The notes under the pieces: generated by a model
Told to the model about the DNA's origin: nothing
Seen by the model: only the letters and a program-made list of their open reading frames with translations
Databases searched by the model: none
From: a virus
Virus record (IMG/VR): IMGVR_UViG_3300033148_004740
Span: 62,001-126,000 of that record
DNA: 64,000 nucleotides
Strand: one strand, 5' to 3'
Shown here: positions 1 through 64,000 of the stretch, in pieces
Position numbering within the stretch: position 1 is the first letter of the stretch
Layout of the letters: each line of letters starts with the position of its first letter
Position numbers and translations under genes: made by a program

Positions 1-2009
1 TCCTCGAGAGCAGGAGTCAGGGTTGGGTCAGAAGTATTTTGCCTCAAGATCACCATTAAGTATAGCTTAGTTTCTGCAACTTGGTTAGAGTCCTCATCAA
101 TCACAACAACATTCTCTGGTCCAATGCGAGCAGAAAGATCACCCAATAGGTCTACTGCCTGAATTCCTCCTACTATGTCAAATTCTGCATATGGTGCGGT
201 AGGCTTAGCAAACGTGCTTGAGGTAATTGGGTTGTATGAGACGGTAAAAATGTCTCCCTCACCGGCACCAGCTACCCTTATCTTGAAGACCATTGGGTCA
301 CCAGTGTCAGGAGTCTTATCTACTGCTACCTGTTCATCAGTTGACCAGCCCTCAGAAGAACCAGGAACATCGTCAATATTAGGAACCTCTTGGCCATTTC
401 TGTAAACAACAATGTCCCCATCTGTTTTGGTCGTAAAGAATATCGTGCTACCAATATCATTGAAGCTAAGATTAGCCGCACTCTTCTCAGATAAGACAAG
501 TCTCTCGTGATAGGCTCTGGTCCATCCTAAGGGGAACAAAGGGAACACAGAAGACCTGATGAGAATGTCTTCTGAACTGAAGTCACGCTTAGCTACCCAG
601 TACTCTATACTTCCCCAAAATGGATAGAGCTCAGGGCTTGTAAAAGGTGTCTCAGCATACACAATCCCTCCCGATCCATCCGTATAAGAACGGCGCTCTT
701 TTGCTCTGATCCCTGCCTGTCCAACAATCTTACTTGTAAGAGGAGAAGAGACAAAAATCCCTTGTGACAAGTACTTAGCTATACCAATTCTAATGTTGTC
801 AATGCCTGTAAGAAACTCGACGCCTTTGAATGTGATAGGGCCTTCACCATTAAACAAAGGTATTCCTACTGTATTCATAGCCTTAGAAGAAATAAGATCA
901 GACAGCTGGGTCGTAGCGGCTACCTCAACGCTCAATATCTGCGAGCCCCCTCGGAGCGAGGCAATAGGATCAAGAGCAATATCGAGGAAGGTAGACAACG
1001 AGGTTCTGTATTCAAATTGCAATGGAAGAGCATTTTCGTTTCGCAGAGTGAGGATTAGTCGTCTTGCAGAGATCTTGCGAAACTGTATTGAGGTTACACC
1101 TGATAACGAAACATCGATTTGCCCTAGAGAAACAGTTGTTCCCGTATCATCTTCAAAAGAGATAGACTCTACATATATATCACGATGATGGACGGGTTCA
1201 ATCTCGATATAGTTGACTTCTTTCCTTGTGCCTAGGTCGAGCTCGAGCTTCACCTTCATAGACTCAGGTTGACTAGAGAACAGGGTCGAGGTGACCCAAT
1301 ATGTTCCCGCAGTATTGTCAATCATCTTGTCTAGAGATGTTCCTGGGCGGTCTACTGAAATCTCTCCTTGGGGAGATTCCGAATCAAAGATCTGTCGAAT
1401 AGACCTGACTGGGTGAAAGATATTCCTCTCATATGGGAGAGTAAGGCGCTCACCCGATAGGTCAACGTGTGCGTCGAAGGTAGCTGAAATAGCCTTCTTG
1501 TTTCTTGGGTCAACGAAAAGTCCCTGTGTATCTACTTGTCGACCAGTGCGACCTTCCTTAGATTCACGGAAGGTTGAAAAGATAGCTGAGTCAAACCCTC
1601 TGCTATCACCATTGAGAAACTCATAGAGGTTTACCTTTGATTCAAGCTCGTCGACACCAGCTTTAAGATTCTTGAGAACTACGTCTCTAACAATAGCAAC
1701 ATGAGAAGACTGTACACTAGCGATATTATTAGCCTCTTCAAAGCCTGCACCAAGATCATCCTCGACTCTATCGAGCATGAAGTTGAACCGCTCCGAGTCA
1801 ATAACCGAACTCTGTTCTCCAAGAAACAGTTTCAAAGAGGGGGTAAGGACAGTTCCTGTAAGCTCACGGACTAGAGAATCTAGCTCACGAGAGAACTCAT
1901 CTATACTCTTGATTTGCCCCGTATTCTTCTTCTTGGTTAGAAGCTTCAAGATCTGGTCCGTCTGTCTCTTTCCCATGAGGCTACGGAACTTGTCAATATA
2001 CTTACCCAT
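1..2009 (-). CDS. Tail/baseplate adhesion protein with discoidin-like domain (3' end beyond window)
   Basis: Reading the minus strand from an ATG at 2009 gives an uninterrupted frame of 669 codons to the left edge, so the gene is real and its C-terminus lies outside. AGGAG sits six bases before the ATG, and the start overlaps the previous stop by eight bases (ATGGGTAA). Residues 1-130 look helical and charged. Around residues 230-300 a pattern of DNTAGTYWVTS, then LELDLG, then NYIEIEP resembles discoidin (F5/8 type C) carbohydrate-binding folds. The remainder is beta-rich. As the last gene of a baseplate/fibre run, it probably acts in host recognition or as a baseplate appendage. The domain call is from motif resemblance only. 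Confidence 0.75.
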   Translation of the reverse strand, partial: MGKYIDKFRSLMGKRQTDQILKLLTKKKNTGQIKSIDEFSRELDSLVRELTGTVLTPSLKLFLGEQSSVIDSERFNFMLDRVEDDLGAGFEEANNIASVQSSHVAIVRDVVLKNLKAGVDELESKVNLYEFLNGDSRGFDSAIFSTFRESKEGRTGRQVDTQGLFVDPRNKKAISATFDAHVDLSGERLTLPYERNIFHPVRSIRQIFDSESPQGEISVDRPGTSLDKMIDNTAGTYWVTSTLFSSQPESMKVKLELDLGTRKEVNYIEIEPVHHRDIYVESISFEDDTGTTVSLGQIDVSLSGVTSIQFRKISARRLILTLRNENALPLQFEYRTSLSTFLDIALDPIASLRGGSQILSVEVAATTQLSDLISSKAMNTVGIPLFNGEGPITFKGVEFLTGIDNIRIGIAKYLSQGIFVSSPLTSKIVGQAGIRAKERRSYTDGSGGIVYAETPFTSPELYPFWGSIEYWVAKRDFSSEDILIRSSVFPLFPLGWTRAYHERLVLSEKSAANLSFNDIGSTIFFTTKTDGDIVVYRNGQEVPNIDDVPGSSEGWSTDEQVAVDKTPDTGDPMVFKIRVAGAGEGDIFTVSYNPITSSTFAKPTAPYAEFDIVGGIQAVDLLGDLSARIGPENVVVIDEDSNQVAETKLYLMVILRQNTSDPTLTPALE

Positions 2010-2466
2010 CTCGACTCCTAGAGAAGTACCAGTTGACCGGGTCAGGGAGACCAGGATTGTTTTCTAGGATCAACCAGTTCCCTATGTCCTCAGAATGAAT
2101 GACCTCAAGAGTATCACCAGGGAGCACAGAGCCTGCTGAGCCTGGGATATCAAGAACACGAAGCATGACCGAATGGTCAGTTGAATAGATCTGCATCAGA
2201 CGGTCGTTGGGACCAATGCGGCGAGCGAGTCGTCTAGCAATGAGGGTTGAGCCACTAGTGAATAATACGGCTTCGAACAAATCTGCTTGCCAAAATTCAC
2301 CAGGCACGATACCTGACAATGCAATGTGTCGTCCAGCATGTGAGAGAGAGACAGATACCATGCTGTCCAAGCGGCCCTTGCTCCAGCTGGCTCTTCCGAG
2401 GTTGACGTCTGTATCGCTACCATGCTCTTCTGTTCCATCAGAAAAGTACTTTGTCCATCCATTCAT
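2002..2466 (-). CDS. Small beta-rich tail-associated protein, function unknown
   Basis: A 154-residue protein I do not recognise. It opens with a short polar segment (FSDGTEEHGSD) and continues with alternating beta-type hydrophobics and glycine turns, without membrane segment or signal peptide. Its ATG overlaps the stop of the preceding 184-aa gene by one base (TAATG), and its stop overlaps the next start by eight bases, so translation is probably coupled through this trio. The location among adhesion genes suggests a baseplate or fibre accessory protein. That is inference from position. Confidence 0.7.
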   Translation of the reverse strand: MNGWTKYFSDGTEEHGSDTDVNLGRASWSKGRLDSMVSVSLSHAGRHIALSGIVPGEFWQADLFEAVLFTSGSTLIARRLARRIGPNDRLMQIYSTDHSVMLRVLDIPGSAGSVLPGDTLEVIHSEDIGNWLILENNPGLPDPVNWYFSRSRDG

Positions 2467-3020
2467 TATGATGTGTACGTGAAGCGAAGGCGCAGATCAA
2501 ACTGCCTTGCTCCCGATGTCCCTTCGTTTGTAGGAGTAATAGATCTTATTTGAAAAGATGGCCAGGTTGTCATACTAGCTGGAATGACGCCAGGGCTAAG
2601 CATCCATGCGTTCATGTCTGTTATCAGAATAACGCCGTTCGAAAACGTATCAGCTACGCCAGTTCTAACATGCTGACTCTTCCCGTGAGAAGGAGTCTTG
2701 TCGCCATAGGTAGGCCAAGAAGAAGCAAAGCCACCCTGGGTGTCCATGTTGATCTGGAGACCACCAAAGTCAGCCTCAGCTGCCTCGTCTCCCCAAGACA
2801 CAATCTCAGAATAGTCCGCTGCAGCAGTAGCACCACCAGTATAGGAACCAGAGTACTCAGCTAGGTAGAGCCTACATCCCGTGATAGAGCTAACGCCATC
2901 ATGTGAGATAAACAGTTGCTGGGCGGTAGCGGTACTGCCCGCACCTACACTCCCCAGGTTGACCGGTTCACCAACTGCGGCTCCTCCATTTGTTAAGCTC
3001 CAAGTGATGGAGACTGTCAT
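2466..3020 (-). CDS. Beta-sandwich-like structural protein
   Basis: A 184-residue protein with strands in a jelly-roll-like rhythm: GEPVNLGSVGAG, then QQLFISHDG, then a C-terminal FDLRLRFTYTS. No catalytic motif is visible. Order and spacing of hydrophobic blocks resemble the 138-aa protein at 59511-59927, which also has a P-x(n)-dG motif followed by a beta strand and ends in LRIDF, hinting at one fold used at both ends of the cluster. AGGAG precedes the ATG, 10 bases after the previous gene. It is probably a tail or fibre-associated structural protein. Confidence 0.7.
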   Translation of the reverse strand: MTVSITWSLTNGGAAVGEPVNLGSVGAGSTATAQQLFISHDGVSSITGCRLYLAEYSGSYTGGATAAADYSEIVSWGDEAAEADFGGLQINMDTQGGFASSWPTYGDKTPSHGKSQHVRTGVADTFSNGVILITDMNAWMLSPGVIPASMTTWPSFQIRSITPTNEGTSGARQFDLRLRFTYTS

Positions 3021-3030
3021 TGGCTCCTCC

Positions 3031-3354
3031 TTATGGGACAGTAAAGCTCATACCAAGAGCATCGGTAGTAGCTATTTCTACATACTTTACAATTACTTGA
3101 TAACTCTTAGCTCTGGCCACTCCCATTCCCCAGGATGAAATTTCTTGTGGTCCAATTGGCTGAGGGACTAGAGCCTTGAAGTCACCGTTAACTAGTATAC
3201 CCCCAACAACACTAATGTAATAGAGGGCACCATTGATCAGTCCAGTGATAACAAACTCGTTCCCAGCATCCAGATGATCAAGTGGAGACCCATTCGCTAG
3301 CGTCCATGGACCCTTGGGCGAAGTAGAGTAATAGATGTTGTACTTAAAATCCAT
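3031..3354 (-). CDS. Fibronectin-type-III-like protein
   Basis: A 107-residue protein whose first 60 residues read as one fibronectin type III module: YNIYYSTSPKGPW, then a linker, then FVITGLINGALYYISVVGG, matching the usual strand order and the conserved L-x-x-G-x-x-Y-Y core. Such modules decorate phage fibres and baseplates and often aid weak carbohydrate binding. The start lies inside the end of the 653-aa gene (11-base overlap), so it is probably translated by coupling. Confidence 0.72.
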   Translation of the reverse strand: MDFKYNIYYSTSPKGPWTLANGSPLDHLDAGNEFVITGLINGALYYISVVGGILVNGDFKALVPQPIGPQEISSWGMGVARAKSYQVIVKYVEIATTDALGMSFTVP

Positions 3355-5305
3355 AACCTGTCCAAGAGATGTGAAGTCCAGAGCTTACCATATCCATCCC
3401 GCTTACTTCGATGTCGATACCATAGGCTTTTGCTACAGGGTAGGTCCCAAAGGCTACGTGCCTTTCGATTACGTCCCTAACCTGATCTACCTGAAAACGA
3501 CCACCAGCATCCTCGAGAACGCTTGCAGGCACTTCTACCATGAAGTTAGCATTGTGAGGATAAGGGATCCCATCCCAACGGCCAATATCCCAGTACCAGC
3601 TAACCTCTGGCTGTCTGAGCTTGGCGTCATCTATCAGGTCCTGCCTAATCCCTCCGCCACGGCGGCGAACATCTAGCCAGGTAATATCCTCAATGTCTTG
3701 GGCCTCTCCAATCGTCATGTCCCCGAGAACAAGATAAAGACCAGAGCCAACCACGCTAAGAGATTCTGTGAAAGTGAGCCAGGCCCCTGATGGCGTGACC
3801 TCCTCAGCCTTCCCGTCATAGTACATGTCGTTCCAGACACTTCCTACAAGCCAACCGCTCACAGTAACAAAGTCAGGGTGATCAGAGTCCGTAATCAGTC
3901 CAGTCTCATTTACACTTAGGTAATACAAAGTTTGGGTTGAGGGAGAGGCTAGGACATCTGGTTCTACAAACAGAACAGTCTTCAGAGGAATGATATTCCT
4001 GTTTAGTAGTGGGTTGAGATTGATGAGAGTAAACTCGTAGCTCTTTTCCTCATAGTAGTAGGTAGACTCGAGTACGTATGTGCTAAGGAGGGTGACTCCC
4101 TCAATATCTACAAAGCCTGTAGCTTTGTCAAAGCTCTTAATTCCTATACGACTAGATGTGTCCCAGTGTTTATAAAGCTGGAGGTTGCTAGCTACTGTGC
4201 CCGCTAGAGAACTGTCTGTAGTAAACGCGGCTATACCTGCGCCAGTACTGTCATTCACAAGAATAGAGAGATGGAGTTCATCGTCCACTACCACATCCCT
4301 ATGGGCTAGTTTGATTAGCCGAGATGTCAGTATAGATGACATCTCCCCATCAATAAATTTGTATGGGACTTCAGGAAAGAAACTCTGGTCCAAAAATTGT
4401 GCTAGATGGTACCTATACTTGATCCCATCGATAGCCCAAAAGAATTTTCCGTTAGGGATACGGACATACCACTGGTCAGTAGCAGTCGTCAGCGCTGGGG
4501 GTTGAACAGAAATCTTTGAATCTGAGATATGCTCGAAGGCATACTTTTTCACAGCCGGGAGACTAACCTCATAACCATTCGGATCCTCATTAATAAAATA
4601 GACTTTACGTCCACTCTTGACCTGAAGAAACTCATCCAAATCCTCGAACGTTACTTCCTTATATACTAGCTCATTGCTCAGAAGGTCAGTATACGTATAG
4701 ATGTTGTCTCCGTTTCGTACACTGTACTTCACATAGTAGTATGTGAACCTGGAGGCTGACTCAAAGTCTGGAACAAGATTGTTGTAAACAATACCTTGGT
4801 CTAGATCGATAGAGAGCTCAGAAAGAATAAGCACAGTAAAGTTGGAGTCGAGCACTTCAACACCAAGCAAACTTACATCAGTAGCAAGGTCCCAGTCCTT
4901 ATCAGAAGCATCCTCTCTGGGTAGTTTTTCGGTATCTATGACATGCCTATAGTAGAGAGGAGTATCCAGCACTGTGCTTTCCGAGGCCACAAAGGTGTCT
5001 GTCAGCATAAAGTCCTGTGTCTGAACAAAGAAGGCTGAGGCGCTCTCCTTAACAACAGTCTGAGGATTTGGGACTCTGTTAATCCCTATGGTCGTCGACT
5101 TGTCTATGATAGAAAGATTCCGAGTAGCAGAAACTTCATCTTCACAAGTAGCAAAAGAGATTGCTGCTGCGGCTGCTGATAAGGCAGGACGATAGACAAT
5201 ACTCTCTCTTCTCTTGGTGATGTTCAAAAATGAGTCTACAGACACAGAGCCAGAGACCTCGTTGACTGTAAACTGTAGACCAAGAGAAGAATTACTATCT
5301 GACAT
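3344..5305 (-). CDS. Large beta-rich baseplate/tail appendage protein
   Basis: A 653-residue protein not matching a family I can name. It is beta-rich with many aromatic strand motifs (FTYYYVKYSV, YVRIPNGKFFWAI), no membrane segment and no signal peptide. Residues 560-653 contain an Arg/Gly run (DVRRRGGGIRQDLI) and a compact C-terminal domain beginning near FMVEVPASVLEDAG that looks alpha/beta. It lies between a fibre-like 597-aa protein and an FN3-like protein, with AGAGG about ten bases before the ATG. It is probably a baseplate or fibre-network component, by position. Confidence 0.7.
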   Translation of the reverse strand: MSDSNSSLGLQFTVNEVSGSVSVDSFLNITKRRESIVYRPALSAAAAAISFATCEDEVSATRNLSIIDKSTTIGINRVPNPQTVVKESASAFFVQTQDFMLTDTFVASESTVLDTPLYYRHVIDTEKLPREDASDKDWDLATDVSLLGVEVLDSNFTVLILSELSIDLDQGIVYNNLVPDFESASRFTYYYVKYSVRNGDNIYTYTDLLSNELVYKEVTFEDLDEFLQVKSGRKVYFINEDPNGYEVSLPAVKKYAFEHISDSKISVQPPALTTATDQWYVRIPNGKFFWAIDGIKYRYHLAQFLDQSFFPEVPYKFIDGEMSSILTSRLIKLAHRDVVVDDELHLSILVNDSTGAGIAAFTTDSSLAGTVASNLQLYKHWDTSSRIGIKSFDKATGFVDIEGVTLLSTYVLESTYYYEEKSYEFTLINLNPLLNRNIIPLKTVLFVEPDVLASPSTQTLYYLSVNETGLITDSDHPDFVTVSGWLVGSVWNDMYYDGKAEEVTPSGAWLTFTESLSVVGSGLYLVLGDMTIGEAQDIEDITWLDVRRRGGGIRQDLIDDAKLRQPEVSWYWDIGRWDGIPYPHNANFMVEVPASVLEDAGGRFQVDQVRDVIERHVAFGTYPVAKAYGIDIEVSGMDMVSSGLHISWTGYGF

Positions 5306-5316
5306 TTAAACCTCTT

Positions 5317-7110
5317 TTACGATTCCATGTTGGCTCCAGAAAGAATTCGCCAACGGCCATAAGTTCCACCAAAGTTTTCGGCGTCATATACGAACATACA
5401 TATATGACCAGGCTGGAGGGTCCAGTCACTATCAACGAGGTCAAGCCGGTTTCCGTCAGCCGAGTCAACACTATCATCTTTAAACGTTAATACATAAGCA
5501 GACTGGTTTAAAACTATAAGAATAGTGCCGGTTCTATTAGTCCCGACAAACCCAGTAATAGCAAAGGCCCCACCAGCACCATTCGTAACCTGTAGATTCG
5601 AGGTGGTCACTGGAACATCATCGTTATCTCCAGCAGAAGGGACAAAGGTACAATGATCTATACCAAAAAGACTATTGACCTGGACCGTCTTTGCATAACC
5701 CTGAATACTAGGCCCAGTAATGTCTCCAAAACAAACCTTAAAACTATCATTTGCTAGATCTTCATCAAGAGCTCGGCTTCGGTCAGCTAGAATAAGGTCA
5801 CCAATCATGGCGTTATCTAGATTGTCTCGATGATAAGCACCAGAAGTTCCGTAGCTTCCTGCTCTACTAAGGAGAGAGGTATGGTCATCTCCGGCCCACC
5901 TTGAGCTTGGCCATTCGATACCAGACACAGGATAGGTCCCTGGATGCCCTGTATAGCTCTCACCTGGTGGGTTCAAGAACTTGAGCATCGAGTGCTCCAT
6001 GGTTGCAGCAAAGTCACCCTTGTTCCCATGGTCATGGCTATAGACTGAGTTTGCTAATGTCCAGAAAGATCTAGACAGAGGAGCTCCAGCAGCAATCACA
6101 GATAGCTGTGTGGAATTGTAACTACTCTCTTGCTCATTAGTAGAGACATAAGCTTCCAGATCAGTACTGGCCGACTCAATAACAAAGACCCAACTATCTG
6201 AAGTCTTCTTAAAAATAGCATCAGCAATAACCTGGTCCGCTGCACGGTCCCAGAGATAGATAAATCCAGTTGGGAGAACGTCACCAACAGCAATCGCTCC
6301 CCACTGATCCTGTAGATCTTTAGGAAGGGCGTAACGATAGTGTTCATGATTTAGTGCATTAACGTCCGGGTCCTGCCAAAGTCTCTTATTCGCTTGAACA
6401 GTAGTATCGAAGTTGTCATCAACTCCACCACCATAATCTAAGGCATCTGGATATCGTTCAGGTCTCTCCCACGAGCTAGAGAATGTGAGGGGTTGCCGTG
6501 GAGGAAAGTGTAGATAATAGATAGATCCAGACTTAGAGATACGACATCCCGTGTAGTCAGTTTGGCGGGAGTCTGGGACAACACCCGGTAAAGTCTCTGT
6601 TCCGACATTCCAGTCAGATGGGTCTACCGTATAGGTAACTGCTGTAGTCCCCGTGAGAGCAGAACCAAGACGCATTCGACCTGTCGAGTCGTCTACGAAA
6701 TAATCGACAGCAGCATCAACTTCCCATGCGAGAGTCTTCTCTGTTGTGTACTGCTGATTCCAGGAGAACGCGCTTCCCGACTTTGGTTTGAATTGAAGAT
6801 ATACATCAGTCTCACCAGTAAACTTGTTGCCTACATTGTCTTCATAGAGGAACTCGCTAACAGAGGGAAACAGAGCTGGGTTAAGATAGCGCATCTCCCC
6901 CATGACCCTTGCGAGGCTAGTGATCTGCAAAGGAAAGTTGCTCATGACCGGGTCACCAGACTGGTTCCACAGATCACCAACAGCCTTCTCGAGAACGTTA
7001 ATACCCGTACGCCCTTGGCGAGCGACCGCAGTCAGCTTCGAGGGCGAAGGTTGTTCTCCTGCAGTAAAGGTAATATCTAGCGGGGCTGTTGCCCTTAGTT
7101 TGTCAGCCAT
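5317..7110 (-). CDS. Tail fibre-like protein
   Basis: A 597-residue beta-rich protein. The N-terminal 80 residues (LDITFTAGEQPSPSKLTAVARQ, partly) look like a baseplate-attachment segment, where a short helical stretch lists a paired leading domain before glycine and aromatic-rich blades. Histidines cluster around residues 250 (ALNHEHYRYALPKD) and 365-415 (YSHDHGNKGD, HPGTYP, DDHTSLLSR, AYHRDNLDN). HxH motifs in phage fibres can bind metal, so this might be a metal-stabilised shaft. The C-terminus is a beta domain of the sort found in lectin-like tips. Its place directly after the large LamG protein supports a fibre role. Confidence 0.68.
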   Translation of the reverse strand: MADKLRATAPLDITFTAGEQPSPSKLTAVARQGRTGINVLEKAVGDLWNQSGDPVMSNFPLQITSLARVMGEMRYLNPALFPSVSEFLYEDNVGNKFTGETDVYLQFKPKSGSAFSWNQQYTTEKTLAWEVDAAVDYFVDDSTGRMRLGSALTGTTAVTYTVDPSDWNVGTETLPGVVPDSRQTDYTGCRISKSGSIYYLHFPPRQPLTFSSSWERPERYPDALDYGGGVDDNFDTTVQANKRLWQDPDVNALNHEHYRYALPKDLQDQWGAIAVGDVLPTGFIYLWDRAADQVIADAIFKKTSDSWVFVIESASTDLEAYVSTNEQESSYNSTQLSVIAAGAPLSRSFWTLANSVYSHDHGNKGDFAATMEHSMLKFLNPPGESYTGHPGTYPVSGIEWPSSRWAGDDHTSLLSRAGSYGTSGAYHRDNLDNAMIGDLILADRSRALDEDLANDSFKVCFGDITGPSIQGYAKTVQVNSLFGIDHCTFVPSAGDNDDVPVTTSNLQVTNGAGGAFAITGFVGTNRTGTILIVLNQSAYVLTFKDDSVDSADGNRLDLVDSDWTLQPGHICMFVYDAENFGGTYGRWRILSGANMES

Positions 7111-7122
7111 TACACACCTCTG

Positions 7123-10100
7123 TTATTCGTAGTATCCACTGATGAGATACTCGTTTGGATTGATATATGTTACCTGGTCTATTTCTGATGCTACAGTGAT
7201 CCCTGCTGATTTCAAGCGGAAGCCAAGTGGAATGTCACCAGGAGCCGCAGTTAACTCAATATGATCTAACCCAAGTGTTACTGAGTCTGCCTTATGGGTA
7301 CGCCTAAACCAATTGATATAAGACTCTCCCACAAAATCATAGCCTGATACTGTCAAGGTTGTATTAGTAAGACGAGCTCCATTTGAGAAACGGACTTCGT
7401 CATAAAGACCCAAGGGGGTTCCAATCGAATCAGTAGGATAACCAGCAAATATCCCTGAATCGGCACCATCGGCAATGGCGGCAGGACCACTAGTTAGCTC
7501 AACCCCTGAAGCTACCTCAATACCATCTATATGTATACCATATGAGAGGATTCCGCTAACAGAGGCACCATAATAAGCAGGATCTATCTCGTCGAAGAGC
7601 CAAACCAATTTGTAGTGATGCCAGTCAAGTAACTCATCTCTAGAAGAGAAGAGATCATCAAGCTTGACTCCAATCCAACCAATGTCATCATCTGATAGCT
7701 GCAGAACACAGCGCAAATAAGAGTCTCCAGTAGATGTCCATTTCCAGAAACCAAACAAAATTGTGTTGGAATAACTCAGATTTCCCCAAGTATAGAGCAG
7801 CAACATGTCTGTCTTATCAGTATCTCCAACATAGAGCACGTTAGACTTGTAATTGAATTCAAAAGTTCCTTCTGCTCCTTGGTTTTCTGCTGCTGTCATA
7901 AGCCCTGAGGCTTGGAAGCATTGACCACTTGCCTGAACGTCATATGCTCCCTGAGACAGACCACTCGAAGTGGGGACTGCATCAATGTTTATCAGATTTA
8001 GTCCGTTACCAGACGAATCATTGGTATTCCCATCAAAGTGCCAGAGACCAATTGTTTCAATATCTTCTCCACTAGTAGAAGTATAGGGAAGATACGATGC
8101 AATCATGTCTCCTGATCTCTCTTCAAGATAAGAACTATACCAGTCAGACTGAGTTGCTAAGATCTCTGTATCTATTACGTCATCAATGTCTCTGATCCTA
8201 GCTAAGACTCCACTAACAACATCGTCAATAGCAGAAACGTATTTGGTGCCGTTAGCTTCCTCGGTAATCAAGATGTTCAGGTCAATAGTATTAGAGTAAA
8301 TGCGTCGACCCGAGCGCTGGTTAACGACATATGCTCGAGCAGATGTACTTCCCTCAACAGCGACAAAGTATGACTTGGTCAAGTTGATGCCAGGCTCTTC
8401 AAGAGCAGTGTCTGGAGTAAAAACTAAACTATAGACAGGGTCTTCATCTGAGCCTGTGTTGCTGATACTGTCTGAATATCTAGGACCAAGAGCAACACCA
8501 GTAAATGTTCCAGTACGAGGATCTATGATATCTTCTCCACTTACCGTAACCAGGGTTTTCTTACCTGTAGATATATCACCGACAGAGTAGGTCTCTGGTG
8601 TACCAAGCCCATGCATCTCTCGAAAGAGAATTTCATAGTCGATATCAGCCTGGCCGCTTACTGGCAAGTCGTTATCGTTCAAGTAGTCTGTGTAGTATGT
8701 CTCCAATCTGGCTTCTGGGATACCAAGGATCTTATCATCCTGCCATACCTTATAGACCCATACTCCACTAACACTAGTGGGCTCAGAAATACCACTCACT
8801 GAAACAGTTGCAGAAACGCCAGGATCAATGACAACATCTGTTGTGAACGTACCAATATCTTCAACAGTTGATGGGGGACTATAGAGAGCAAAAGCTTTAC
8901 CGCTTGCCCCCGTTGCTGAGCTGATTGAAGTCTCTGTCCCAAAGGTTCCAAGGATAGGAGCTTGTAGATCAAAGGTAACAGTCTGTCCCTCGAGTGCTTC
9001 GCCTGCTGAGTTCTTCACCGTAGCTACTAGACGACCGATATTGTTCCCAACATTGATCTGGTATGGACTTCCAGTCGGGAGCTCTGCGGTCAAAACGATA
9101 GAAGCTACTTCTGATTCAGCAGTCTGTACTTGAACGAACCCCTTGCTAAGAGCAGAAAGAGGATTCAGGTCTGCGTTAGAATCATTGATCCACTCCCCGG
9201 CAAAATTAGGTTCATAGAACACAGACTGGCCTGCCCAGTAGTGGACGACAATACGGTCACCTGCAGGAGGGACGAGACTGACGTCTCCGAAGGCCAGGAC
9301 ACCACGTTCATTATCTATCCATACTTCTTGGCCACTTGAGGTGAACTCATCTAGACCAGAGATACTAGTCCATTCAGTCAACATATCCGCATCGGAGTAA
9401 GACCAAACAGTAACCGTAGTATCCTCTGGGACAGGAGAGTAGACCAAATGAAACTGTTGTTCTACATCCCCTGATGAGATACCAACTAGCTCAAGACCAG
9501 AGACCTCGGTTACAGTAGGGGTTCCACCAGCTACACTACCAATCTCGTCGGTCCAGTCGTTGTTCAACCATACGCGTGGAGGAGAGAAGTTTGTGGCATC
9601 TACCTTGAACTCAGGAGAGTCAGAGGTTGTAAGCTCGAGTCTCTTGCGGAAGTCGAGATCTGCATAGTGCTTGTTCTCAACCTTGTTGTATCTAAAGCGC
9701 CTAACCTGAATTGGGTATGTAGGCTTAGGGTCAAACTGCAGGTCAATGAACTGCAGACCACTTACCGTACTGTCCCTCAAGAAATCATGTGACTGATACT
9801 CATCACTGAAGAGGTACCACTCATCCTCATAGTTGTAGAAGTACCCGCTATGGACCCTGGGGACCCAAGCACGCCAGTCGGATACGTACACAGGGAGTAT
9901 TGTTGCTTGTGCTAAATCATCATTGTCTCCGTATCCCGACTGCCAAAGGTTGTCAGAGATACCTGAAGTAGTTGGATCCCAAAGGGTGGAAATTGTGGCA
10001 GAGGCCTGGAACTCCCTGTCGGTAGGCCAAGTACGCCTGTCCCACTGCCACCCTTGTATCTTCTTGTTCGACCCTGGGTGCTCTTCGCTGACATAGATAG

Positions 10101-10173
10101 AGTTCTGTCCTACGACCGTACTAAAGGACGACCGAAAGACTGTGATCATTACGTCAGTATCTACGAAAGCCAT
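7123..10173 (-). CDS. Modular adhesion protein with Big_1-like and LamG-like domains
   Basis: A 1016-residue modular protein. Residues about 355-461 fit a bacterial Ig-like (invasin Big_1) repeat: ATVKNSAGEALEGQTVTF, then a glycine-serine stretch and a VSATVSVSG end. Residues about 705-935 fit a LamG/concanavalin-type lectin domain, beginning IGLWHFDGNTNDSSG and ending GLYDEVRFSNGARL. The N-terminal 350 residues are beta-rich and probably anchor to the baseplate. The tripeptide VSG occurs nine times, well above chance. The start ATG overlaps the previous stop by one base (TAATG). The likely role is host-surface attachment, possibly glycan binding. Confidence 0.75.
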   Translation of the reverse strand: MAFVDTDVMITVFRSSFSTVVGQNSIYVSEEHPGSNKKIQGWQWDRRTWPTDREFQASATISTLWDPTTSGISDNLWQSGYGDNDDLAQATILPVYVSDWRAWVPRVHSGYFYNYEDEWYLFSDEYQSHDFLRDSTVSGLQFIDLQFDPKPTYPIQVRRFRYNKVENKHYADLDFRKRLELTTSDSPEFKVDATNFSPPRVWLNNDWTDEIGSVAGGTPTVTEVSGLELVGISSGDVEQQFHLVYSPVPEDTTVTVWSYSDADMLTEWTSISGLDEFTSSGQEVWIDNERGVLAFGDVSLVPPAGDRIVVHYWAGQSVFYEPNFAGEWINDSNADLNPLSALSKGFVQVQTAESEVASIVLTAELPTGSPYQINVGNNIGRLVATVKNSAGEALEGQTVTFDLQAPILGTFGTETSISSATGASGKAFALYSPPSTVEDIGTFTTDVVIDPGVSATVSVSGISEPTSVSGVWVYKVWQDDKILGIPEARLETYYTDYLNDNDLPVSGQADIDYEILFREMHGLGTPETYSVGDISTGKKTLVTVSGEDIIDPRTGTFTGVALGPRYSDSISNTGSDEDPVYSLVFTPDTALEEPGINLTKSYFVAVEGSTSARAYVVNQRSGRRIYSNTIDLNILITEEANGTKYVSAIDDVVSGVLARIRDIDDVIDTEILATQSDWYSSYLEERSGDMIASYLPYTSTSGEDIETIGLWHFDGNTNDSSGNGLNLINIDAVPTSSGLSQGAYDVQASGQCFQASGLMTAAENQGAEGTFEFNYKSNVLYVGDTDKTDMLLLYTWGNLSYSNTILFGFWKWTSTGDSYLRCVLQLSDDDIGWIGVKLDDLFSSRDELLDWHHYKLVWLFDEIDPAYYGASVSGILSYGIHIDGIEVASGVELTSGPAAIADGADSGIFAGYPTDSIGTPLGLYDEVRFSNGARLTNTTLTVSGYDFVGESYINWFRRTHKADSVTLGLDHIELTAAPGDIPLGFRLKSAGITVASEIDQVTYINPNEYLISGYYE

Positions 10174-11039
10174 TACTTACCCCAAGTCGAAGGGAATACA
10201 GAAAGAAGCTCGTTCACAATATCTGCTCCGAGTTCATTCGGTAAACCGTCATATCCTGTTGGACTCTGTTCGAACATCTTAGTTTTGAAGTCATCAGACT
10301 GCAAGTTGTGTAAGATCACAGGACTTGCCTCGACAACAAGATCATCATTACGGTATTTGTATCGCACGGTGGAACCTGGCGCTGGAACCACTGTTGAAAA
10401 AATGGTACCAGAGCTGAGGTCGATGTAATACTGCCCAGCTCGAGTCATCAAGCTCTCAACTGCAACGCGCTGAGTCATGTTGGTAGACTCCACCGATACT
10501 GTGTCTGGGATCAGATTCACATTTGCCAGCTGAATCCGCACACCCTTGTCTGAAATATCCTCTATCTCTACCTGGACTATCGAGCTCTGGTCAAAAATAG
10601 TCATAGAACGATCAGTGGCTACAGCATCAGGAAGAAGGGTAACAGTAAACAAGCCAGTAGCATTAATTCGATCTGCCAGCTCCTGAACAGTGCGTGCCCC
10701 TCCAGCCCTTTCGTACCTATCTAGCGTGACTAGGACTGTATCAGGATAGTCAGAATAGAGAGTACACTTGGTCTCTTCAAAGACTATGGCTGGCATAGTT
10801 AGCCCTGAGTTGGGGACTATTTGCATGACCTCAGTGACAGAGAGCCCTAGTTCTCGAGTGATACCATTGATGAGTCCACGATAGGAAGCATTGGCGCGAT
10901 GCACAAAGACATCCATCAGCCGGAGACGATACTCGGCATTGGTCTCTTCCTCGAGACGTGCCAAGCTCATGGTCAGACCGTGCTGGTCAAACTCATTGAA
11001 GACATGATATGGAGCGGGTGTTGCAGTGATCTTAGCCAT
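10173..11039 (-). CDS. Baseplate-associated protein
   Basis: A 288-residue protein of unrecognised family. Residues 1-75 are helical with an EEETNAEYRLRLMDVFVHRA segment (partly quoted) followed by a small GLINGITRELGLS motif, as in phage baseplate wedge or tail-fibre-connector proteins where the N-terminus describes attachment to neighbouring wedges. Residues 150-250 are beta-rich. Its ATG overlaps the 533-aa gene stop by eight bases (ATGGCTAA), and it follows gp25-like and J-like genes, so a wedge or fibre-connector role is likely. Confidence 0.65.
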   Translation of the reverse strand: MAKITATPAPYHVFNEFDQHGLTMSLARLEEETNAEYRLRLMDVFVHRANASYRGLINGITRELGLSVTEVMQIVPNSGLTMPAIVFEETKCTLYSDYPDTVLVTLDRYERAGGARTVQELADRINATGLFTVTLLPDAVATDRSMTIFDQSSIVQVEIEDISDKGVRIQLANVNLIPDTVSVESTNMTQRVAVESLMTRAGQYYIDLSSGTIFSTVVPAPGSTVRYKYRNDDLVVEASPVILHNLQSDDFKTKMFEQSPTGYDGLPNELGADIVNELLSVFPSTWGK

Positions 11040-12633
11040 CAGTCTCTACTGTTACCTCGCTGTAATCTTCTTTGAAATAGAGCAGTTTCTGTTGGTAATC
11101 TATCAGCATTATATCTGTGTGCAGACCAATTTGATAGTAACTAGAGGCAGTTCGAACCCACATCTTCTGATCAGCGTCAAAGTCAATACCAAGAATTGGG
11201 CTCAACACAAGGGAGCTTAGGTCGATAGTAGCCAGAGGAAGCCTGTGGTTGACAGAGACAAGTACTCGGTCTGAGTGCTCAGTCTCGTCTACATAGACGG
11301 CGTCGAGTCCTAATAGGTACTCTCCGTAGTTAGAAGCTGTGACGCTCAGGACATTAGTCAGTGTACGGACCAGTCCACGGTCTACGATATAGGAGTCGGC
11401 AATCCATGTCTGCCAGGCGCTCCCATCCCAGTAGTATTTGTCTCCATCAGGTTGCTGGTACCAGACACGATATTTGAGCAGCTCTTGGATAGGACGGCGA
11501 TACCAAGGGATGAAGTCTATACTCTCACCCTGGAGCACCCACCGCTCTTCTATGTCAATCTGAACATGGGTCCCATCGGTTCTGTCTCTGAGGAGGTTTA
11601 CTCCACTGACCATTTCTGAGATAGCATCATAGCAGTAGAGAATATTGGCATCGTCTACGATCCAGGCTCTCTCTGTGAACGGCTGTAGTGCCATATCGAC
11701 AGCAGTAACCGTAGCCCAGCTACTGTCCAAGAGTTCCCAGCTTTCGCTTGCCTCTTTTTCAACAACACCTAGGATCAGCTGCTCCCACTCGTCTGAGGTA
11801 TAGCGGACCTTCTCGAGGTAGGATTTCCCTCCTGAGCTATCCAGTCCCCAGAAGGTATCGATCTTCTTGCGCTGCGCAGACCACTCGAGGTTCCACTTGT
11901 CAAGATAGTCCTCTTCTTCAAACTCAGCAGAGGCAATCGTGAAGACTACATCAGGCTCAACATCTCTGGCCTCAATCTTTGTCAGGGTCTTCCATTGTCT
12001 GAGGGACTTCTGTCTCTGGTCCCATGGGAAGATGATTGTCTCTTGGTCAGTAAGACCAAATCGAGTAGTTCCATGAAGGATAAGCTTGGCACGTCGGAGC
12101 TCATCAGCCGAGACCTGAAGGTATTGTGTTCCTCCGTCTGCCTCGACAAAGATGTCACCTCCGCCCAGGTGATGAGACCACTCACCAGATACACAGTAGT
12201 CAGAGGCCGTGAGCTCTACTAGGTTGTGGTCTCCGGTGACCGTGTCATCCAGGGTAGCCCTACTAGGGATAGAGTCATACCAAAAGCTCTCGATGTCATT
12301 ACCCGCAGCCACAGGGACCTCATAGTATGTACTATCAACTAGGCCACTAACAGTAGGAGCAGTAGGGACTGGGCCAGCTGGGTCAGATACATCCTCATCA
12401 AAAGTGAAGGTGGTAGGAAGTGCAACACGATGGATCTGACCAATCTCGTTCATGTTGGCCGTAAGAAGAAACTGATTAGCTCGCATCTTTGCAAGCGCAC
12501 GGTCTACTGAGTCAAGAGGACCAGCCATACTATTGAGTAAACGATATCCGATGGACTGAGAATCCTCTCTAGTCCTTGACCAAGGAGGATAGATATTCGT
12601 GAGCTCTTGTGTTACTGGTCGTCTCTTCGCCAT
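11032..12633 (-). CDS. Baseplate wedge-associated protein
   Basis: A 533-residue protein directly after the baseplate-J-like gene, with zero intergenic bases. The N-terminus (NIYPPWSRTREDSQSIG, then LLNSMAGPLDSVDRALAKM) resembles the amphipathic start of phage tail protein I or wedge proteins, which bind baseplate J. The central and C-terminal parts are beta-rich with many Trp and Tyr, perhaps an inserted receptor-side domain. The length is much above the roughly 200 residues of classic gpI proteins, so if related it carries a large extension. The assignment rests mainly on gene order. Confidence 0.65.
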   Translation of the reverse strand: MAKRRPVTQELTNIYPPWSRTREDSQSIGYRLLNSMAGPLDSVDRALAKMRANQFLLTANMNEIGQIHRVALPTTFTFDEDVSDPAGPVPTAPTVSGLVDSTYYEVPVAAGNDIESFWYDSIPSRATLDDTVTGDHNLVELTASDYCVSGEWSHHLGGGDIFVEADGGTQYLQVSADELRRAKLILHGTTRFGLTDQETIIFPWDQRQKSLRQWKTLTKIEARDVEPDVVFTIASAEFEEEDYLDKWNLEWSAQRKKIDTFWGLDSSGGKSYLEKVRYTSDEWEQLILGVVEKEASESWELLDSSWATVTAVDMALQPFTERAWIVDDANILYCYDAISEMVSGVNLLRDRTDGTHVQIDIEERWVLQGESIDFIPWYRRPIQELLKYRVWYQQPDGDKYYWDGSAWQTWIADSYIVDRGLVRTLTNVLSVTASNYGEYLLGLDAVYVDETEHSDRVLVSVNHRLPLATIDLSSLVLSPILGIDFDADQKMWVRTASSYYQIGLHTDIMLIDYQQKLLYFKEDYSEVTVETDG

Positions 12634-13857
12634 TTAGATAACCACCCTAAACAAGATAGGTGTTGCTCCCGCATACTGATTTTCTACAAGTAGCTTTTCA
12701 TCGGCCTCAGGCAAGAAGTCAGTCAGAAGAGTATTCCGCACCTTGTTATCCTCGAGGCTCGAGGGCCTATGAATGAACACTTTGTCAAATGGTTTAGTAG
12801 TGGTCCCTACGTTCTTGATAAGATCGGAGGTAGAGAGAACGCGCTCTATCATCTCGTTGAAGATAAGCTGTTCTCCAATGTCTAGATTGTCGATATAGGT
12901 AGAAACATTGGTAGTCACTGAAGAGACGATCGATGCCTGTTCATCAGAGGTTGCGCGGTGCTTCAGAGTGAGGTCCCCAATCATTGAAACACCTATCTCT
13001 CTAGGACCTCGAACAGAAGACACGTTCCCATATCCTTGATTTTTCCAGACAGCCTGCCATACAGCCTGTTCTAGAGAAGCAGAGACCGAAGGAACCGTGG
13101 CCTTGATGAGAACATCAAAGCTTCCAATGCCATGGAAGTATGGAATGAGAGATACGTCTGCTACACCTGGCACTGCCAGGGCTGTGAGGCGGATAGAGGT
13201 TTGGTTGGCTCTCTCAGCAGCGATGACCTGATTAGACAAGCGGAAGCGATAGTTAGTATCACCCTCGATCTCCCTCCCTACGTTGATCTCCCCTTCGTTG
13301 TTAACCTTCAGAGAGTTGTTCAATGAATCCGTGTAGTCAGTAAAATCATGATGAATAAGCTGACCCGCACCTACGTTAGCAGCAGCCCCAGGCCTGATGG
13401 CCTCTACTGCTACAAAGCTCTCGGACTGGTCAGAGGGGAGCAGTGTCTGAAATGGAATCCGATAGGTGATACCTGAGCCAGCACTACCTGTGCTAACCAC
13501 TCTTCCTGCAGGAAGAATAATAGAGCTACTCGAGTTAATGGTCCCAAAGGTCCCAAGATCTACATAGAAGCGGACTAGACGGTCAGCTGCAGAGATAGAA
13601 GATGTGGTCTCTCCATGCCGAGGAAGACCAAGCATCTGGCCGATGAAATCTAGATACTTTGCGTTAGCACCGTCGATGAAACCAAGAGCAATGTTCTGAT
13701 CAAAAGTCTTCCACTGACGACCTAGCTTCTTGCTGAGTGCCTGGACAAGTGCACGAGTCTTACTACCTGGAGAGGTTCTTGTGATGTTCGTATTGTTAAC
13801 AACATCGAAGAGCAAGTCTCCAAATATCTTGCTCTCTGACTCAGCGAAAATAGGCAT
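12634..13857 (-). CDS. Baseplate J-like protein
   Basis: A 407-residue protein with the features of the baseplate J/T4 gp6 family. It has a helical N-terminus, a central beta domain with the usual ILPAGRVVSTG and FVAVEAIRPGAAANVGAG segments, then NYRFRLSNQ, PGVADVSLIPYF and a helical end containing LDIGEQLIFNEMI. These proteins form the wedge ring around the hub of contractile tails. It follows the gp25-like gene, the standard order. A GAG-rich ribosome site precedes the ATG at 12 bases from the previous stop. Confidence 0.88.
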   Translation of the reverse strand: MPIFAESESKIFGDLLFDVVNNTNITRTSPGSKTRALVQALSKKLGRQWKTFDQNIALGFIDGANAKYLDFIGQMLGLPRHGETTSSISAADRLVRFYVDLGTFGTINSSSSIILPAGRVVSTGSAGSGITYRIPFQTLLPSDQSESFVAVEAIRPGAAANVGAGQLIHHDFTDYTDSLNNSLKVNNEGEINVGREIEGDTNYRFRLSNQVIAAERANQTSIRLTALAVPGVADVSLIPYFHGIGSFDVLIKATVPSVSASLEQAVWQAVWKNQGYGNVSSVRGPREIGVSMIGDLTLKHRATSDEQASIVSSVTTNVSTYIDNLDIGEQLIFNEMIERVLSTSDLIKNVGTTTKPFDKVFIHRPSSLEDNKVRNTLLTDFLPEADEKLLVENQYAGATPILFRVVI

Positions 13858-13869
13858 CAGTCAAACTCC

Positions 13870-14340
13870 TTAAGCAAAGTCGAATTCAGTCTGGCCCCAT
13901 GGAAGAACAAAGAGGCCCTGCTCAGTGCTATCAAATATGGTGGATACAACAATAGGATCTGATATGTCCAGCTGGTTATTAGTTGTTGCGATAGCCAGTA
14001 TCGAGATCGCAATCATAACCTTATATACACCAACTGGAATCACCCGAACACTCACGTCTTCAGAAAGCACTATACCAGCTGCTATGAGCGCTGTCTTCAC
14101 TCTGTCCTGAATTAGTTGACCCATTTCACGGGTGTTGGGTTCCCCAAGGAAGTCTGACAGGTTCGCCCCAATAGTAGGTTCACGCTCCCAGTCTAACAGT
14201 TCTGACCTAACAATGTTTGCAACCTCGTTGCGGATCGACTGGAGATAGTCATAGGAGGTGTCCCGAATGTCGCCATCGTCATCGATAGCATAGTCTCCGT
14301 CCCATGTGAATTCCAGATCAATACTGTCATAGTCACTCAT
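13870..14340 (-). CDS. gp25-like baseplate wedge protein
   Basis: A 156-residue protein of the T4 gp25/phage W family. Residues 1-50 contain DLEFTWDGDYAIDDDGDI and then the helix LQSIRNEVANIVRSELLDWE. The hallmark segment GANLSDFLGEPNTREMG and a helix-strand C-terminus follow. In T4 and type VI-like systems this protein links wedge to sheath. It has no lysozyme active site, in keeping with the modern view of the family. Its position before baseplate J is the canonical order. Confidence 0.88.
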   Translation of the reverse strand: MSDYDSIDLEFTWDGDYAIDDDGDIRDTSYDYLQSIRNEVANIVRSELLDWEREPTIGANLSDFLGEPNTREMGQLIQDRVKTALIAAGIVLSEDVSVRVIPVGVYKVMIAISILAIATTNNQLDISDPIVVSTIFDSTEQGLFVLPWGQTEFDFA

Positions 14341-14344
14341 GCGT

Positions 14345-14689
14345 TTATCCTAATGCGGCAATCATCACTACCAAGTTCTTTGCTGTAGAAGCAAATAGGG
14401 CAACGGGAGGAAAAGGAATACAGTTAGGGAACGGAGTCATCATGGTTTGAGGAATCATTCGGATCCAGTCGTTCATCTGGACAAACAAGCCTCCCATTCG
14501 AATATTCTCCGAGGTAGTACCAAAAGAGACAGAACCACCCATACTGATATAGACACCATTCTCATCTGCTGCAACGGCATTCTTCTTGTTGCCCACCAGG
14601 GCTACAGAGTTAGGGGTACACTGGAACCCTGCCTCTGCATTCTTAGTAGCTCGCCAAATTTTGAAGTTACGTTTCTGTGGATCAGCCAT
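14345..14689 (-). CDS. Small baseplate/spike-associated protein
   Basis: A 114-residue protein between an OB-fold spike-like protein and the gp25-like protein, with a one-base overlap (TAATG) at its start. The middle (GVYISMGGSVSFGTTSENIRMGG) alternates Gly with beta residues, like a short beta-helical or needle segment. The end (MMTPFPNCIPFPPVALF) is proline-rich with one Cys. This may be part of the central puncturing device or a PAAR-like cap, though no metal triad is evident. Function is inferred from neighbours. Confidence 0.65.
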   Translation of the reverse strand: MADPQKRNFKIWRATKNAEAGFQCTPNSVALVGNKKNAVAADENGVYISMGGSVSFGTTSENIRMGGLFVQMNDWIRMIPQTMMTPFPNCIPFPPVALFASTAKNLVVMIAALG

Positions 14690-15105
14690 TAGAAAGACGT
14701 TAGACCTCCTCCCATTAATTTGTATGCTCCAGTCTTAACCTCATTCTCTCTATCTTCCTTGGTCAAGAAATCAACATCCTCGCCACCAATGATCTCAATC
14801 ATGGGCTTCCTGGCCCCGTGTCTGCCACGCCAATAGATGCGACACTTCATCCCCTTGCGTACTTGTCCCCAGCGAGTAAAGACATCCTCGAGATCATTGA
14901 GCAAAGGGACGTAAGCTCCGTTAGCAATCGTCTCTCCTGTTGCATGGTCGATGACCTTGACCTGCAGGTCCTCTTTTCGAACATCTTCAATCATGCCATA
15001 GGACATTCTATCTTCAGTCACACTAGGCTGTTCGGCCTTAGTGTGAGCTCCTTCAATAGCCGTGTGGGCTTTCGAGCGAGGAGATGAATATCCAAAAGAA
15101 GACAT
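14689..15105 (-). CDS. Baseplate spike protein with OB-fold-like core
   Basis: A 138-residue protein resembling small phage spike/baseplate assembly proteins of the gpV and gp5-N type. Residues 35-110 give a five-strand OB-like pattern: YGMIEDVRKEDLQVKVIDH, then GAYVPLLND, then KGMKCRIYWRGRHGARKPMIEIIGGED (partly). The C-terminus ends with KLMGGGLTSF. It follows the hub gene by two bases, the expected location for a protein that mounts on the gp27-like hub. No lysozyme domain is present here, since the muralytic domain sits in the hub gene. Confidence 0.75.
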   Translation of the reverse strand: MSSFGYSSPRSKAHTAIEGAHTKAEQPSVTEDRMSYGMIEDVRKEDLQVKVIDHATGETIANGAYVPLLNDLEDVFTRWGQVRKGMKCRIYWRGRHGARKPMIEIIGGEDVDFLTKEDRENEVKTGAYKLMGGGLTSF

Positions 15106-15107
15106 GA

Positions 15108-18100
15108 TTACCTCTCGGTCCCCGTTAACCAGGCAGAAAAACTACCTTGTGGTCGGAACCAGTTGTTTGGGTTGATTTTATCATACAGGTGTTCAGCGTA
15201 TAGTGGGCTAGTTGCTCGAGTCCTGCTGCTCCAACGAGCAACACTCTGGGCGAAGGAACCTTTATTGCTTCGCGTCGGAACCCCACCAAGCATTGGTTTT
15301 CCTTGAAGAACCAGGGGACTGAAGCGAAGAGGGTGGGCCAATTGACTACGGGTCAATAGCTTATCTAGGATAAATGTACCAATGAAGTTATGGCGAACGG
15401 CACCAACGATAGCAGTTTTTGCCAGGGTAGTCGCCAGAGCTCCAAAAGAAACGCTTTCAGAAGATTGAGCAAATGAGTTAGCTAAACCTTTAGCTGCGAG
15501 AGGGTTAGGGAGACCAAGACCAGGAACAAACACAGTGTGACCGCCTGTGCTGACGCCGGGCAAAGACCTTAATCCTATCTTGTTCAAAGCATGTTCAGCA
15601 ATTAGGCCCATAGCATCCATGGAAGCCATGGTAGTAACTTCGTTCACATGCACGCACATGCATGGAGTGATTTCCGTAATGAACCCATGCTGTTGCGAGA
15701 ACTTATGGACGACCTGTTCTACCTCAATGGGGCCGAACATATCATTGTACTCATCAAGGACATAGCAGATGTCATAGGGCTTGATACGAGGATTCCCAAT
15801 AATGATGATACTGCCACGATACCCATAGCCCATAGACTCCTTGAGCAGAGACTGGGCATACCGCTTAGCCGCTTCCTCCCCGATGCAGTTAGGATAGGAC
15901 GCAAACATCTCTCTCTTCTCTTCGTCCGGGATAGCGTCATCTACCCTAAGAGTGAAGGTCTCTGCCTCGTCAAGCTTGAGGGACTGTGTCTTTTCATCCG
16001 GTGATGGTTCATCATCTTCATATTGTACGGTACAAATATTGAAGGTGTTCCAGGAGGTAGACTTTATGTCATTGTGGATGATGTGCTGCGTGCTGGTTAG
16101 CACATGGTAGTTACGGAACGGCTTGATGATACCTCTGTCCTTCGACATCTGGAGCAAAGCTCGATTGACGACAACCTCTCGTAGGTCATCGTCTACGGTC
16201 TTAGCCTTTCCGGTAACAATGGCCTTAACTCTCTTACTCAGAGACTGATTAGCCTTGGTAGCATCAGTCACTTCTTCAAGAGCATCTACACTCTTGTCTA
16301 CAAATTTACTAACAGAATCATAAGCTCTGTCTTCTTTTCCTGTAGGCTTACGGGCAAAGTAGAGCTGGTTGGGGAGGCCAAAGAAGAGAGTCATGCGGGC
16401 ACCCCAAACATCATCATAGGGGACGGGGTAGGCGATCCAACCTGGGTGGCGTAGAGTCATCTCTTGGATAACGTCCCAAGCAGTCGCCCGATAGAGTTTG
16501 TATACTGTATTGTCGTACAGGCCATTCAGTCCAGAGTTACCAGTAGGAGCAAAGATGTTGTCGTCGGCAGGTGTAGGAATAATCTCCCACTTATTAGTCA
16601 ACAAGGCACGGGACTTGTCCTTTGGGTCAGCTGGATCCCAACGACCAAAATGCGTTATCTCTGGGGCAGCCATCATCTCTTCTAGAATTGTAGCCGTACT
16701 GGAGTCACCAGCACTGAACCAACCAGCACTAAATTCTTTGACATCTCCATAGACGTTCTGTACTAGCTCGATACCATAGCTCTGACAGGTGATCTCAATA
16801 ATGTCGTCAGAAGGTGAGAAGGAAACATCTGTGATTACTCCATTGAGAACCTTCTCGAGCTCGTCAGGTTGATTGTCGTACCCTAGTCTCAGCTGCATGG
16901 CAATGCCTGGCTGCAACATGAGAGAGGCAATTGGGTTCTCTAGGCCAGTATTAGCTGCGCCTGGTGCGAGACTTTCCTTCGCTAAAGTGTCATCGGCTTT
17001 CCTTGGCTCGGTCTCTCGTCCCTGTCCCTGGAACTTCCGGTTACTAAGGACACCAGAAACATTGGTAAGTCGGATGATAGCAAGATCAGCAGGGAGCTTC
17101 TTGTTTCGGACCACCTCAATATCAACGACTGAGCTATAGCCAAAGAAGTCATCGAACTTATACTTCTTCCGCTCCCCCTCATCTGACTCAATGAAGTAGA
17201 GCTTGAAGGTAGGATAGGCTCTCATAATAGAGTAGCCCTGTGTCTTGATAAGATCCTTCTCTAGCTGCTCGACACTCTTAGTGAACAAAGATTCGTTGGT
17301 GGGATCGAAGCCGACGATTGGGCCAGGAGACTTATGGAACTCACTATCTAGGACCTCGAGGGGAGGAAGGACAGAAGTCTTGTTCGCATTGGCTCGGACT
17401 TCAAAATGAAGATGAGCTCCTGTCGAGTACCCTGTGTTCCCTACTTTACCAAGAGGATCTCCCTTCTTGACATAGACTGGCTCGTTGCTCTCATAGAAAC
17501 GCTTAGACAATGCCTGAATCATTGGTTCGTCTGGCCACTGGAGATGTGTGTAGACAGTGCGGTAGCCTCCTGCATGTATCAGACGAATGGTGACTGCCGT
17601 ATCATGCTGCTTCAGCCGAATCTTTTCACGTAGTTTCAAAGGGTCTCTTCCCTGTGACTCTTTATACTCTCCCCAGGTCTCGTTGTAGGTAAGATACTTG
17701 TCCGGGATTACCTCTATCTTCCCATCTGCTGCGGCAAGGACCGTCAACAGTTTAGAAGTATTCCCAGGCCCACCGTTACGGACGATGTCAATCCCTCTAT
17801 GAGGAGCCGTGGAGATACCACCTCGGACCACACCGAAGTGACTAGATATATGCGTGTTCTCACTCTCAGATGTTGGCCAACCCCATTCAGGGTCTGCATT
17901 AGGATCTAGAGATGGAGGAGGCTTAACATAGGAAGAGGCAGGAAGATGGTCCAAGGTATCCTTGATTCCAAAGCGATGCTGTGCAACCTCTGCCCCGCGT
18001 GCACCTGTCATAGTCTTTTGGGGGCGAGTTTTTATGGTCTCGAGATAGAGATCTGCTCCAAGAGTAATTTTCTTCAGAGCCATCCCTCCTAACGTAGAGA

Positions 18101-21035
18101 GAGCTGACGAGAGGGCCCCTTCCTGATCGGGAGCTACGAGCACAGATTTTTTTCCAGCCTCTGTAGTACGAGAGTCAGCAGCTCGAGATTTGAGCGTGTT
18201 GATGGCTGTTTTTCTAGACTCAGGGAGAGTCTTTGATACTAGCCACTCAGCCCATTTCTTTATTCTAGTAGAAACTCTATCAGCATCACGACTGGGGCCC
18301 CCAGCAACAACATCTTCACGTATCTGTCCTGCGCGATCTGGACCAATAATTGTCCCCTCATAGACCTCTGTTAGCCAATCGTCCTCAGCCTGAAAACGCT
18401 TGTCTCCTTGTACAGTTATGATTGCAGTCTTCGCAGCATTGATTACATCGTTCCCAATCAGTTTGTCTGAGCCCTCTATCTGTGGGTTGTACAAATAGAA
18501 ATCTGGATTGATCAGGCTTGCAATACCAATGTTATACAGCCCAAGGTTCTCTAGCTCATGAGTATCTTCAAGATACTGAGCTACACGATCATAACTGTCA
18601 TCCTGCTGAAGAGCGTTAACCACTTGAGAAAGAGGAAAGTCCGGATAGGCGTTGTTCCCACCGGCAGCTGTTGAAGCAGAGATAAGCTCACGGACACTTT
18701 CGAACTGCTTCAGCTCAATCAGTTCTGAGTTGAGAATGCGATCAGCTAATTCAGAGACCTTCCCAGTAAAGAGATTCATAGCCTCCTGGCCAGGACCGAG
18801 CGAAGCAATATCATGTGTCTCTTTTGTGCGATCTGCTATTAGAGTATTTAGCTGTTCTCTTTCTTCCGAAGAAAGGTCCTCTCCCTTACCAACCTTTTCC
18901 CAGAGGCCGAGAACTAAGCCAACATTCTTTTGTGGAGCTATTACTGGCTCAAAGTTAACAACACCGGCCAGACCAGCAGTTCTGACTGGGGCACTACCAA
19001 ATCCTTTCGGAGGGGGAGTTGGACCAATCTTAACCGCAGCGCGGCGTTCTTGAATAAACGGCAAGAGGTCCTCCGCTAATCTTTTCCCAGCTACTGCATT
19101 TCCATCCACAACATTAATAAGCATAAAGGCCAGATCTGCTATTGACGACTCAGTAATCAAGTTCAAATACTTTAGAACCTCCAACATAGTGAGATGTAGA
19201 TAGAGCCCATATTGTGTAGCCGAATTAGCATAAGCATCTTCGGTTCCGTCCCGGGTCCCTCCATACCTATAGGAAGAAGCAACATCCCTGTTATATAGAT
19301 GGATAGATCCTTCGTCATCTGGGGCCAAATCACCTGCTCCAATTAGAGGGAGACCAGCAAGCCCTAAGACAGGGCCTAAGGCTGCTGCTGCAACAGACCC
19401 AAGACCTGACACTCCTACTCTAGCCTTTCCTACTATTGGAAGTTTATCTGAATCTACACTGAAGCCAGACTTTGAGTTAAAACTAAAAGCATCTGAGACA
19501 AACTCGAGAGATTGACCAAGTACGTCGAGCACAGCATTCCTTAGCTGATAGCTAGAGGTAAACGATGTTCCTGCTACCAGTTTCTCTTGGGTCTCAGGGG
19601 TGACCGGGTTGTCGACCAGAGTGAAGACTGCACTGTAGGTTCCCGGTTTACCAGGAACAGTAGAGGTGCTCATGTCCTCTACAATGAATTCTTTGAGCCC
19701 ACAGAGATTAACGAGCTCGTTACGGAGACGTATGTTCCTCATACCAGCGGGGACCTGGCGCATCTTCCTTCCCTGGCTCTCTACCATGTTGTACCAGGTA
19801 GCAAGAGCTGCAATCCCGTCCTCATGAGGAGTCAGGATAGAAAGAGAGACGATACCATCTGTGCTTCCAATGTGTTGAAAGGTTGGATAACAGTGTCCGG
19901 TCATAGGAATGGTAGCAAGTGTATTCTCGAAACTGATTGAAATTCCTGTGATAATTAGACCCATGTCATCAAAGGCAAATACTTCCTCCTTCTGCATGAG
20001 TAACTTTGACTCTGCTCCTGTTCCTTCTCCCTTTGCTGCCTCCTCTAATGTGATATCTAGCCTGTCATGCCATTCAATGATTGAACCACGCTTATCTGTT
20101 GTGACGTTCCAATCTGTTCCCTCTCCTACTAGGACACCCATAGAGGCAAGCTCTTTCTCCTTGCTTGCGATCTTTCCTCTGAGAACGCTCTTCACGTCTT
20201 CAAGACGAGGGGCTTCTTCAGGGAGATCGATAAAGGAGGAAGTATTCCAGACCTCTCTTACTGGGGCTATGTTCATGTCCAGTTGTTCTTTAACCTGGAC
20301 GATGAGAGCACCGGGCATTCCAGCAAATTCACTTGTTCCAATCGCTGGAGTGAACTGTGTATACTTCACTATCTCGCTGTCCATCTCTTTGAGGGCAGCT
20401 ATGTCGCTCCTTAGAGCATTGAACATCTTCTTAGCGACTAGCATGTACTGGCTGACAAACATCTCTGTACCAGGAGTAGAGAGGTGACCCACTTCAGCGT
20501 CTCCAGGATAGGGACCGCGCATCTGCTCAGCCTTATAGAGGAGCCTCCAAGCCTTAGAATGCTTAGGGTTCCGGACGCCCTTGGGAATGAAGATGTCCTC
20601 ACGGAAGATGAAGTCGTTAGAATAAGGGAAGTAATTGAACCAGGAAAACATTAGATTCAGTGTGAGAACATTAGTATCTGAACCAGCAGCATCAACTATC
20701 TCGAGCTGCTTGAGTGCAAGAACCATGGCTTGGTCATTCTTATCGTTGGCGAGACCTAGGACACTCTTACGGATGAAAGCATTCTCAACCCAGCAGAAGG
20801 GAGTGACGCGAATCTGGGAGACAAGGTCACGTAGCTTCTTTAGCTCATCACCTTGATCAACTATCTGAATTGTGACAGCAATATCAATCTGTGAGTATTC
20901 AGAGCTCAGCTTGATAGACGAACGGGTACGCAGAGTCGACCAGTAGTTGTTACTGGAGTTCCTCATGACCCTGATGTTCTCTGGAGGAACTACAAAGTCA
21001 ATGTCGTTGATTTGGAAACTGCCGGTATCGGTCAT
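15108..21035 (-). CDS. Giant baseplate hub protein with internal M23 peptidase domain
   Basis: A 1975-residue protein. Residues 1-500 look like two copies of a tail-hub/distal-type beta domain: the first starts FQINDIDFVVPPENIRV and the second lies near 350-480. Residues about 1060-1230 are a peptidase M23 (LytM) domain, with zinc ligands H1079 and D1083 (HRGID) and H1210 and catalytic H1208 (GAHLHFEV), plus H1164 in YTHL. Residues about 1260-1450 and 1700-1850 resemble a gp27/gpD hub ring, with MLQPGIAMQLRLGY and VLNGVITDVSFS. The protein should form the tail tip and cut peptidoglycan during entry. The length is far above ordinary hubs, so it is a multi-domain fusion. Confidence 0.85.
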   Translation of the reverse strand: MTDTGSFQINDIDFVVPPENIRVMRNSSNNYWSTLRTRSSIKLSSEYSQIDIAVTIQIVDQGDELKKLRDLVSQIRVTPFCWVENAFIRKSVLGLANDKNDQAMVLALKQLEIVDAAGSDTNVLTLNLMFSWFNYFPYSNDFIFREDIFIPKGVRNPKHSKAWRLLYKAEQMRGPYPGDAEVGHLSTPGTEMFVSQYMLVAKKMFNALRSDIAALKEMDSEIVKYTQFTPAIGTSEFAGMPGALIVQVKEQLDMNIAPVREVWNTSSFIDLPEEAPRLEDVKSVLRGKIASKEKELASMGVLVGEGTDWNVTTDKRGSIIEWHDRLDITLEEAAKGEGTGAESKLLMQKEEVFAFDDMGLIITGISISFENTLATIPMTGHCYPTFQHIGSTDGIVSLSILTPHEDGIAALATWYNMVESQGRKMRQVPAGMRNIRLRNELVNLCGLKEFIVEDMSTSTVPGKPGTYSAVFTLVDNPVTPETQEKLVAGTSFTSSYQLRNAVLDVLGQSLEFVSDAFSFNSKSGFSVDSDKLPIVGKARVGVSGLGSVAAAALGPVLGLAGLPLIGAGDLAPDDEGSIHLYNRDVASSYRYGGTRDGTEDAYANSATQYGLYLHLTMLEVLKYLNLITESSIADLAFMLINVVDGNAVAGKRLAEDLLPFIQERRAAVKIGPTPPPKGFGSAPVRTAGLAGVVNFEPVIAPQKNVGLVLGLWEKVGKGEDLSSEEREQLNTLIADRTKETHDIASLGPGQEAMNLFTGKVSELADRILNSELIELKQFESVRELISASTAAGGNNAYPDFPLSQVVNALQQDDSYDRVAQYLEDTHELENLGLYNIGIASLINPDFYLYNPQIEGSDKLIGNDVINAAKTAIITVQGDKRFQAEDDWLTEVYEGTIIGPDRAGQIREDVVAGGPSRDADRVSTRIKKWAEWLVSKTLPESRKTAINTLKSRAADSRTTEAGKKSVLVAPDQEGALSSALSTLGGMALKKITLGADLYLETIKTRPQKTMTGARGAEVAQHRFGIKDTLDHLPASSYVKPPPSLDPNADPEWGWPTSESENTHISSHFGVVRGGISTAPHRGIDIVRNGGPGNTSKLLTVLAAADGKIEVIPDKYLTYNETWGEYKESQGRDPLKLREKIRLKQHDTAVTIRLIHAGGYRTVYTHLQWPDEPMIQALSKRFYESNEPVYVKKGDPLGKVGNTGYSTGAHLHFEVRANANKTSVLPPLEVLDSEFHKSPGPIVGFDPTNESLFTKSVEQLEKDLIKTQGYSIMRAYPTFKLYFIESDEGERKKYKFDDFFGYSSVVDIEVVRNKKLPADLAIIRLTNVSGVLSNRKFQGQGRETEPRKADDTLAKESLAPGAANTGLENPIASLMLQPGIAMQLRLGYDNQPDELEKVLNGVITDVSFSPSDDIIEITCQSYGIELVQNVYGDVKEFSAGWFSAGDSSTATILEEMMAAPEITHFGRWDPADPKDKSRALLTNKWEIIPTPADDNIFAPTGNSGLNGLYDNTVYKLYRATAWDVIQEMTLRHPGWIAYPVPYDDVWGARMTLFFGLPNQLYFARKPTGKEDRAYDSVSKFVDKSVDALEEVTDATKANQSLSKRVKAIVTGKAKTVDDDLREVVVNRALLQMSKDRGIIKPFRNYHVLTSTQHIIHNDIKSTSWNTFNICTVQYEDDEPSPDEKTQSLKLDEAETFTLRVDDAIPDEEKREMFASYPNCIGEEAAKRYAQSLLKESMGYGYRGSIIIIGNPRIKPYDICYVLDEYNDMFGPIEVEQVVHKFSQQHGFITEITPCMCVHVNEVTTMASMDAMGLIAEHALNKIGLRSLPGVSTGGHTVFVPGLGLPNPLAAKGLANSFAQSSESVSFGALATTLAKTAIVGAVRHNFIGTFILDKLLTRSQLAHPLRFSPLVLQGKPMLGGVPTRSNKGSFAQSVARWSSRTRATSPLYAEHLYDKINPNNWFRPQGSFSAWLTGTER

Positions 21036-21041
21036 GCGCTC

Positions 21042-24000
21042 CTACCCGAATATCTTGTCAGCCATAGTGTATGGATTGTTGCTAGACCTACTGTCCCTGA
21101 CGTTTAGATTAACAGAACTTCCACCACCCGTCATCCCCGATATAGAGGAGGCCAGGCTAGATGGAGTCACCATGAAGTTGGATCGAGCTCGAACATGTGC
21201 TCGTGTACGAGGAGGACCAGCCAAATGTACAGCATTCTGATGCATCATACCAGGGGCAGAAGGAGAACCCATCTGGGCAGAGACCTGCATATCGTCTTGC
21301 TTCATGCGACCAGCTCCCTTTCCTCTATTCAGACTCACTCGTGTCTGCATCCCTCGTCCTGAGCCTACAGTCTCATTAGGAGAAGAGAGAGCAAGGGACA
21401 GAGCGATAGCACCAGCAAGGCCATAGCCAATAGGCTTATGGTGACGGATCATCCCGCGCCCTGCCTTGCCTAGCAAGTTCTCTATCGTCCCTCGAGCCCC
21501 AACAGCTTCTCCCATTGCGTGACCACCAGAGAAGCTCACAGTCTGTAGGAACTGCTTAATCGCACCAGGCTGGAACAATCGTCCACCAGTGCCACTGATC
21601 AGCTGAGCCTTAGCGAGCTCTCCAGATTTTTCAAACTTGTGTAGTGACGACATGAGTCCCTTAGCGGTTCCCTCTACGTCAATGCCACTTAGTTTGTTTC
21701 CAAGACTAAAGCCCAAAGCCTTCTCTGCGTCACGAGCTCCAGAGATAGCCAGGTCCTGACTCAATAGCTTTTGGCCAGCGGTCCCCGGCTTAACAATCTC
21801 GTTGATCTCTCCGATTAGAGAGGTGGCATCCCGCTGAGTAAATGAGCGACGGATAGCTTCCATCTGTGCTTCAAAGGAAAGGGTCTTCTCTCCAGCAATA
21901 TGTTTACCAGAGATAGGTGTCTGTTCTAACCACTCGAGCAGGAACTGAGCATCAGCTAATTTCTTCCCTTTCATATGCTGGAGGGAAGCTCTGCGGGCTG
22001 TAGTCAATTCAGTGGAGAGGAAGGGGACCTCGCGTTGAGTAATCCCCAGCTTTGCGATATCTCCATATACGTTCTTCTCTATTTGTGCCAAGGTCATAGC
22101 CCCTGCGCTCTTCTTAGCCTTAACTAGCTGTAGCCTCATCTGATGCTGAGCATAGGCAACCTGGTATTCGTTACCAGCCATTTGGTTAAAGTGGGCCAGC
22201 TGTTTAGCTGACTTAGGGCTAACCAAGAATGCAGACAAGGCATCAGCGTCTTTATCAGCTGCCATACCTAACATAGGAGAAAGATTCATCTGGTGGACCT
22301 CTCCACCGATGTTCATGCGGACCTTCTTCTCTGCTACAGCAATACTGTCCTCGAGAGTATCTACTGCCTCAAACATTACAGGCTGTAGAGAGAAGGCCCC
22401 AATAAGTGGGTCACGAGCCACCATTCCCTGTACCTTTCCTGTGCTCTTGAACTGCTCGAACATCTCGGTAAGCTCTGAGCCATACATGCCAGTGCGTCTC
22501 ATCTCACCAAACATATTCTCGATGTGGCTCTTCGATATGCCAACAGTGTTTAGGTCAGTGGGAGTATAGTTCCCTATCTGGGAAACTGCTTTGAGGCGTC
22601 GAGAGCCAGTGACCTTTCCTCTTAGAAAGCCACCAAGGCCTTTACCAGCAGGGGCTGCTTGGCCTGCAAGCTCAGCCATTGCTTTCTTCATATAAGAGTC
22701 CATGGCCCCTGCGCCTAGATCACCAGAAGCAAAGGCTCCACCTCTCTCTGCTATACGGTGATAGACGTCAGGGAGGTAACCGGCAATCTTCCCGGTAGGT
22801 GTAGCATGCGGCTGCATAGCTGGGGTATTGACACCTGGGACAAAGACATCTGGGCGTCCCTCTCCCATCTTCATCCACCCTCCACCGCGTTCAATGAAGT
22901 TCTGGAAATCACCTCGAGAATATGGATGCTTAGAAACGTCCCAGTCAGCAGTACCAGGCATACTAATCTGGCCCTGCATAGAAGAAAGACTCTTAGTGAT
23001 ATCTTCAAAAGCAGACACTTTCTCAGGAGAGGTAATAGCAACTCGGCGAGCGAGATCATCTGCTAGTTCACTTGCAAACGGAGTGTCTCTATACGGAGCT
23101 CCTTCAAGGATATCAAACACACGAGGTTCAATATTTCCCAGGCCTCCTACGCCCTCGTGAGGTCCACCCCACGTAAGCTGAGCCCCACCAACAGCAATGC
23201 CACGGAACATTTCGCGGAAAGTCTGCGTACTGGTAACACCTGCACTGGAGGCCATTTGGTATGCTGCCTTAGCTCCAAACACTTTGGGAACAGCACCAAA
23301 GATTCGACCGAACTCCTCTCCAGTAACATTCCCGTGTCTGACAGCAAATCCCATGGCCCTCTCAACAAAAGCTTGTTGAGACTTCTGTGTACGATCCCAA
23401 GTGTGAGCAAACGACAGGGGCTTACGCATGAAGCGCTCTCCCCATGGGCCGAGATCCTTATCTAACATAGTCTGGTACATACCAGTCATGATCTGTTTGT
23501 TCAGCTTGGCCGGATCTTTTACAAGGTCATCGAAGGATGCGAGTACATCTACTGGAGCTCGCATTCCGAATCCACGGCCAGTAGAGAAACGCATCAGGTC
23601 GTCTTCAGTAAATCTAGCGAGAGCCTTTAGGTCACCAAACCACTTCTCTTGCTGACCAAGGCGACGACGATTCATCTGCCACAGTGTGACAAAGTCTCCC
23701 TTATTAACGTCTTTGAAATTCTCGATGCCCATGATGGCACCCTCTGCAGCTGAAGGGGCGGTGACCAATGCTCCAGTCTTTGCGCTCCTTCCAAGAACAG
23801 TACCTGGAGCAACAGTCTCTCCTGCACGAATTGCGTTCATTACGTCTCTGTCTACAGCAGTAAGATGAGTAGAAGTAGCATACTCTTGTTGCATGATACC
23901 TTTAACGCGAGAGCTCATAAGAGCTTCACCCTCATTAACCCCTAGTCTCTCTAACTCGCCAGCATACTTCTCTGGATCGACATAGGCTGTTGTAAGGTAA

Positions 24001-25343
24001 GGGGCAGAGGCATAAGCTTCCCGAGCTGCTGTGTCAAAGGCTCCTAGCTCAGCGACGGAGGCTGCTCGAGCTTGAGCTTCTCCTGTGTATCCCCACGCAC
24101 GAACTGCCTGTTGTGGCGACCTTCCCATTGCTGTGCGACGTGGCGTTGGGTACAAATCAGCGATGTCGAATGTTTGTGCCCGGCCCTTTGATACACCAGT
24201 TGCACCCACTCCACCAAACAGTTTCCTCTCTTCCATAATCGACATGTACTCAGCAGTCCTAGGATCTCTAGTAGAAGCTTTCCAATTGAATGGTCCCGTC
24301 TGATCAACTGCCTCTGTCGCTATTCTGATATCAACTTGCTGGCCACGAAAATCTCTGTAGCCTTGCATCCATGATGGTTCTAATCCTTCTGGCATATTGG
24401 GCAGTGTCTCTAGTTCACGGAAGATAGAAGTGCTCATCGATTTGATGGCAACATCGAGCTCACCTTGAGAACGAATGCGACCTTCTTTGAGAGCAGGCAT
24501 AATAGTTGTTTCAAATTCTCTCAGGAAATACTCATGGCGAGCCATCGACTTGTACTTGAAACCGCCTCCGTCTTGAGGCGTAGCAAGAAGAATATCAGGA
24601 GAGATATAACGAGTCTGGAGAGACTGGCCCATGAGCATGGTCCCATCACGGGTAATAGGAAGATTGAACCCTACCTCGAGCCCTCCTGCTGCTTGCCAAT
24701 GAAAACGATAGGCTTCTCCAGGAAGGCCTGGGCGTGTGATCTGTTGAGCGAGCCCCCCTGTTGCTCCAAGACCTTTTGTAATATCATTGAAATAACTAGA
24801 GACTCCGGGAATCATATCCACAGGGTTAATGGTCGAGGGCTTGAGCCTCAATTCGCGAACAGAGGAGATGTCTGGAAGGTTTCCTAGCTTGGACTGCTGC
24901 CAGCTGAGGACATCTACGTTCTCTCTGAAACGCGCGGTCACCCTCTGCATCAGGTTAGACTGGTTACGACCTACCGTCTCTCTAATAGCCGTATATACGT
25001 CCTGAGGATTCTTATAGGTTCCTAGCTTTGAGGTAAAGGACAGGAGCTTCTGCTTGGACATAGGATCTGCCGCTGCCATAGCTTGTTCCCATGCCTGTTG
25101 GGCTACCCGTGCCCCTTCCTTCTCTAGGAAGAACTTCTCCTTACCTCCCATATAGCGTAGGAAGTCAGCAACAGAAGCCTCCCCTTTAGCAGCAGAGCCT
25201 GTTCTCATAGCTCCTAGAAGAGAAGAGGTAGTACCTACTTCTGTGGTACCTGCACGGGATTGCCTTACAGCAGCCGCTACACCCGCTACAACAGGAGCAC
25301 CTATGATGGCAGACTCTAGTAGACCTGGGCCGTCATTAGCCAT
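21042..25343 (-). CDS. Giant virion protein with RNA-polymerase beta'-like motif (candidate virion RNAP) or tape-measure-like protein
   Basis: A 1433-residue protein in the tape-measure/hub interval. Residues 977-1034 read R-D-P (977-979), a beta segment, L-S-P (1021-1023), then A-D-K-D-A-D (1029-1034). This parallels the RAP...LHP...NADFDGD series of beta' subunits, where three Asp bind catalytic Mg. Residues 506-540 (AGETVAPGTVLG, TGALVTAP) resemble a sandwich-barrel module. G-G-L-G-N-I-E-P near 733-740 faintly recalls the beta C-terminal GGQRFGEME region. That order is correct for a fused beta-beta' chain. One hydrophobic helix lies near the C-terminus. The N-terminus is Ala/Gly-rich. The conserved Lys pair of the beta barrel was not found. 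It could instead be a second tape-measure-like protein. Confidence 0.5.
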   Translation of the reverse strand: MANDGPGLLESAIIGAPVVAGVAAAVRQSRAGTTEVGTTSSLLGAMRTGSAAKGEASVADFLRYMGGKEKFFLEKEGARVAQQAWEQAMAAADPMSKQKLLSFTSKLGTYKNPQDVYTAIRETVGRNQSNLMQRVTARFRENVDVLSWQQSKLGNLPDISSVRELRLKPSTINPVDMIPGVSSYFNDITKGLGATGGLAQQITRPGLPGEAYRFHWQAAGGLEVGFNLPITRDGTMLMGQSLQTRYISPDILLATPQDGGGFKYKSMARHEYFLREFETTIMPALKEGRIRSQGELDVAIKSMSTSIFRELETLPNMPEGLEPSWMQGYRDFRGQQVDIRIATEAVDQTGPFNWKASTRDPRTAEYMSIMEERKLFGGVGATGVSKGRAQTFDIADLYPTPRRTAMGRSPQQAVRAWGYTGEAQARAASVAELGAFDTAAREAYASAPYLTTAYVDPEKYAGELERLGVNEGEALMSSRVKGIMQQEYATSTHLTAVDRDVMNAIRAGETVAPGTVLGRSAKTGALVTAPSAAEGAIMGIENFKDVNKGDFVTLWQMNRRRLGQQEKWFGDLKALARFTEDDLMRFSTGRGFGMRAPVDVLASFDDLVKDPAKLNKQIMTGMYQTMLDKDLGPWGERFMRKPLSFAHTWDRTQKSQQAFVERAMGFAVRHGNVTGEEFGRIFGAVPKVFGAKAAYQMASSAGVTSTQTFREMFRGIAVGGAQLTWGGPHEGVGGLGNIEPRVFDILEGAPYRDTPFASELADDLARRVAITSPEKVSAFEDITKSLSSMQGQISMPGTADWDVSKHPYSRGDFQNFIERGGGWMKMGEGRPDVFVPGVNTPAMQPHATPTGKIAGYLPDVYHRIAERGGAFASGDLGAGAMDSYMKKAMAELAGQAAPAGKGLGGFLRGKVTGSRRLKAVSQIGNYTPTDLNTVGISKSHIENMFGEMRRTGMYGSELTEMFEQFKSTGKVQGMVARDPLIGAFSLQPVMFEAVDTLEDSIAVAEKKVRMNIGGEVHQMNLSPMLGMAADKDADALSAFLVSPKSAKQLAHFNQMAGNEYQVAYAQHQMRLQLVKAKKSAGAMTLAQIEKNVYGDIAKLGITQREVPFLSTELTTARRASLQHMKGKKLADAQFLLEWLEQTPISGKHIAGEKTLSFEAQMEAIRRSFTQRDATSLIGEINEIVKPGTAGQKLLSQDLAISGARDAEKALGFSLGNKLSGIDVEGTAKGLMSSLHKFEKSGELAKAQLISGTGGRLFQPGAIKQFLQTVSFSGGHAMGEAVGARGTIENLLGKAGRGMIRHHKPIGYGLAGAIALSLALSSPNETVGSGRGMQTRVSLNRGKGAGRMKQDDMQVSAQMGSPSAPGMMHQNAVHLAGPPRTRAHVRARSNFMVTPSSLASSISGMTGGGSSVNLNVRDSRSSNNPYTMADKIFG

Positions 25344-28300
25344 TAGAACCAGTCCCTCCTAGCTAAGCTATTGTAGTTAGGTTGTTCGTATACCTGCATT
25401 TGAACGGAATCTGTACCAGCAGGATCGAAGACTGTTCTCGTAAACACGTCTCCCTCCATCCGGTTTGTCATTAGTAACCCACTGATTCTATCATGGATTT
25501 CCCCTCGAGACAGAGTTCCCTCTCCTACAATAGGTTCAATTGCCTGATTATTAATGTAAGGCTTGTTAGCCATAGCCTGTGCTCGGCCTGGCCAGAGGTC
25601 ATACTCGTGCATATCCTCTCCCCAGTTCTGAATAACCTTTAGCTTTACGTCATCAAGGTCCACAGAAGGGTGCCACCCTACCCAGTCTGGGCCAGGAAGG
25701 GTAGATAATTGGGTCAGCAAATGGGTCTTGCGATACCAATCGCCATAGTTTTCTCCAGGTGAACGACTCTGCAGGTATGCCGAGTTCAGATCTTTGCTTG
25801 TCGGGAAGCCTTCAGTAGCAGCTTCATCGTAAATCTTGTCGATGAGCACGTCTGCTTCAGCTAATTCAGAGCCACTGAGCAGTTCATCCTTCTTCGCGCG
25901 ACGTACTTCGTCCGCAAACATGACCTTCCACTGTGCAACATACAGTGCTTTTTCGTTTCGAGGGACCATCTCAAGGATCTTGGCACGTTCAGCTTCGGTT
26001 TCTGCACCTGCAAACGCGTTGAAGTAGTCTCGATCACGTCTCGGTAGAGCTCGGAAGATGGCACTGAAGTTTCTCGTGTACGGATTCAGACCAAATAGGG
26101 TCTGGTCCTTCTGACTTTCGAACTCTCGGAGTGCTGCAGAGTCCTGATTCTCTCGAGCAATGTTAGATAGACGAGAGTATTTCACATATTTTAGGACATC
26201 AAAGTAGTCTTCGAGCTCACGACGACGTGCAATGTGACTGGGAACTCCTTCATATCCAACAGCTTGTGCCCCTAACCAGAACGATGGGCGCATGAAGTCA
26301 CGGAAAGGATGGTTCCAGAATGCATTCTCGGTTCCATAAAGCTGAGTTCTTTCATAGTGCTCAATAGCAGTACGCTGGTGAACCAGCTTAGCACCAGGAG
26401 AGATAGGTGTCATCTGGTCCAATGCAGTCTCGGCATTGTGAGACAAGGCCTCCCAGTAGCCACCGAAGTACTTTGCAAATAGGCCACTTTCTCCATCCTT
26501 GTCAGCCTTGAGTCTATTTATAGCCCCTATGATATTGGAAGAATCTTCCCCATCGTAATAAACCTTATCTCCAAAGAGCCCACCAGTAGAGGTAAGGTGC
26601 TTATATTCCTGGAACTCTACCCTAGTCTTCTTCTGCTGCAGCTGGTCCTGGGTCTGTTGGAATACCATCTCCTGACTCTCAGTCCAGCTCTCCTCCTTAC
26701 GGGCCCTATTCACCATCCTAAGATGGTCTTTATAGTTCTCTGTATAGGGAGCAACATCAGCTAGTATCTTATACTTGTGAATTAGTGGGTAGTCCTCTGG
26801 GGAAACACCTTCGAGCTCTGGGTAACGGGCCTCATAACCTCGTCCTGGGAGCCGTAGCTCGCCCTCAGGGATCTTTATATAGGGGTCACCATGTAGGAAG
26901 TCTGGAGACTTCGACCCGGGGCCTGGGAGCCATCCTGGCATCATGTTTGGAATCGGGTTGTACAGGGGGATCTGGCGACGTCTATGGGGGTACAAACGAC
27001 GGAAGGCTTCTGTAGTACCCATGAGTCCACCAAGCTCGAGGTCCCAGTAACTACGCTCAAAACCAAACATACGACGGGCACTCTCAAGCCTCTGTGTTTG
27101 GTCAAACCAGTCTGGGGTACCAGTCATCTGCTCTTTCATACTCATCATAGTAAAGCCTGGAAGACCTATCATCTCCTGTAGGCGATAGATCTGTTCACCG
27201 ACTATACCTGTTGTGTCATATGGAGTAGTGGGGACACCTCCGGGTGTCTCCCCAATCTCTGTAGCAATCCTCTGTCCGAACCTAGGAGGCTCAACTAGAG
27301 CTCCTTCTGAAGAGAGCCAGTCATCTTCGTGCATGATACGCTCAGGTTTGATAGCTCTGCCAACAGTCGCAGCAAGCAATGGTCCGACAAAGGGGACATC
27401 TTCAAGTGGCAAAGCGGAAACAGGGTATGGGCGCTCCTCATAATGTTTCTCTTCTAGGGCATAGGTGAACTCAGACTGGAACCAACGCTGGATCGGAGAC
27501 AGAGCTTCTGCGTCATCGCCCCAGATACCTTCGTTCTTTGCATCCATCCTCATGCGTGCGTACCAGTGAGGACGGAAGTAGGCAATGCGTTGTCCCTCAA
27601 AAGCTGATCGACCAAACTCCCACCAACGACCACGGCGAACAGGGACTTCCTGTGCTCCAGAGTAGATGGCTTCGAGTTCTTCAGGACTCTTCTCTGGAAT
27701 CAGAGAGCCTGGAAGGAAAGGTACGATTGATAGTGCGCCGGCAAGACCGCCGATGATACCTGCCAGCTTGACTGGACCAACCTTTCTGAACAGCTTGAAG
27801 GAGAGCTCACCTGTTCCTTCGGCAACTGGCTTCGCAATTCGACGCCAGAGATCTCCCATCTTCCCAGGGCGAGCATAGATACCAGACTCTTGAGTAAGAG
27901 AGCGACCCCACTGAGCAAGGCGAGTTTGTTTTCCATACTCAGATGCCCACTCTTCAGCTGCGGCTCGAGCTTGTACTGCAGTGGCTCCCCGGGTTTGTTC
28001 CCGAGCCATGTACCCAACCTTGAGACCATAGGCTGCGCCGGTACCGAACATGGCTCCCATCAATGGGAAGGCCATTAGTCGAGAGAAGTCTGTGCTACCA
28101 GGGGCAAGATCCTCTTGCCAATTCCTGTAGTCCTGTAGTCCAGTAGCCTGAGCAACTCGAGATGCTAGCAGGTTAGCTCTGGTGATAGCTGTGCCGGCAG
28201 CAACTGAAGTTCCCTCTTCGAGAATGGTCCCTTGAGTTAGAGCGCTCCCACTGGTCATCCAGTCCAGTGTCTGGTAACCCATGTAGGCGAGAGGAAGATA

Positions 28301-29245
28301 GAGACCATACTTTTTGAGCAGGCCTCCCATCATTCTGCCACCAGTAGATTCTGGTACTGCTAGTGTTGGCCTGATTCCTTTACCAAAGATCTTCTCAGTA
28401 GCCTTCTCAACAAAGCTTTGCCCTTTGGAGAAAGCAGTATCGAATGGAGGCATCTGTGCAGGGAGACGAAGGAGAGTATTAAAACGGGAAACCATAGCGG
28501 TTCCCCAGGCGCTTGCATGTCTCCAGGCTGCCTGTCCTCTAGTGTGTCCACCTACTACTGTTGTGGGCATACCTCCTACGAGAGGAGGCTTGAATTCTGG
28601 GAACCCTTTAAGAGGTTGCACCTTACCGTAGAAGACTTCTGGATTATCGACTGGGGCTCCAACTACACGCGCCCACGAAGAAGTTAGCTTAGCGCTAGCA
28701 TCTGGAGCAGTTCTGATCCCAGAAGCAAAAGGCAGTGCGACTTCGTCACTCTGTCCCCAGAAGAGCTTCGAGTCTCTGAATGCTAGACCCTCAGAGAGGA
28801 CACGGCGGTAGGTAGTCCCAACACCAGGGTAGTTGCGCTTACCTATTAGTGAAGTGTAGTACTCGGCAAGCTGTTTTGTCCCTGTTCCCTCGGCCGCAAA
28901 CAACGATGGTGGCAGCTGGAAACCAGCTCGGGTTGATGTCTCAAACTGTGAGAGAAAAGGACCAGCAGAAAATGTACGAAAGATATGAGCAGGAGAGTAC
29001 TCCTCGAGGACACGAGCTCCTCGAGCATACAGGTCCCAGACACGACCACCTTTCCAAGGAGCATACCCAAGAGCTACTACTCCTGCAACAGCTCCAGCCT
29101 TACCGAGCATGCCAGTTGCTGGATAGTCTTTCCTATAGAAATCTTCTTGCTGGTCGGCTGTCCACATAGGTGGAGATCGACGAGGATCTTGCAAAGAAGA
29201 CCCATAATAAGGGCGACCATAACCTGGAGTATAATTATCTGGCAC
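25343..29245 (-). CDS. 1300-aa tail-core protein in the tape-measure position
   Basis: A GTG start overlapping the preceding TAG by one base. The gene directly follows the two chaperone-like genes, the usual place for the tape measure. The protein is rich in Pro, Trp, Tyr and Arg, and lacks the long heptad coiled coil typical of tape measures. Hydrophobic, possibly membrane-active segments occur around residues 45-60, 310-330, 390-415 and 500-525 (for example LAGIIGGLAGALSIVPF). A Pro-rich block near 770-850 includes GDPYIKIPEGELRLPG and KILADVAPYTENY. It may be the tape measure, an ejected internal protein, or both. At about 1.5 angstroms per residue it would specify a tail near 195 nm. Confidence 0.6.
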   Translation of the reverse strand: MPDNYTPGYGRPYYGSSLQDPRRSPPMWTADQQEDFYRKDYPATGMLGKAGAVAGVVALGYAPWKGGRVWDLYARGARVLEEYSPAHIFRTFSAGPFLSQFETSTRAGFQLPPSLFAAEGTGTKQLAEYYTSLIGKRNYPGVGTTYRRVLSEGLAFRDSKLFWGQSDEVALPFASGIRTAPDASAKLTSSWARVVGAPVDNPEVFYGKVQPLKGFPEFKPPLVGGMPTTVVGGHTRGQAAWRHASAWGTAMVSRFNTLLRLPAQMPPFDTAFSKGQSFVEKATEKIFGKGIRPTLAVPESTGGRMMGGLLKKYGLYLPLAYMGYQTLDWMTSGSALTQGTILEEGTSVAAGTAITRANLLASRVAQATGLQDYRNWQEDLAPGSTDFSRLMAFPLMGAMFGTGAAYGLKVGYMAREQTRGATAVQARAAAEEWASEYGKQTRLAQWGRSLTQESGIYARPGKMGDLWRRIAKPVAEGTGELSFKLFRKVGPVKLAGIIGGLAGALSIVPFLPGSLIPEKSPEELEAIYSGAQEVPVRRGRWWEFGRSAFEGQRIAYFRPHWYARMRMDAKNEGIWGDDAEALSPIQRWFQSEFTYALEEKHYEERPYPVSALPLEDVPFVGPLLAATVGRAIKPERIMHEDDWLSSEGALVEPPRFGQRIATEIGETPGGVPTTPYDTTGIVGEQIYRLQEMIGLPGFTMMSMKEQMTGTPDWFDQTQRLESARRMFGFERSYWDLELGGLMGTTEAFRRLYPHRRRQIPLYNPIPNMMPGWLPGPGSKSPDFLHGDPYIKIPEGELRLPGRGYEARYPELEGVSPEDYPLIHKYKILADVAPYTENYKDHLRMVNRARKEESWTESQEMVFQQTQDQLQQKKTRVEFQEYKHLTSTGGLFGDKVYYDGEDSSNIIGAINRLKADKDGESGLFAKYFGGYWEALSHNAETALDQMTPISPGAKLVHQRTAIEHYERTQLYGTENAFWNHPFRDFMRPSFWLGAQAVGYEGVPSHIARRRELEDYFDVLKYVKYSRLSNIARENQDSAALREFESQKDQTLFGLNPYTRNFSAIFRALPRRDRDYFNAFAGAETEAERAKILEMVPRNEKALYVAQWKVMFADEVRRAKKDELLSGSELAEADVLIDKIYDEAATEGFPTSKDLNSAYLQSRSPGENYGDWYRKTHLLTQLSTLPGPDWVGWHPSVDLDDVKLKVIQNWGEDMHEYDLWPGRAQAMANKPYINNQAIEPIVGEGTLSRGEIHDRISGLLMTNRMEGDVFTRTVFDPAGTDSVQMQVYEQPNYNSLARRDWF

Positions 29246-30171
29246 TACTTAGTCTTGGCAGACCTGCGGCGTTTTCGAGACTTCTTGGGTTTTACCTTAC
29301 TAACCTTAGCTTCAAGCTCAGCTATCCTTGTCTGTTCTTCCTGGACCATGAGCAGATTTGCTTTCTTGTTTTCTTGTTTTTGTTCTTCCAGGGCTGCCAA
29401 TCTCTCCTCTGGGCTCATGATCTTAACCTTCTCTCCTTTCTTCATCTGTTCTATGTATTCATGATAGACACTAGGAACATCATCCATTGATTGCTTCTCA
29501 AAGATTACAGCATCAACTTTATCATGCCCAGCCAACGCTGCCAGGTGCTCAACATGGTCCTTCTGGCCGATGATTGTCTGCTCCTCCTGAGGAGCTGCTG
29601 GCTGTTGCTCTCTCCAGGCTCTCTCGAGCTCTTCTGGAGGAGGTAGTTTTTCAACACGGGGCCTCTTCTGATCCTGCTGGTCAGTAAAGGAAATAGGCTG
29701 TTGGAGAACTCCTACCTGTATAAGCTTACGTTCAGCCTGAGCCAGCCTTGTCATGAAGGTGTCATAGTCCATAGCATAGACCTGATCAGGGGTATATGCC
29801 GGGAAAGCTTGAGTTATCAAAGCTGCCATGTCATGGACTACAGAGGTAGCGTCATGTCGACATACAACAAGGCGCTGTTCGATATCATCTAATGTGGATG
29901 GCCCAGAGTGAGCCATGATTGCCTGAGCAACTGCTGATACAGTCCCTGCTGGGAGCTTGCTCATGTTATCGACGAAGACTTGGTTGAGAACACACTTCTT
30001 GAAGGCCTCATCCTCGAGCACAGCATGAGGATATGCCCGAAGAGCAAAGCGTGTTTGCAAGTCTAGGAACTCACCGATAGTTAGAGGGCGCCACGGAATA
30101 GTCTCCCCATCTGGGAATACAGAAGCGAAGACTGAATCGTGCTGCTCCCTTAGCAGGAACAGCTCTCTCAT
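29245..30171 (-). CDS. Tail assembly chaperone-like protein 2
   Basis: A 308-residue protein. Residues 10-70 (VFASVFPDGETIPWRPLTIGEF, partly, then FKKCVLNQVF) match the same pattern as the preceding gene product (VYASGTSDTEMFIWRPVTRTEF, then HRCVLWGSP), so the two are paralogues. The C-terminal third is a charged coiled coil (about 250-295) ending in a Lys/Arg-rich tail. Its ATG overlaps the previous stop (TAATG). Tandem chaperone genes before a tape measure are typical of long-tailed phages. Here they are separate genes rather than a visible frameshift pair. Confidence 0.72.
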   Translation of the reverse strand: MRELFLLREQHDSVFASVFPDGETIPWRPLTIGEFLDLQTRFALRAYPHAVLEDEAFKKCVLNQVFVDNMSKLPAGTVSAVAQAIMAHSGPSTLDDIEQRLVVCRHDATSVVHDMAALITQAFPAYTPDQVYAMDYDTFMTRLAQAERKLIQVGVLQQPISFTDQQDQKRPRVEKLPPPEELERAWREQQPAAPQEEQTIIGQKDHVEHLAALAGHDKVDAVIFEKQSMDDVPSVYHEYIEQMKKGEKVKIMSPEERLAALEEQKQENKKANLLMVQEEQTRIAELEAKVSKVKPKKSRKRRRSAKTK

Positions 30172-30611
30172 TACAACTTGATTACGATCTGAGATGCAAT
30201 CCGTGGATCCAAGAAGTTAGAGTTGACCATGATCTGCTCGTGGAGCAGAGTGATAGTCCCACCCTTCTGGGCCATAGCTATCATCCCTAGGGGAGAACCC
30301 CAAAGAACGCACCTGTGTACTACCTCAGCTTCTACAGCGAGCTGTGTCAGTTGCTGTTCAACAGCGGCAACACTAACCTCTGTGAACTCGGTACGGGTAA
30401 CAGGGCGCCAGATAAACATCTCTGTATCGCTGGTGCCAGAGGCATAGACCGATCCGTGCTCTTGCTTCCATCCTTCCATGATCTCCTGGGTAGGAGCTCC
30501 TGGGAAAACAGCAAGGGCCTCGGCCAGATTCTTAATCTGCTCCTCGACTGCTTGTTCTTCCTGAGTCTGTTCTTGTTCTTCGACCTTAGCGGTTTCTTCT
30601 AGAGCTTCCAT
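30171..30611 (-). CDS. Tail assembly chaperone-like protein 1
   Basis: A 146-residue protein starting at the ATG at 30611, which is preceded by GGAGG with good spacing (AAAGGAGGAGCA before ATG). The frame is open to a TTG at 30638, but that would place the ribosome site inside the gene. The first 40 residues are Glu/Gln-rich and likely disordered. Residues 45-110 share the WRP-T-x-x-E-F and (H/K)-(R/K)-C-V-L pattern with the next protein. No slippery heptamer is visible at the junction. The role is inferred from location just before the giant tail-core genes. Confidence 0.7.
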   Translation of the reverse strand: MEALEETAKVEEQEQTQEEQAVEEQIKNLAEALAVFPGAPTQEIMEGWKQEHGSVYASGTSDTEMFIWRPVTRTEFTEVSVAAVEQQLTQLAVEAEVVHRCVLWGSPLGMIAMAQKGGTITLLHEQIMVNSNFLDPRIASQIVIKL

Positions 30612-30641
30612 TGCTCCTCCTTTATGACTGGTCTCCAAGTG

Positions 30642-31445
30642 TTATAGCAAATCCCTTGCGATAAAGGAATAGGCCTCCTGGATTGGGAGGCCATCAATAG
30701 CCACTTGTTTTGATTGACCAAGAATATAAACGTCTTCTAGCTTCTGGACAGTGTGGTGGATATTATCATCCCCCACATAGTCTCCAAAAGCGACATAGAT
30801 GTCAAAAGGATTCAACGCTGGATCGTCAACATGTCGACCCATCCCTGTGTCAACAGTAATGGATCCTATATTTTCCTTCTTTGGTGCGCCCCAGACTCTG
30901 TTCTCGAACATCTCAAAAGCATTCTCTGCTCTACCTACTTTCCCAGCGGCACGTTGAGAGCTAGAGAAGCCCGTTAAAGAAGCATGGGCAGCTAGCTCTT
31001 GTAGCTGATCGACAGGGAGCCCGAGATTACCATTAATGACTTTTTCAATATTTGCCGTAACTGTCTCTTCTCCAATATACTTTCCCTTGTCTGATTTCAC
31101 AGCAGAGAAGGGAGTAAACTCGCCCTTTACTAGAGCCTTATAGCGTTGTAGGACAAGCCACAAATAGCCAGCCTCTTTGAAGTTGATAGTGAACTGGCCC
31201 TGTACAATTACGTTCCCCTCCGCCACGGCGTCAAATAGACGAGAGGCATATCCATAGAGAGGAGTACGAGACTGAGTGACAGCATAAGACATACTAGTGA
31301 CCTCATCTATAAGTACATCGCCAATATAGATAGCCACCTGTGCGCCCGAGAAGTAATCATTGTTGTAGATACCCCTTCGGTCTAAGGTAGCCCCATGAGT
31401 ATCCCAAAAGGATTTCTCTGATTCGCCCTGAGGATCAATAGCCAT
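30642..31445 (-). CDS. Tail-tube-fold protein, third paralogue
   Basis: A 267-residue protein with the same opening and closing elements as its two upstream neighbours: FSGAQVAIYIGDVLIDEVTSMSYAV (partly), TPLYGYASRLFDAVAEG, a middle QGQFTINF and a final EAYSFIARDLL. Between them sits an insertion of about 80 residues (100-190) containing helices. Its start overlaps the previous stop by one base. It may be a tube initiator or terminator, or a second tube protein. The fold relation is visible in the sequence, but the exact role is not. Confidence 0.68.
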   Translation of the reverse strand: MAIDPQGESEKSFWDTHGATLDRRGIYNNDYFSGAQVAIYIGDVLIDEVTSMSYAVTQSRTPLYGYASRLFDAVAEGNVIVQGQFTINFKEAGYLWLVLQRYKALVKGEFTPFSAVKSDKGKYIGEETVTANIEKVINGNLGLPVDQLQELAAHASLTGFSSSQRAAGKVGRAENAFEMFENRVWGAPKKENIGSITVDTGMGRHVDDPALNPFDIYVAFGDYVGDDNIHHTVQKLEDVYILGQSKQVAIDGLPIQEAYSFIARDLL

Positions 31446-32650
31446 TAGAGCCTTCTCCCTGAGCGCCTAAGCCCCATACTCTCCAGGTATCTAACATATC
31501 TTCTTCCACCTGCTACAAGAAGCTCGGACGCAGTCCTTTCTCTTCCTTTACTCCAAATACCTCTATCATTCTGAGAGAGCTTCATTCTGCCTACAGAGGT
31601 CATGATGTCTACATCTCGAGCGACAAAGTTAATCACCTGTTCTGTCAGTAGATCTTCTACGGACATAGTAACTCCATCATTCATGAACTCAACACCATAG
31701 ATCCCCATACGGGAAATGGAACCATATTCATTAGCGAAGAGAACGGTAAGATCCATTGGAGGAAGTTGATCAGGAATGAGAGTTGAGACTTCAGTATCTG
31801 CTCCCATTTCTCCTGCAGTCCTGGCGTCTCCCATCGCACGAATCAAGGGAGCAAGGGCATGCTCATTGAAGAGAGTGAAGATCATCGAACCACCAATAGT
31901 CCTAGGTCCACGGGTATATCCCTTTACATAGCCTTGGCCCAGAGCCCTTACCCCCATCTTCTCACGGTGGCTCTGGACACTGATAGTCTGTAGGGTAGCC
32001 AAAGTAAGAGTATTGGTAGCTGCATCATCCATCTCTTTGATGTGATCAATGCGGCGCTGTAGGCCATCCTTGATGAACTGATGTTCTGCCTTCATAGCAA
32101 AGGCTACACGAATCATTCTCTCGTACCCAGCTGCAGAAAAGCCGTGTCTGTTGAATATTCCGAGGACGATAGGAACAGCAAGATCCTTAGCTGGACTGTC
32201 TGTCCCGTCTGCGGCACCTCTTATATATAGACCAGCAACTGTGAGAAAGTGTCGCTTGAGATCCTCATAGCTAGAACGGATGACGGCGTCAACATCCAGC
32301 GGATTCATGTTGTTGATGATATTCTCACAAGCAGCTACAACCTCTACTGAGGTATCGACCTCTTCCTTGAGAGCCGCGATCTGTACGTCCTTGTCCACTC
32401 TGCCGTACAAATGGGCCACAACCTTGATGTCGCTTCCAGAAAAGCTACTACCAACCCACTTGATCTCACTATGTTTGTCTTGTTCGACAGGAAGATTATC
32501 CTTTTCTCTATGATATTCCTGTCGGATTAAGGCAGGGAAAGAGTCTTCTTGAAGGAGGACTTCACCGGGTTGGAACTGTTGCGCCTCGACGGCAGCAAGA
32601 TCAGGAGGGCCAGAGTCTGATTTAACATTGATTGGTCGATCGCCTGGCAT
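31445..32650 (-). CDS. Tail-tube-fold protein with large helical insertion
   Basis: A 401-residue protein sharing FSGSDIKVVAHLYG, MIFTLFNEHALAPLI, QLPPMDLTVLFANEYGS and INFVARDVDIM with the 230-aa tube-like protein next to it. Between the first strand pair and the rest (residues about 85-215) lies a mainly helical insertion that the neighbour lacks. The N-terminal 55 residues are acidic and Pro-rich. AAGGAG stands seven bases before the ATG. It is probably a specialised tube ring or a protein adding an external or internal domain to the tube. The insertion's function is unknown. Confidence 0.7.
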   Translation of the reverse strand: MPGDRPINVKSDSGPPDLAAVEAQQFQPGEVLLQEDSFPALIRQEYHREKDNLPVEQDKHSEIKWVGSSFSGSDIKVVAHLYGRVDKDVQIAALKEEVDTSVEVVAACENIINNMNPLDVDAVIRSSYEDLKRHFLTVAGLYIRGAADGTDSPAKDLAVPIVLGIFNRHGFSAAGYERMIRVAFAMKAEHQFIKDGLQRRIDHIKEMDDAATNTLTLATLQTISVQSHREKMGVRALGQGYVKGYTRGPRTIGGSMIFTLFNEHALAPLIRAMGDARTAGEMGADTEVSTLIPDQLPPMDLTVLFANEYGSISRMGIYGVEFMNDGVTMSVEDLLTEQVINFVARDVDIMTSVGRMKLSQNDRGIWSKGRERTASELLVAGGRRYVRYLESMGLRRSGRRL

Positions 32651-32667
32651 CAGAACTCCTTGTGAGA

Positions 32668-32689
32668 AGCACCGGGATTAACCGATGCT
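32668..32689 (-). promoter_or_regulatory. Small hairpin between tube-like genes
   Basis: In the minus-strand transcript AGCAUCGG pairs with CCGGUGCU (one G-U pair) around a six-base loop, in the 55-base gap between the tube gene and its 401-aa paralogue. There is no U run. It may be a weak RNA processing or stability element. Confidence 0.35.
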
Positions 32690-32705
32690 CCTCTGTATCT
32701 TAGAA

Positions 32706-33398
32706 TTATGTATATAGTTGACTAGTTAGACCAGGAAGCTCAACCTTCTGCCAAGGTACGAGTGTCCTAGCGATATAAGTGTTCTGCATCTCAGACGTAA
32801 TGTCGTCAATCGAAACACCATATCCCTCATTGAGTAGCTCAACACCGAAGATCCTCATGACAGCAAAGCTGCCGTACTCGTTAGCCGCTGCTAGTGTGAT
32901 ATCAAACGGAGGAATTTGATCTGAGAACCATGGAGCCATGGCAACCTGATCAGATCCAACATTAGTGATATCCGACTCGATATTAAAATCTGGATCGTCA
33001 AAGTCTACTGCCACATTAGGGTCAGAGACTTGAGCAATCGGTAGAGTCGTCACCGAAGCGTCATTGGTATTCTGAGGAATGAAGTCATCCTTATCGGCCA
33101 AAAACTTCGGAGCAGTTCCTGCACCATGTTTTCGATCAGCGATCATTCCAAAGAGACCAAGTAGAGCATGTTCATCGAACATGAGGAAAATTAGGGTACC
33201 AGCAATGCCACGTTTACCGCGCGAGAAGGATCTAGGATCCGCTGATCCCATAGTATACAGAGGGGCTTTCTCTCTCGTAACCGAGTACGAGATAGCCTGA
33301 ATCTCTGCAATAACCTTGCTCCCGAAAACAGCCTTAATGTCTACGCCGGAAAAACTGTGGTAGCTCTTTCCAAATTGATTATCTGCTGTGTTGGCCAT
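32706..33398 (-). CDS. Tail tube protein
   Basis: A 230-residue protein immediately after the sheath gene, the standard place for the contractile-tail tube subunit. It has the tube-like arrangement: FSGVDIKAVFGSKVIAEIQAI (partly), YSVTREKAPLYTMG, an RGIAGTLIFLMF strand, QIPPFDITLAAANEYGS and an end with NTYIARTLVPW. Of the three tandem paralogues this one is shortest and has no large insertion, so it is the best candidate for the repeating tube subunit. Confidence 0.75.
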   Translation of the reverse strand: MANTADNQFGKSYHSFSGVDIKAVFGSKVIAEIQAISYSVTREKAPLYTMGSADPRSFSRGKRGIAGTLIFLMFDEHALLGLFGMIADRKHGAGTAPKFLADKDDFIPQNTNDASVTTLPIAQVSDPNVAVDFDDPDFNIESDITNVGSDQVAMAPWFSDQIPPFDITLAAANEYGSFAVMRIFGVELLNEGYGVSIDDITSEMQNTYIARTLVPWQKVELPGLTSQLYT

Positions 33399-33408
33399 TT
33401 ACTTCTCC

Positions 33409-35313
33409 TTATACCGCCGCCAAAGCTACGGAGACAGTGATTCTACGTAGTTCGAAGGCTGGTACTAGTTTTAGTTCAACTGTGGCTTGTCCTAGTACCC
33501 TCTGTTGTGGTGTGATAATGAGCTGGAACTCAAAGCGACGTATTACCCCATTCTTAACAAGGTTCTGCAATACACGCTCAAGAGCCGTCTCGAGAGCTGC
33601 AGTTTGAGCTCCCGTCATTGCTTCGCCTAGGAATGGTTCTCCTACGTCGCGAATCGCGTCCATCGAAGCCTTGACCTGACGCATGGTTGACAGACGCTGA
33701 TAATCAGAATCTGGACGTGCTGCTGTTGGACCATCGCTGACTACGATTCCACGCTTCTTAGCATGGAAGGTAACAAAGCGATAGCCTGCAAGCGTGTCAA
33801 TCTTAGCTAGATTAAGACGGAATGGCAGTCTAACACTGTTCAACAGTTTGTTTGTAGGCGCACTGTTAACAGCTAGTGCAGAGTAGAACCCTGCATAAGT
33901 GGCAGCACCAGACGCAACGTAGGCTGACGTTCTGCTTGAGTTAGCCAGAACAGGCCATGTCGCCACGACACTGAGATACTTACCAATATCGACCAGGTGA
34001 TCGTTGTCATCCTCTAGCTGGGTACCATCCAACCAATGATCATCAGTAGCGATGAAACCACCGTATGCCAGACCCTCGACTCCGTCGATGGTAAATCCTG
34101 GCGTACCAGTTACTCCTCCACTTGCTAGACGACCGGCTAGGAACTTGTTCCCTAGCAGTCCAGTACCATTGCCACCAGAAGCCACAACTCTATTACCGTT
34201 TGCGTCGGTTTCTAGAGTTGGTGCGGTTCCTACCCACTGTGCTGCTCCCTTGAGAGAGTAACTCGTAGGTGGCTTGACACCAATTACACCTGTCATGTCC
34301 ATGTTGTCTGTAGCCTGGCGGTAACAGAAATCAGCCAGCTGATAACCGAAGTTGACTTCATGGAAGTCTCCTGCGGTCAAAGCCGTTCCGTCAGTCGTCG
34401 CAGATGCAGTTGCCGATCCTACCCCAGAAGAGGTAAAGACCTGTGCTACAGTGAACGACGGAGACGATGCGTTGGGCTGTTCTGGGAACCACCACCAAAA
34501 ATAGTTAGTTCCTTCAAACTCTTCTGTGTACAGCATACCGAGAGCGTCGTCAGACGCTGCGGCAACTGGGTACCCAGTAAGAGCAGCAAGGCTCAGGCCA
34601 GAAACGGTTGCTTCATTCATATCCCTAACGTTGAGGTCATCTAGATAAACATCCATGGGGACTACTACGTCAATTTCCTGATCCTCGAGCAGTTCATATG
34701 CGTTATACAAATGCTCGTATAGTTTCATTCGGGATACGGTAAGACCGTCTGTACCTGCTGTGTATACCGCGCCGCCAACTGCATCTGCTGCAGCTAGTGT
34801 TACTGGCACAGAAAGGGTTCCGATGTCCCCTGCGCCAGTAGTTGCGGTACCAGTTACGTCAAGCTCCCTAAGGTCAACGCGATCCGATGGAGATGATGGG
34901 ATGTTGTCATAGACAAGTTCATCATCCGAAGCGCGCCAAAGTCTTAGCCTAAGGCCAGTGTCATCCCAGAAGATTAAGTAATCAGTGCCGGCAGAGTCAT
35001 CCTTTGAGACAGTCTCAACAGTGATTCCAGTACCAACACCTGTAAGAGTAGCTGAAGTAGCACCAGTCCTAAATAGGTTGACGTTCTCAGCCCCTCCAAC
35101 AGAAACTTCATACATACCTCTTGTGAGAGTTCCTTCGGCCTTGCCAAACTCGCTTGCCGCGTCTGCTACGCGTTGCACCCCGTACAAAGTCTCGGACCTA
35201 CCCTTTGAGGCAGTTCCAAGAATTAGAGAAACGGGATCACTATTAACAGAGTTGGTGATAGTATTGCCATCTTGCTTTACTTCAACAATCCCTGGCAGGT
35301 TTTCGCGAGCCAT
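33409..35313 (-). CDS. Tail sheath protein
   Basis: A 634-residue protein. The N-terminus (NLPGIVEVKQDGNTITNSV, then PVSLILGTASKGRSETLYG) and C-terminus (RFVTFHAKKRGIVVSDGPTA, then LSTMRQVKASMDAIRDVGEPFLG and a final VELKLVPAFELRRITVSVAL, partly) match contractile sheath proteins, whose ends form the donor-strand mesh. The middle carries a beta-rich variable domain (about 150-420). It lies between a putative tail terminator and the tube gene. An AGGAG-like site precedes the ATG. Confidence 0.9.
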   Translation of the reverse strand: MARENLPGIVEVKQDGNTITNSVNSDPVSLILGTASKGRSETLYGVQRVADAASEFGKAEGTLTRGMYEVSVGGAENVNLFRTGATSATLTGVGTGITVETVSKDDSAGTDYLIFWDDTGLRLRLWRASDDELVYDNIPSSPSDRVDLRELDVTGTATTGAGDIGTLSVPVTLAAADAVGGAVYTAGTDGLTVSRMKLYEHLYNAYELLEDQEIDVVVPMDVYLDDLNVRDMNEATVSGLSLAALTGYPVAAASDDALGMLYTEEFEGTNYFWWWFPEQPNASSPSFTVAQVFTSSGVGSATASATTDGTALTAGDFHEVNFGYQLADFCYRQATDNMDMTGVIGVKPPTSYSLKGAAQWVGTAPTLETDANGNRVVASGGNGTGLLGNKFLAGRLASGGVTGTPGFTIDGVEGLAYGGFIATDDHWLDGTQLEDDNDHLVDIGKYLSVVATWPVLANSSRTSAYVASGAATYAGFYSALAVNSAPTNKLLNSVRLPFRLNLAKIDTLAGYRFVTFHAKKRGIVVSDGPTAARPDSDYQRLSTMRQVKASMDAIRDVGEPFLGEAMTGAQTAALETALERVLQNLVKNGVIRRFEFQLIITPQQRVLGQATVELKLVPAFELRRITVSVALAAV

Positions 35314-35339
35314 TTAGCAATTCCTCCTTGTAAACATTC

Positions 35340-36059
35340 TTAAGTAGTATCCATCGCTGGGTTTAGTCTAATGATGATTTCTTCGAGTGTCTTCTGCTTA
35401 AATGTGCTTACCTTTTCTGTCTTTACGAAGAAGTCGATCGGTCGGCCATACCATTTGTTCTCGTTTACTCGAACAACAATATCGCTTCCCTGACCTTCCC
35501 AGAATACTCTATTGACGCCTTGCATAACAAACCACCAATTGTACTCTGCCATCAAACTCTCAAACCAAAGAGCGCGCCGGTTAGCTGCCTTATTGGTTCG
35601 AGCCCAACATGTGAAACGCACTACATTGTCGTACCAGAACCCAAAACTCAGGTTCTTGTACTTTGGATTCTCAGGGTCGTCTAACTCCTCTCTAAACATA
35701 GGTCTACGATTGTGGACCTTTGCTTGTCCAGGAGGACCCTGTCCAAAAGCTCCAGGCTGTCTACTGACCAAACTGAAGGTGATTGACTCAGTCATAGACT
35801 TGACGTCAGGTTCCTCCTCAGTAAAGGTCACCCGGTTCTTTTGAGATGTTCCGGCTCTATCTTCATAGTTATCTATAGCTTGGCGAACCAAATCATGAAA
35901 TTCCAGAAGAGATTTCGCCTTGCCAACAGTTGTGGACTTCCCAGGTTGGTACCCGAACACGTCCTCAGTGATCGCAGAATAGACTTGTTGGACTTCGATC
36001 CTCGGCCCATCATCTACCAGTTCTTCATCTAGAAGATCTAGAAGTAGACTATCTGTCAT
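35340..36059 (-). CDS. Putative tail terminator/neck protein
   Basis: A 239-residue protein with no intergenic gap after the zinc-motif neck protein. It is rich in aromatic residues (FGFWYDNVVRFTCWARTNKAANRRALWFESLMAEY, in part) in a helix-strand arrangement such as neck and tail-completion proteins have. Position right before the sheath agrees with a terminator that caps the tail and joins it to the connector. I see no specific motif, so the assignment is by order. Confidence 0.62.
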   Translation of the reverse strand: MTDSLLLDLLDEELVDDGPRIEVQQVYSAITEDVFGYQPGKSTTVGKAKSLLEFHDLVRQAIDNYEDRAGTSQKNRVTFTEEEPDVKSMTESITFSLVSRQPGAFGQGPPGQAKVHNRRPMFREELDDPENPKYKNLSFGFWYDNVVRFTCWARTNKAANRRALWFESLMAEYNWWFVMQGVNRVFWEGQGSDIVVRVNENKWYGRPIDFFVKTEKVSTFKQKTLEEIIIRLNPAMDTT

Positions 36060-36641
36060 TTAGCCAACTCCATTAAGGAACTTCTTCTCTTCCTTATAGC
36101 AGTCGAGTTTCCAATACTCGAGCCTACCCTTGTCGGATCGCAAGTCCAATGCACTTGATATACGGTAAAGAGCTTCCCTCTGATATGGACGGACGGGCTG
36201 TCCCTCCTCATCCCTAACCAGCTCTACAATCTTGTCATCAGGGGTAATAGAAACGCTGGATCTCAGATAGAATACCATAAGGGGCACGTTCATCAACCCA
36301 GGCGGAATGATTTGCTCCCTAATGGCCTGACCAATGTCACTACCGAGGACTACCCGATAGACACTGATAAAGGTTTCGTCCCAGAAGAAACCTTCACCAT
36401 GACAAAAGGGACAAAAGGTATCGCGGTCGGGCTCATGAGTAACCAAATCAACACAGGGACATCCAAGTAAGATACCATTATTCCTACGCATTTTACGTAG
36501 AACCGCTGGCTGACCCTTAGCTATCTCTGGCCATTTTCCATCAAGGAAGTTGATGAGCTCCTGTCTCATATTAGGTTCTGTTCGTCCGTCACCAAAAAGA
36601 GTTCTCTGAGCTGGGTTCTTGTCCCAAAAACGACTACTCAT
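36060..36641 (-). CDS. Putative neck/head-closure protein with zinc motif
   Basis: A 193-residue protein. It carries a likely zinc site with C61-x-C63 (GCPC) and C77-x-x-C80 followed by H-G-x-G (CPFCHGEG), resembling half a DnaJ-type finger. The rest mixes helices and short strands ending in an acidic-basic helix. It sits between a putative connector and a putative terminator, the usual place for a head-closure ring protein. The zinc motif is visible. The role is inferred. Confidence 0.65.
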   Translation of the reverse strand: MSSRFWDKNPAQRTLFGDGRTEPNMRQELINFLDGKWPEIAKGQPAVLRKMRRNNGILLGCPCVDLVTHEPDRDTFCPFCHGEGFFWDETFISVYRVVLGSDIGQAIREQIIPPGLMNVPLMVFYLRSSVSITPDDKIVELVRDEEGQPVRPYQREALYRISSALDLRSDKGRLEYWKLDCYKEEKKFLNGVG

Positions 36642-36644
36642 TTT

Positions 36645-37628
36645 TTACCACCACTTCTTCCTATTAACGTTATAGGTTCTTAAATGGCGACGATGACCCG
36701 TTGGTCTTACTCTAGTATTCGCAGCAGGATAACGTCTCGAGATGTCGCCAGAGTCAGTACTCTCCCAAGAGCGACTCACATCTGGTCTGTCAACATCCAT
36801 CTCCCCCTTCACTACATAGGAGGGATTGGTTGCTGCCTTAGCCCAGCCGCCAGCAATCAACTGACCTTCCCATCGGGCCATACACTCTCTCACTCTATTC
36901 ATACTGTCTCTTACTGTATTAGAGTCATATTCTACACTTAGGTTATCAAGGGTCTTAGACCTGATCGTTCCTGCAGTAATGTTGTTAAGGAGAATAGATG
37001 AAGAGAAACAGGAAACATACTCACGGCGAGCATGTTCGTAAAGAGCCGTATTGATCTGGCCGATCTTAAAGGTGAGAACATTAGCCTCGAGACTAGCTTC
37101 TAAGATAGCAGTCTGAATAACGTCATCATAGAGGTCTACGATATGTCTACCAATCTCCAACCTGACCTTACGAACGTTGGTATAAGCAGGGCTAGTTGTA
37201 GTCATGAACTCAAAGATCTCTTCGTCCTCGAGCACGCTACCATCCTCTGCTTGGATCCCAGAAGCCAATGTCACCTGGACTACATTGTTCACATTGAGCT
37301 GAGCAGGGAGACTGAAAATTTGGCCGGAGGCTGAGACGTTGAAGGCCATGACACCAGAGATTGTCTGGGCCGGCAGATCCCCTATCCACTGGTCATGCCA
37401 GGCACCACCAGGACCTATGCTAGGGACAGCATAGTCATACTCAAAGATACCTTCCCCAAAATAGGTAGCCACACCAGAGACGACTACAGCATTTGCTGGA
37501 ACAAATTCCTCTGCATCAGGATCGTAGATATGGACAATAACATTCTGGGCCTGCTGGGATTTCCCTAGGTCGTCCTTGAACCTAGTCCGTAAAGTAATGG
37601 TATCTCCGGCCCTTACATTTCTACTCAA
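36645..37628 (-). CDS. Putative head-tail connector protein with Ig-like N-terminus
   Basis: A 327-residue protein starting at TTG 37628. The start is supported by AGGAGG eight bases before it, and no in-frame ATG is near. Residues 1-110 form an Ig-like beta domain (AGDTITLRTRFKDDLGKSQ, then NVIVHIYDPDAEEF). Residues 120-240 are mainly helical (IGRHIVDLYDDVIQTAILEASLE, partly), as in connector or adaptor proteins. The Arg-rich end (TGHRRHLRTYNVNRKKWW) could contact DNA or a partner. It opens the neck-sheath-tube block, consistent with a connector. Confidence 0.6.
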   Translation of the reverse strand: MSRNVRAGDTITLRTRFKDDLGKSQQAQNVIVHIYDPDAEEFVPANAVVVSGVATYFGEGIFEYDYAVPSIGPGGAWHDQWIGDLPAQTISGVMAFNVSASGQIFSLPAQLNVNNVVQVTLASGIQAEDGSVLEDEEIFEFMTTTSPAYTNVRKVRLEIGRHIVDLYDDVIQTAILEASLEANVLTFKIGQINTALYEHARREYVSCFSSSILLNNITAGTIRSKTLDNLSVEYDSNTVRDSMNRVRECMARWEGQLIAGGWAKAATNPSYVVKGEMDVDRPDVSRSWESTDSGDISRRYPAANTRVRPTGHRRHLRTYNVNRKKWW

Positions 37629-37658
37629 CGGCCTGCCCTCCTATTAGTGTTGTTTGTC

Positions 37659-37664
37659 ATTATA
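37659..37664 (-). promoter_or_regulatory. Possible -10 element before the neck block
   Basis: A perfect TATAAT on the minus strand lies 30 bases before the TTG at 37628, in the 51-base gap after the long fibre-like gene. No acceptable -35 is present at 16-18 bases, so this is only a candidate. A phage-modified polymerase with a different -35 could still use it. Confidence 0.3.
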
Positions 37665-37679
37665 TCTTAACTCTGTCTC

Positions 37680-40600
37680 TTAGCTAGCGGCGGCTGTACA
37701 GTCCAAATAATGAACAGTAATACGAACTGCTCCATCGTCAAAACCAGGATCCCCACCGATGGCAGTTAAACGAACCTCGTCTCCAGCCGCAAAATTTTGA
37801 ATCGTCGAATTAGTCCAATCTGTATTGTCACTAGTTGTCCCAAGTGCCCCTGAGATTTCACTACCCCAATCTTCGTTACCAAAACCAGTAAGTGGAGCTA
37901 TGCTATAACTATCTGCTCCTTCAATTGAGCTTGTTACACGAGTAGAAACTGCCACCACAACCGCGCCAGCTGGAATAAAAATGCCCGTAGTGGTGTCACT
38001 TGCACCATCCAAGCTACTCAAGACAGTACTAACAGATTTGATATTCAGAGTTTGGCTGTTAGATAAATCATTAGAAATTTCTATATCACCATCACCAAGA
38101 ACAGCCATACGTGTATTGTCTCCATGTGTCTGCAACAAGATACTCCCTGTACTAGAGCTCCCAGCGTCTGCTTCTCCAGTTCTAATAGAGACATCACCAG
38201 TCTCTCCAACTGTATCGCTGTTTCCAGTCCATAGACGAAGTTCTCCACTATCATAATCACCTGCATTTTCAGAGTCCCCAGTCCTAATAGTTATCATTCC
38301 ACTACTATATGCAGGAGATACATCATTTGTGCGGAGATCTAACGTGCCACGACCTGCGTTATAAAAATCAACATTCGAATCACTATAGAGTCTAAGGGCG
38401 GTTGAGGTGAAATAGGTAATAGGACCAATAGAAATTTTATTGCTGGCACCAAGTGCTAAGTCTAAACCGTCCCAGGTCAAGTTACTGTCACCGCTAACAG
38501 TATTTGAATCAGAAAAAACAGCTATCTCATTTTGTGCTGGAGTTTCAGCAGCATCGATAGCCACGCTAGTTTCCCATGCACATGTGCCGTCGCCCACGGC
38601 AGTCAATAGGTAACCATCAGCAATAGCAGTTGCTGCTAAATCATCGGCCTCAATCTCGTCTGCTCCACCATCATGATGTCGTGAGCCATGGGCAGATACA
38701 TCTACACCGTCAACATTTCCAGTGACTGTAATTGCTCCAGTAATGGCCAATGTCGACCCGTCCCATGTAAAATTCGTATCACCTTCAATGCTGTCGCTAC
38801 CGGTGAATACTGCAATACGGTCGTCTTCGCCATCCGTTGCATCAACGCCAGTCCCGCTGAGACCGGATGCAGTCAGGTCAATCTCGGCACCATCATGAGG
38901 CTTGTAGTACAAGGCGCCGTCAGTCTTGGCATAGAGAGCTCCATACCCGGCAGTGATACCGGTCGCTTCCGTAGCAAGTTCTTCCAGCTCAAGGAACCCG
39001 GTCGGAGTGATAGCCAGCCGTGTATTGGTGCCATGGGTTTGGAAGTAGATTCCACCCGCGTCAGCCACACCTACAACAGCAGCACCGGTCCTTAATGTGA
39101 TATCTCCTGTATTGCCGTCAGTGTCAGTTGTCGCACCTGTTACAAGGGTGATAGCCCCACTGGCATAGTCGCCCGCATTGGTCTGATCCCCCGTGTAGAA
39201 GTCGAGGGAACCAGAATCTATGGCAGTAGAGGCATCAGCAGTGAAGAACTCAGTATCTCCACCGATATAGTAATTGTTCATTCGGCCAAGGGAGGCATAA
39301 AGAGACAGCCGATTCGCAGCAAAGTACGCACTGTCTATGCTTGTCGCCCAGGAGTTGGCTTTTACGTTGCCGAGGGCTCCGCCGGCATCCTGAAACGTAA
39401 GGAACGATGACCCAACAAGCAGGCGAAACGAGTACGTCCCTGCAGCGTTCCAGATCTTGAGCGCCCCATCGGCAGGCGCTGACAACCTCGTCAAGCCACC
39501 TAGCTGGACGGTACTATCGCTCGCATCGATGCGGAGCTGCTCGACTGTACCATGAGTCTGGAAGATAATGTCTCCCGCATCGGCAGCACCAACAACAGCA
39601 ACACCCGTTTTTAGAATAATGCTTCCCGAATCACCGATGGTATTTGTCGTCGCACCCGTCTCGAGAGTAATCGAACCGCTATCGTAGTTGCCCACGTTGG
39701 TTTGATCACCGGTCCATAAGTGCAAAGAGCCACTATCACCAGTGAAAGAATGGTTGGACGAATAGATGTTGAGGCCCCAGTAGGTATGGCTTTGGTAAAT
39801 TGAAGCATTCATCGCAGCAGAGAACTTCACTGCCGCGTCGCTTATATATGCAGTTGAGCCACAATAAAAAGCTGACCCCTGTACGGAAGCCGTATACCCA
39901 TCCTCGTCTAGAACAATAAGTCGAGCATTTGTGGTTGAGGTATCAAGCCTGATGCCCTGGCCACTGGCTGCATTGTTGATGATAAGATCACCGTCGGCAG
40001 GAGCCGTGAGTCTCGTCGTTCCTGCGAGCTGGATCCCGGACGTGGTTAGAGTGACGCCGTCCCAAGTGAAAGTAGAGTCGCCCTCGATTGTATCCCCATC
40101 CGTAAAAACAGCGATTTGATTATCAGCAGGTGAGCCAGAAGTATCTACGCCACCAGCAGCTTGTACGTCAAGGTCTACCCAATCGACTCCATCATGTCCC
40201 TGGAAGTTAGATCCATCCCACTGAATATCACCAGCTGTCGTTGAAGACGTAGAACCAACTCGGATACCGTTGGCGAACTGAACATCTTGGTTGAAATCGA
40301 TCCGCATTGCTTCAAACAATCCAGTCGTGTTACCGGTACTAAACACCAGATCGGCGGACACCGAGTCCACAGCAGAACCGTTCTGGATGCACCTAATTCT
40401 AGCACCCTCATCCCAATTCGGCCCAGATGATCGAACACCTCGGAAATTGATTGATGCAAGAATATCTTCGTCAGCGGTAGCCGTGAGGGTTCCAACACTA
40501 GTTCCCCTGGAACGACGAAGGTCCAATGCACTGTAATCATTTGCTCCAGTACCATAAGCACTGACTCTCGTAGCACAGGTACTCACATTAGCAACCTCAA

Positions 40601-41804
40601 GCTTGCCTCCAGGCGAAGCAGTACCAATACCAATACCAACATTGCCCTCATAATCAAGCACCATATAATCTTGAAGATCTGAACCATCATTGGTGCGAAA
40701 GACTAGCTTGCCCTGGTCGTCTGCCCCGTTACGCTGTCCCTCAACTGTAGCAATAGTATTGCCACCGGAACCATCTTTGAGAGTAAAGCTAATTGCGACA
40801 CCAAAACCATCCACCATCACAGCATCAGTTTCGTGCACGATGTTGAGCGGCGACCTAGCAGTATTTGTGTAAGAGGCAGCATACTCCAATCGGCAAGAAG
40901 TCGAAGAATCACGGACAGTAAGCCGATTCCCTAAAGTTTCAGTGCCAATACCAACGCGCTGGCTGGAGTCGATCCGCATGGCCTCTACGAACATAGAGCC
41001 GCTGTCAGTCTCAAAGATCAGTGCACCCTGGCCGTCTGCCCCATCCCGTATACCAGCGATAGCAGCAATTGACTGGACAGCTCCGGGGTCCTTGATCGAA
41101 AACACAACACCGGCACCGAAGCCATCCACCATGTTTCCGTCAGTAACATGACGGACACTGAGTACAGACCGGTACACACTTGTGAGACTGGAAGAAAACT
41201 CAGCCAAAATTGGCCAATTTGCTGAAGCCGCGTTGTTAACGTATAGCTGATTGCTGTCCCAAGTCAGATTTGCATCACCTTCAAGGGTTCCATTACCAGT
41301 CCATACGGCAACCTGGTCATCAACTGGCGTATCTACCTTGGTAACAGCAATCAAGATGTGAGAATCTATCTGAGTATGGGTATTAGAACCAACATTTTGG
41401 ATACTTAGATGGCTGATATCAGTAGTCAGATTATGTGTGTTAGTAATTAAGGCGTGATCAATATCGGTCGTTAGATTATGTGTATTGAGGATACTGTTGT
41501 GATCAATAGATGCTTCTGTAAAGTGAATATCAGTATCAGCAGCATGAGAAGTATAGTTAGAGCTAAGAGTAGAGACATCTACTCCATCTACATTACCGAC
41601 ATTGGTGACAGCGCTGGCCCCCATATCTAGGTCACCAGTCATTGCTCGAGAGCCAGTCACCAGCAAGTACTGAGTATGGTCGTCATCTAGAAGACCATCT
41701 AGTTCGCCATGGTTAGTGACAATCCCACTAACAGTGGTTCCTCCGCCGCTGGTCACGCCGAGAATATCATGTATTCTCTTATGTTCCACAATAGGGTTAG
41801 GCAC
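37680..41804 (-). CDS. Long fibre-like protein with internal repeats
   Basis: A 1374-residue protein starting at GTG 41804, preceded by AGGAG with nine-base spacing and directly after the previous stop. The N-terminus (HKRIHDILG, then HGELDGLLDDDHTQYLL) is of a type common in phage fibres. Four copies of about 34 residues share (I/V)AV(F/W)T-G-x-(S/T)-(I/L)-E-G-D-x-(N/T)-(F/L)-T-W-D (residues 154-187, 552-587, 986-1020, 1082-1117). Three longer repeats (692-760, 865-935, 1160-1238) end with QTHG. His/Asn-rich THNLTTDI copies occur at 108-130. No chaperone or peptidase domain is evident at the C-terminus. It is probably a trimeric head or tail fibre. Confidence 0.75.
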   Translation of the reverse strand: MPNPIVEHKRIHDILGVTSGGGTTVSGIVTNHGELDGLLDDDHTQYLLVTGSRAMTGDLDMGASAVTNVGNVDGVDVSTLSSNYTSHAADTDIHFTEASIDHNSILNTHNLTTDIDHALITNTHNLTTDISHLSIQNVGSNTHTQIDSHILIAVTKVDTPVDDQVAVWTGNGTLEGDANLTWDSNQLYVNNAASANWPILAEFSSSLTSVYRSVLSVRHVTDGNMVDGFGAGVVFSIKDPGAVQSIAAIAGIRDGADGQGALIFETDSGSMFVEAMRIDSSQRVGIGTETLGNRLTVRDSSTSCRLEYAASYTNTARSPLNIVHETDAVMVDGFGVAISFTLKDGSGGNTIATVEGQRNGADDQGKLVFRTNDGSDLQDYMVLDYEGNVGIGIGTASPGGKLEVANVSTCATRVSAYGTGANDYSALDLRRSRGTSVGTLTATADEDILASINFRGVRSSGPNWDEGARIRCIQNGSAVDSVSADLVFSTGNTTGLFEAMRIDFNQDVQFANGIRVGSTSSTTAGDIQWDGSNFQGHDGVDWVDLDVQAAGGVDTSGSPADNQIAVFTDGDTIEGDSTFTWDGVTLTTSGIQLAGTTRLTAPADGDLIINNAASGQGIRLDTSTTNARLIVLDEDGYTASVQGSAFYCGSTAYISDAAVKFSAAMNASIYQSHTYWGLNIYSSNHSFTGDSGSLHLWTGDQTNVGNYDSGSITLETGATTNTIGDSGSIILKTGVAVVGAADAGDIIFQTHGTVEQLRIDASDSTVQLGGLTRLSAPADGALKIWNAAGTYSFRLLVGSSFLTFQDAGGALGNVKANSWATSIDSAYFAANRLSLYASLGRMNNYYIGGDTEFFTADASTAIDSGSLDFYTGDQTNAGDYASGAITLVTGATTDTDGNTGDITLRTGAAVVGVADAGGIYFQTHGTNTRLAITPTGFLELEELATEATGITAGYGALYAKTDGALYYKPHDGAEIDLTASGLSGTGVDATDGEDDRIAVFTGSDSIEGDTNFTWDGSTLAITGAITVTGNVDGVDVSAHGSRHHDGGADEIEADDLAATAIADGYLLTAVGDGTCAWETSVAIDAAETPAQNEIAVFSDSNTVSGDSNLTWDGLDLALGASNKISIGPITYFTSTALRLYSDSNVDFYNAGRGTLDLRTNDVSPAYSSGMITIRTGDSENAGDYDSGELRLWTGNSDTVGETGDVSIRTGEADAGSSSTGSILLQTHGDNTRMAVLGDGDIEISNDLSNSQTLNIKSVSTVLSSLDGASDTTTGIFIPAGAVVVAVSTRVTSSIEGADSYSIAPLTGFGNEDWGSEISGALGTTSDNTDWTNSTIQNFAAGDEVRLTAIGGDPGFDDGAVRITVHYLDCTAAAS
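38091..39731 (-). repeat. Three ~70-aa beta repeats in the long fibre-like gene
   Basis: Copies at 39525-39731, 39000-39212 and 38091-38327 encode a TGD-x(n)-G-x-Y-x-SG block, then a (L/V)-x-TG block and a closing (F/L)-QTHG, then a beta strand. They resemble repeats of trimeric fibre shafts. Confidence 0.7.
38454..41345 (-). repeat. Four ~34-aa repeats in the long fibre-like gene
   Basis: Copies at 41244-41345, 40044-40151, 38745-38849 and 38454-38561 encode the shared pattern D-x-(I/V)-A-V-(F/W)-x-x-x-x-(T/S)-(L/I/V)-x-G-D-x-x-(F/L)-T-W-D. The spacing between copies varies, as expected for a modular shaft. Confidence 0.75.
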
Positions 41805-42299
41805 TTATTTAGCTCCTAGATACTTAGCAAACGTCAGCAACTTTCTTCCTACCCACTCACCAAATGAACCAGATACAACATGGTCTGTCCGAGCTGCGTC
41901 CCAAACAGCAGCAGCGATTTCGGTTGGAGTGATGACATTAATCAAACCTGCGCTATTTGCCGCACGAACCGAAACTTGGTTTGCATTAGTAACTTCGAGA
42001 ACATTTGAGTTAGCACCAACTAGATTTACAACATACTGGCCATCTTCAAAGGTGACTGTATAGCCATTGATAATCTCAATAATTCGAGCATAGGTTACGC
42101 CGCCCAAAAGAACCTCAGTATTATGATTGTGGGTATCAAGAAAAGGCATTCCCTCTGGGTCCCACTCTGCTGCTCTTAGCCAGAGGTGAAAATCATTGAG
42201 ATCTAGTTCTCTAATTTCGGGAGGCCCTGCGTCAATCAACGTTAGGTCAGCCTTAGGGACAGTGATGACTCTTGTTCCCCAGTCAATTGAAATAGCCAT
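41805..42299 (-). CDS. Small structural protein, fibre-associated
   Basis: A 164-residue protein with a compact beta N-terminus (SIDWGTRVITVPKADLTLI), a His-containing loop (FLDTHNHNTEV), then GYTVTFEDGQYVVNLVGANSNV and a helical end (EIAAAVWDAARTD...FGEWVGRKLLTF). I believe sequences of this build occur next to fibre genes in aquatic phages, but cannot verify it here. The gene ends exactly where the long fibre-like gene starts. AGGAG is present seven bases before the ATG. It may be a fibre base or adaptor. Confidence 0.7.
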   Translation of the reverse strand: MAISIDWGTRVITVPKADLTLIDAGPPEIRELDLNDFHLWLRAAEWDPEGMPFLDTHNHNTEVLLGGVTYARIIEIINGYTVTFEDGQYVVNLVGANSNVLEVTNANQVSVRAANSAGLINVITPTEIAAAVWDAARTDHVVSGSFGEWVGRKLLTFAKYLGAK

Positions 42300-42311
42300 C
42301 AGCTGCTCCTA

Positions 42312-42623
42312 TTAGTCTTCGTCGCCGGGGTCTGACTTTAGTCCTTTCTCCATTCGAAAGGCCTTGATCTTCGACCTAAGGCCAGCAATCTCTTGTTCTA
42401 GCTGTCTCTTTTCATTTGAGCTCTGCATCAAATGATTGGAGACAATTGTCTGCTGCTGGCTTATCCCCGCCTGTAGACTTTGTATTTGAACAGCTAGCTG
42501 GCGATTCTCTGCTGCAGCAATATTGAGAGCCTTATGTAGGTTCTCTACTGCCTCATTTGTTGAGGTGTGAATCTCCTGCAGGCGCTTATACTTTACCTCT
42601 AACGGAATTTCTTTTTCAGACAT
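42312..42623 (-). CDS. Small coiled-coil protein
   Basis: A 103-residue protein. I place the start at ATG 42623 because GGGAG lies four bases before it. The frame also opens from a TTG at 42638, but that would include the ribosome site. From residue 10 to 90 it is one continuous heptad coiled coil (KYKRLQEIHTSTNEAVENL, then RQLEQEIAGLRSKIKAF), with an acidic last six residues. It might act as a fibre chaperone, whisker-like or linking protein. I do not recognise a family. Confidence 0.68.
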   Translation of the reverse strand: MSEKEIPLEVKYKRLQEIHTSTNEAVENLHKALNIAAAENRQLAVQIQSLQAGISQQQTIVSNHLMQSSNEKRQLEQEIAGLRSKIKAFRMEKGLKSDPGDED

Positions 42624-42671
42624 TGTACTCCCTTTCAAATTACTGACCTGTCGCTGCCTAGAATAGCACCA

Positions 42672-44528
42672 TTACTCATCCTTCACCAAGAAAGATGTTT
42701 GAGAGAAGCCTCCCGACCCAATTGCTCCTACCAGAGGAGCTGCCTTATAGAGAGGAGTTGTAGTCCCTCGGCGAACAATGCCCTCAACTGGCTGAGAGCT
42801 CGTATAGACAAATGCGATCGCGAGCTCGCCATCTATATCCGTATCTCCATCTAGGATAACTGCTGTAGCAGTTGGTGAGCCAGTAGCTGGCGAGTCAGGT
42901 GTACCAGTCACAGTATAGGTATAGGTACTTGCTCCAGTAACAGTTATCGTCGTGACAGAGTTATATTCCTGCTCTGCAGCCCCTTTAATCAAGACCTTAT
43001 CGTCGGTCTCGAATGGATGAGAGGAGTGTGTCACAGTCGCTGTAGAGCCAGAGCGCTCAATGTCCACCGATATCTGATAGGGTAGGTCACCACCAGTATC
43101 AGCAAGCAGGAGAGCACGAGCAGTCTCGATGTTCGTAAGTAAGGCAGCATCCTTTGCAATAATCTTCACCTCAACTTGGTTAACGTTCATAATAACTGTT
43201 GCGGTACCTGGAGCAGTCTTATAGGTAAAATTGCCATTGCCACCGAAGACATTGATAGTCACAGTGCCACTAGTACGCGCTACATAGATAGTCGAGTCGT
43301 CCTCTTCGTTACCTGCGTTAAAGCCAGTTGTTGTCCAACCACGTAGATTGATCGTTGTCGGAGAGCTGGTTCCGAGCTCGATTGCATGGTGAGCATTCGT
43401 TCCTTTGGAGAACGTCATGTCGTCCAGATAACCATCTGGATCTGTTGCTACATCCCAAATGAACGCTGAGGTATTAGTTGCGACCGTGGAAGTGATGACC
43501 TTTGATCCTGTAAAGGTTCCACCGGCTGCCGTGATGGCTCCACACGAAGTCCAGATTGTATTGGTCGAGGTAGCGTTGGTACCGCCAAATACAAATGTAT
43601 TCATCCCAGTAAACTGGCAGGCATCCCAGTTCAGATCTGCATCGACCCCGGCCGAAGAGAATGTCCCGGGGCAGTACGTACCAAGCGCGGTGAACTTGAC
43701 GTTGGACCAGTCAATGCGCGAACTGGCATTGGTTACTACGATCGCGTTGAAGACATCGGCCGTTGCCTTGGGCGTGTCGGCAATCTTGATGTCGACATTG
43801 CTGTCTCGCATATCGACGATGTTGTTCGTGCCGAGTGACAGGAGCCCCTTCCACACGTAACTGCCGCCGACCTCCTGAAACAAACCCCACCTGGCAGCGA
43901 CGGCATCGTTTGCTGCAGCAATCCCGGCGAACGTCGCATAGTTGTCCGCCCCCTCTCCGTACTCAACGATCAACTCACCGCGACCCCACCGGAACACGTC
44001 GAGCCCAAACGGTCGCCCACGGGAAAGACCCGCAGCGATCGACATCGCTCCACCGAAGAACTGGTAGACGGTGGCCGATGGTGAGCCAACGCTGTCGTCC
44101 TCGGACTCTTCCGGGTTGACCACCACGTTCACCCAGCCGCCGTATGGGTTCGGCTCACGATCGCTGCCGCCAGTATCCCACGCGCGGAAGTCACCACGAC
44201 TAGACCCGATGATCACCCGTTGCCCGCCAGCGGTGTAGATGGCGAGCGCGTTCGGCACACCGAAGAACTGCCACACGAACAGGCAGTCCGTGCCGTCCCA
44301 CGCGCTAATGTCGGTACCGTAGTCGGCGATCATCGTGCCCACGCCGGCCTTGGTACACTGCGCAGAGATGCACTGGGCGCCGCCGTTCACGTTGGCGATG
44401 TAGTATTCGCCCTCATCATCCGGTGCGCCCTGGTCGTCCCAGGCAGCATTGGTCGACTCATCCCACGACGTTACGTCTTCGGCATCATCGACTACAAGCA
44501 GATCCGTTGTATAGCTAGGTGCCGTCAT
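42672..44528 (-). CDS. Beta-helical structural protein with mosaic base composition
   Basis: A 618-residue beta-rich protein. Residues 210-480 contain repeated short strand-turn units (DWSNVKFTALGTYC, LNWDACQFTGMNTFVFG, TIWTSCGAITAAGGTF) typical of parallel beta-helices found in adhesion or decoration proteins. Residues 480-618 look like Ig-like domains with HSSHPFETDDKVLIKG. Its first 300 codons are about 58-68 percent GC, whereas the rest and neighbours are near 47 percent, pointing to recombination. TGGAG stands six bases before the ATG, below a strong hairpin. Confidence 0.7.
   Translation of the reverse strand: MTAPSYTTDLLVVDDAEDVTSWDESTNAAWDDQGAPDDEGEYYIANVNGGAQCISAQCTKAGVGTMIADYGTDISAWDGTDCLFVWQFFGVPNALAIYTAGGQRVIIGSSRGDFRAWDTGGSDREPNPYGGWVNVVVNPEESEDDSVGSPSATVYQFFGGAMSIAAGLSRGRPFGLDVFRWGRGELIVEYGEGADNYATFAGIAAANDAVAARWGLFQEVGGSYVWKGLLSLGTNNIVDMRDSNVDIKIADTPKATADVFNAIVVTNASSRIDWSNVKFTALGTYCPGTFSSAGVDADLNWDACQFTGMNTFVFGGTNATSTNTIWTSCGAITAAGGTFTGSKVITSTVATNTSAFIWDVATDPDGYLDDMTFSKGTNAHHAIELGTSSPTTINLRGWTTTGFNAGNEEDDSTIYVARTSGTVTINVFGGNGNFTYKTAPGTATVIMNVNQVEVKIIAKDAALLTNIETARALLLADTGGDLPYQISVDIERSGSTATVTHSSHPFETDDKVLIKGAAEQEYNSVTTITVTGASTYTYTVTGTPDSPATGSPTATAVILDGDTDIDGELAIAFVYTSSQPVEGIVRRGTTTPLYKAAPLVGAIGSGGFSQTSFLVKDE
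43600..44460. other. GC-rich segment in the 618-aa gene
   Basis: Sampled 60-base lines run from 55 to 68 percent GC here, against about 47 percent at 42.7-43.4 kb and in most neighbours. The rise covers the 5' half of the gene and ends near the start of the next gene upstream. It indicates a segment of different origin joined within one reading frame. Confidence 0.6.
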
Positions 44529-44547
44529 ACGATCTCCAGATCCCTAG

Positions 44548-44578
44548 GTCCAGGATCACCCGGCTGGTGACCCTGGAC
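44548..44578 (-). promoter_or_regulatory. Strong hairpin in the leader of the 618-aa gene
   Basis: GTCCAGG-A-TCACC-CGGCT-GGTGA-C-CCTGGAC gives a 12-base-pair stem with one internal mismatch and a five-base loop, located 20 bases before the ATG at 44528. It lacks a following U run, so it is not a typical terminator. It may stabilise the leader, pause or attenuate transcription, or mark a recombination site. Confidence 0.5.
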
Positions 44579-44631
44579 ACGAGGAATAGCTTGCAACAGA
44601 GTGTGCATCCATCGCATTCCACAATTATTCC

Positions 44632-46590
44632 TTATGCATCCGACGCTCTAATAGCGGTAACGGAACCACCACCAGAGCCTAGGGTACCCTGAGACTCGAA
44701 GGTCTTAATCGGGGTAGGCCCACCATCTCTTACTCGAATCCACAGTGTACGAGGAGAGTCATAAACCGTAGTAAACGACATGCTCGAAACAACCGCTGCC
44801 TTATCAAGGTACGAGATGAAGATGTTTTTACCTGCTGTTGAGTCATCTGGATCCAAGAAGTCATATCCACTGATGGAGAAAGTAGAAGCAGCCCATGAGT
44901 AGTAGTTGATTCTACGATAAGTTAAGACATCAAGCTGAATACGAATGGTGCCAGCCGTTGGAGTATCGTCCGGAATCTGCGTCGTAGAAACAACAGCGTT
45001 TTCCGTGCCTGCGTCAAGAGTGGTGTCCAACACCATCTGATCCTTCTCGAAGTCAGCACCAGTATCCTTTGGTCCTACCAAGACATAGTCACCGGCAGTC
45101 AATCCATCAACTGTAAAGGTAACATTGTTAGGAGCAGGATTAGTGTCACCTTCAAGGTCCTGTACGGTATCTGGGAAGCTTAGGTCATCCTGATCTACGC
45201 CGATACCGAAGGCACCGATGAGAGAACCAGTAAACGCGCCCAAGAAGATCTTAGGAATAGTACGTGAAGTAGATGCTCCATTTACATCAGCTGTGCAATC
45301 TGAGTCTCTTCCGCGAAGAGGAAGACCGGTTGCTGGAGCAACTCCAGAGATGAGCTGAATCCACAAAGTTCCCTCTGCTACGTTGTCATACAGAGCTAGA
45401 AGAACACCTTCTCCTCCATCCTTATCTCCATTGGTAACTGCTCCATCGACAGCCGCTGTGACGCCTGTAACAGCACCAGTAGAAACGCTCCACTCAGTCA
45501 TTACTTCCGTAGTAGCAGGAGCCGCTGAGGTATCCTCGAGGGCTATTCTACAATCAGTACTGCCATTGTCGTACAATACCTTTCCGGCATTACCGCCAGC
45601 AAATACGACGTAGTTTCCCTCAGCAAAGGTTCCACCAACTAGAGAAGTATAGGTAACATCAGTTCCCCATGTAATAATCTCTTGCTCCTGGAATGGGCCG
45701 CTAAGCTCATTGTTATAGTCAAACTCATGGGTAATACCAAGGAACAAGTCTCCAATAACACCATCAGTAGTTCTAGTCGTTCCACTACCCGTTAGTGCCT
45801 TAAGGTATTCATAGACACCCTTTAGCTGATCAGCTGAGCTATCTGCACCATAAGTCCACTTAGAATAGTAAGGCTGGTCACCATTACCATCATTGATGTC
45901 GATCAACTGATAGCCACCTGTTGGGGCCGCAGCTGATCCACCACTGTTGACAACATGGGTATATCCAGATACCTCAAGCTGAGCAGTGTCGTTCTGTGCA
46001 TCTGGAGTAGTCGAGACAGCAGCAACTGCTTCTCCTGTCCCTAGCTGCACATTAAAGAAGTCATATGTATCGCCCCAATGTCGGGCCTGGACACGGACCT
46101 TCTGCAAGTCAACGTCATGAGCGTTCTGGCGAGTCTTCACCAAAACACGCATGAGAATACCAGCAGTAGAGTCACCGTTGTATCCACCACCAGACTGGGT
46201 TCCCCAGAAAGGAACCGTGTCACTATCGTAGAAATCGTTATCCCTAACGATAGTAAGCTGGGTTACGCTGTTATTTACAGCTCCAAGAACTCGTAGGCCA
46301 GAATAGATTGTTCCTCCACTGGCCTGCGTAATTGATCCTCCATACAAAAACTTAGCTGCATCATCGTCGATATTGTAAGTTCCTAGGAGAGTGATGATCT
46401 GGTCCGTAATACGTTCAGACGGAGTGCTTGAAACGATATCGATCAGATCGTTACCACTTGTGCTCGCCGCTGGATCATCAGCCAAATCCTGAAGCCAACG
46501 GTGTAGTGCAAGAACGGTATAGTGTGTCGCTCCACTGACGTGGCGAATGTCGCCATTTACCGCAGCAGAAAAGTCGTCGCCAATAGCCAT
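44632..46590 (-). CDS. Large virion structural protein
   Basis: A 652-residue protein with a helical N-terminus (HYTVLALHRWLQDLADDP, then DDAAKFLYGGSIT) and a beta-rich remainder. It resembles capsid- or tail-associated structural proteins seen in large aquatic phages, but I cannot name the family. Its C-terminus contains TFSISGYDFLDPDDS and LWIRVRDGG, close to a motif of the 1016-aa adhesion protein (TVSGYDF). A sigma70-type promoter lies 42 bases upstream. It may be a decoration or fibre protein whose expression is boosted separately. Confidence 0.68.
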   Translation of the reverse strand: MAIGDDFSAAVNGDIRHVSGATHYTVLALHRWLQDLADDPAASTSGNDLIDIVSSTPSERITDQIITLLGTYNIDDDAAKFLYGGSITQASGGTIYSGLRVLGAVNNSVTQLTIVRDNDFYDSDTVPFWGTQSGGGYNGDSTAGILMRVLVKTRQNAHDVDLQKVRVQARHWGDTYDFFNVQLGTGEAVAAVSTTPDAQNDTAQLEVSGYTHVVNSGGSAAAPTGGYQLIDINDGNGDQPYYSKWTYGADSSADQLKGVYEYLKALTGSGTTRTTDGVIGDLFLGITHEFDYNNELSGPFQEQEIITWGTDVTYTSLVGGTFAEGNYVVFAGGNAGKVLYDNGSTDCRIALEDTSAAPATTEVMTEWSVSTGAVTGVTAAVDGAVTNGDKDGGEGVLLALYDNVAEGTLWIQLISGVAPATGLPLRGRDSDCTADVNGASTSRTIPKIFLGAFTGSLIGAFGIGVDQDDLSFPDTVQDLEGDTNPAPNNVTFTVDGLTAGDYVLVGPKDTGADFEKDQMVLDTTLDAGTENAVVSTTQIPDDTPTAGTIRIQLDVLTYRRINYYSWAASTFSISGYDFLDPDDSTAGKNIFISYLDKAAVVSSMSFTTVYDSPRTLWIRVRDGGPTPIKTFESQGTLGSGGGSVTAIRASDA

Positions 46591-46631
46591 TGTGTTTTAC
46601 TCCCTGACCCCTCCACCGAGGCCTTCAAAAA

Positions 46632-46659
46632 AGAATATAGTGTTCGAAGTTAGTGTCAA
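46632..46659 (-). promoter_or_regulatory. Sigma70-type promoter before the 652-aa gene
   Basis: On the minus strand a perfect TTGACA (46654-46659) is separated by 16 bases from TATTCT (46632-46637), in an 80-base gap between genes. Transcription would begin near 46625 and lead into the structural gene that starts at 46590. It is the only gap in this window with a consensus -35. Confidence 0.6.
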
Positions 46660-46670
46660 GTAAGAGTAAC

Positions 46671-47195
46671 TTAGTACGAGAAGGAACCGCGATTGTTCCA
46701 GATATGGACAAATGCCGCGTCTCCATTGGCATACTTCTTTAGTAGTTCTTCATCACCTGACTCAGACTCATCGAGCCTGAAAACTCGCCAAACTGCCGAG
46801 CTCGATGACGATCCCGGAGCAGCTTCTCCAATGTATGTATAGTCTCCATCTTCATCGAGCAATAGATCTAGTTTTGTTGCCACGTCATCTGCCCTCTGGA
46901 AATCTTCATAGATTTCCTCAATGAAAAGATAATTAGCCGAATAGTCAGCTGGAGCCTCTATGATTAGTGAGTCCCCTGACCACTCAAGGCCACTGCTCGT
47001 AATACCGTCGTATAAGTCTCTAGAATCTCTAATCTCTGTAGCCGTGAACTGACCTGAGGCCTCGAGCGGAACACCTTCCATCATCGAAGACATCTCGGTC
47101 CAGTCAACACCAGAAACTATGTTAACACCCAGGTCGAGGATTTCAACATCGATCCCAGTCCCTGCACTAGCAGTTCTTACGAATAAACGACCCAT
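46671..47195 (-). CDS. Small acidic structural protein
   Basis: A 174-residue protein starting with ATG overlapping the previous stop by one base. It is acidic and beta/alpha mixed, with an ATEIRDSRDLYDGITSSGLEW segment (partly) and a serine run (GSSSSSAVWRVF). It forms part of a four-gene block after the capsid operon (Ig-like, 115-aa, 172-aa, 174-aa). No catalytic motif is visible. It is possibly a head decoration or connector accessory. Function is unknown. Confidence 0.65.
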   Translation of the reverse strand: MGRLFVRTASAGTGIDVEILDLGVNIVSGVDWTEMSSMMEGVPLEASGQFTATEIRDSRDLYDGITSSGLEWSGDSLIIEAPADYSANYLFIEEIYEDFQRADDVATKLDLLLDEDGDYTYIGEAAPGSSSSSAVWRVFRLDESESGDEELLKKYANGDAAFVHIWNNRGSFSY

Positions 47196-47713
47196 TAGAG
47201 ACTATCATTCCTCCAAGCAATTTGTATCCAGACAACTGGATCTCTGACTCCAAAGACACCAGTTGTCTCTGCGTATATCTGGATGTAGTCCCCTGCAGCA
47301 AAATCAACGTCTATGTCAGTATCATGATCACCAGCACTTGCGGCAATAGCTAGGCTGGCAAGATCAGTGGCACTGTCATTCTTTCGTATCTGTACGGTCC
47401 ATGTCTCAGCTGTGCGAGTCTGGGCTGCTATCGCTATAAGAGTAGCATCGCGTGGCAGCCTATATCCACTAACTCCGAGCTCTAGTCCGTCCCAAGTGCT
47501 CAGATACCTGTTCTTCGCCCTACCTGCGCTTGCTACTCCAAAGGTAGCTCGATCAGCACTGAGCCACTTAGACCTACTTGTATCCTCATACCAGAGAACT
47601 CCGTCTGCTTGCCAGAGCCCAGAGACTGTAACCCCGGCGCTGCCAGTGTCGTCAATACCAAGGATCTCATGCTCAATGATGTGATCCGCTATAGAGTCTG
47701 GACTGACTGGCAT
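47195..47713 (-). CDS. Small structural protein with fibre-type N-terminus
   Basis: A 172-residue protein. Residues 8-70 contain DHIIEHEILGIDDTG and WYEDTSRSKWLS, like N-termini of phage fibre or fibritin-like proteins, and EH-I-L-G is echoed in the 1374-aa fibre (EHKRIHDILG). Residues 85-172 form a beta-sandwich (WTVQIRKNDSATDLASL, then YIQIYAETTGV). Start and stop overlap their neighbours by one base each. It may be a head fibre, collar or decoration protein. Confidence 0.66.
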   Translation of the reverse strand: MPVSPDSIADHIIEHEILGIDDTGSAGVTVSGLWQADGVLWYEDTSRSKWLSADRATFGVASAGRAKNRYLSTWDGLELGVSGYRLPRDATLIAIAAQTRTAETWTVQIRKNDSATDLASLAIAASAGDHDTDIDVDFAAGDYIQIYAETTGVFGVRDPVVWIQIAWRNDSL

Positions 47714-48060
47714 TACAGAGTATCCCCAATCATTGCTCCGACTGTACGGAACGAGATCTCTACATCATTATAGCCTGTGTTCTGCGCAGGCCAGGTAGCA
47801 GTGAGGTGATCTCCAGAATCGTCAGTGAGAGTAGTAAAGTCACCCATAACTAAGATAGAAGCAACTACGCGGGTTCCTACCCCAAGATAGAGTAGAGTAC
47901 GCTTGCTTGTAGGATGTGCAGAGAAATGGAACTTGGTAGCTGAAATCTTGCGTGTTTCTGCAACAACCGCAATGTTATCTATTGCGATAACTTTACCAGC
48001 TGAGTTTTTGTAGATCCTCATCGCAGAACCGATCTGACGAGAGTTAGCGTGAGCAGCCAT
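47713..48060 (-). CDS. Small beta-rich protein, unknown
   Basis: A 115-residue protein with AAGGAGG before its ATG. The sequence alternates basic strands (KFHFSAHPTSKRTLLYLGVG) with hydrophobic ones and ends in VEISFRTVGAMIGDTL. No known motif. The gene lies ten bases after the Ig-like gene and shares its stop with the next start, so it belongs to the same transcriptional block, likely capsid-related. Confidence 0.65.
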   Translation of the reverse strand: MAAHANSRQIGSAMRIYKNSAGKVIAIDNIAVVAETRKISATKFHFSAHPTSKRTLLYLGVGTRVVASILVMGDFTTLTDDSGDHLTATWPAQNTGYNDVEISFRTVGAMIGDTL

Positions 48061-48070
48061 AGGAACCTCC

Positions 48071-48817
48071 TTAGACCTTGATCTTCAGCCGATTCCCTTC
48101 TACAGTCAGCTCCTTGGCTAGCTCGCCATGCGCGTTCGCAGATGCACCAGGATGGTCTGTCGCAGGTATAGTCTCTACAGTGACGTTATCATCAGTGATT
48201 GAGTCAGAGTCCAGATTCTTGTTGAACTCTACTACTATCTCTTCTATGTCGACATCATTCTGCACAGAATGATCAGCTGGAATAGTCTTCCCTATGGTAA
48301 GGGGAGTCTGTGAAGCCAGCTGTGATAGAGCCTGAGGAGAGGCAGCAAGAATTGAGCTCGAGATGTTACTCGGGAGCTCCTCAATAGAACCAGTTCCTGT
48401 CTCAAAACTCCAGGTTACCGAACCGGTAAGAGTATTTCCGTCTGCATCCAGTGTCTCTCCAATGAAAGCAGTATACAGAGTCAGGGGAGCCATAGGGTTA
48501 GTTGGAGAGAATGTCAGCTCTGTACTAACACCTGAGACTGTTACAAAGCTGAATGTTCCCTGAACAATGCCTGTGTAGCCAGGAGACTGGAGAAAGTCGT
48601 CCAAATCCCCTTGTGAGATATTGCTTGGGTCAATGAGCTCGGCCATAAAGGGGCCAACGAACTGGTCCGTATCAGGCCCCTGCAGAAAGAAATCTTCTTC
48701 AAGCCGGTCAGTATCCATCTCGATACTAAACTGGACTGTGACCTCACTCTGCAAAGGAATGGATACCCCAGATGCAGGAGGGAAATAATCAGAGATAACG
48801 TCAATGAGGTCGGCCAT
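48071..48817 (-). CDS. SbsA-like Ig domain protein
   Basis: A 248-residue protein with two Ig-like (SbsA/Big_5 type) units. The first, residues 10-138, has FPPASGVSIPLQSEVTVQF, then PLTLYTAFIGETLDADGN and a TWSFETG end. The second, 178-248, has IPADHSVQNDVDIEEIVVEFNK then LDSDSITDDNVTVE (partly) and ends early at NRLKIKV without the final strands. Such domains normally decorate capsids or fibres. The ribosome site is weak (GAGGA at long spacing). Confidence 0.72.
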   Translation of the reverse strand: MADLIDVISDYFPPASGVSIPLQSEVTVQFSIEMDTDRLEEDFFLQGPDTDQFVGPFMAELIDPSNISQGDLDDFLQSPGYTGIVQGTFSFVTVSGVSTELTFSPTNPMAPLTLYTAFIGETLDADGNTLTGSVTWSFETGTGSIEELPSNISSSILAASPQALSQLASQTPLTIGKTIPADHSVQNDVDIEEIVVEFNKNLDSDSITDDNVTVETIPATDHPGASANAHGELAKELTVEGNRLKIKV

Positions 48818-48826
48818 TTGTGGCTA

Positions 48827-49450
48827 TTATTCCTCGAGAGTTGGATTTAGAACAATTTGCTCTACTTCCGATTCTACTATATCTGATAGCTGTGTCGACA
48901 CAGCTGCAACACGATCTTGGGCATGAATACCCGCCATATCTGAAAGATCAGAAGCTCCTACTCGATCAGTCACCTGTTTCTCATGTCCCTTGATAATCTG
49001 CTCGAGCATCGCTATTACTTTCTTTCGTGCCTTCTTTGATTTTTCAATCTCAAGGAGCTTACGAAGTTCTCCCATTCTGAGAGTTGGGAGGGCGGCTTTG
49101 ATGGTAGGAATCCGTCCCGAAAGAAGCTTGCGAAGCTGTTTGGCACTCTCTTCCTGAGTCTCCTGAGGGGACTTAGAAATAGGCTTTGCAGGATCGATTG
49201 GAGGTGGAGGAGAAGCCAGTGGAGCATACCCTTGCGCGCTGGCAGGAGCTTCCTGTCCGTGCCTTTTAAGCTCGCTCTCGTCATCAACGACGAGAACATT
49301 CTGCCTCCAATTGTAAAGGATTTGTTCGATCTGATCCTGAGAAAAGTTTTTCAACTCAATCTCTTTAGGACCAGGATCATCATACGAAAACGATAGTGGG
49401 CCAATAAACAACATAGATCTTCTATTTCTGTCTGCTAGAGCTACTTTCAT
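48827..49450 (-). CDS. Head-associated helical protein, unknown
   Basis: A 207-residue protein. I choose ATG 49450 because AGGGAG lies seven bases before it. The frame also extends to 49501, but that would put the start inside a transcription terminator hairpin. Residues 1-65 are mixed, 66-95 form a Pro-rich linker (PLASPPPPIDPAKP), and 100-150 are basic helices (RKLLSGRIPTIKAALPTL, then RKKVIAMLEQIIKGHEK). It follows the major capsid gene and may be a head accessory protein. Confidence 0.72.
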   Translation of the reverse strand: MKVALADRNRRSMLFIGPLSFSYDDPGPKEIELKNFSQDQIEQILYNWRQNVLVVDDESELKRHGQEAPASAQGYAPLASPPPPIDPAKPISKSPQETQEESAKQLRKLLSGRIPTIKAALPTLRMGELRKLLEIEKSKKARKKVIAMLEQIIKGHEKQVTDRVGASDLSDMAGIHAQDRVAAVSTQLSDIVESEVEQIVLNPTLEE

Positions 49451-49469
49451 GTAGTTCTCCCTTCTAGAT

Positions 49470-49499
49470 AAAAGAATGGGGAGGTTGCCCTCCCCATTC
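49470..49499 (-). terminator. Rho-independent terminator after the major capsid gene
   Basis: An 11-base perfect stem (GAATGGGGAGG pairing with CCTCCCCATTC) with a four-base loop is followed on the minus strand by TTTT. It begins 34 bases after the capsid stop codon and lies before the 207-aa gene, so it can limit read-through from the capsid operon. Confidence 0.8.
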
Positions 49500-49532
49500 A
49501 TTATATTAGCTATTCGCTAATCTTACTAGAGA

Positions 49533-50762
49533 TTAGCTCAAAACGCTATCAGTTGCACCAATCTTCTCGATGCTACCAGAAACACTGATTGTGGTCTGTG
49601 CCGGTAGAACGATTTCGTTTGGTACCACATGGACGTTCTTCAGCGTTGCGATTGCCATACCCTCATTGAGGATTCCGATCGCATAACGTTCACGCATCTT
49701 GATCTTCTTGATGTCTACGCGTGGGTCATCAAACTCTTCAGTCATCAGATCCTCATCGACAATCAGAACGCCAAGCTCTGATGAGTCGAACATGTAGATA
49801 TCAGTCAGCTTAGTTGCGGGATCGTATGGAACGAATGGGCTAACGATAATCCTAAATGGAATGTTCATATAGCCCGGCAACTGCGGTGCCGAATTGAGTG
49901 TCTGTGGATAGTCAGCTAGTGGGCTGGCTTGGTCTCCAGATGCTGCATCTGGAGGCGTAATCAGCTGTCCGCCTGACATTCCTAGACCGCCCTGACTAGA
50001 GCTGTCCCATGGGGCACGCCCCGCAGGATTTCCAGTCCAAGTAGCGAAGAAGGTTCCGCCGCCGTTATTAAGAACGAACGCACGGAGAGTCGCATCCTTC
50101 ACAAACATAACCCAAGTCAAGGGATGCATAAGCAGTGTGTTAGGGAAGAATCCCTGGGTAATGATCTGAGCATAAGCATCAAATAGATCGTCCATAGTGA
50201 CGGCTCCATTTCCTGCTCCACTTATATCACGTCCCGTACACACGCCCCTGACAGAGGCTGCTGGTGTGACGTTATCGAAAACGGGCACACCCATCGCACG
50301 GATGTAGTTAAAGATCTTGACCTCTTTATGACGGGCCAATGCGCGTCCTGCCGCACGTAGATGCATACCAATTACGTCGAACTGCGAGTACCTGATCATT
50401 TCCTCAGTGATCTTCACTGCGAGACCAGTCTTCCCGATAGTTGCCGTAACTGTGCTTCCACCCATCTGTAGGCTGCGCTCTGGGTACTCTTGACCCTCAG
50501 CAACATCTGCTGCTACTAGAGCTCCTACAGCTGGGAAAGTGATTGTCTGTCCGTAAGAATAGTTGATTCTCTGGAGCAGGCTAGTACCAACTAGAAGGGG
50601 CTCTTGAGCTTCCTTCACGATGTTGGAAATCACCTTCGGCATAAGCATTGGTGCATTGGGAACCGAAAGAGCATCCTCGAGCTTTATTTCAGTGCCATCC
50701 TCGAGTCGGCCGTTATTTCGCCACATGAACTCGAGTTGTCTGGCGTCTTTAAATTCGAGCAT
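49533..50762 (-). CDS. Major capsid protein (HK97-like fold)
   Basis: A 409-residue protein with the layout of HK97-type capsid subunits. It has an N-terminal arm, then PLLVGTSLLQRINYSYGQTI and ALVAADVAEGQEYPERSLQMG (E-loop, partly), a spine helix near VIGMHLRAAGRALARHKEV, then NTLLMHPLTWVMFVKD and a C-terminal SELGVLIVDEDLMTEEF, IKKIKMRERYAIGIL. Its place after protease-scaffold and 415-aa genes and before a terminator fits a highly expressed capsid protein. No N-terminal scaffold region is present, and maturation by the nearby protease is expected elsewhere. Confidence 0.88.
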   Translation of the reverse strand: MLEFKDARQLEFMWRNNGRLEDGTEIKLEDALSVPNAPMLMPKVISNIVKEAQEPLLVGTSLLQRINYSYGQTITFPAVGALVAADVAEGQEYPERSLQMGGSTVTATIGKTGLAVKITEEMIRYSQFDVIGMHLRAAGRALARHKEVKIFNYIRAMGVPVFDNVTPAASVRGVCTGRDISGAGNGAVTMDDLFDAYAQIITQGFFPNTLLMHPLTWVMFVKDATLRAFVLNNGGGTFFATWTGNPAGRAPWDSSSQGGLGMSGGQLITPPDAASGDQASPLADYPQTLNSAPQLPGYMNIPFRIIVSPFVPYDPATKLTDIYMFDSSELGVLIVDEDLMTEEFDDPRVDIKKIKMRERYAIGILNEGMAIATLKNVHVVPNEIVLPAQTTISVSGSIEKIGATDSVLS

Positions 50763-50784
50763 TGTCTCGGTTACCTCCTATAAA

Positions 50785-52032
50785 TTACCTGGAAATCAGG
50801 TTGATCCTTACGACCAGGTCTGCTGCACCTGCGTAATGTACCTTGTCAGATACACCACCAGTAGCTGAGCCAGGCATCTGGTCCATCTGTCCAGCATAAG
50901 CTGGCAGGGAACCGGAAGCATCTGTGCCCAGACTTGGATACGCTGTACGTACCCTATCAAGAGCATCCTTGCCCTTGACGTTCTCAACTTCTAGTACCTG
51001 GCCAACAATGTCAGCATGGGTGTCGAAGTTGTCCGTTTGTGAAGCGCCATAGGTCTTTGGGACTGCAACAACGAAGTTGGAGTCGACATTGGCCTTAACG
51101 AAATCACCAGCGGAGAGATCTCCGAGAGCAGAACAGAATCTACTAACGTTCGAGCCAGTTGGAGCTGATCCATAGTGGCTGTAACTCAGAGTGTAGAGAT
51201 TGCCCGCGCCTAGAGAGTTATCGGCGAAGCAACTAACCACACCAGTGGTGAGGTTAATATACCAGTCGCCCTTAGCAGATATTTCTGCTAGTGCATCCTT
51301 TTGGATTACAAAGCGCTCATCTGAATCTGACAGAATTCCGTCAGCCCACGTTAGTGGAGTGCGTGCCGTGTTGGTTGCAACAGGCAGATTGTCCACTGCA
51401 GTAAAGGTAGAGACATTGCTTGCAAAAGAACTTTGGTCCATATTCTCTGTTGATGCCGATGCCGGCACCAAAGGAACCTCTAGCACGTAGTCACAAAGAA
51501 TTGCGACCTGATGCTGTAGGTTATAGTTGTGCTGACGGAGCCCAGCTGGGTTAAAGCCGTCATCAAATGCACTCGAGTCACCTGCCCACTGCCAGAAAGC
51601 GTACGGAGCAACTCCGACCATCTTGCTGACTGAAAGGGCAATGCCCGCACGACCCATGAAGTGATAAGTGCTGCCTTCGACCTGCGACAGGGTAACCGTG
51701 CCAATGGCGCCGATTAGTAATACTACTCCTGTTCGAATATCGATGACACCTGAGTTAACATCATTTGCCGTATAAACAATGGTCGCGCCAGAGACACCTA
51801 GGCCTGCTGGAACCAAATAACCATCATTTTCAAATGCCAGGGGTTTACCCGGCATAATTACGAACCAGTCCTCAAAGAACTTATCGTAAAATTGTACTGG
51901 AAGCCACGAAGCTGGCCTGAATTCACCATGTGGGCGAATACCCTCAGAATGTTCAACCTGAGGGATAATATTACCCACGTGATCCCAGGACTTATGGCTC
52001 GCAGCGTATCTTCCCAGACTGTCGAAAGCCAT
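50785..52032 (-). CDS. Head structural protein between scaffold/protease and capsid genes
   Basis: A 415-residue beta-rich protein with strong AGGAGG before its ATG. The N-terminus (DSLGRYAASHKSWDHVGN, then FRPASWLPVQFYDKFFEDWF) is aromatic, and residues 90-135 form an Ig-like or barrel unit. I cannot place it in a family. Its position immediately before the capsid gene, where decoration, stabilisation or fibre proteins are often encoded, suggests an abundant head protein, perhaps a decoration protein. Confidence 0.72.
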   Translation of the reverse strand: MAFDSLGRYAASHKSWDHVGNIIPQVEHSEGIRPHGEFRPASWLPVQFYDKFFEDWFVIMPGKPLAFENDGYLVPAGLGVSGATIVYTANDVNSGVIDIRTGVVLLIGAIGTVTLSQVEGSTYHFMGRAGIALSVSKMVGVAPYAFWQWAGDSSAFDDGFNPAGLRQHNYNLQHQVAILCDYVLEVPLVPASASTENMDQSSFASNVSTFTAVDNLPVATNTARTPLTWADGILSDSDERFVIQKDALAEISAKGDWYINLTTGVVSCFADNSLGAGNLYTLSYSHYGSAPTGSNVSRFCSALGDLSAGDFVKANVDSNFVVAVPKTYGASQTDNFDTHADIVGQVLEVENVKGKDALDRVRTAYPSLGTDASGSLPAYAGQMDQMPGSATGGVSDKVHYAGAADLVVRINLISR

Positions 52033-52053
52033 TGATACTTTCCTCCTACTTTA

Positions 52054-54306
52054 TTAACTCCTCATGTTGGGCTCAATATGCCCTTCGGCAATAGCCCAAT
52101 CAATGAGGCTGTTTGCTTCTCCCTGCTTTCCGGAAAAGACCAGACGGTAGACGCGATTCTGGAATTTTGCCTTCTCTTCAGGAGAAAATCTCTTCTGATT
52201 GGTTGGAGTGTTTTGTTCCGCGTTGTCGGAAACCTCAAGGGGACTTTCTACTGTTTCAGTAGGTACCCTTGACATTCCATCCCCAAGCTTATCAGCTATC
52301 TTAGTCATGTCAACATCTCGCTCGAGTCTCTCGACATCGGCCGACAAGTCAGCATCAGATAGCTTAGTGAAGTCTGTCTCAGACACAGAACCTTCCTTGA
52401 CTACCTTTAGAACACCAAAGAATCGTTCCTTCATCTTGCGACTATCGGCAACGAATTCGGTGTGGGCATCTTGGAGTGAGTCCATATCCTTGAATAGACT
52501 ATTGTACTCTTTGCGCAACGCATCTAGCTCATCACGGAGCTCACAGATAGTCTCCTCATTGCGAACGACCTCATCTGCGAGAGCCTGTTCACATGAAGGA
52601 GCAACTGCTAGCTCATTAGCAACTACTGCATTGGTAATGTTTTCCTTTCCTACTAGAGCCACAAGGGCAATAAGAACTGACTTGAGAGCTTCAAGATCGT
52701 CACCCTCAAAAGGTGTTTCCTCAAGACCCGCCGCTATGTCCTTATCAATCCCAGCAATAGCAGACTGAACCTGTGCCAAAAGAGCTTTATGATCAACTGG
52801 CTTAGCTTCGGTCGATGTTGCATCCTCTAGCTTCCAGCCATGAGCTCGACCTTTTCTTTCCACATTTCCCTTGAGAATGGAAAGATCAATTACTTCACTA
52901 TGTCGATCAACGAACCTTAGAACTGCACGATAGTGAAACTCATCTGGAACAGGGAAGCTGCGATTTGGACCACAGAAAACAGATAGAGGAAAAGCTCCCC
53001 TCTGTTCTGCAGTAGCTACAAATTCAGCTTGCGCGCCGCTCGAGTCATCCTGAGACCCTTCGGTGTTGTCCCCAAGTTCTTCCTCGGAGACTTTATCTAT
53101 AGGAACCATTTCTCTAATGACCAGGTCATAGAGGCGTGGCTCATCTTCCTCGGTCAGCTTTTCGCTCAGGGTTGAAAAGACACGAGTAAGAAAATCTGCA
53201 TCGGTTTCGACGGCATCTTCAACTTCCTCGATCTGTTCGTCAGTCGCCTGAACTTCTTCATCAGCTGGCTTAGGAGTTTCTTCTTCTTCAACAGAATCTT
53301 GGACCTGAGTCTGATCAACAACTTCTGCCTTCTTTTTCTTCCCGGCCATCTTTGTTTCCTCCTGCATAGTATCCTCATCATATTGAGGGAAGCTTAGCTG
53401 CACCTCATAGAGAGGACCACGAAAATCTTGTGCGATCTCGATCTTTTGTACTGAGTCATTGTAGTGTAGCTCCAAAACCTTAGAGTGTCTATCGGCTGGA
53501 GCGTTAACAAAGGAGTATTCATCATAGTCCAGGCGACCAGCAATAATGAAGCATTTAGCTCCATCGTACAAAGCTCCTGGCTGATGCTCACAAGGACCTC
53601 CTTCTGTCCAATCCTGGCGGCAAACAGAACAGATAGCCTGATCTGTAGTAGCTCCGACAGAACCAGTCAAATAGCGGCCATCCATCAGTTTCTGAATAGC
53701 CTCTGGGTCCACGACATCTCCGACCAACTGGATAAATCCAAGGCCAGAATAGCCCTCATCCTCTAGTAACACACTATCTCGGAACAAGGAAACCACTGTG
53801 TCGACCTGCATCCCATGAGGCATGCGACCTTCACAGAAGTCCTTAATAAGGAGCTCGTTGATGACCCCCTTCTTTCTTCCGCTTCTGTCCTTAACGACAA
53901 TGCCCTTTACGAGGTCAAAATTGTCATGAAGAGCCCCAGACGTGTCGATATAGTCTGCCTTAACAATACGGCCGATGCTATCTTCTCGATCATTGTGATG
54001 GAGCAATAAGGGCTTGCCATAGTCTTCGGTAAAAGAGGGGGCGCCCTTTGACATTTTATCAGGCAAGTAAAAACCATTGTTGCGAGTAATGATACCAGAG
54101 TGGGTTGCTGCGATACGGACTAGGAGACCTCGAGCAACAGATTGATCTTGTGCTCCAGGTTCCTGAGTTCCTAAGCCGCTTCCGTGTAGCTCCTCTCCTT
54201 CATTCGATGGCTTAAATGCGCCATAGTAATCGTCCTTAACCTTAATCAAGGCACGATTAGTGAGGGAAAAAGAAACAACGTCATTGAACTTTAATTTGTT
54301 ACCCAC
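52054..54306 (-). CDS. Prohead protease fused to a scaffolding region
   Basis: A 750-residue protein with GTG start supported by AAGGAG eight bases before. Residues 55-290 look like a prohead protease: PLLLHHNDREDSIGRIV (H103/H104) and TGSVGATTD (S216), with a Cys/His cluster C226, C229, C239, H241 just after it. Residues 320-420 are acidic and low complexity. Residues 436-475 (CGPNRSFPVPDEFHYRAVL) resemble a segment common in Mu-I-type head proteins. A coiled coil follows (about 575-620) and a helical end (FSPEEKAKFQNRVYRLVFS). It should cleave head proteins during maturation while its tail scaffolds assembly. The catalytic residues are proposed, not proven. Confidence 0.75.
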   Translation of the reverse strand: MGNKLKFNDVVSFSLTNRALIKVKDDYYGAFKPSNEGEELHGSGLGTQEPGAQDQSVARGLLVRIAATHSGIITRNNGFYLPDKMSKGAPSFTEDYGKPLLLHHNDREDSIGRIVKADYIDTSGALHDNFDLVKGIVVKDRSGRKKGVINELLIKDFCEGRMPHGMQVDTVVSLFRDSVLLEDEGYSGLGFIQLVGDVVDPEAIQKLMDGRYLTGSVGATTDQAICSVCRQDWTEGGPCEHQPGALYDGAKCFIIAGRLDYDEYSFVNAPADRHSKVLELHYNDSVQKIEIAQDFRGPLYEVQLSFPQYDEDTMQEETKMAGKKKKAEVVDQTQVQDSVEEEETPKPADEEVQATDEQIEEVEDAVETDADFLTRVFSTLSEKLTEEDEPRLYDLVIREMVPIDKVSEEELGDNTEGSQDDSSGAQAEFVATAEQRGAFPLSVFCGPNRSFPVPDEFHYRAVLRFVDRHSEVIDLSILKGNVERKGRAHGWKLEDATSTEAKPVDHKALLAQVQSAIAGIDKDIAAGLEETPFEGDDLEALKSVLIALVALVGKENITNAVVANELAVAPSCEQALADEVVRNEETICELRDELDALRKEYNSLFKDMDSLQDAHTEFVADSRKMKERFFGVLKVVKEGSVSETDFTKLSDADLSADVERLERDVDMTKIADKLGDGMSRVPTETVESPLEVSDNAEQNTPTNQKRFSPEEKAKFQNRVYRLVFSGKQGEANSLIDWAIAEGHIEPNMRS

Positions 54307-54350
54307 CTTTATCTCTCCTTGAGTGATGTTGTACTTTTGTGCATAGTAAT

Positions 54351-56960
54351 CTATCCTTCTTCATCTTCATCTTGGAGAAGGTGGTCACAGGCCGTTTCGG
54401 CATGCATTTTAACCGTACCTTCATCCCACTTGGGATTCTGTGTTCTCAAACGGGCCTTGGCTTTCTGAACACACTTGAGCCACCTGGCACGTTTACTCTT
54501 CGGGCCACCAAGCTCTCCTGCATCTTCTGTCTTCTCTTCCTTTTGCCAGGAATGTTTACAAGCCGGGCAATTATAGAGATCTGCAGTGCCTGTCTTCAGT
54601 AATGCAGTTTTATCACACTTTGGGCATTTTTCTATTCCGCCCGTGTCAGGAAGAGGGACATCTGCTGGCTCGTCACTCATTGGAGTGCCAGGAGGTGGTG
54701 GAGGAAGAGATCTCTCTGAGTCTCTGATCGAATCCTCAATACCAGATAGAGGTTCTAGAGAACAGTAACAATGAGCATGATATGGAGGAACAGTTTCGAG
54801 TGTCAGATTCTTTAGTCTGACCGATCCGTTGTGCCTCTTACAATCTTCACATACTGTCAAAGGAGCTCCAGCTGTAGACTCTACTTCTTTGACTTCCTTG
54901 GCACGCCAAGCAACTACCTGTCCCCAGGTAAACGCCTTCCTGATCTCTACATCTTCTATGAAGTCAGTCCTGTAGTTGAAAGCATCAAACACAGCTCTGA
55001 CCTGCTCAGCTAGCTCTTCAGAACTAGTTAGCTCACGAGTTCTCTTCTTGAGAGCAGAAATCACATGATTAACTAGGCGAGCCACATAGTGGTTAGCTCT
55101 GGTAGAGAATCGATTGCGGGCTACCGAAACAGTCTGTGGTTGGTTTTCTAAATAGGAGAAGGAGACAGAGTTGAAGCCTTGGCGAAATGCCATGACCTGC
55201 TCAGCAATTAGCCTTTGAATAGACGTATCCATAGCAGTCCGAATTAGCTGTGCTGTCCAGTCCTCATTGAAACGTGCCTCCATAGCAGTCCTAAGGACCA
55301 GATCATTTGCCAGTTGTTCATAGGTTGCCTTGAGATAACCATCCTTCCTCTTAGGCTTAGACGGACGGGTATTCGTATTGGGCTTCGGCTTAGCTTTAGC
55401 AACAGCTACCTTAGCCTTGGTTCTTTCCTTCTCTACAGCAATCTCAGCCTCTTGCTTCTGCTTGCCAGACTCATCGATATCACCCTGTGTGGTCTCGAGA
55501 GAAGAACTCCTTGCTACTGCTCTAGCAGTCGGAGTCCAAGGTTCATCGAGAGACTGGATGATGAGAGTTGGTTCCTCAAAAAGCTTCCAACGCGTACGAT
55601 GCCATTCTGGATAGAGCTCAGCAGTATCCTGCTCTGATTCAATTTCCTTCCTAGAAGGAATCTGTAGAGGCTCATAGCCAGATGCACGACGTGCCTCATC
55701 ATGTGTAATGACGTCTTTATTGAACTGATCTGCATGATGAGCGTCTTTCTTGATCTGAGCGTCAACATCAATCTCCTTGAACTTCAAGAAGCAGACATTG
55801 TCGTCATTGAGGACATCGTCACCAAAAGTAGATTCCAGAAGGAGCTCATTGAGCACAAATTCGTTAACAAAGGTCTCTGCCACCTGCTGAAAGTCTTTGA
55901 CTGCATCAATAAGGTTACGAGACATATTGTCAGCCGTTGCACGGTTAGCGGTCTCTCCTTCACCCATATCAACAGCAGAGATGGCTAGGCCGGCAAAGAC
56001 ACGCTTCTTGAAATGCTCAAGGTACCCCTCTGCTCGCAGTGCCTGATTCTCTGCTCCAATGACACGTATCTCATGTCGGAACGGAGTGACAATACCACCC
56101 TCGGTAGGCATGAACTCAATCTCTTGCTTTACTACATCGATTTCACGACGACCATCTTCGGTCATGCCTGCAGGTGATTCCTTAGTCCCTACTACGTATT
56201 GGAACATAGGAAAGAGATGAGCATAGACAAGGAGCTCAACATTCTCTTCAATCTTTCGAAGAGCTCGAACATCATCTACGACTGGAGTTAGAACTGGGGT
56301 ACCAAAGATAAATCCTTCTTTCCTGTCATAATGGAAATGGACTACATCTTTAGGGCTAAAGTCCTTATAGTCACCAGAGGGCATCCTTTGTCGCCATCGA
56401 GTAATCTTGTTCCCACTCCCCATTTTGAAGCTCATCGTTTCAGCAGGAGCAACAAAGTAGCCAGCGATTGGCTTCAGATCAACGTTAGCCCCAGGTTCCC
56501 TGCGGAGTCGACCACCAGATGACTCAGTCTTACGGACCTTGATGAGAAAAGCGTTTGATTTACGGATCAATCCAGATCCAATATCTCTCATGAGGCTACG
56601 GGTGGGGACCCCAGTCGCTCGAGATATCTGAGCAAAACGCATCTTAAGATATTTGATAGTTCGCAGATTCTTTCCAGTGATATCCCAGCCCTCTTTGAAC
56701 ATGAGGGCAACCTTCTTGTCAAAAGCCTGACGAACATAGCTATCGGTATCTTCGACTCTACCAATCTCGGCCAAATTATATTCAGCCTGTTCAAAGGCAC
56801 CGCGACCAATTACTCGCGAACTCTGATAACCCAGGGTTGGGTTATTGATTCGCTTGATCATAGCGGGCTTCTTGGTGTCGGGAATCGAGACCTCGATATC
56901 AGGAACTTTGTCCTGTACCTCGTTCTTCTTCTCGAAGAGTCTCAGCCCAAAGATTTTCAA
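54351..56960 (-). CDS. Portal protein fused to a MuF-like domain and a zinc ribbon
   Basis: An 869-residue protein with TTG start and AAGGAG nine bases before. Residues 40-440 are portal-like, including FVAPAETMSF, PKDVVHFHYDRKEGFIFGTPVL (partly), the stem helix DDVRALRKIEENVELLVYAH and AISAVDMGEGETANRATAD. Residues about 540-740 carry a MuF/SPP1 gp7-like head morphogenesis domain with C704-x-x-C707 and a closing PPYHAHCYC. Residues 779-801 are a zinc ribbon (C779, C782, C798, C801). Portals and MuF proteins are normally separate genes, so this is a fusion. It should form the DNA entry ring at the capsid vertex. Confidence 0.85.
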   Translation of the reverse strand: MKIFGLRLFEKKNEVQDKVPDIEVSIPDTKKPAMIKRINNPTLGYQSSRVIGRGAFEQAEYNLAEIGRVEDTDSYVRQAFDKKVALMFKEGWDITGKNLRTIKYLKMRFAQISRATGVPTRSLMRDIGSGLIRKSNAFLIKVRKTESSGGRLRREPGANVDLKPIAGYFVAPAETMSFKMGSGNKITRWRQRMPSGDYKDFSPKDVVHFHYDRKEGFIFGTPVLTPVVDDVRALRKIEENVELLVYAHLFPMFQYVVGTKESPAGMTEDGRREIDVVKQEIEFMPTEGGIVTPFRHEIRVIGAENQALRAEGYLEHFKKRVFAGLAISAVDMGEGETANRATADNMSRNLIDAVKDFQQVAETFVNEFVLNELLLESTFGDDVLNDDNVCFLKFKEIDVDAQIKKDAHHADQFNKDVITHDEARRASGYEPLQIPSRKEIESEQDTAELYPEWHRTRWKLFEEPTLIIQSLDEPWTPTARAVARSSSLETTQGDIDESGKQKQEAEIAVEKERTKAKVAVAKAKPKPNTNTRPSKPKRKDGYLKATYEQLANDLVLRTAMEARFNEDWTAQLIRTAMDTSIQRLIAEQVMAFRQGFNSVSFSYLENQPQTVSVARNRFSTRANHYVARLVNHVISALKKRTRELTSSEELAEQVRAVFDAFNYRTDFIEDVEIRKAFTWGQVVAWRAKEVKEVESTAGAPLTVCEDCKRHNGSVRLKNLTLETVPPYHAHCYCSLEPLSGIEDSIRDSERSLPPPPPGTPMSDEPADVPLPDTGGIEKCPKCDKTALLKTGTADLYNCPACKHSWQKEEKTEDAGELGGPKSKRARWLKCVQKAKARLRTQNPKWDEGTVKMHAETACDHLLQDEDEEG

Positions 56961-56972
56961 GAGGCTTTCTCC

Positions 56973-59501
56973 TTATACGGTATTCAGCTCTCTAATCCAT
57001 GTATTGACCTTCTCTGCATCCGCGACCGAAGTCACAAGTGGACACTTGAAGGTTACAGAGACTGGAGTCTCTACTGCGTCGGCCAATCTCGCAATCTCGG
57101 AGTCTAAGACCGGATCACCGGTAAATTCTATCAAAGACTTTAAGTTCTGCCTAGTGCCAGCCGGTTGACCAGCCGACTGGCCAGCCTCGAGAGAGGCTAC
57201 AACATCATCAATGGCACCTTTTACAGCATCAGAGTCCTCGATAATATTGATGTTCCCAAACTCATCAGTAAGCACAGTGAACCCTTGGCGCTGTGGAACA
57301 AGGGAATGTACCTCTACTTCATTTGCCAGATCGTCGCAATCAAGTCCCTTAGACAGGGCCACAACTATGGCAATGATAATTGAAATGAGCTTGATGATCT
57401 CGAGTTTCTTGAAGAGCTTGATAGAGATCATATTGTTGGTTCCAAAGATGTCCCCCATTAGTTTCTTGAACTCGTCAACTAGTTCTACAAAAAAGGTCTC
57501 AATCGCTTCGATAATCTCACGCACATACTGAATAATTTTTTGGAAGAGAGAGCGCACCATTTGTTTTAGCTCCCTTAACTCCTGAGCTCTCTGCTGTGCT
57601 TCAGAGAAGCTTTGTTCTGAGACGGCTTCGTTGAGCTCAGCTCGAGCCTTCTCTAGTTCGTCATAATACTGCTTACGCTGCTTATCATCGCGCATGTCAA
57701 CATCACCAAGCTTTTTGCGAATCTTGGCGAGAGCAGCATTTGCATCGTCTACATCCTGCTGTTCCTTTTTCTTTTGTGCAGAGACTGTAAACTCTGTCCC
57801 AGGAATACCAAGATAAGGACTAACCTCTTCATGAATATTGAACTCTGCTCGTGGAACCTTCAGGTCCAGATCAGGGAGACGCTTATTTGTAAAGGGAAGA
57901 GGAATCTTTGAAGCTGCGACATGGACACCTGGTCCCTCTGTTCCAAATTGCACATTGAATGCCGCCCCTCCTTGGAAGAGTTGGCTCCAGTCAGCTTTCT
58001 CCAAGAAGGCGATCATGGAGTCAATTAGACAGTTCAGTGGCTTAAGAATCAGCATCAGGAACTGGGTTACTGTATTGATGATCACACTCAAGAACGGAGT
58101 AATCAACGGAGCAATCAAGCCTAGGATGATATCAAAAAGATTAGTTAGTTCAAAAGCTAGTTTCATCAACAGGGCCATGAATGCTGCGATAAGCTTTGCC
58201 AGATCTGGAATACAGACGAACTTGGTGAAGAAGTCCTTCAGTGCACACAGGTCTATATATGACTCTTCGAAGTCCCAGAACTTGAGCATATTGGCAAGCT
58301 GTTTCAGCTGGTTGAGGTACTGGTCCTTGATAAAGAGGAGCTGTTCATAGATCTCTTCCCAAATCTTTCCAAACCCCAGCTCGCCAAAATCTATCCTATC
58401 TAGACACGGAATACAGTCCTTGATCCAATCGGCGAACCAGTCTTTCTTCTTGTAAGCTTCTGCATCTTCCTCTGCTTCACCCTGACCTTTCATCCCAGAC
58501 TCTCTATCAACCATGATTTGGTTTGCCTGAGCTTGTATCAAGAAGGCGTTAGCATTAGTACGCATACCATTCAAGGTTGGGGTCATCATAGCAAAGACGG
58601 ACTCTTCTGTTGTACAGAAATGGGCGGCTCGCTCAAATGTCTTAGTAAGGTTTTGACAATCCTGGAACTTGAATGGTTCACTAACCTTTGGTTCTCGAGC
58701 TGCTATCCCTGTCAGGTCAGGGGCCTGACTTGACCTTACAGACTCAAGGGTGGCCTCGGTAAGACTATCAATCTGGACCTTAGGGATCTTCTTAACAGAA
58801 TCTTCTGCTGCACCAATAAATTGCTCTGCTCTAGTATTTTTTGGAACCTTTGCAATCTTCTTTGGAAGGAAGGGGAGAGGGATGATAGGACGAATAAAGT
58901 TCTCCCAAAGAAAGTTCACGAAAAGCTTGATTAGAAGGTCCTGGGTCTCTTCCATGTCCAGAGGAGGAACAATCTGAGCATTCTTGTTCAGCTCTGGTCG
59001 AAGCCCACCATTTGCAGCTTCAGGGGAACCAAAGCCGCCAATTTGGCTTAGGTTCGTCTTCTGGACATCATCAGCATTATCAAGATCCTTTCTGGCCTTG
59101 TTAATATCATCAGCTGAGATTGCTGCCTTCTTAGCTGTCTCAATGCCATGATCTCTCTGCTGGTCTTTACAGTTCCTATACTGATCATAGTTGATCTCGT
59201 TGGGGTTATCATCTGGATAGAGACGGCGCATAGAGGAGATAGCGGCAGCGTCTATCCCTGGGTCAAGAGCAATGACCATTCCGGACGCTCGTAGGTCTGC
59301 TCGAGCCTGTACAGCTGCTGCAAGAGTATCTACTGCCTTAGCAAGAGCAACAGTTTGATCAACCTCTTTTTGGATGCCTTCTATCTGTAAAGGTTGAGGA
59401 ATAGGAGTCGGAACAACAGAGGTAACCTCCGGCTCAACAAATTCAATGTTGGGCCGAAACTCGAGTATATCTCTACTGTCTTTGTCCAATCTCTTAGACA
59501 T
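56973..59501 (-). CDS. Large partly hydrophobic protein between terminase and portal, unknown
   Basis: An 842-residue protein with AAGGAG before its ATG. Residues 434-500 form an unusually long hydrophobic stretch (FMALLMKLAFELTNLF, LGLIAPLITPFLSVI), and 701-717 a second segment (EIIKLISIIIAIVVAL). Residues 577-690 are predicted coiled coil. Cysteines 363 and 366 (DCIPCL) and others are scattered. The rest is charged and helical. It does not fit small terminase subunits. Possibilities are a portal-plugging, internal or ejected virion protein. I do not recognise a family. Confidence 0.65.
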   Translation of the reverse strand: MSKRLDKDSRDILEFRPNIEFVEPEVTSVVPTPIPQPLQIEGIQKEVDQTVALAKAVDTLAAAVQARADLRASGMVIALDPGIDAAAISSMRRLYPDDNPNEINYDQYRNCKDQQRDHGIETAKKAAISADDINKARKDLDNADDVQKTNLSQIGGFGSPEAANGGLRPELNKNAQIVPPLDMEETQDLLIKLFVNFLWENFIRPIIPLPFLPKKIAKVPKNTRAEQFIGAAEDSVKKIPKVQIDSLTEATLESVRSSQAPDLTGIAAREPKVSEPFKFQDCQNLTKTFERAAHFCTTEESVFAMMTPTLNGMRTNANAFLIQAQANQIMVDRESGMKGQGEAEEDAEAYKKKDWFADWIKDCIPCLDRIDFGELGFGKIWEEIYEQLLFIKDQYLNQLKQLANMLKFWDFEESYIDLCALKDFFTKFVCIPDLAKLIAAFMALLMKLAFELTNLFDIILGLIAPLITPFLSVIINTVTQFLMLILKPLNCLIDSMIAFLEKADWSQLFQGGAAFNVQFGTEGPGVHVAASKIPLPFTNKRLPDLDLKVPRAEFNIHEEVSPYLGIPGTEFTVSAQKKKEQQDVDDANAALAKIRKKLGDVDMRDDKQRKQYYDELEKARAELNEAVSEQSFSEAQQRAQELRELKQMVRSLFQKIIQYVREIIEAIETFFVELVDEFKKLMGDIFGTNNMISIKLFKKLEIIKLISIIIAIVVALSKGLDCDDLANEVEVHSLVPQRQGFTVLTDEFGNINIIEDSDAVKGAIDDVVASLEAGQSAGQPAGTRQNLKSLIEFTGDPVLDSEIARLADAVETPVSVTFKCPLVTSVADAEKVNTWIRELNTV

Positions 59502-59510
59502 TCAAACTCC

Positions 59511-59927
59511 TTACGACTCGTCGAAGTCAATTCTCAATGAGACACTCTGAAAGGAAGAGACAGGAGCTCGAAGTGGAACCTCTATCCGCACCCAAAAAGG
59601 GGCATAGGTGGTTGTGTCCAAAATATCACTCAGAGAAATCGTATTACCATCTGATTCATTGGCCCATTGTGTAGAAGTAGGCTTTGAATCGCCAGCAATA
59701 AACTTCCAAGAATACCCAGTCGAACCGTCTACGAGGTCATCACCACCGTCAACGGCAAGAACTTGAATACTCGAATAATTTTTTGCGCCATTGTCATTTC
59801 TGACATAGAGCCTCTTCTCGATTGCTCCACCAGTCACACCGTCTATCGAGACAGAAAACGGAGTGGCAAAACCACCATCGTCACTGAACTTGCTACCAGA
59901 GTCCGCAGAACTGTAGATTCCTAACAT
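59511..59927 (-). CDS. Small beta-sandwich-like protein after terminase
   Basis: A 138-residue protein with GAGGTGAG before its ATG. It contains FATPFSVSIDGVTGG, KRLYVRNDNGAKNYSSIQV and an APFWVRIEVPLR...LRIDF end, giving a jelly-roll-like pattern. The same strand order occurs in the 184-aa protein at 2466-3020. No catalytic motif is present. It may be a decoration or connector protein, by position between terminase and the hydrophobic 842-aa protein. Confidence 0.68.
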   Translation of the reverse strand: MLGIYSSADSGSKFSDDGGFATPFSVSIDGVTGGAIEKRLYVRNDNGAKNYSSIQVLAVDGGDDLVDGSTGYSWKFIAGDSKPTSTQWANESDGNTISLSDILDTTTYAPFWVRIEVPLRAPVSSFQSVSLRIDFDES

Positions 59928-59948
59928 GTTCTCACCTCAGAGAAGGCA

Positions 59949-61988
59949 TTATATATGCTTTCGGCTAGGCCTTCTACTTCTTCTTGACCCAAACCCCAAT
60001 CTTTTTCGTGTATTTGCTGAGTCAGGAATCCCTCGTGCACCAGGTTTTGGTTCGTCACGATTAAAGCCTGAGGGATCCCACAACTTAACAGAAGTCTCCC
60101 TAAGGTTACCAGCAGGCAGACCCTTGTCCGCAAACAAGGTCTGTTGCCGCATAGGCTCTGATCGAGCCATTGTTGGCCTCGTTCTATCCCTAGCTGTCTC
60201 ATTCTTTTGCTTAAGATCTCCCTGGATGATAAGGTCTCCCTCCCCAGTTAGAGGAGTAAGCTTATCTCCAAAGTAACCAGAGAAAGCAACATCTGTTGCA
60301 TACTGAGGCTGACCAAAAGGAGAAGACTCGAGGACAAAGGCTACCAGAGCACACATCACAGAGTCAAGGACATGGTCGCCAGCTGATTCGTCTGCTGCTG
60401 CATAAATTGGAACCCCGCTCTGAGAAATATTTTTGACAACATACCCAAGTAGCTGACGCTCAAAGAGATCATCCTTCTCCGGGAATATGAAGTCCCCAGA
60501 CTCAAAACGACGCACAGTGCTCTCTACCAGGAACGACTTTGCTGGCTTCTTCACAGGCTGCTTAGTAAACAGGTCTCTTACCTCTATAGTGCTACCAAAC
60601 TTGTACTGCTTAACAATGTCCTTGAGCTTAGCATCTGGATGGTTTGGTCCCTTAGTCCCATCGATAGTTGAGTCAAAGCCATATTTGCGGAGGATCTCAA
60701 ACTGAGTTCCGCCAAAGCCTGAGTCAACATAGATAGCCATCGGATGCCAGATCCTATTCAGTTCAGCAACTTTCTGACAAGCAGCTAGCTGTGTCCAACC
60801 ATCTCTCGAGACTGTGTGACGATCTACCAGCACAAATTTGTTTCTGCTGGGATCAAATCCCACAACTGCAATACAGCTACCATTCTTAGTATCGTTCCAG
60901 TCCACCCCAAAGGTATAGGTCCAGTGCTTGTAGTACTTGAACTCACCATACTGAAAACGTCTCTTAGCATTCTGTACATACGTGTTCTGGAAGACACCCT
61001 CTTCTTGCTCTCCAAACTCAGCAAGGACTTCATGCTGATACCCAATCTCTGTGTAGGCTGTACGGAACTGCCTTTCTGTCTCGTCTGTGAACATCGGGTT
61101 AATAGAAGATGGATAGTAGAACTCGCGATAGGTCTTATCGAAGCAAGTGTGATAGAAGCGCTCTCTCCTTCCAGAAGGAGTAGAGCTCATCCACACGTGA
61201 GCCTTTGGGAAGTTGGTAGTGATAGCCATCGCAGAATCCAAGTCTCCAGATGACAGATAGTCAGCCTCATCAAAGATCAACATGTGAGCATGCTGACCAC
61301 GGATGTTCTGCGCGTCACCACCAGACTTCGTTCCTGCGGTAAAACCACGAACCTCAGATTTGTTGTGTAGCTTGATACTATAGTTAGGGGCCTTGACTGA
61401 ACGCTGAATAGAGCTAGCAGTCAAAGGCGATGAAGAGATAAGGTCGTATATCCGATTGAAGACAACCTCAATCTGTGTCTGCATTGGGGCTACCAAACAA
61501 ACTTCAAATCCTTCGTTCTCTGCACAGTTCGGCTGAGTGAACATATGGTAAAGGATTGAGACAACAATCGCCTCAGTCTTTCCTGCCTGACGACCAATGC
61601 GGAAGATCTTGTACTTAGCTGAGCATCTAAGCATCTCTGCCTGATAGGGACGGTGGTAGCGAGACTTCCCTAAGATAGAGGCACCAGGGTTATCGTCCAC
61701 CCACTCTTGGTACTCGGCTGGATTCTTTCTCTTCCAAATAGCTCCATCAGGATCGAGACAATGCCAATCCAAGACTTGTATCGCCCACTCAACAGGATCG
61801 AGAACAGACAGAGCAGTCAGCTGCTCTTCGTCATTCATTCCACTGAATAGAGATAGCTGCCTTCTGTGATCAGTGATTCCGTCACAACGGATGTCAAATG
61901 ATTCGCCCGCCTCTAGCTTGTGCTTCCCTTTGTATCCTCGGATACAGGTAATACAGTCGTTACTGCACTGTTGTAGATCTAACGCCAT
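59949..61988 (-). CDS. terL: Terminase large subunit
   Basis: A 679-residue packaging motor. The ATPase half has Walker A GRQAGKT (132-138), Walker B MLIFDE with D240 and E241, and coupling motif SSTPSG (268-273). The nuclease half shows conserved acidic residues D363 (FGVDWND), D422 (YVDSGFGG) and D538/D542 (GDHVLDS). The N-terminus has a CxxxCxxC cluster (C8, C12, C15), possibly a metal site. The last 60 residues are basic. The ribosome site is poor, with the start four bases after the previous stop, so it may rely on coupling. No small subunit is recognisable nearby. Confidence 0.95.
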   Translation of the reverse strand: MALDLQQCSNDCITCIRGYKGKHKLEAGESFDIRCDGITDHRRQLSLFSGMNDEEQLTALSVLDPVEWAIQVLDWHCLDPDGAIWKRKNPAEYQEWVDDNPGASILGKSRYHRPYQAEMLRCSAKYKIFRIGRQAGKTEAIVVSILYHMFTQPNCAENEGFEVCLVAPMQTQIEVVFNRIYDLISSSPLTASSIQRSVKAPNYSIKLHNKSEVRGFTAGTKSGGDAQNIRGQHAHMLIFDEADYLSSGDLDSAMAITTNFPKAHVWMSSTPSGRRERFYHTCFDKTYREFYYPSSINPMFTDETERQFRTAYTEIGYQHEVLAEFGEQEEGVFQNTYVQNAKRRFQYGEFKYYKHWTYTFGVDWNDTKNGSCIAVVGFDPSRNKFVLVDRHTVSRDGWTQLAACQKVAELNRIWHPMAIYVDSGFGGTQFEILRKYGFDSTIDGTKGPNHPDAKLKDIVKQYKFGSTIEVRDLFTKQPVKKPAKSFLVESTVRRFESGDFIFPEKDDLFERQLLGYVVKNISQSGVPIYAAADESAGDHVLDSVMCALVAFVLESSPFGQPQYATDVAFSGYFGDKLTPLTGEGDLIIQGDLKQKNETARDRTRPTMARSEPMRQQTLFADKGLPAGNLRETSVKLWDPSGFNRDEPKPGARGIPDSANTRKRLGFGSRRSRRPSRKHI

Positions 61989-61991
61989 TAA

Positions 61992-62399
61992 TTATAGGCC
62001 CATCGCCGTAAAGGCATTGATCCCTTCGTTGGTTACTATTCTCCTACCTGAGCGGAAGTTCCCTCGTGCATGTGAGAACATAGAGCGGCCAGCAAGACCA
62101 GCACTTCTTCCGACGCCAAGACCTCGAGCTCGTGAGTGAGCAAAACGTCTAGCTCCAAAGCCTCCATAATATCCTACACCTGCTCCCATAGCTGCGCCGC
62201 CAAGAACACTCGTGTCACTAGACATCATACCCCATCCAGCTCCTGCTCCTGCTCCGATAATAGCTCGCCTACCATGGGGACTAGCCCAAGCACCGCGTGC
62301 TGCATTATTCAAATAGCCACCTCGAGCCACAGAGGCGCTTGCTCGTCCCCAAAGACGATCAGCACCGGCTCGTCCAGCTGCCCAAGCTCCTCCAATCAT
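61992..62399 (-). CDS. Gly/Ala-rich glycine-zipper-like protein 3
   Basis: A 135-residue protein. I choose ATG 62399, since AGGAGG lies five bases before it. A GTG at 62402, three bases earlier, would leave only two bases. The sequence is Gly/Ala/Arg-rich with GxxxG-like runs (IIGAGAGAGWGMM, GGAAMGAGVGYYGGFGARR), and ends with RRIVTNEGINAFTAMGL. It is the third of three similar proteins upstream of terminase. They may form membrane-inserting pores or line the virion interior. That is inference from composition. Confidence 0.68.
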   Translation of the reverse strand: MIGGAWAAGRAGADRLWGRASASVARGGYLNNAARGAWASPHGRRAIIGAGAGAGWGMMSSDTSVLGGAAMGAGVGYYGGFGARRFAHSRARGLGVGRSAGLAGRSMFSHARGNFRSGRRIVTNEGINAFTAMGL

Positions 62400-62401
62400 C
62401 A

Positions 62402-63322
62402 CTACCTCCTGTAGGCCCCGTCATGCATTAGGATACCTTCGTTACCCATAGCCATTCTACCGTTGATGTGCGTATTGTTCAACGCCATCAAACTTCTCTG
62501 TCTAGTTGTCGCCACTGTCCCGAATGGGTCTACAATAGGAGCTCCCATCTCTAGGCTCTTCATTTGCTTACCATACTCTTGAGCTGCTTCTCCAAACTGA
62601 TAGAAGCCATAGGCTCCACCAGCAGCGATAGCAAGAGGAGCAAGAACACCTGCACCAATACCAGCTTTAGCTAGAAGAGCAATACCGGCGCGCATAGCTC
62701 CCCACTCTGCTCCAAACCTAACCCCTGCTCCAACCGCTCCAGTAACTCCACCTTCCTGATAGCCAGTGTACATAGCATGGGCAGCAAACCCAACACCAAG
62801 AGCATGCCCTGCTATACCCATGCCTCCCATCTTTCCACCAGCACCCTTGAACGCCGCCCTTACCCCTCTCTCTTTGATAAAGTGTCCAGCTGCACGGAAT
62901 TGACCAGCTTTCTGAGCAGCTCCCCTTAGGGCTTGACCTCTAAGACCAGCTGTCCTAGCTCCAGTAGAGATTTGACCATGGATGGAGTGGCTTCTTGTCT
63001 GAAAGCTTCCCATTCCCCAACTAGGAGCATGGCCTTGACCAAACATCCTGCCATATCTTCCAGCTGCCGATGTTCCCATACCTAAGAAGCCAGCAGAACT
63101 ATACTGTCCAGTACGACTGAACATGGTTCCTTTACCAGATCCGAGTAGCCCCTGACCACGTGGGTCTTGCATGAAACCAAACGACTCAGCAAAGCCGACG
63201 CCCATTTCCTTTCCTATGGTGGTTCCGCCAGCAAAGCTAAGAGCTTGTGATCCAGCACGATGAGCACTACCTGCCCATGTCCCCGCTACTGCTCTAAACT
63301 TAGCTGCTTGATCAGAAGCCAT
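62402..63322 (-). CDS. Gly/Ala-rich glycine-zipper-like protein 2
   Basis: A 306-residue protein with GGGAGG before its ATG, which overlaps the previous stop by one base. It is Gly/Ala/Arg-rich with small-residue helices (TGAVGAGVRFGAEWGAMRAGIALLAKAGIGAGVLAP, in parts) that could cross or disturb a membrane. The C-terminus (ATTRQRSLMALNNTHINGR, then MGNEG) is of a kind seen at ends of tape-measure or internal proteins. Together with its neighbours it may be an ejected or tail-core protein, and the role is not proven. Confidence 0.68.
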   Translation of the reverse strand: MASDQAAKFRAVAGTWAGSAHRAGSQALSFAGGTTIGKEMGVGFAESFGFMQDPRGQGLLGSGKGTMFSRTGQYSSAGFLGMGTSAAGRYGRMFGQGHAPSWGMGSFQTRSHSIHGQISTGARTAGLRGQALRGAAQKAGQFRAAGHFIKERGVRAAFKGAGGKMGGMGIAGHALGVGFAAHAMYTGYQEGGVTGAVGAGVRFGAEWGAMRAGIALLAKAGIGAGVLAPLAIAAGGAYGFYQFGEAAQEYGKQMKSLEMGAPIVDPFGTVATTRQRSLMALNNTHINGRMAMGNEGILMHDGAYRR

Positions 63323-64000
63323 TAGCCATGCCTCCCTCTACTGAGTCCTTGGACTAGTCCATCGGTACTCTCTCTAAAGGATCGTTGCTGAGGCCCCATC
63401 ATTACAGGAGCTGGCCCAACCTGACCTGTTGGAGCATAGTTTCCTCGAGACATGAAGTCAGTCGCTGCCATCTGTGCATCATAGTTAGTATTCACCTGAG
63501 CTCCTTGTAAGGTAGGGGAGTCTGTGCCGCCTGAGGCAGAAAGCATACTGTACCCACCGTAGGCAGCTCCAGCTCCGCCTACTGTCATAAAGGGATGCTT
63601 GAGAGCAAAGCCAGCAGCTGTTCCAGCTGCATTAACGGCTCCAGCTCCGCCTCGAGCGGCAGAGCCAAGAATATTCGGTGCATTCATCACAGCCCCGGGA
63701 AGAAGTCTACCAGGATCATCCCAGGCTTTTTGTGCCCAGCCGCCAATCCCCTTCACTCCTTTCCAGGCTAACTTCCCTGCCCCTACGGCCCCACCAGCGG
63801 TCCCCTTGAAGGCTATGCCAGCAGCATTAGCCAATGGGCTCTGGGCAAAGACGTTAGCATTGAACCGAGCAGCACCAGGGGATATAGGAGTTCCGGCCTG
63901 AGTTCGGAGAAGCCCAAGAGGCTCCTCTCCTACTGAAGGCTTTCTGAAACGCCCAGTGATAAACGACCGTGACCGGCTGTTGGTATGACTGGGAAATGTG
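63322..64000 (-). CDS. Gly/Ala-rich glycine-zipper-like protein 1 (5' end beyond window)
   Basis: The minus-strand frame is open without a stop from the right edge (64000) to the stop at 63322, giving at least 225 residues. The N-terminus lies outside. A TTG at 63834 would be an internal start without need, since the upstream frame reads a sensible sequence (EEPLGLLRTQAGTPISPG). The protein has GxxxG-like segments (GTAGGAVGAGKLAWKG, MTVGGAGAAYGGYSM) and a C-terminus (RSFRESTDGLVQGLSRGRHG) like the ends of tape-measure-type proteins. It is the first of three similar proteins. Confidence 0.7.
   Translation of the reverse strand, partial: TFPSHTNSRSRSFITGRFRKPSVGEEPLGLLRTQAGTPISPGAARFNANVFAQSPLANAAGIAFKGTAGGAVGAGKLAWKGVKGIGGWAQKAWDDPGRLLPGAVMNAPNILGSAARGGAGAVNAAGTAAGFALKHPFMTVGGAGAAYGGYSMLSASGGTDSPTLQGAQVNTNYDAQMAATDFMSRGNYAPTGQVGPAPVMMGPQQRSFRESTDGLVQGLSRGRHG

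Follow-up and report, generated by a model that had tools for sequence, protein, structure and literature searches.

A tail-gene cluster with an unannotated 1433-aa protein

The window analysed here comprises 64,000 nucleotides of a viral record (IMGVR_UViG_3300033148_004740, positions 62,001 to 126,000) in which intergenic stretches are scarce. It carries, on the minus strand (the strand was left unstated in an earlier, sequence-only reading of this DNA), an ORF for a 1433-aa protein that had no previous annotation (Table 1). As the sequence-only reading had noted, the gene is located among tail-core genes, encoding a sheath, a ruler-like protein, a hub with an M23 peptidase, and a baseplate wedge. 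The ruler-like protein and the 1433-aa protein are products of two separate genes (25343-29245 and 21042-25343, respectively). Direct searches of the 1433-aa protein against Pfam, PHROGs, PDB sequences, and annotated phages returned no relevant match.

Table 1. Features of the tail locus and of the putative polymerase gene (window coordinates; residue numbers refer to the 1433-aa protein).
Feature	Coordinates	Strand	Basis
Putative tail-carried virion RNA polymerase, single-chain two-barrel homologue, 1433 aa	21042..25343	-	RxP and DxDxD invariant across 21 homologues; AlphaFold model resembles RNAP beta/beta' chains; place between ruler-like and hub genes conserved
Ruler-like tail protein, 1300 aa, upstream of polymerase gene	25343..29245	-	Homologous to ME3_35 (E 2e-76), MTATph1 CDS0026, KLEB27-3 gp031/gp033
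Baseplate hub protein with M23 peptidase, 1975 aa, downstream of polymerase gene	15108..21035	-	Pfam M23 E 4e-10; homologous to ME3_37, KLEB27-3 gp035
Tail sheath protein (contractile-tail context)	33409..35313	-	PHROG 16991 E 3e-78
Baseplate wedge subunit (context)	12634..13857	-	PHROG 6 E 2e-28
Candidate beta-type double-psi barrel, residues ~500-625, with K567 and K573	23469..23846	-	Strand-rich in model; G518, G524, K567 21/21, K573 20/21
Conserved block 726-752 (GVGGLGNIEPRVFDILEG), reads as beta GGQRFGEMEVWALEAYGA	23088..23168	-	G731, G733, E739, L746 conserved
Candidate beta'-type double-psi barrel, residues 970-1041, with R977-x-P979 and Asp triad	22221..22436	-	5 motif residues invariant; profile alignment with RpoC (E 0.002) ends at DFDGD
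DKDAD triad D1030/D1032/D1034, predicted Mg2+ ligands	22242..22256	-	Conserved 21/21
Long helices after beta'-type barrel, residues 1057-1150, with K1075, E1140, I1144, K1147, H1148	21894..22175	-	Model secondary structure and conservation
C-terminal module, residues 1286-1433, hydrophobic stretch ~1304-1322, conserved end	21045..21488	-	Hydropathy; homologous 193-aa gene in L046/L047

Conserved residues of a putative polymerase active site

The ORF product contains R977-x-P979 and D1030-x-D1032-x-D1034, and the positions assigned earlier to RDP (R977), LSP (L1021), D1030KDADA, RHGN (669-672), and the blocks at 506-540 and 723-740 are all numbered correctly. Taken alone, RxP and DxDxD are only suggestive of polymerase identity, since DxDxD with RxP 35-65 residues upstream turns up in 0.7% of 20,000 shuffles of the protein (DxDxD by itself in 10%; n = 20,000). 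An alignment of 21 homologues has only 13 invariant columns, which include R977, P979, D1030, D1032, and D1034. DxDxD is also present in every ORF that BLAST matches to the 1433-aa protein (E<=1e-3). The Asp triad, whose conservation had been suggested as a check of the polymerase assignment, is kept in 21/21 homologues. The fruitless direct searches and the frequency of DxDxD among shuffles would suit a chance co-occurrence of RxP and DxDxD in an ordinary tail protein; such a resemblance is contradicted by the conservation in homologues and by the polymerase-only fold matches reported below, and we regard it as hardly conceivable.

Other elements of the sequence-only reading fared differently. 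RHGN, put forward as a weak echo of a beta-barrel motif, is not conserved in homologues, and the two conserved Lys residues said to be missing are probably present as K567 and K573 in the candidate beta-type barrel. With a PSSM of this K-block, the best position in RpoB is GDKMAGRHGNKG, at a score that is not significant, and it is from this match that we tentatively equate K567 (conserved in 21/21 homologues) and K573 (20/21) with RpoB K1065 and K1073. Similarly, the PSSM of block 726-752 has its best RpoB position at 1256, containing GGQRFGEME, again with a non-significant score. The Gly absent from the Asp triad had been taken to connect the protein with crAss-like enzymes. We reject this link, because several homologues have DxDGD, i.e. 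with the Gly present, and hhalign with the phi14:2 enzyme yielded no meaningful match (E 0.51). Two further ORFs elsewhere in the genome (2407 and 1419 aa) came into question as a second polymerase but were discarded; both are repeat-rich, without Pfam match and without DxDxD.

Profile and structural similarity to two-barrel RNA polymerases

The family is homologous to two-barrel RNA polymerases. Among relatives, Pfam RNA_pol_Rpb1_2 matches exactly the RxP...DxDxD stretch (E 0.015 and 0.0038). Family profiles align to one another (E 1e-5 to 1e-6), and alignments at DFDGD were obtained between a family profile and RpoC (E 0.002) and between one subfamily profile (A7) and the proven P23-45 gp96 virion polymerase (E 5e-4). 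The window's own profile (A8) showed no significant direct similarity to gp96, three family alignments run with HMMER against PDB sequences reached no solved polymerase, and no relative emerged when genome contigs were scanned with the Bacillus-type alignment.

Residues 400-1425 were modelled with AlphaFold (pLDDT 72, pTM 0.66). When the model was compared with the PDB using Foldseek, all 50 best matches were RNA polymerases (best E 7e-5 for beta-type and 3e-4 for beta' chains), at low TM-scores of 0.11-0.15 by query length. Viral structural matches include polymerase subunits of poxvirus and mimivirus. The structure search advocated earlier thus matched a single polypeptide to both beta and beta' chains, and the model supports the view that beta-type and beta'-type folds are combined in one protein. 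For a Bacillus-type relative, modelling from six sequences gave a poor structure (pLDDT 49, pTM 0.29) that matched nothing and serves only as a negative control. In the model of the 1433-aa protein, the helices at 1057-1150 could possibly represent the bridge helix/trigger region. Given the conserved RxP and Asp residues in relatives and the polymerase-only matches of the model, the RNA polymerase reading of the 1433-aa protein largely holds, and we consider it a single-chain two-barrel homologue.

Conserved position between the ruler-like gene and the hub gene

Scans of viral contigs revealed ~50 loci with the order ruler-like gene, polymerase-homologue gene, and hub gene, and this position is constant in these contractile-tailed phages. 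DxDxD is present in 45 of the 51 middle proteins examined, many of which have the canonical form RYP...DFDGD. The family includes proteins of cultured phages, ME3 (ME3_36) and Bacillus KLEB27-3 (gp034), both with RxP...DxDxD and both encoded at the same place before the hub gene; they are annotated as hypothetical or structural protein (the latter for gp034), not as polymerase. By position only, they are joined by orf146 of 0305phi8-36, a protein annotated as tape measure and encoded directly before the hub gene. None of the open-access papers searched was found to describe a polymerase at this tail locus.

In the Thermus phage P23-45, the virion RNA polymerase gp96 is fused to the tail tape measure (PMC10770324). 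Similar to the protein described here, gp96 is a single-chain two-barrel polymerase with DxDxD that comes from the tail module and adjoins tail peptidase functions. However, the gp96 polymerase forms the N-terminal part of a tape measure of 5,002 aa, whereas in the window a separate gene follows the ruler-like gene, and P23-45 represents a siphophage group, while the present family belongs to contractile-tailed phages. This precedent raises the question of whether the 1433-aa protein could itself be the tape measure with a fused polymerase domain, for which its gene directly before the hub gene, the assignment of the positional counterpart orf146 (PMC2147016), and the occurrence of relatives of 2400-3200 aa also speak. 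We consider this unlikely, given that the middle protein of the window's subfamily is of near-constant length (1424-1592 aa, sd 44), whereas lengths of the upstream ruler-like protein span 1166-2610 aa (a comparison of protein lengths), and that the gene is down to 193 aa at loci L046/L047.

The 193-aa gene is homologous to residues 1286-1421 of the 1433-aa protein (E 7e-9), and in some relatives the polymerase part is absent and only the C-terminal ~190 aa are kept. This C-terminal module is a probable tail or membrane anchor, and the few relatives without DxDxD or without the entire domain indicate that the polymerase is dispensable in some phages of this build. The sufficiency of the module at L046/L047, the DKDAD triad without the usual Gly, and the strong sequence drift could also be reconciled with a non-virion polymerase homologue made after infection among late tail genes, or with an inactive structural protein of the tail core. 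Both seem very unlikely to us: the triad, RxP, and the Lys pair are invariant or nearly so across highly divergent sequences, a pattern that speaks for a functional active site, and the C-terminal module and the tail-gene position argue for a virion component.

A putative tail-core virion RNA polymerase

Taken as a whole, a tail-core virion, single-chain two-barrel DNA-dependent RNA polymerase is, with good confidence, the best explanation of the 1433-aa protein, and we infer catalytic activity, packaging, injection, and early transcription. The gene position, together with the analogy to P23-45 and to crAss-like phages, whose polymerase has a virion location (PMC7886860), makes packaging in the tail and transcription of early genes probable. 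The label 'virion' derives from synteny and literature, and the annotation of KLEB27-3 gp034 points in the same direction. One chain would provide both the beta-type (~500-625) and the beta'-type barrel (~970-1041), with Asp1030, Asp1032, and Asp1034 holding the catalytic Mg2+, and the ~150-residue C-terminal module would probably fix the polymerase to the tail or membrane-penetrating assembly beside the ruler protein and the hub. On tail contraction, the polymerase would enter with the DNA or ahead of it and transcribe the first viral genes without the host polymerase.

Several known systems share parts of this putative arrangement. Phi14:2 gp66, YonO, and QDE-1 likewise carry both barrels and the DxDxD triad on one chain; gp66, however, has nil profile similarity to the 1433-aa protein and a different gene neighbourhood. 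The phiKZ-like virion RNA polymerases are also phage two-barrel enzymes in the virion (a putative location here), but in phiKZ the polymerase is split over several polypeptides and packaged in the head, whereas the present protein is one chain encoded among tail genes. With cellular RNA polymerase beta and beta' (RpoB, RpoC) the protein shares a RAP...NADFDGD-type signature, and beta-type and beta' chains are the best PDB matches of the model; in contrast to them, the protein is a single chain of extremely diverged sequence.

For the 0305phi8-36/ME3-type myovirus lineage (~50 loci), it is fairly probable that a tail-core RNA polymerase forms, between ruler and hub, a separable cartridge, which has diverged until nearly unrecognisable, has been lost down to the anchor in places, and has been masked by tape measure or hypothetical labels; transcription would then begin during DNA entry, independent of the host polymerase. 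If true, tail-carried RNA polymerases would extend beyond one group of Thermus siphophages (P23-45) to a broad contractile-tailed group, cultured phages included, and the expression of the first genes in these phages would be accounted for. Likewise, the annotation of 0305phi8-36 orf146 as 'tape measure' would become doubtful, and two-barrel polymerases would gain a very divergent branch. The relatives that have the C-terminal module and lack the polymerase provide a natural comparison.

A polymerase homologue between ruler-like and hub genes

The ORF encoding the RNA polymerase homologue starts with ATG, an AGGAGGG stretch lying shortly before it, and is embedded in the contractile-tail module of the window, whose source virus record comprises 126,472 bases. 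The adjoining upstream, ruler-like protein (1300 aa) has homologues in Acinetobacter phage ME3 (ME3_35, E 2e-76), Moorella phage MTATph1 (CDS0026) and Bacillus phage KLEB27-3 (gp031/gp033). The adjoining downstream protein is a 1975-aa hub with an M23 peptidase (homologues ME3_37, KLEB27-3 gp035 and MTATph1 CDS0032).

Features of the window
Feature	Position	Strand	Length	Remark
RNA polymerase homologue gene	21042-25343	minus	1433 aa	
Baseplate wedge	12634-13857			
Tail sheath	33409-35313			
Major head protein	49533-50762			further upstream of polymerase-like gene
Terminase	59949-61988			further upstream of polymerase-like gene

The sequence-only reading had proposed an RxP...DxDxD catalytic signature in this protein, and the residues it cited are numbered correctly. 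DxDxD occurs once; taken alone, the motif is suggestive rather than convincing, because shuffled versions of the protein contain DxDxD in 10% of cases and DxDxD with a correctly placed RxP in 0.7%. Searching the protein against Pfam, PHROGs, PDB sequences and annotated phages yielded nothing relevant, and a first scan of viral contigs returned its own virus as the sole match. In ME3 and KLEB27-3, a giant protein is again encoded between the ruler-like and hub homologues, carrying SREP...GGDHDQDQAAVL in ME3 and NRYPTINQSTIQAMKV...LKADYDGDFLSTVLA in KLEB27-3. The latter nearly matches the canonical polymerase signature, and a Pfam RNA_pol_Rpb1_2 match (E 0.015) falls exactly on it; such matches occur in three of the six members of this protein's subfamily (best E 0.0038).

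With the hub alignment as query a scan returned 30 loci, and with the ruler-like alignment 41; many of them share the order ruler-like, middle, hub. DxDxD is present in 45 of 51 middle proteins, not all of them independent, and many of the 45 have the form RYP...DFDGD. Nearly all of 20 aligned relatives are BLAST-detectable from the window protein (identity <=37%, E to 1e-180 and below). The resulting 21-sequence alignment has the consensus RHPxxGPxSxQxV...MVGxAGDFDxD and 13 invariant columns, including R977, P979 and all three residues of the proposed Asp triad, D1030, D1032 and D1034. K567 is likewise invariant and K573 occurs in 20 of the 21, while RHGN at 669-672, put forward as an echo of the beta barrel, shows no conservation among the aligned homologues.

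Similarity to known polymerases

At the triad, the window-subfamily profile aligns with the Bacillus-type profile (E 1e-5); its alignment to RpoC (E 0.002) ends at the RpoC DFDGD. Bacillus-type and ~3000-aa subfamily profiles match each other (E 1e-6), and the latter also matches the proven virion polymerase of P23-45, the alignment falling at the DFDGD of that enzyme (E 5e-4). The phi14:2 enzyme shows no similarity to these profiles; the suggested crAss-like likeness of the window protein was therefore not borne out.

In the beta-like half, the proposed barrel block at 506-540 lies within a conserved, strand-rich segment, which we read as a candidate beta-type barrel, and the block at 723-740 is conserved and resembles GGQRFGEMEVWALEAYGA of beta. 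PSSMs of the K567/K573 and 726-770 blocks find their best E. coli RpoB positions at 1060 (GDKMAGRHGNKG) and 1256 (GGQRFGEME), both the elements and their order being as expected, with neither score significant alone; a shorter version of the 726-770 PSSM has its best RpoB position elsewhere.

An AlphaFold model of residues 400-1425, built from the 21 sequences, is usable (pLDDT 72.2, pTM 0.66; most core blocks >80). As anticipated from the sequence, Foldseek matched it to both polymerase chain types: all of the best 50 PDB matches are RNA polymerases or complexes containing one (probabilities of the polymerase matches 0.94-1.0), with beta-type matches to poxvirus, plastid, bacterial and eukaryotic chains (best E 7e-5) and beta' matches to bacterial chains (E 3e-4). 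TM-scores normalised by query length are low, at 0.11-0.15, since just parts of the model superpose. The poorly predicted model of one relative gave zero fold matches, which shows that polymerase hits do not arise by default. The ranking of viral models is headed by an unnamed protein and then an ME3 protein of 798 aa, with poxvirus and mimivirus polymerase subunits after them. The ME3 protein, the second-best viral match (a BFVD entry, E 2e-5), is equated by length alone with ME3_309 (798 aa in the annotated gene table; ME3 224453-226849, locus L101:17554-19950), which lacks DxDxD and therefore may form a beta-like portion of a second polymerase that is not a virion component.

Ruler assignment and loci without the polymerase domain

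In the lineage's best described phage, 0305phi8-36, orf146 adjoins the hub gene on the upstream side and was assigned as tape measure chiefly from tail length; its alignment to BtI1 covers just the last 60 residues (PMC2147016). Across the window subfamily, the polymerase gene differs little in length (1424-1592 aa) and the gene upstream of it varies more than twofold. We suggest a reading other than tape measure for the gene that precedes the hub gene; by inference, orf146 of 0305phi8-36 may itself encode a polymerase.

At two loci, L046 (13740-14321) and L047, the gene separating the ruler-like gene from the hub gene is just 193 aa long; these are phages without the polymerase domain at this place. 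The product of the short gene is homologous to residues 1286-1421 of the window protein (E 7e-9) and to the C-terminal end of the polymerase protein of locus L050 (E 3e-15). MTATph1 has transposase genes and a C-terminal remnant at the polymerase place. Taken together, these loci make the polymerase look like a detachable cartridge seated on a C-terminal module that is kept. This MTATph1 region (L006:6961-14317) lacks DxDxD; it encodes a protein of 1309 aa that contains an exonuclease domain (PF00929, E 5e-5), followed by the transposase genes and then a gene of 313 aa whose product matches the C-terminus of KLEB27-3 gp034. An exonuclease-like part near the N-terminus of gp034 is common to the 1309-aa protein. 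At locus L091 (5700-12970), the Bacillus-type polymerase gene, intact in L088, is split into ORFs of 2023 and 395 aa, which recalls the split BtI1 gene (PMC2147016).

A putative virion polymerase of myoviruses

Virion two-barrel polymerases are known from crAss-like, phiKZ-like and P23-45-like phages. A 2021 review of jumbo phages gives a YonO-like enzyme as the sole entry for 0305phi8-36 (PMC7824862), and the open-access papers searched yielded no account of a polymerase encoded at the ruler-hub position in myoviruses. The tape-fused polymerase of P23-45 has been proposed to transcribe pre-early genes during DNA entry (PMC10770324). The window protein is a polymerase homologue with a conserved triad, encoded among tail genes; the activity, packaging, injection and timing that we propose for it are drawn from P23-45 by analogy. 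It would be carried in the tail beside the ruler and hub, enter the cell when the tail contracts and, once inside, start transcription. The 126-kb record showed no further polymerase with DxDxD; transcription of middle and late genes may therefore rely on the host enzyme or on a gene that lies beyond the record.

Very large proteins are encoded at 37680-41804 on the minus strand (1374 aa) and at 25037-36531 of the virus record (G000; 2407 and 1419 aa). All three appear repeat-rich, the 1374- and 2407-aa proteins have DHxQY-type motifs in common, and they are perhaps fibres or adhesins. The start of the record, outside the window (locus L007), carries a gene for DNA polymerase III alpha that contains an intein and a LAGLIDADG domain (5693-9502) and, near it, a gene for a B12-dependent (class II) ribonucleotide reductase (242-3145).

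Follow-up and report, generated by a model that had tools for sequence, protein, structure and literature searches.

Tandem tail-tube-fold paralogues of a contractile-tailed phage, two of them probable specialist rings of the baseplate end

The tail block and its three tube-fold genes

The window, that is the whole stretch of 64,000 nucleotides analysed here, comprises positions 62001-126000 of a 126,472-base virus record, and another IMG/VR record, IMGVR_UViG_3300033153_006701, contains identical proteins. On its minus strand it carries the tail gene block of a phage with a contractile tail (Table 1). The block begins with two genes coding for proteins of 193 and 239 aa, which match head or virion PHROGs and lie upstream of the sheath gene, and continues with the sheath, three genes designated copies 1, 2, and 3 (products of 230, 401, and 267 aa, respectively), two chaperone-like genes (155 and 308 aa), three long tail genes (1300, 1433, and 1975 aa), two small genes, and finally the genes of two putative wedge proteins, one gp25-like (13870-14340) and one gpJ-like (12634-13857). 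The three copies are located between the sheath and the tail chaperones, as is the case for contractile tail tube genes of the Hcp fold, and their products all match one PHROG, 9206. The position of the 155-aa gene corresponds to that of gp033 of Acinetobacter phage vB_AbaM_ME3, annotated as 'putative tail chaperonin'. A search with the group profiles detected no fourth tube-like gene in the window, and a search with copy 1 no further one in the 126-kb record. The window's copies 1, 2, and 3 contain no Pfam domain, and thus no LysM.

Table 1. Features of the tail block (positions refer to the window)
Feature	Position	Strand	Basis
Tail sheath, 634 aa	33409..35313	-	PHROG 16991 tail sheath, 3.3e-78
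Copy 1, 230 aa, putative major tail tube protein	32706..33398	-	PHROG 9206, 3.9e-44; orthologue of KLEB27-3 gp026
Copy 2, 401 aa, putative tube-fold specialist ring, tube initiator type	31445..32650	-	PHROG 9206, 2.9e-29; model; hhalign
Copy 2, N-terminal extension, 68 aa	32450..32650	-	residues 1-67; low-confidence model
Copy 2, helical insert in beta1-beta2 turn	32015..32407	-	residues 82-212; DSSP
Copy 2, C-terminal tail, 56 aa	31448..31585	-	residues 356-401
Copy 3, 267 aa, putative second tube-fold specialist ring, hub-linker type	30642..31445	-	PHROG 9206, 3e-10; model; hhalign
Copy 3, enlarged beta3-beta4 loop	30810..31175	-	residues 91-212
Tail assembly chaperone-like, 155 aa	30171..30638	-	position and two-gene arrangement; PHROG 29362 (unknown function), 1e-5
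Second chaperone-like gene, 308 aa	29245..30171	-	synteny
Hub-type protein, 1975 aa, M23 peptidase	15108..21035	-	PF01551, 4e-10; PHROG 20474 endolysin, 2.2e-68; PHROG 4930 baseplate hub, 2.6e-4

Alignment of the orthologue groups with hhalign (copies 1 and 2: probability 100, E 3.7e-49; copies 1 and 3: 98.5, E 2e-15; copies 2 and 3: 97.9, E 4.8e-13) confirms at the level of sequence profiles, far beyond chance, that the three products are paralogues. Of the motifs named in an earlier note on this DNA, the FSG opening is indeed common to all three and NEYGS to copies 1 and 2. The PP-x-D-(I/L) strand ascribed to all of them is confined to copies 1 and 2, with NPFDI in its place in copy 3, and the (N/S)-x-(I/V)-A-R-D/T ending fits copies 2 (NFVARD) and 3 (SFIARD), with copy 1 (TYIART) departing from it at the N/S position. 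In a tree built jointly from 73 core sequences (out of 75 rows, the two intein-bearing ones being left out), copies 2 and 3 each occupy one side of a branch with a support of 99, so the duplications appear older than the spread of the group; copy 1 does not form one clean side (2 changes). According to the profiles, the models, and the joint tree, copies 2 and 3 each have a domain of the tube fold that differs from the major tube protein.

When the alignments of copies 2 and 3 were searched as profiles against PDB sequences, nothing was returned at E up to 1, hence the need for a comparison of folds. AlphaFold2 models were built from alignments of 103 (copy 2) and 79 (copy 3) sequences, which omit copy-2 proteins longer than 450 aa, the locus L187, and 27 of the 106 listed copy-3 relatives. 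The copy-2 model has a mean pLDDT of 73.4, with 128 residues at 90 or more and a core above 90, while the mean is 78.1, with 104 such residues, for copy 3. The phiCD508 tube is the best match of both, with a VIA Z of 10.3 (3.4 A, 128 residues) for copy 2, for which the R4C tail tube gives the same Z, and of 10.5 (2.7 A, 123 residues) for copy 3; both match lists are full of tail tubes, eCIS tubes, and Hcp. The models thus place a tail-tube barrel in copies 2 and 3, and for copy 1 the tube fold is predicted by profile homology to copy 2. The proposal of three tube-fold paralogues, which hinged on a barrel in the 401- and 267-aa products, is borne out by the hhalign results together with these two models and their Z scores against solved tail tubes. 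The models match tubes generally and do not separate a tube from an initiator, and the match lists do not single out the T4 gp48 and gp54 chains.

Variation of the cassette among related loci

To collect relatives, viral and genome contigs were scanned for conserved patterns, and three named phages were added. Only the best 80 matches of each scan, out of 486 (scan A1) and 161 (scan A2) confirmed relatives, were kept, so the sample leans towards the window. ORFs were found in 214 loci, and removal of those sharing a 70-aa protein tail left 137 distinct loci (L217, discussed below, was found later and stands outside them). Exactly the order sheath-tube1-tube2-tube3-chaperones occurs in 114 of these 137 loci; three are cut by the locus end, leaving 111 triples counted as complete, among them L201, whose copy 3 is the N-terminal half only, and L155, with one counted ORF of a probably split copy 3. 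The remaining loci comprise three with a split copy 3, one with a doubled copy 1 (L205), one with extra fragments (L176), six that show copies 1-2 and one that shows copies 2-3 near a locus end, and eleven with copy 1 alone, six of them at a locus end and five not (L206, L207, L211, L212, and L213, all acidobacterial contigs).

Among the 111 loci the coefficient of variation of size is 0.07 for copy 1, which ranges from 179 to 265 aa, 0.34 for copy 2, and 0.23 for copy 3, the longest products being of 780 aa (copy 2) and 505 aa (copy 3). In L007 and L186, copies 2 of 780 and 638 aa, respectively, which were candidates for giant inserts, owe their excess to inteins, and the largest beta1-beta2 insert is therefore that of L030 (507 aa). 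In the window, the spacing between FSGxDI and TIS is 146 aa in copy 2 vs 13 aa in copy 1, i.e. about 133 extra residues with modelled helices, in agreement with the earlier estimate of some 130 helical residues after the first strand of the 401-aa product. DSSP assigns helices to residues 87-115, 120-125, 128-138, 154-169, and 173-206 of the model, flanked by strands E75-81 and E213-235; the first and the last are long, with small ones between them, and prolong the beta1-beta2 hairpin as a helical hairpin. This turn is 13 aa long in 110 of 111 copies 1 and, except for one row, 12-19 aa in copies 3, but 17-507 aa in copies 2, exceeding 60 aa in 36 of the 111 loci and being of 20 aa or less in 26, so the insert is not needed for the core job. 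The beta2-beta3 hairpin has the same length (21, 21, and 20 aa in copies 1, 2, and 3, respectively) at the 10th and the 90th percentile. The different insertion ascribed to the 267-aa product is an enlarged, helix-containing beta3-beta4 loop of 122 aa, vs 88 aa in copy 1 and 35 aa in copy 2.

The copy-2 inserts are richer than copy 1 in helix-forming residues. By BLAST, the 36 longer ones fall into 22 groups, of which 17 are singletons. For the window's six nearest loci (L007, L012, L002, L011, L014, and L013) the identity of the copy-2 core is 63-71%, that of the insert 21-28% vs 17-21% for shuffled inserts, and the means over 422 pairs are 54% for the core, 22% for the insert, and 20% after shuffling, alignments within the insert being unreliable. 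Eight other genes of the block show 29-71% identity with the relatives tested. Across seven close pairs the insert has a pN of 0.29-0.52 and the core one of 0.09-0.28 (a ratio of 1.8 to 4.3), and the insert pN is lower than pS in all seven, which leaves positive selection unsupported, although saturated synonymous sites make the selection tests low in power. These substitution patterns characterise the insert as weakly constrained. It matches no other ORF of the window, while the C-terminal tail of copy 2 is weakly similar to the tails of L007, L012, and L011. Mapped on the copy-1 tree, an insert of more than 60 aa, present in 36 of 111 loci, takes seven changes to explain, only three of which are forced by starred branches, which leaves it uncertain how often such inserts were gained independently.

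Two loci distant from the window, L201 and L217, are the only ones in which cell-wall domains were found. Copy 2 of L201 has two PG_binding_1 domains at its end, together with PHROG matches of endolysin type, and copy 3 of this locus has PG_binding_1 and SH3, while in L217 copy 2 has PG_binding_1 and copy 3 Cu_amine_oxidN1. In both, copy 3 ends after the first half of the barrel, and the following ORF codes for the second half (with a copy-3 profile from which L201 was left out and six sequences searched, E is 1.1e-17 for L217 and 4.1e-9 for L201), preceded by PG_binding_1 in L201 and by two LysM domains in L217. The 103 copy-2 proteins of A4 contain no Pfam domain. Five copy-3 proteins (L066, L073, L075, L080, and L084) have Ig-like N-terminal extensions. 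Cell-facing domains were seen on copies 2 and 3 only; the Pfam scan of copy 1 covered the window's own, and the narrow size range of its relatives leaves little room for fusions.

Tube-fold sets in other phages and injection systems

The closest named counterpart is Bacillus phage vB_BauM_KLEB27-3, in which three adjoining genes after the sheath, gp026-028, all annotated as tail tube protein, are orthologues of copies 1, 2, and 3 (gp026 is 41% identical to copy 1); their products are, however, of 191, 181, and 240 aa, and copy 2 is without the large insert. Phage ME3 shares the order of sheath, three tube genes (gp30-32), chaperone, and long tail protein, but its copies have diverged to 25-29% identity. 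Gene order puts gp142 of Bacillus phage 0305phi8-36 in the probable position of copy 3, and this protein is described as belonging to the virion and as having acquired an insertion domain, 'f' (PMC2147016, Hardies 2007). Judging from the notes in the ME3 record and the order of accessions, gp140-142 of 0305phi8-36 probably match copies 1-3. In the ME3 record the 0305phi8-36 counterpart of copy 1 appears as 'major structural protein' and the counterpart of copy 2 as 'virion structural protein'.

T4 differs from the loci described here in that the genes of gp48 and gp54 are distant from that of gp19. Its tube protein, gp19, is reported in 138 copies, and gp48 and gp54, at the baseplate-tube junction, in six each (PMC3004832). 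In P1, BplB, Tub, and PmgG, all of the tube fold, are described as the tube, the tube initiator, and a tube-linking ring, PmgG bridging the six-fold tube to the three-fold hub, with no recognisable tandem paralogue cassette in the text available (PMC12810830). Mu gp43, a tube-fold initiator, combines a tube-like domain, an eight-helix domain, and LysM, and AlgoCIS has the tube-fold set Alg5/Alg7, in which the initiator Alg7 carries LysM (PMC11915804, PMC8894135). The Vandenendeviridae phage Adele has three adjacent tube genes, TPP1-3, which form three clades and are thought to be functionally specialised; likened here by description only, their products also differ in the loop after the first beta strand but are of 159-174 aa and have near-identical models, no large insert being described in the accessible text (PMC12846349). 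Dedicated initiator or terminator rings, regarded as unusual in the earlier note, are hence not so, T4, P1, AlgoCIS, and Vandenendeviridae having comparable sets. Three gp19 genes are reported in Campylobacter phage IBB_35 (PMC3322345), and in phage G two tube candidates, gp179 and gp180, lie between the sheath and the chaperones, their roles being declared unclear (PMC8570332). The latter two, considered as possible relatives, gave hhalign probabilities below 2 against copies 1-3, which indicates a separate duplication.

Specialist tube-fold rings and triplicate tail tubes are thus already known elsewhere. The open-access literature searched contained no description of a cassette shared across a lineage in which one turn holds a hypervariable helical insert, nor of cell-wall domains on both minor copies, a split barrel, or a tube-fold gene with inteins, such absence being weak evidence; nor did that literature yield a paper on KLEB27-3 or Moorella phage MTATph1. 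The gene order of the cassette is preserved among diverse large phages, and the present assignments offer probable roles for genes that one PHROG and several phage records name 'major head protein'. They are also relevant to a question posed for phage G, namely why certain myophages possess more than a single tube protein.

Probable arrangement of the three copies in the tail

Copy 1 probably builds the tube, with copies 2 and 3 as dedicated rings of the baseplate end, an initiator and a hub linker. As the major tail tube protein, copy 1 would form many hexameric rings stacked inside the sheath, and copies 2 and 3, ancient duplicates of it, would contribute a single ring each at the baseplate end and share out the jobs of tube initiator and hub linker, either way round. 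The equal length of the beta2-beta3 hairpin suggests that the copies are able to stack together, presumably via this hairpin. The beta1-beta2 turn would lie at the opposite end, kept constant in copy 1 and widened in copy 2 to accommodate the helical hairpin domain, which most likely points outward to the baseplate wedges or the hub. The occurrence of cell-wall binders on the minor copies, with none seen on copy 1, argues for the cell-facing end, with which the T4, P1, AlgoCIS, and Mu precedents agree. On the other hand, the Ig-like extensions of copy 3 suit a collar as well as a baseplate. Moreover, the gene of a Mu-type initiator follows the tape measure gene instead of preceding it, which counts against this arrangement.

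An arrangement with one specialist per end, a baseplate initiator and a head-proximal tube terminator ring, would match two specialist paralogues to two ends, and the Ig-like domains of the five copy-3 proteins could then be collar decorations. It is nevertheless unlikely, as L201 and L217 have cell-wall-binding or surface modules on both copies 2 and 3, and the usual place of neck or terminator genes is occupied by the 193- and 239-aa genes with their head/virion matches. Still less probable is the tube of mixed rings raised in the earlier note, be it of alternating rings of copies 1, 2, and 3 or of heterohexamers: copies 1 and 2 have similar sequences and a beta2-beta3 hairpin of equal length, and a T6SS Hcp2-Hcp3 heterohexamer is present in the PDB (9vne), but copies 2 and 3 carry inserts and fusions as long as about 500 aa, which would be expected to clash with the sheath or the lumen, and copy 1 is held to 179-265 aa. 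Least credible is a role outside the virion for one of the copies, as an assembly factor or as an anti-defence decoy, e.g. for DSR2, which is described as recognising a tail tube protein, given that the relatives of copies 1 and 2 in ME3 and 0305phi8-36 are listed as structural and that gp142 is reported as a virion protein (PMC2147016, Hardies 2007).

It is possible, though doubtful, that the copy-2 insert is a fast-drifting, tolerant spacer with no specific partner, an explanation compatible with specialist rings at the baseplate end. Its near-chance identity, its absence or shortness in 26 of 111 loci, and a pN below pS yet 1.8 to 4.3 times that of the core, with no sign of positive selection, are in line with drift, but it always lies in the same turn and is enriched over copy 1 in helix-forming residues, and the saturation of synonymous sites leaves the selection tests little power.

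Within the preferred arrangement of copy 1 as the tube and copies 2 and 3 at its baseplate end, it may tentatively be suggested that the minor rings serve as a display platform, with exchangeable, fast-changing domains (helical hairpins, peptidoglycan binders, LysM, Ig-like, and nuclease) at one fixed turn in copy 2 and one fixed loop in copy 3, and that the copy-3 ring of L201 and L217 is a split-barrel heteromer. If so, the tip of the tube would adapt to host envelopes while the tube itself stays constant, and in these two loci each half of copy 3 would be fused to a cell-wall-related or surface domain. With lengths from 17 to 507 aa at a single turn, the inserts of copy 2 form a natural series for asking what an initiator ring touches.

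Inteins in copy 2 and partitioning of copy 3

Copy 2, which like copy 3 is a putative specialist ring paralogue of the tail-tube fold, is interrupted by LAGLIDADG inteins in two relatives (L007 and L186), with both sites lying inside the conserved RGxRTIAGS motif, ca. 2 residues apart. Judged by protein size, copy 1, the putative major tail tube protein, gives no hint of inteins.

Copy 3 is encoded in L201 and L217 by two genes that each specify a fusion of one tube-barrel half with cell-wall-related or surface domains (PG_binding_1, SH3, LysM, Cu_amine_oxidN1). Two ORFs are also found in the copy 3 region of L109, L127, and L156, and may represent a split gene, a frameshift or an assembly error; L159, of the same group, carries copy 3 as a single 349-aa ORF. 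N-terminal carboxypeptidase-regulatory-like (Ig-like) domains are present in copy 3 of L066, L073, L075, L080, and L084.

In L205, a contig of an Acholeplasmataceae MAG, copy 3 has a staphylococcal-nuclease-like domain at its N-terminus (PF00565, 2.4e-10), and copy 1 is represented by two tandem genes.

Solitary copy-1-like stretches

Five acidobacterial contigs (L206, L207, L211, L212, and L213) contain solitary, apparently decayed copy-1-like stretches devoid of tail neighbours, and several of them share a conserved upstream stretch.

Sheath, neck-position genes and annotation

The window has one sheath gene, whereas the records of KLEB27-3 and MTATph1 both show a pair of tail sheath annotations, separated in each phage by another gene. 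Upstream of the sheath gene, among the neck-position genes, lies one whose 1374-aa product contains repeats of fibre-like motifs. The tail-tube-fold proteins match PHROG 9206, whose label, 'major head protein', also present in the MTATph1 and Acinetobacter phage vB_AbaM_ME3 records, is probably a misannotation.

Coordinates of the features, in the numbering of each locus
Locus	Feature	Position	Strand
Window	Tail-tube-fold proteins	30642-33398	-
Window	Sheath, 634 aa	33409-35313	-
Window	1374-aa protein	37680-41804	
L004 (KLEB27-3)	Sheath gene pair	4883-8927	
L005 (MTATph1)	Sheath gene pair	4967-8919	
L007	Copy 2, intein	7715-10057	
L186	Copy 2, intein	3909-5825	
L201	Copy 3, two genes	6944-8377	
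L217	Copy 3, two genes	8162-9799	
L109, L127, L156	Copy 3, two ORFs	about 8430-9490	
L205	Doubled copy 1, extended copy 3	5755-9665
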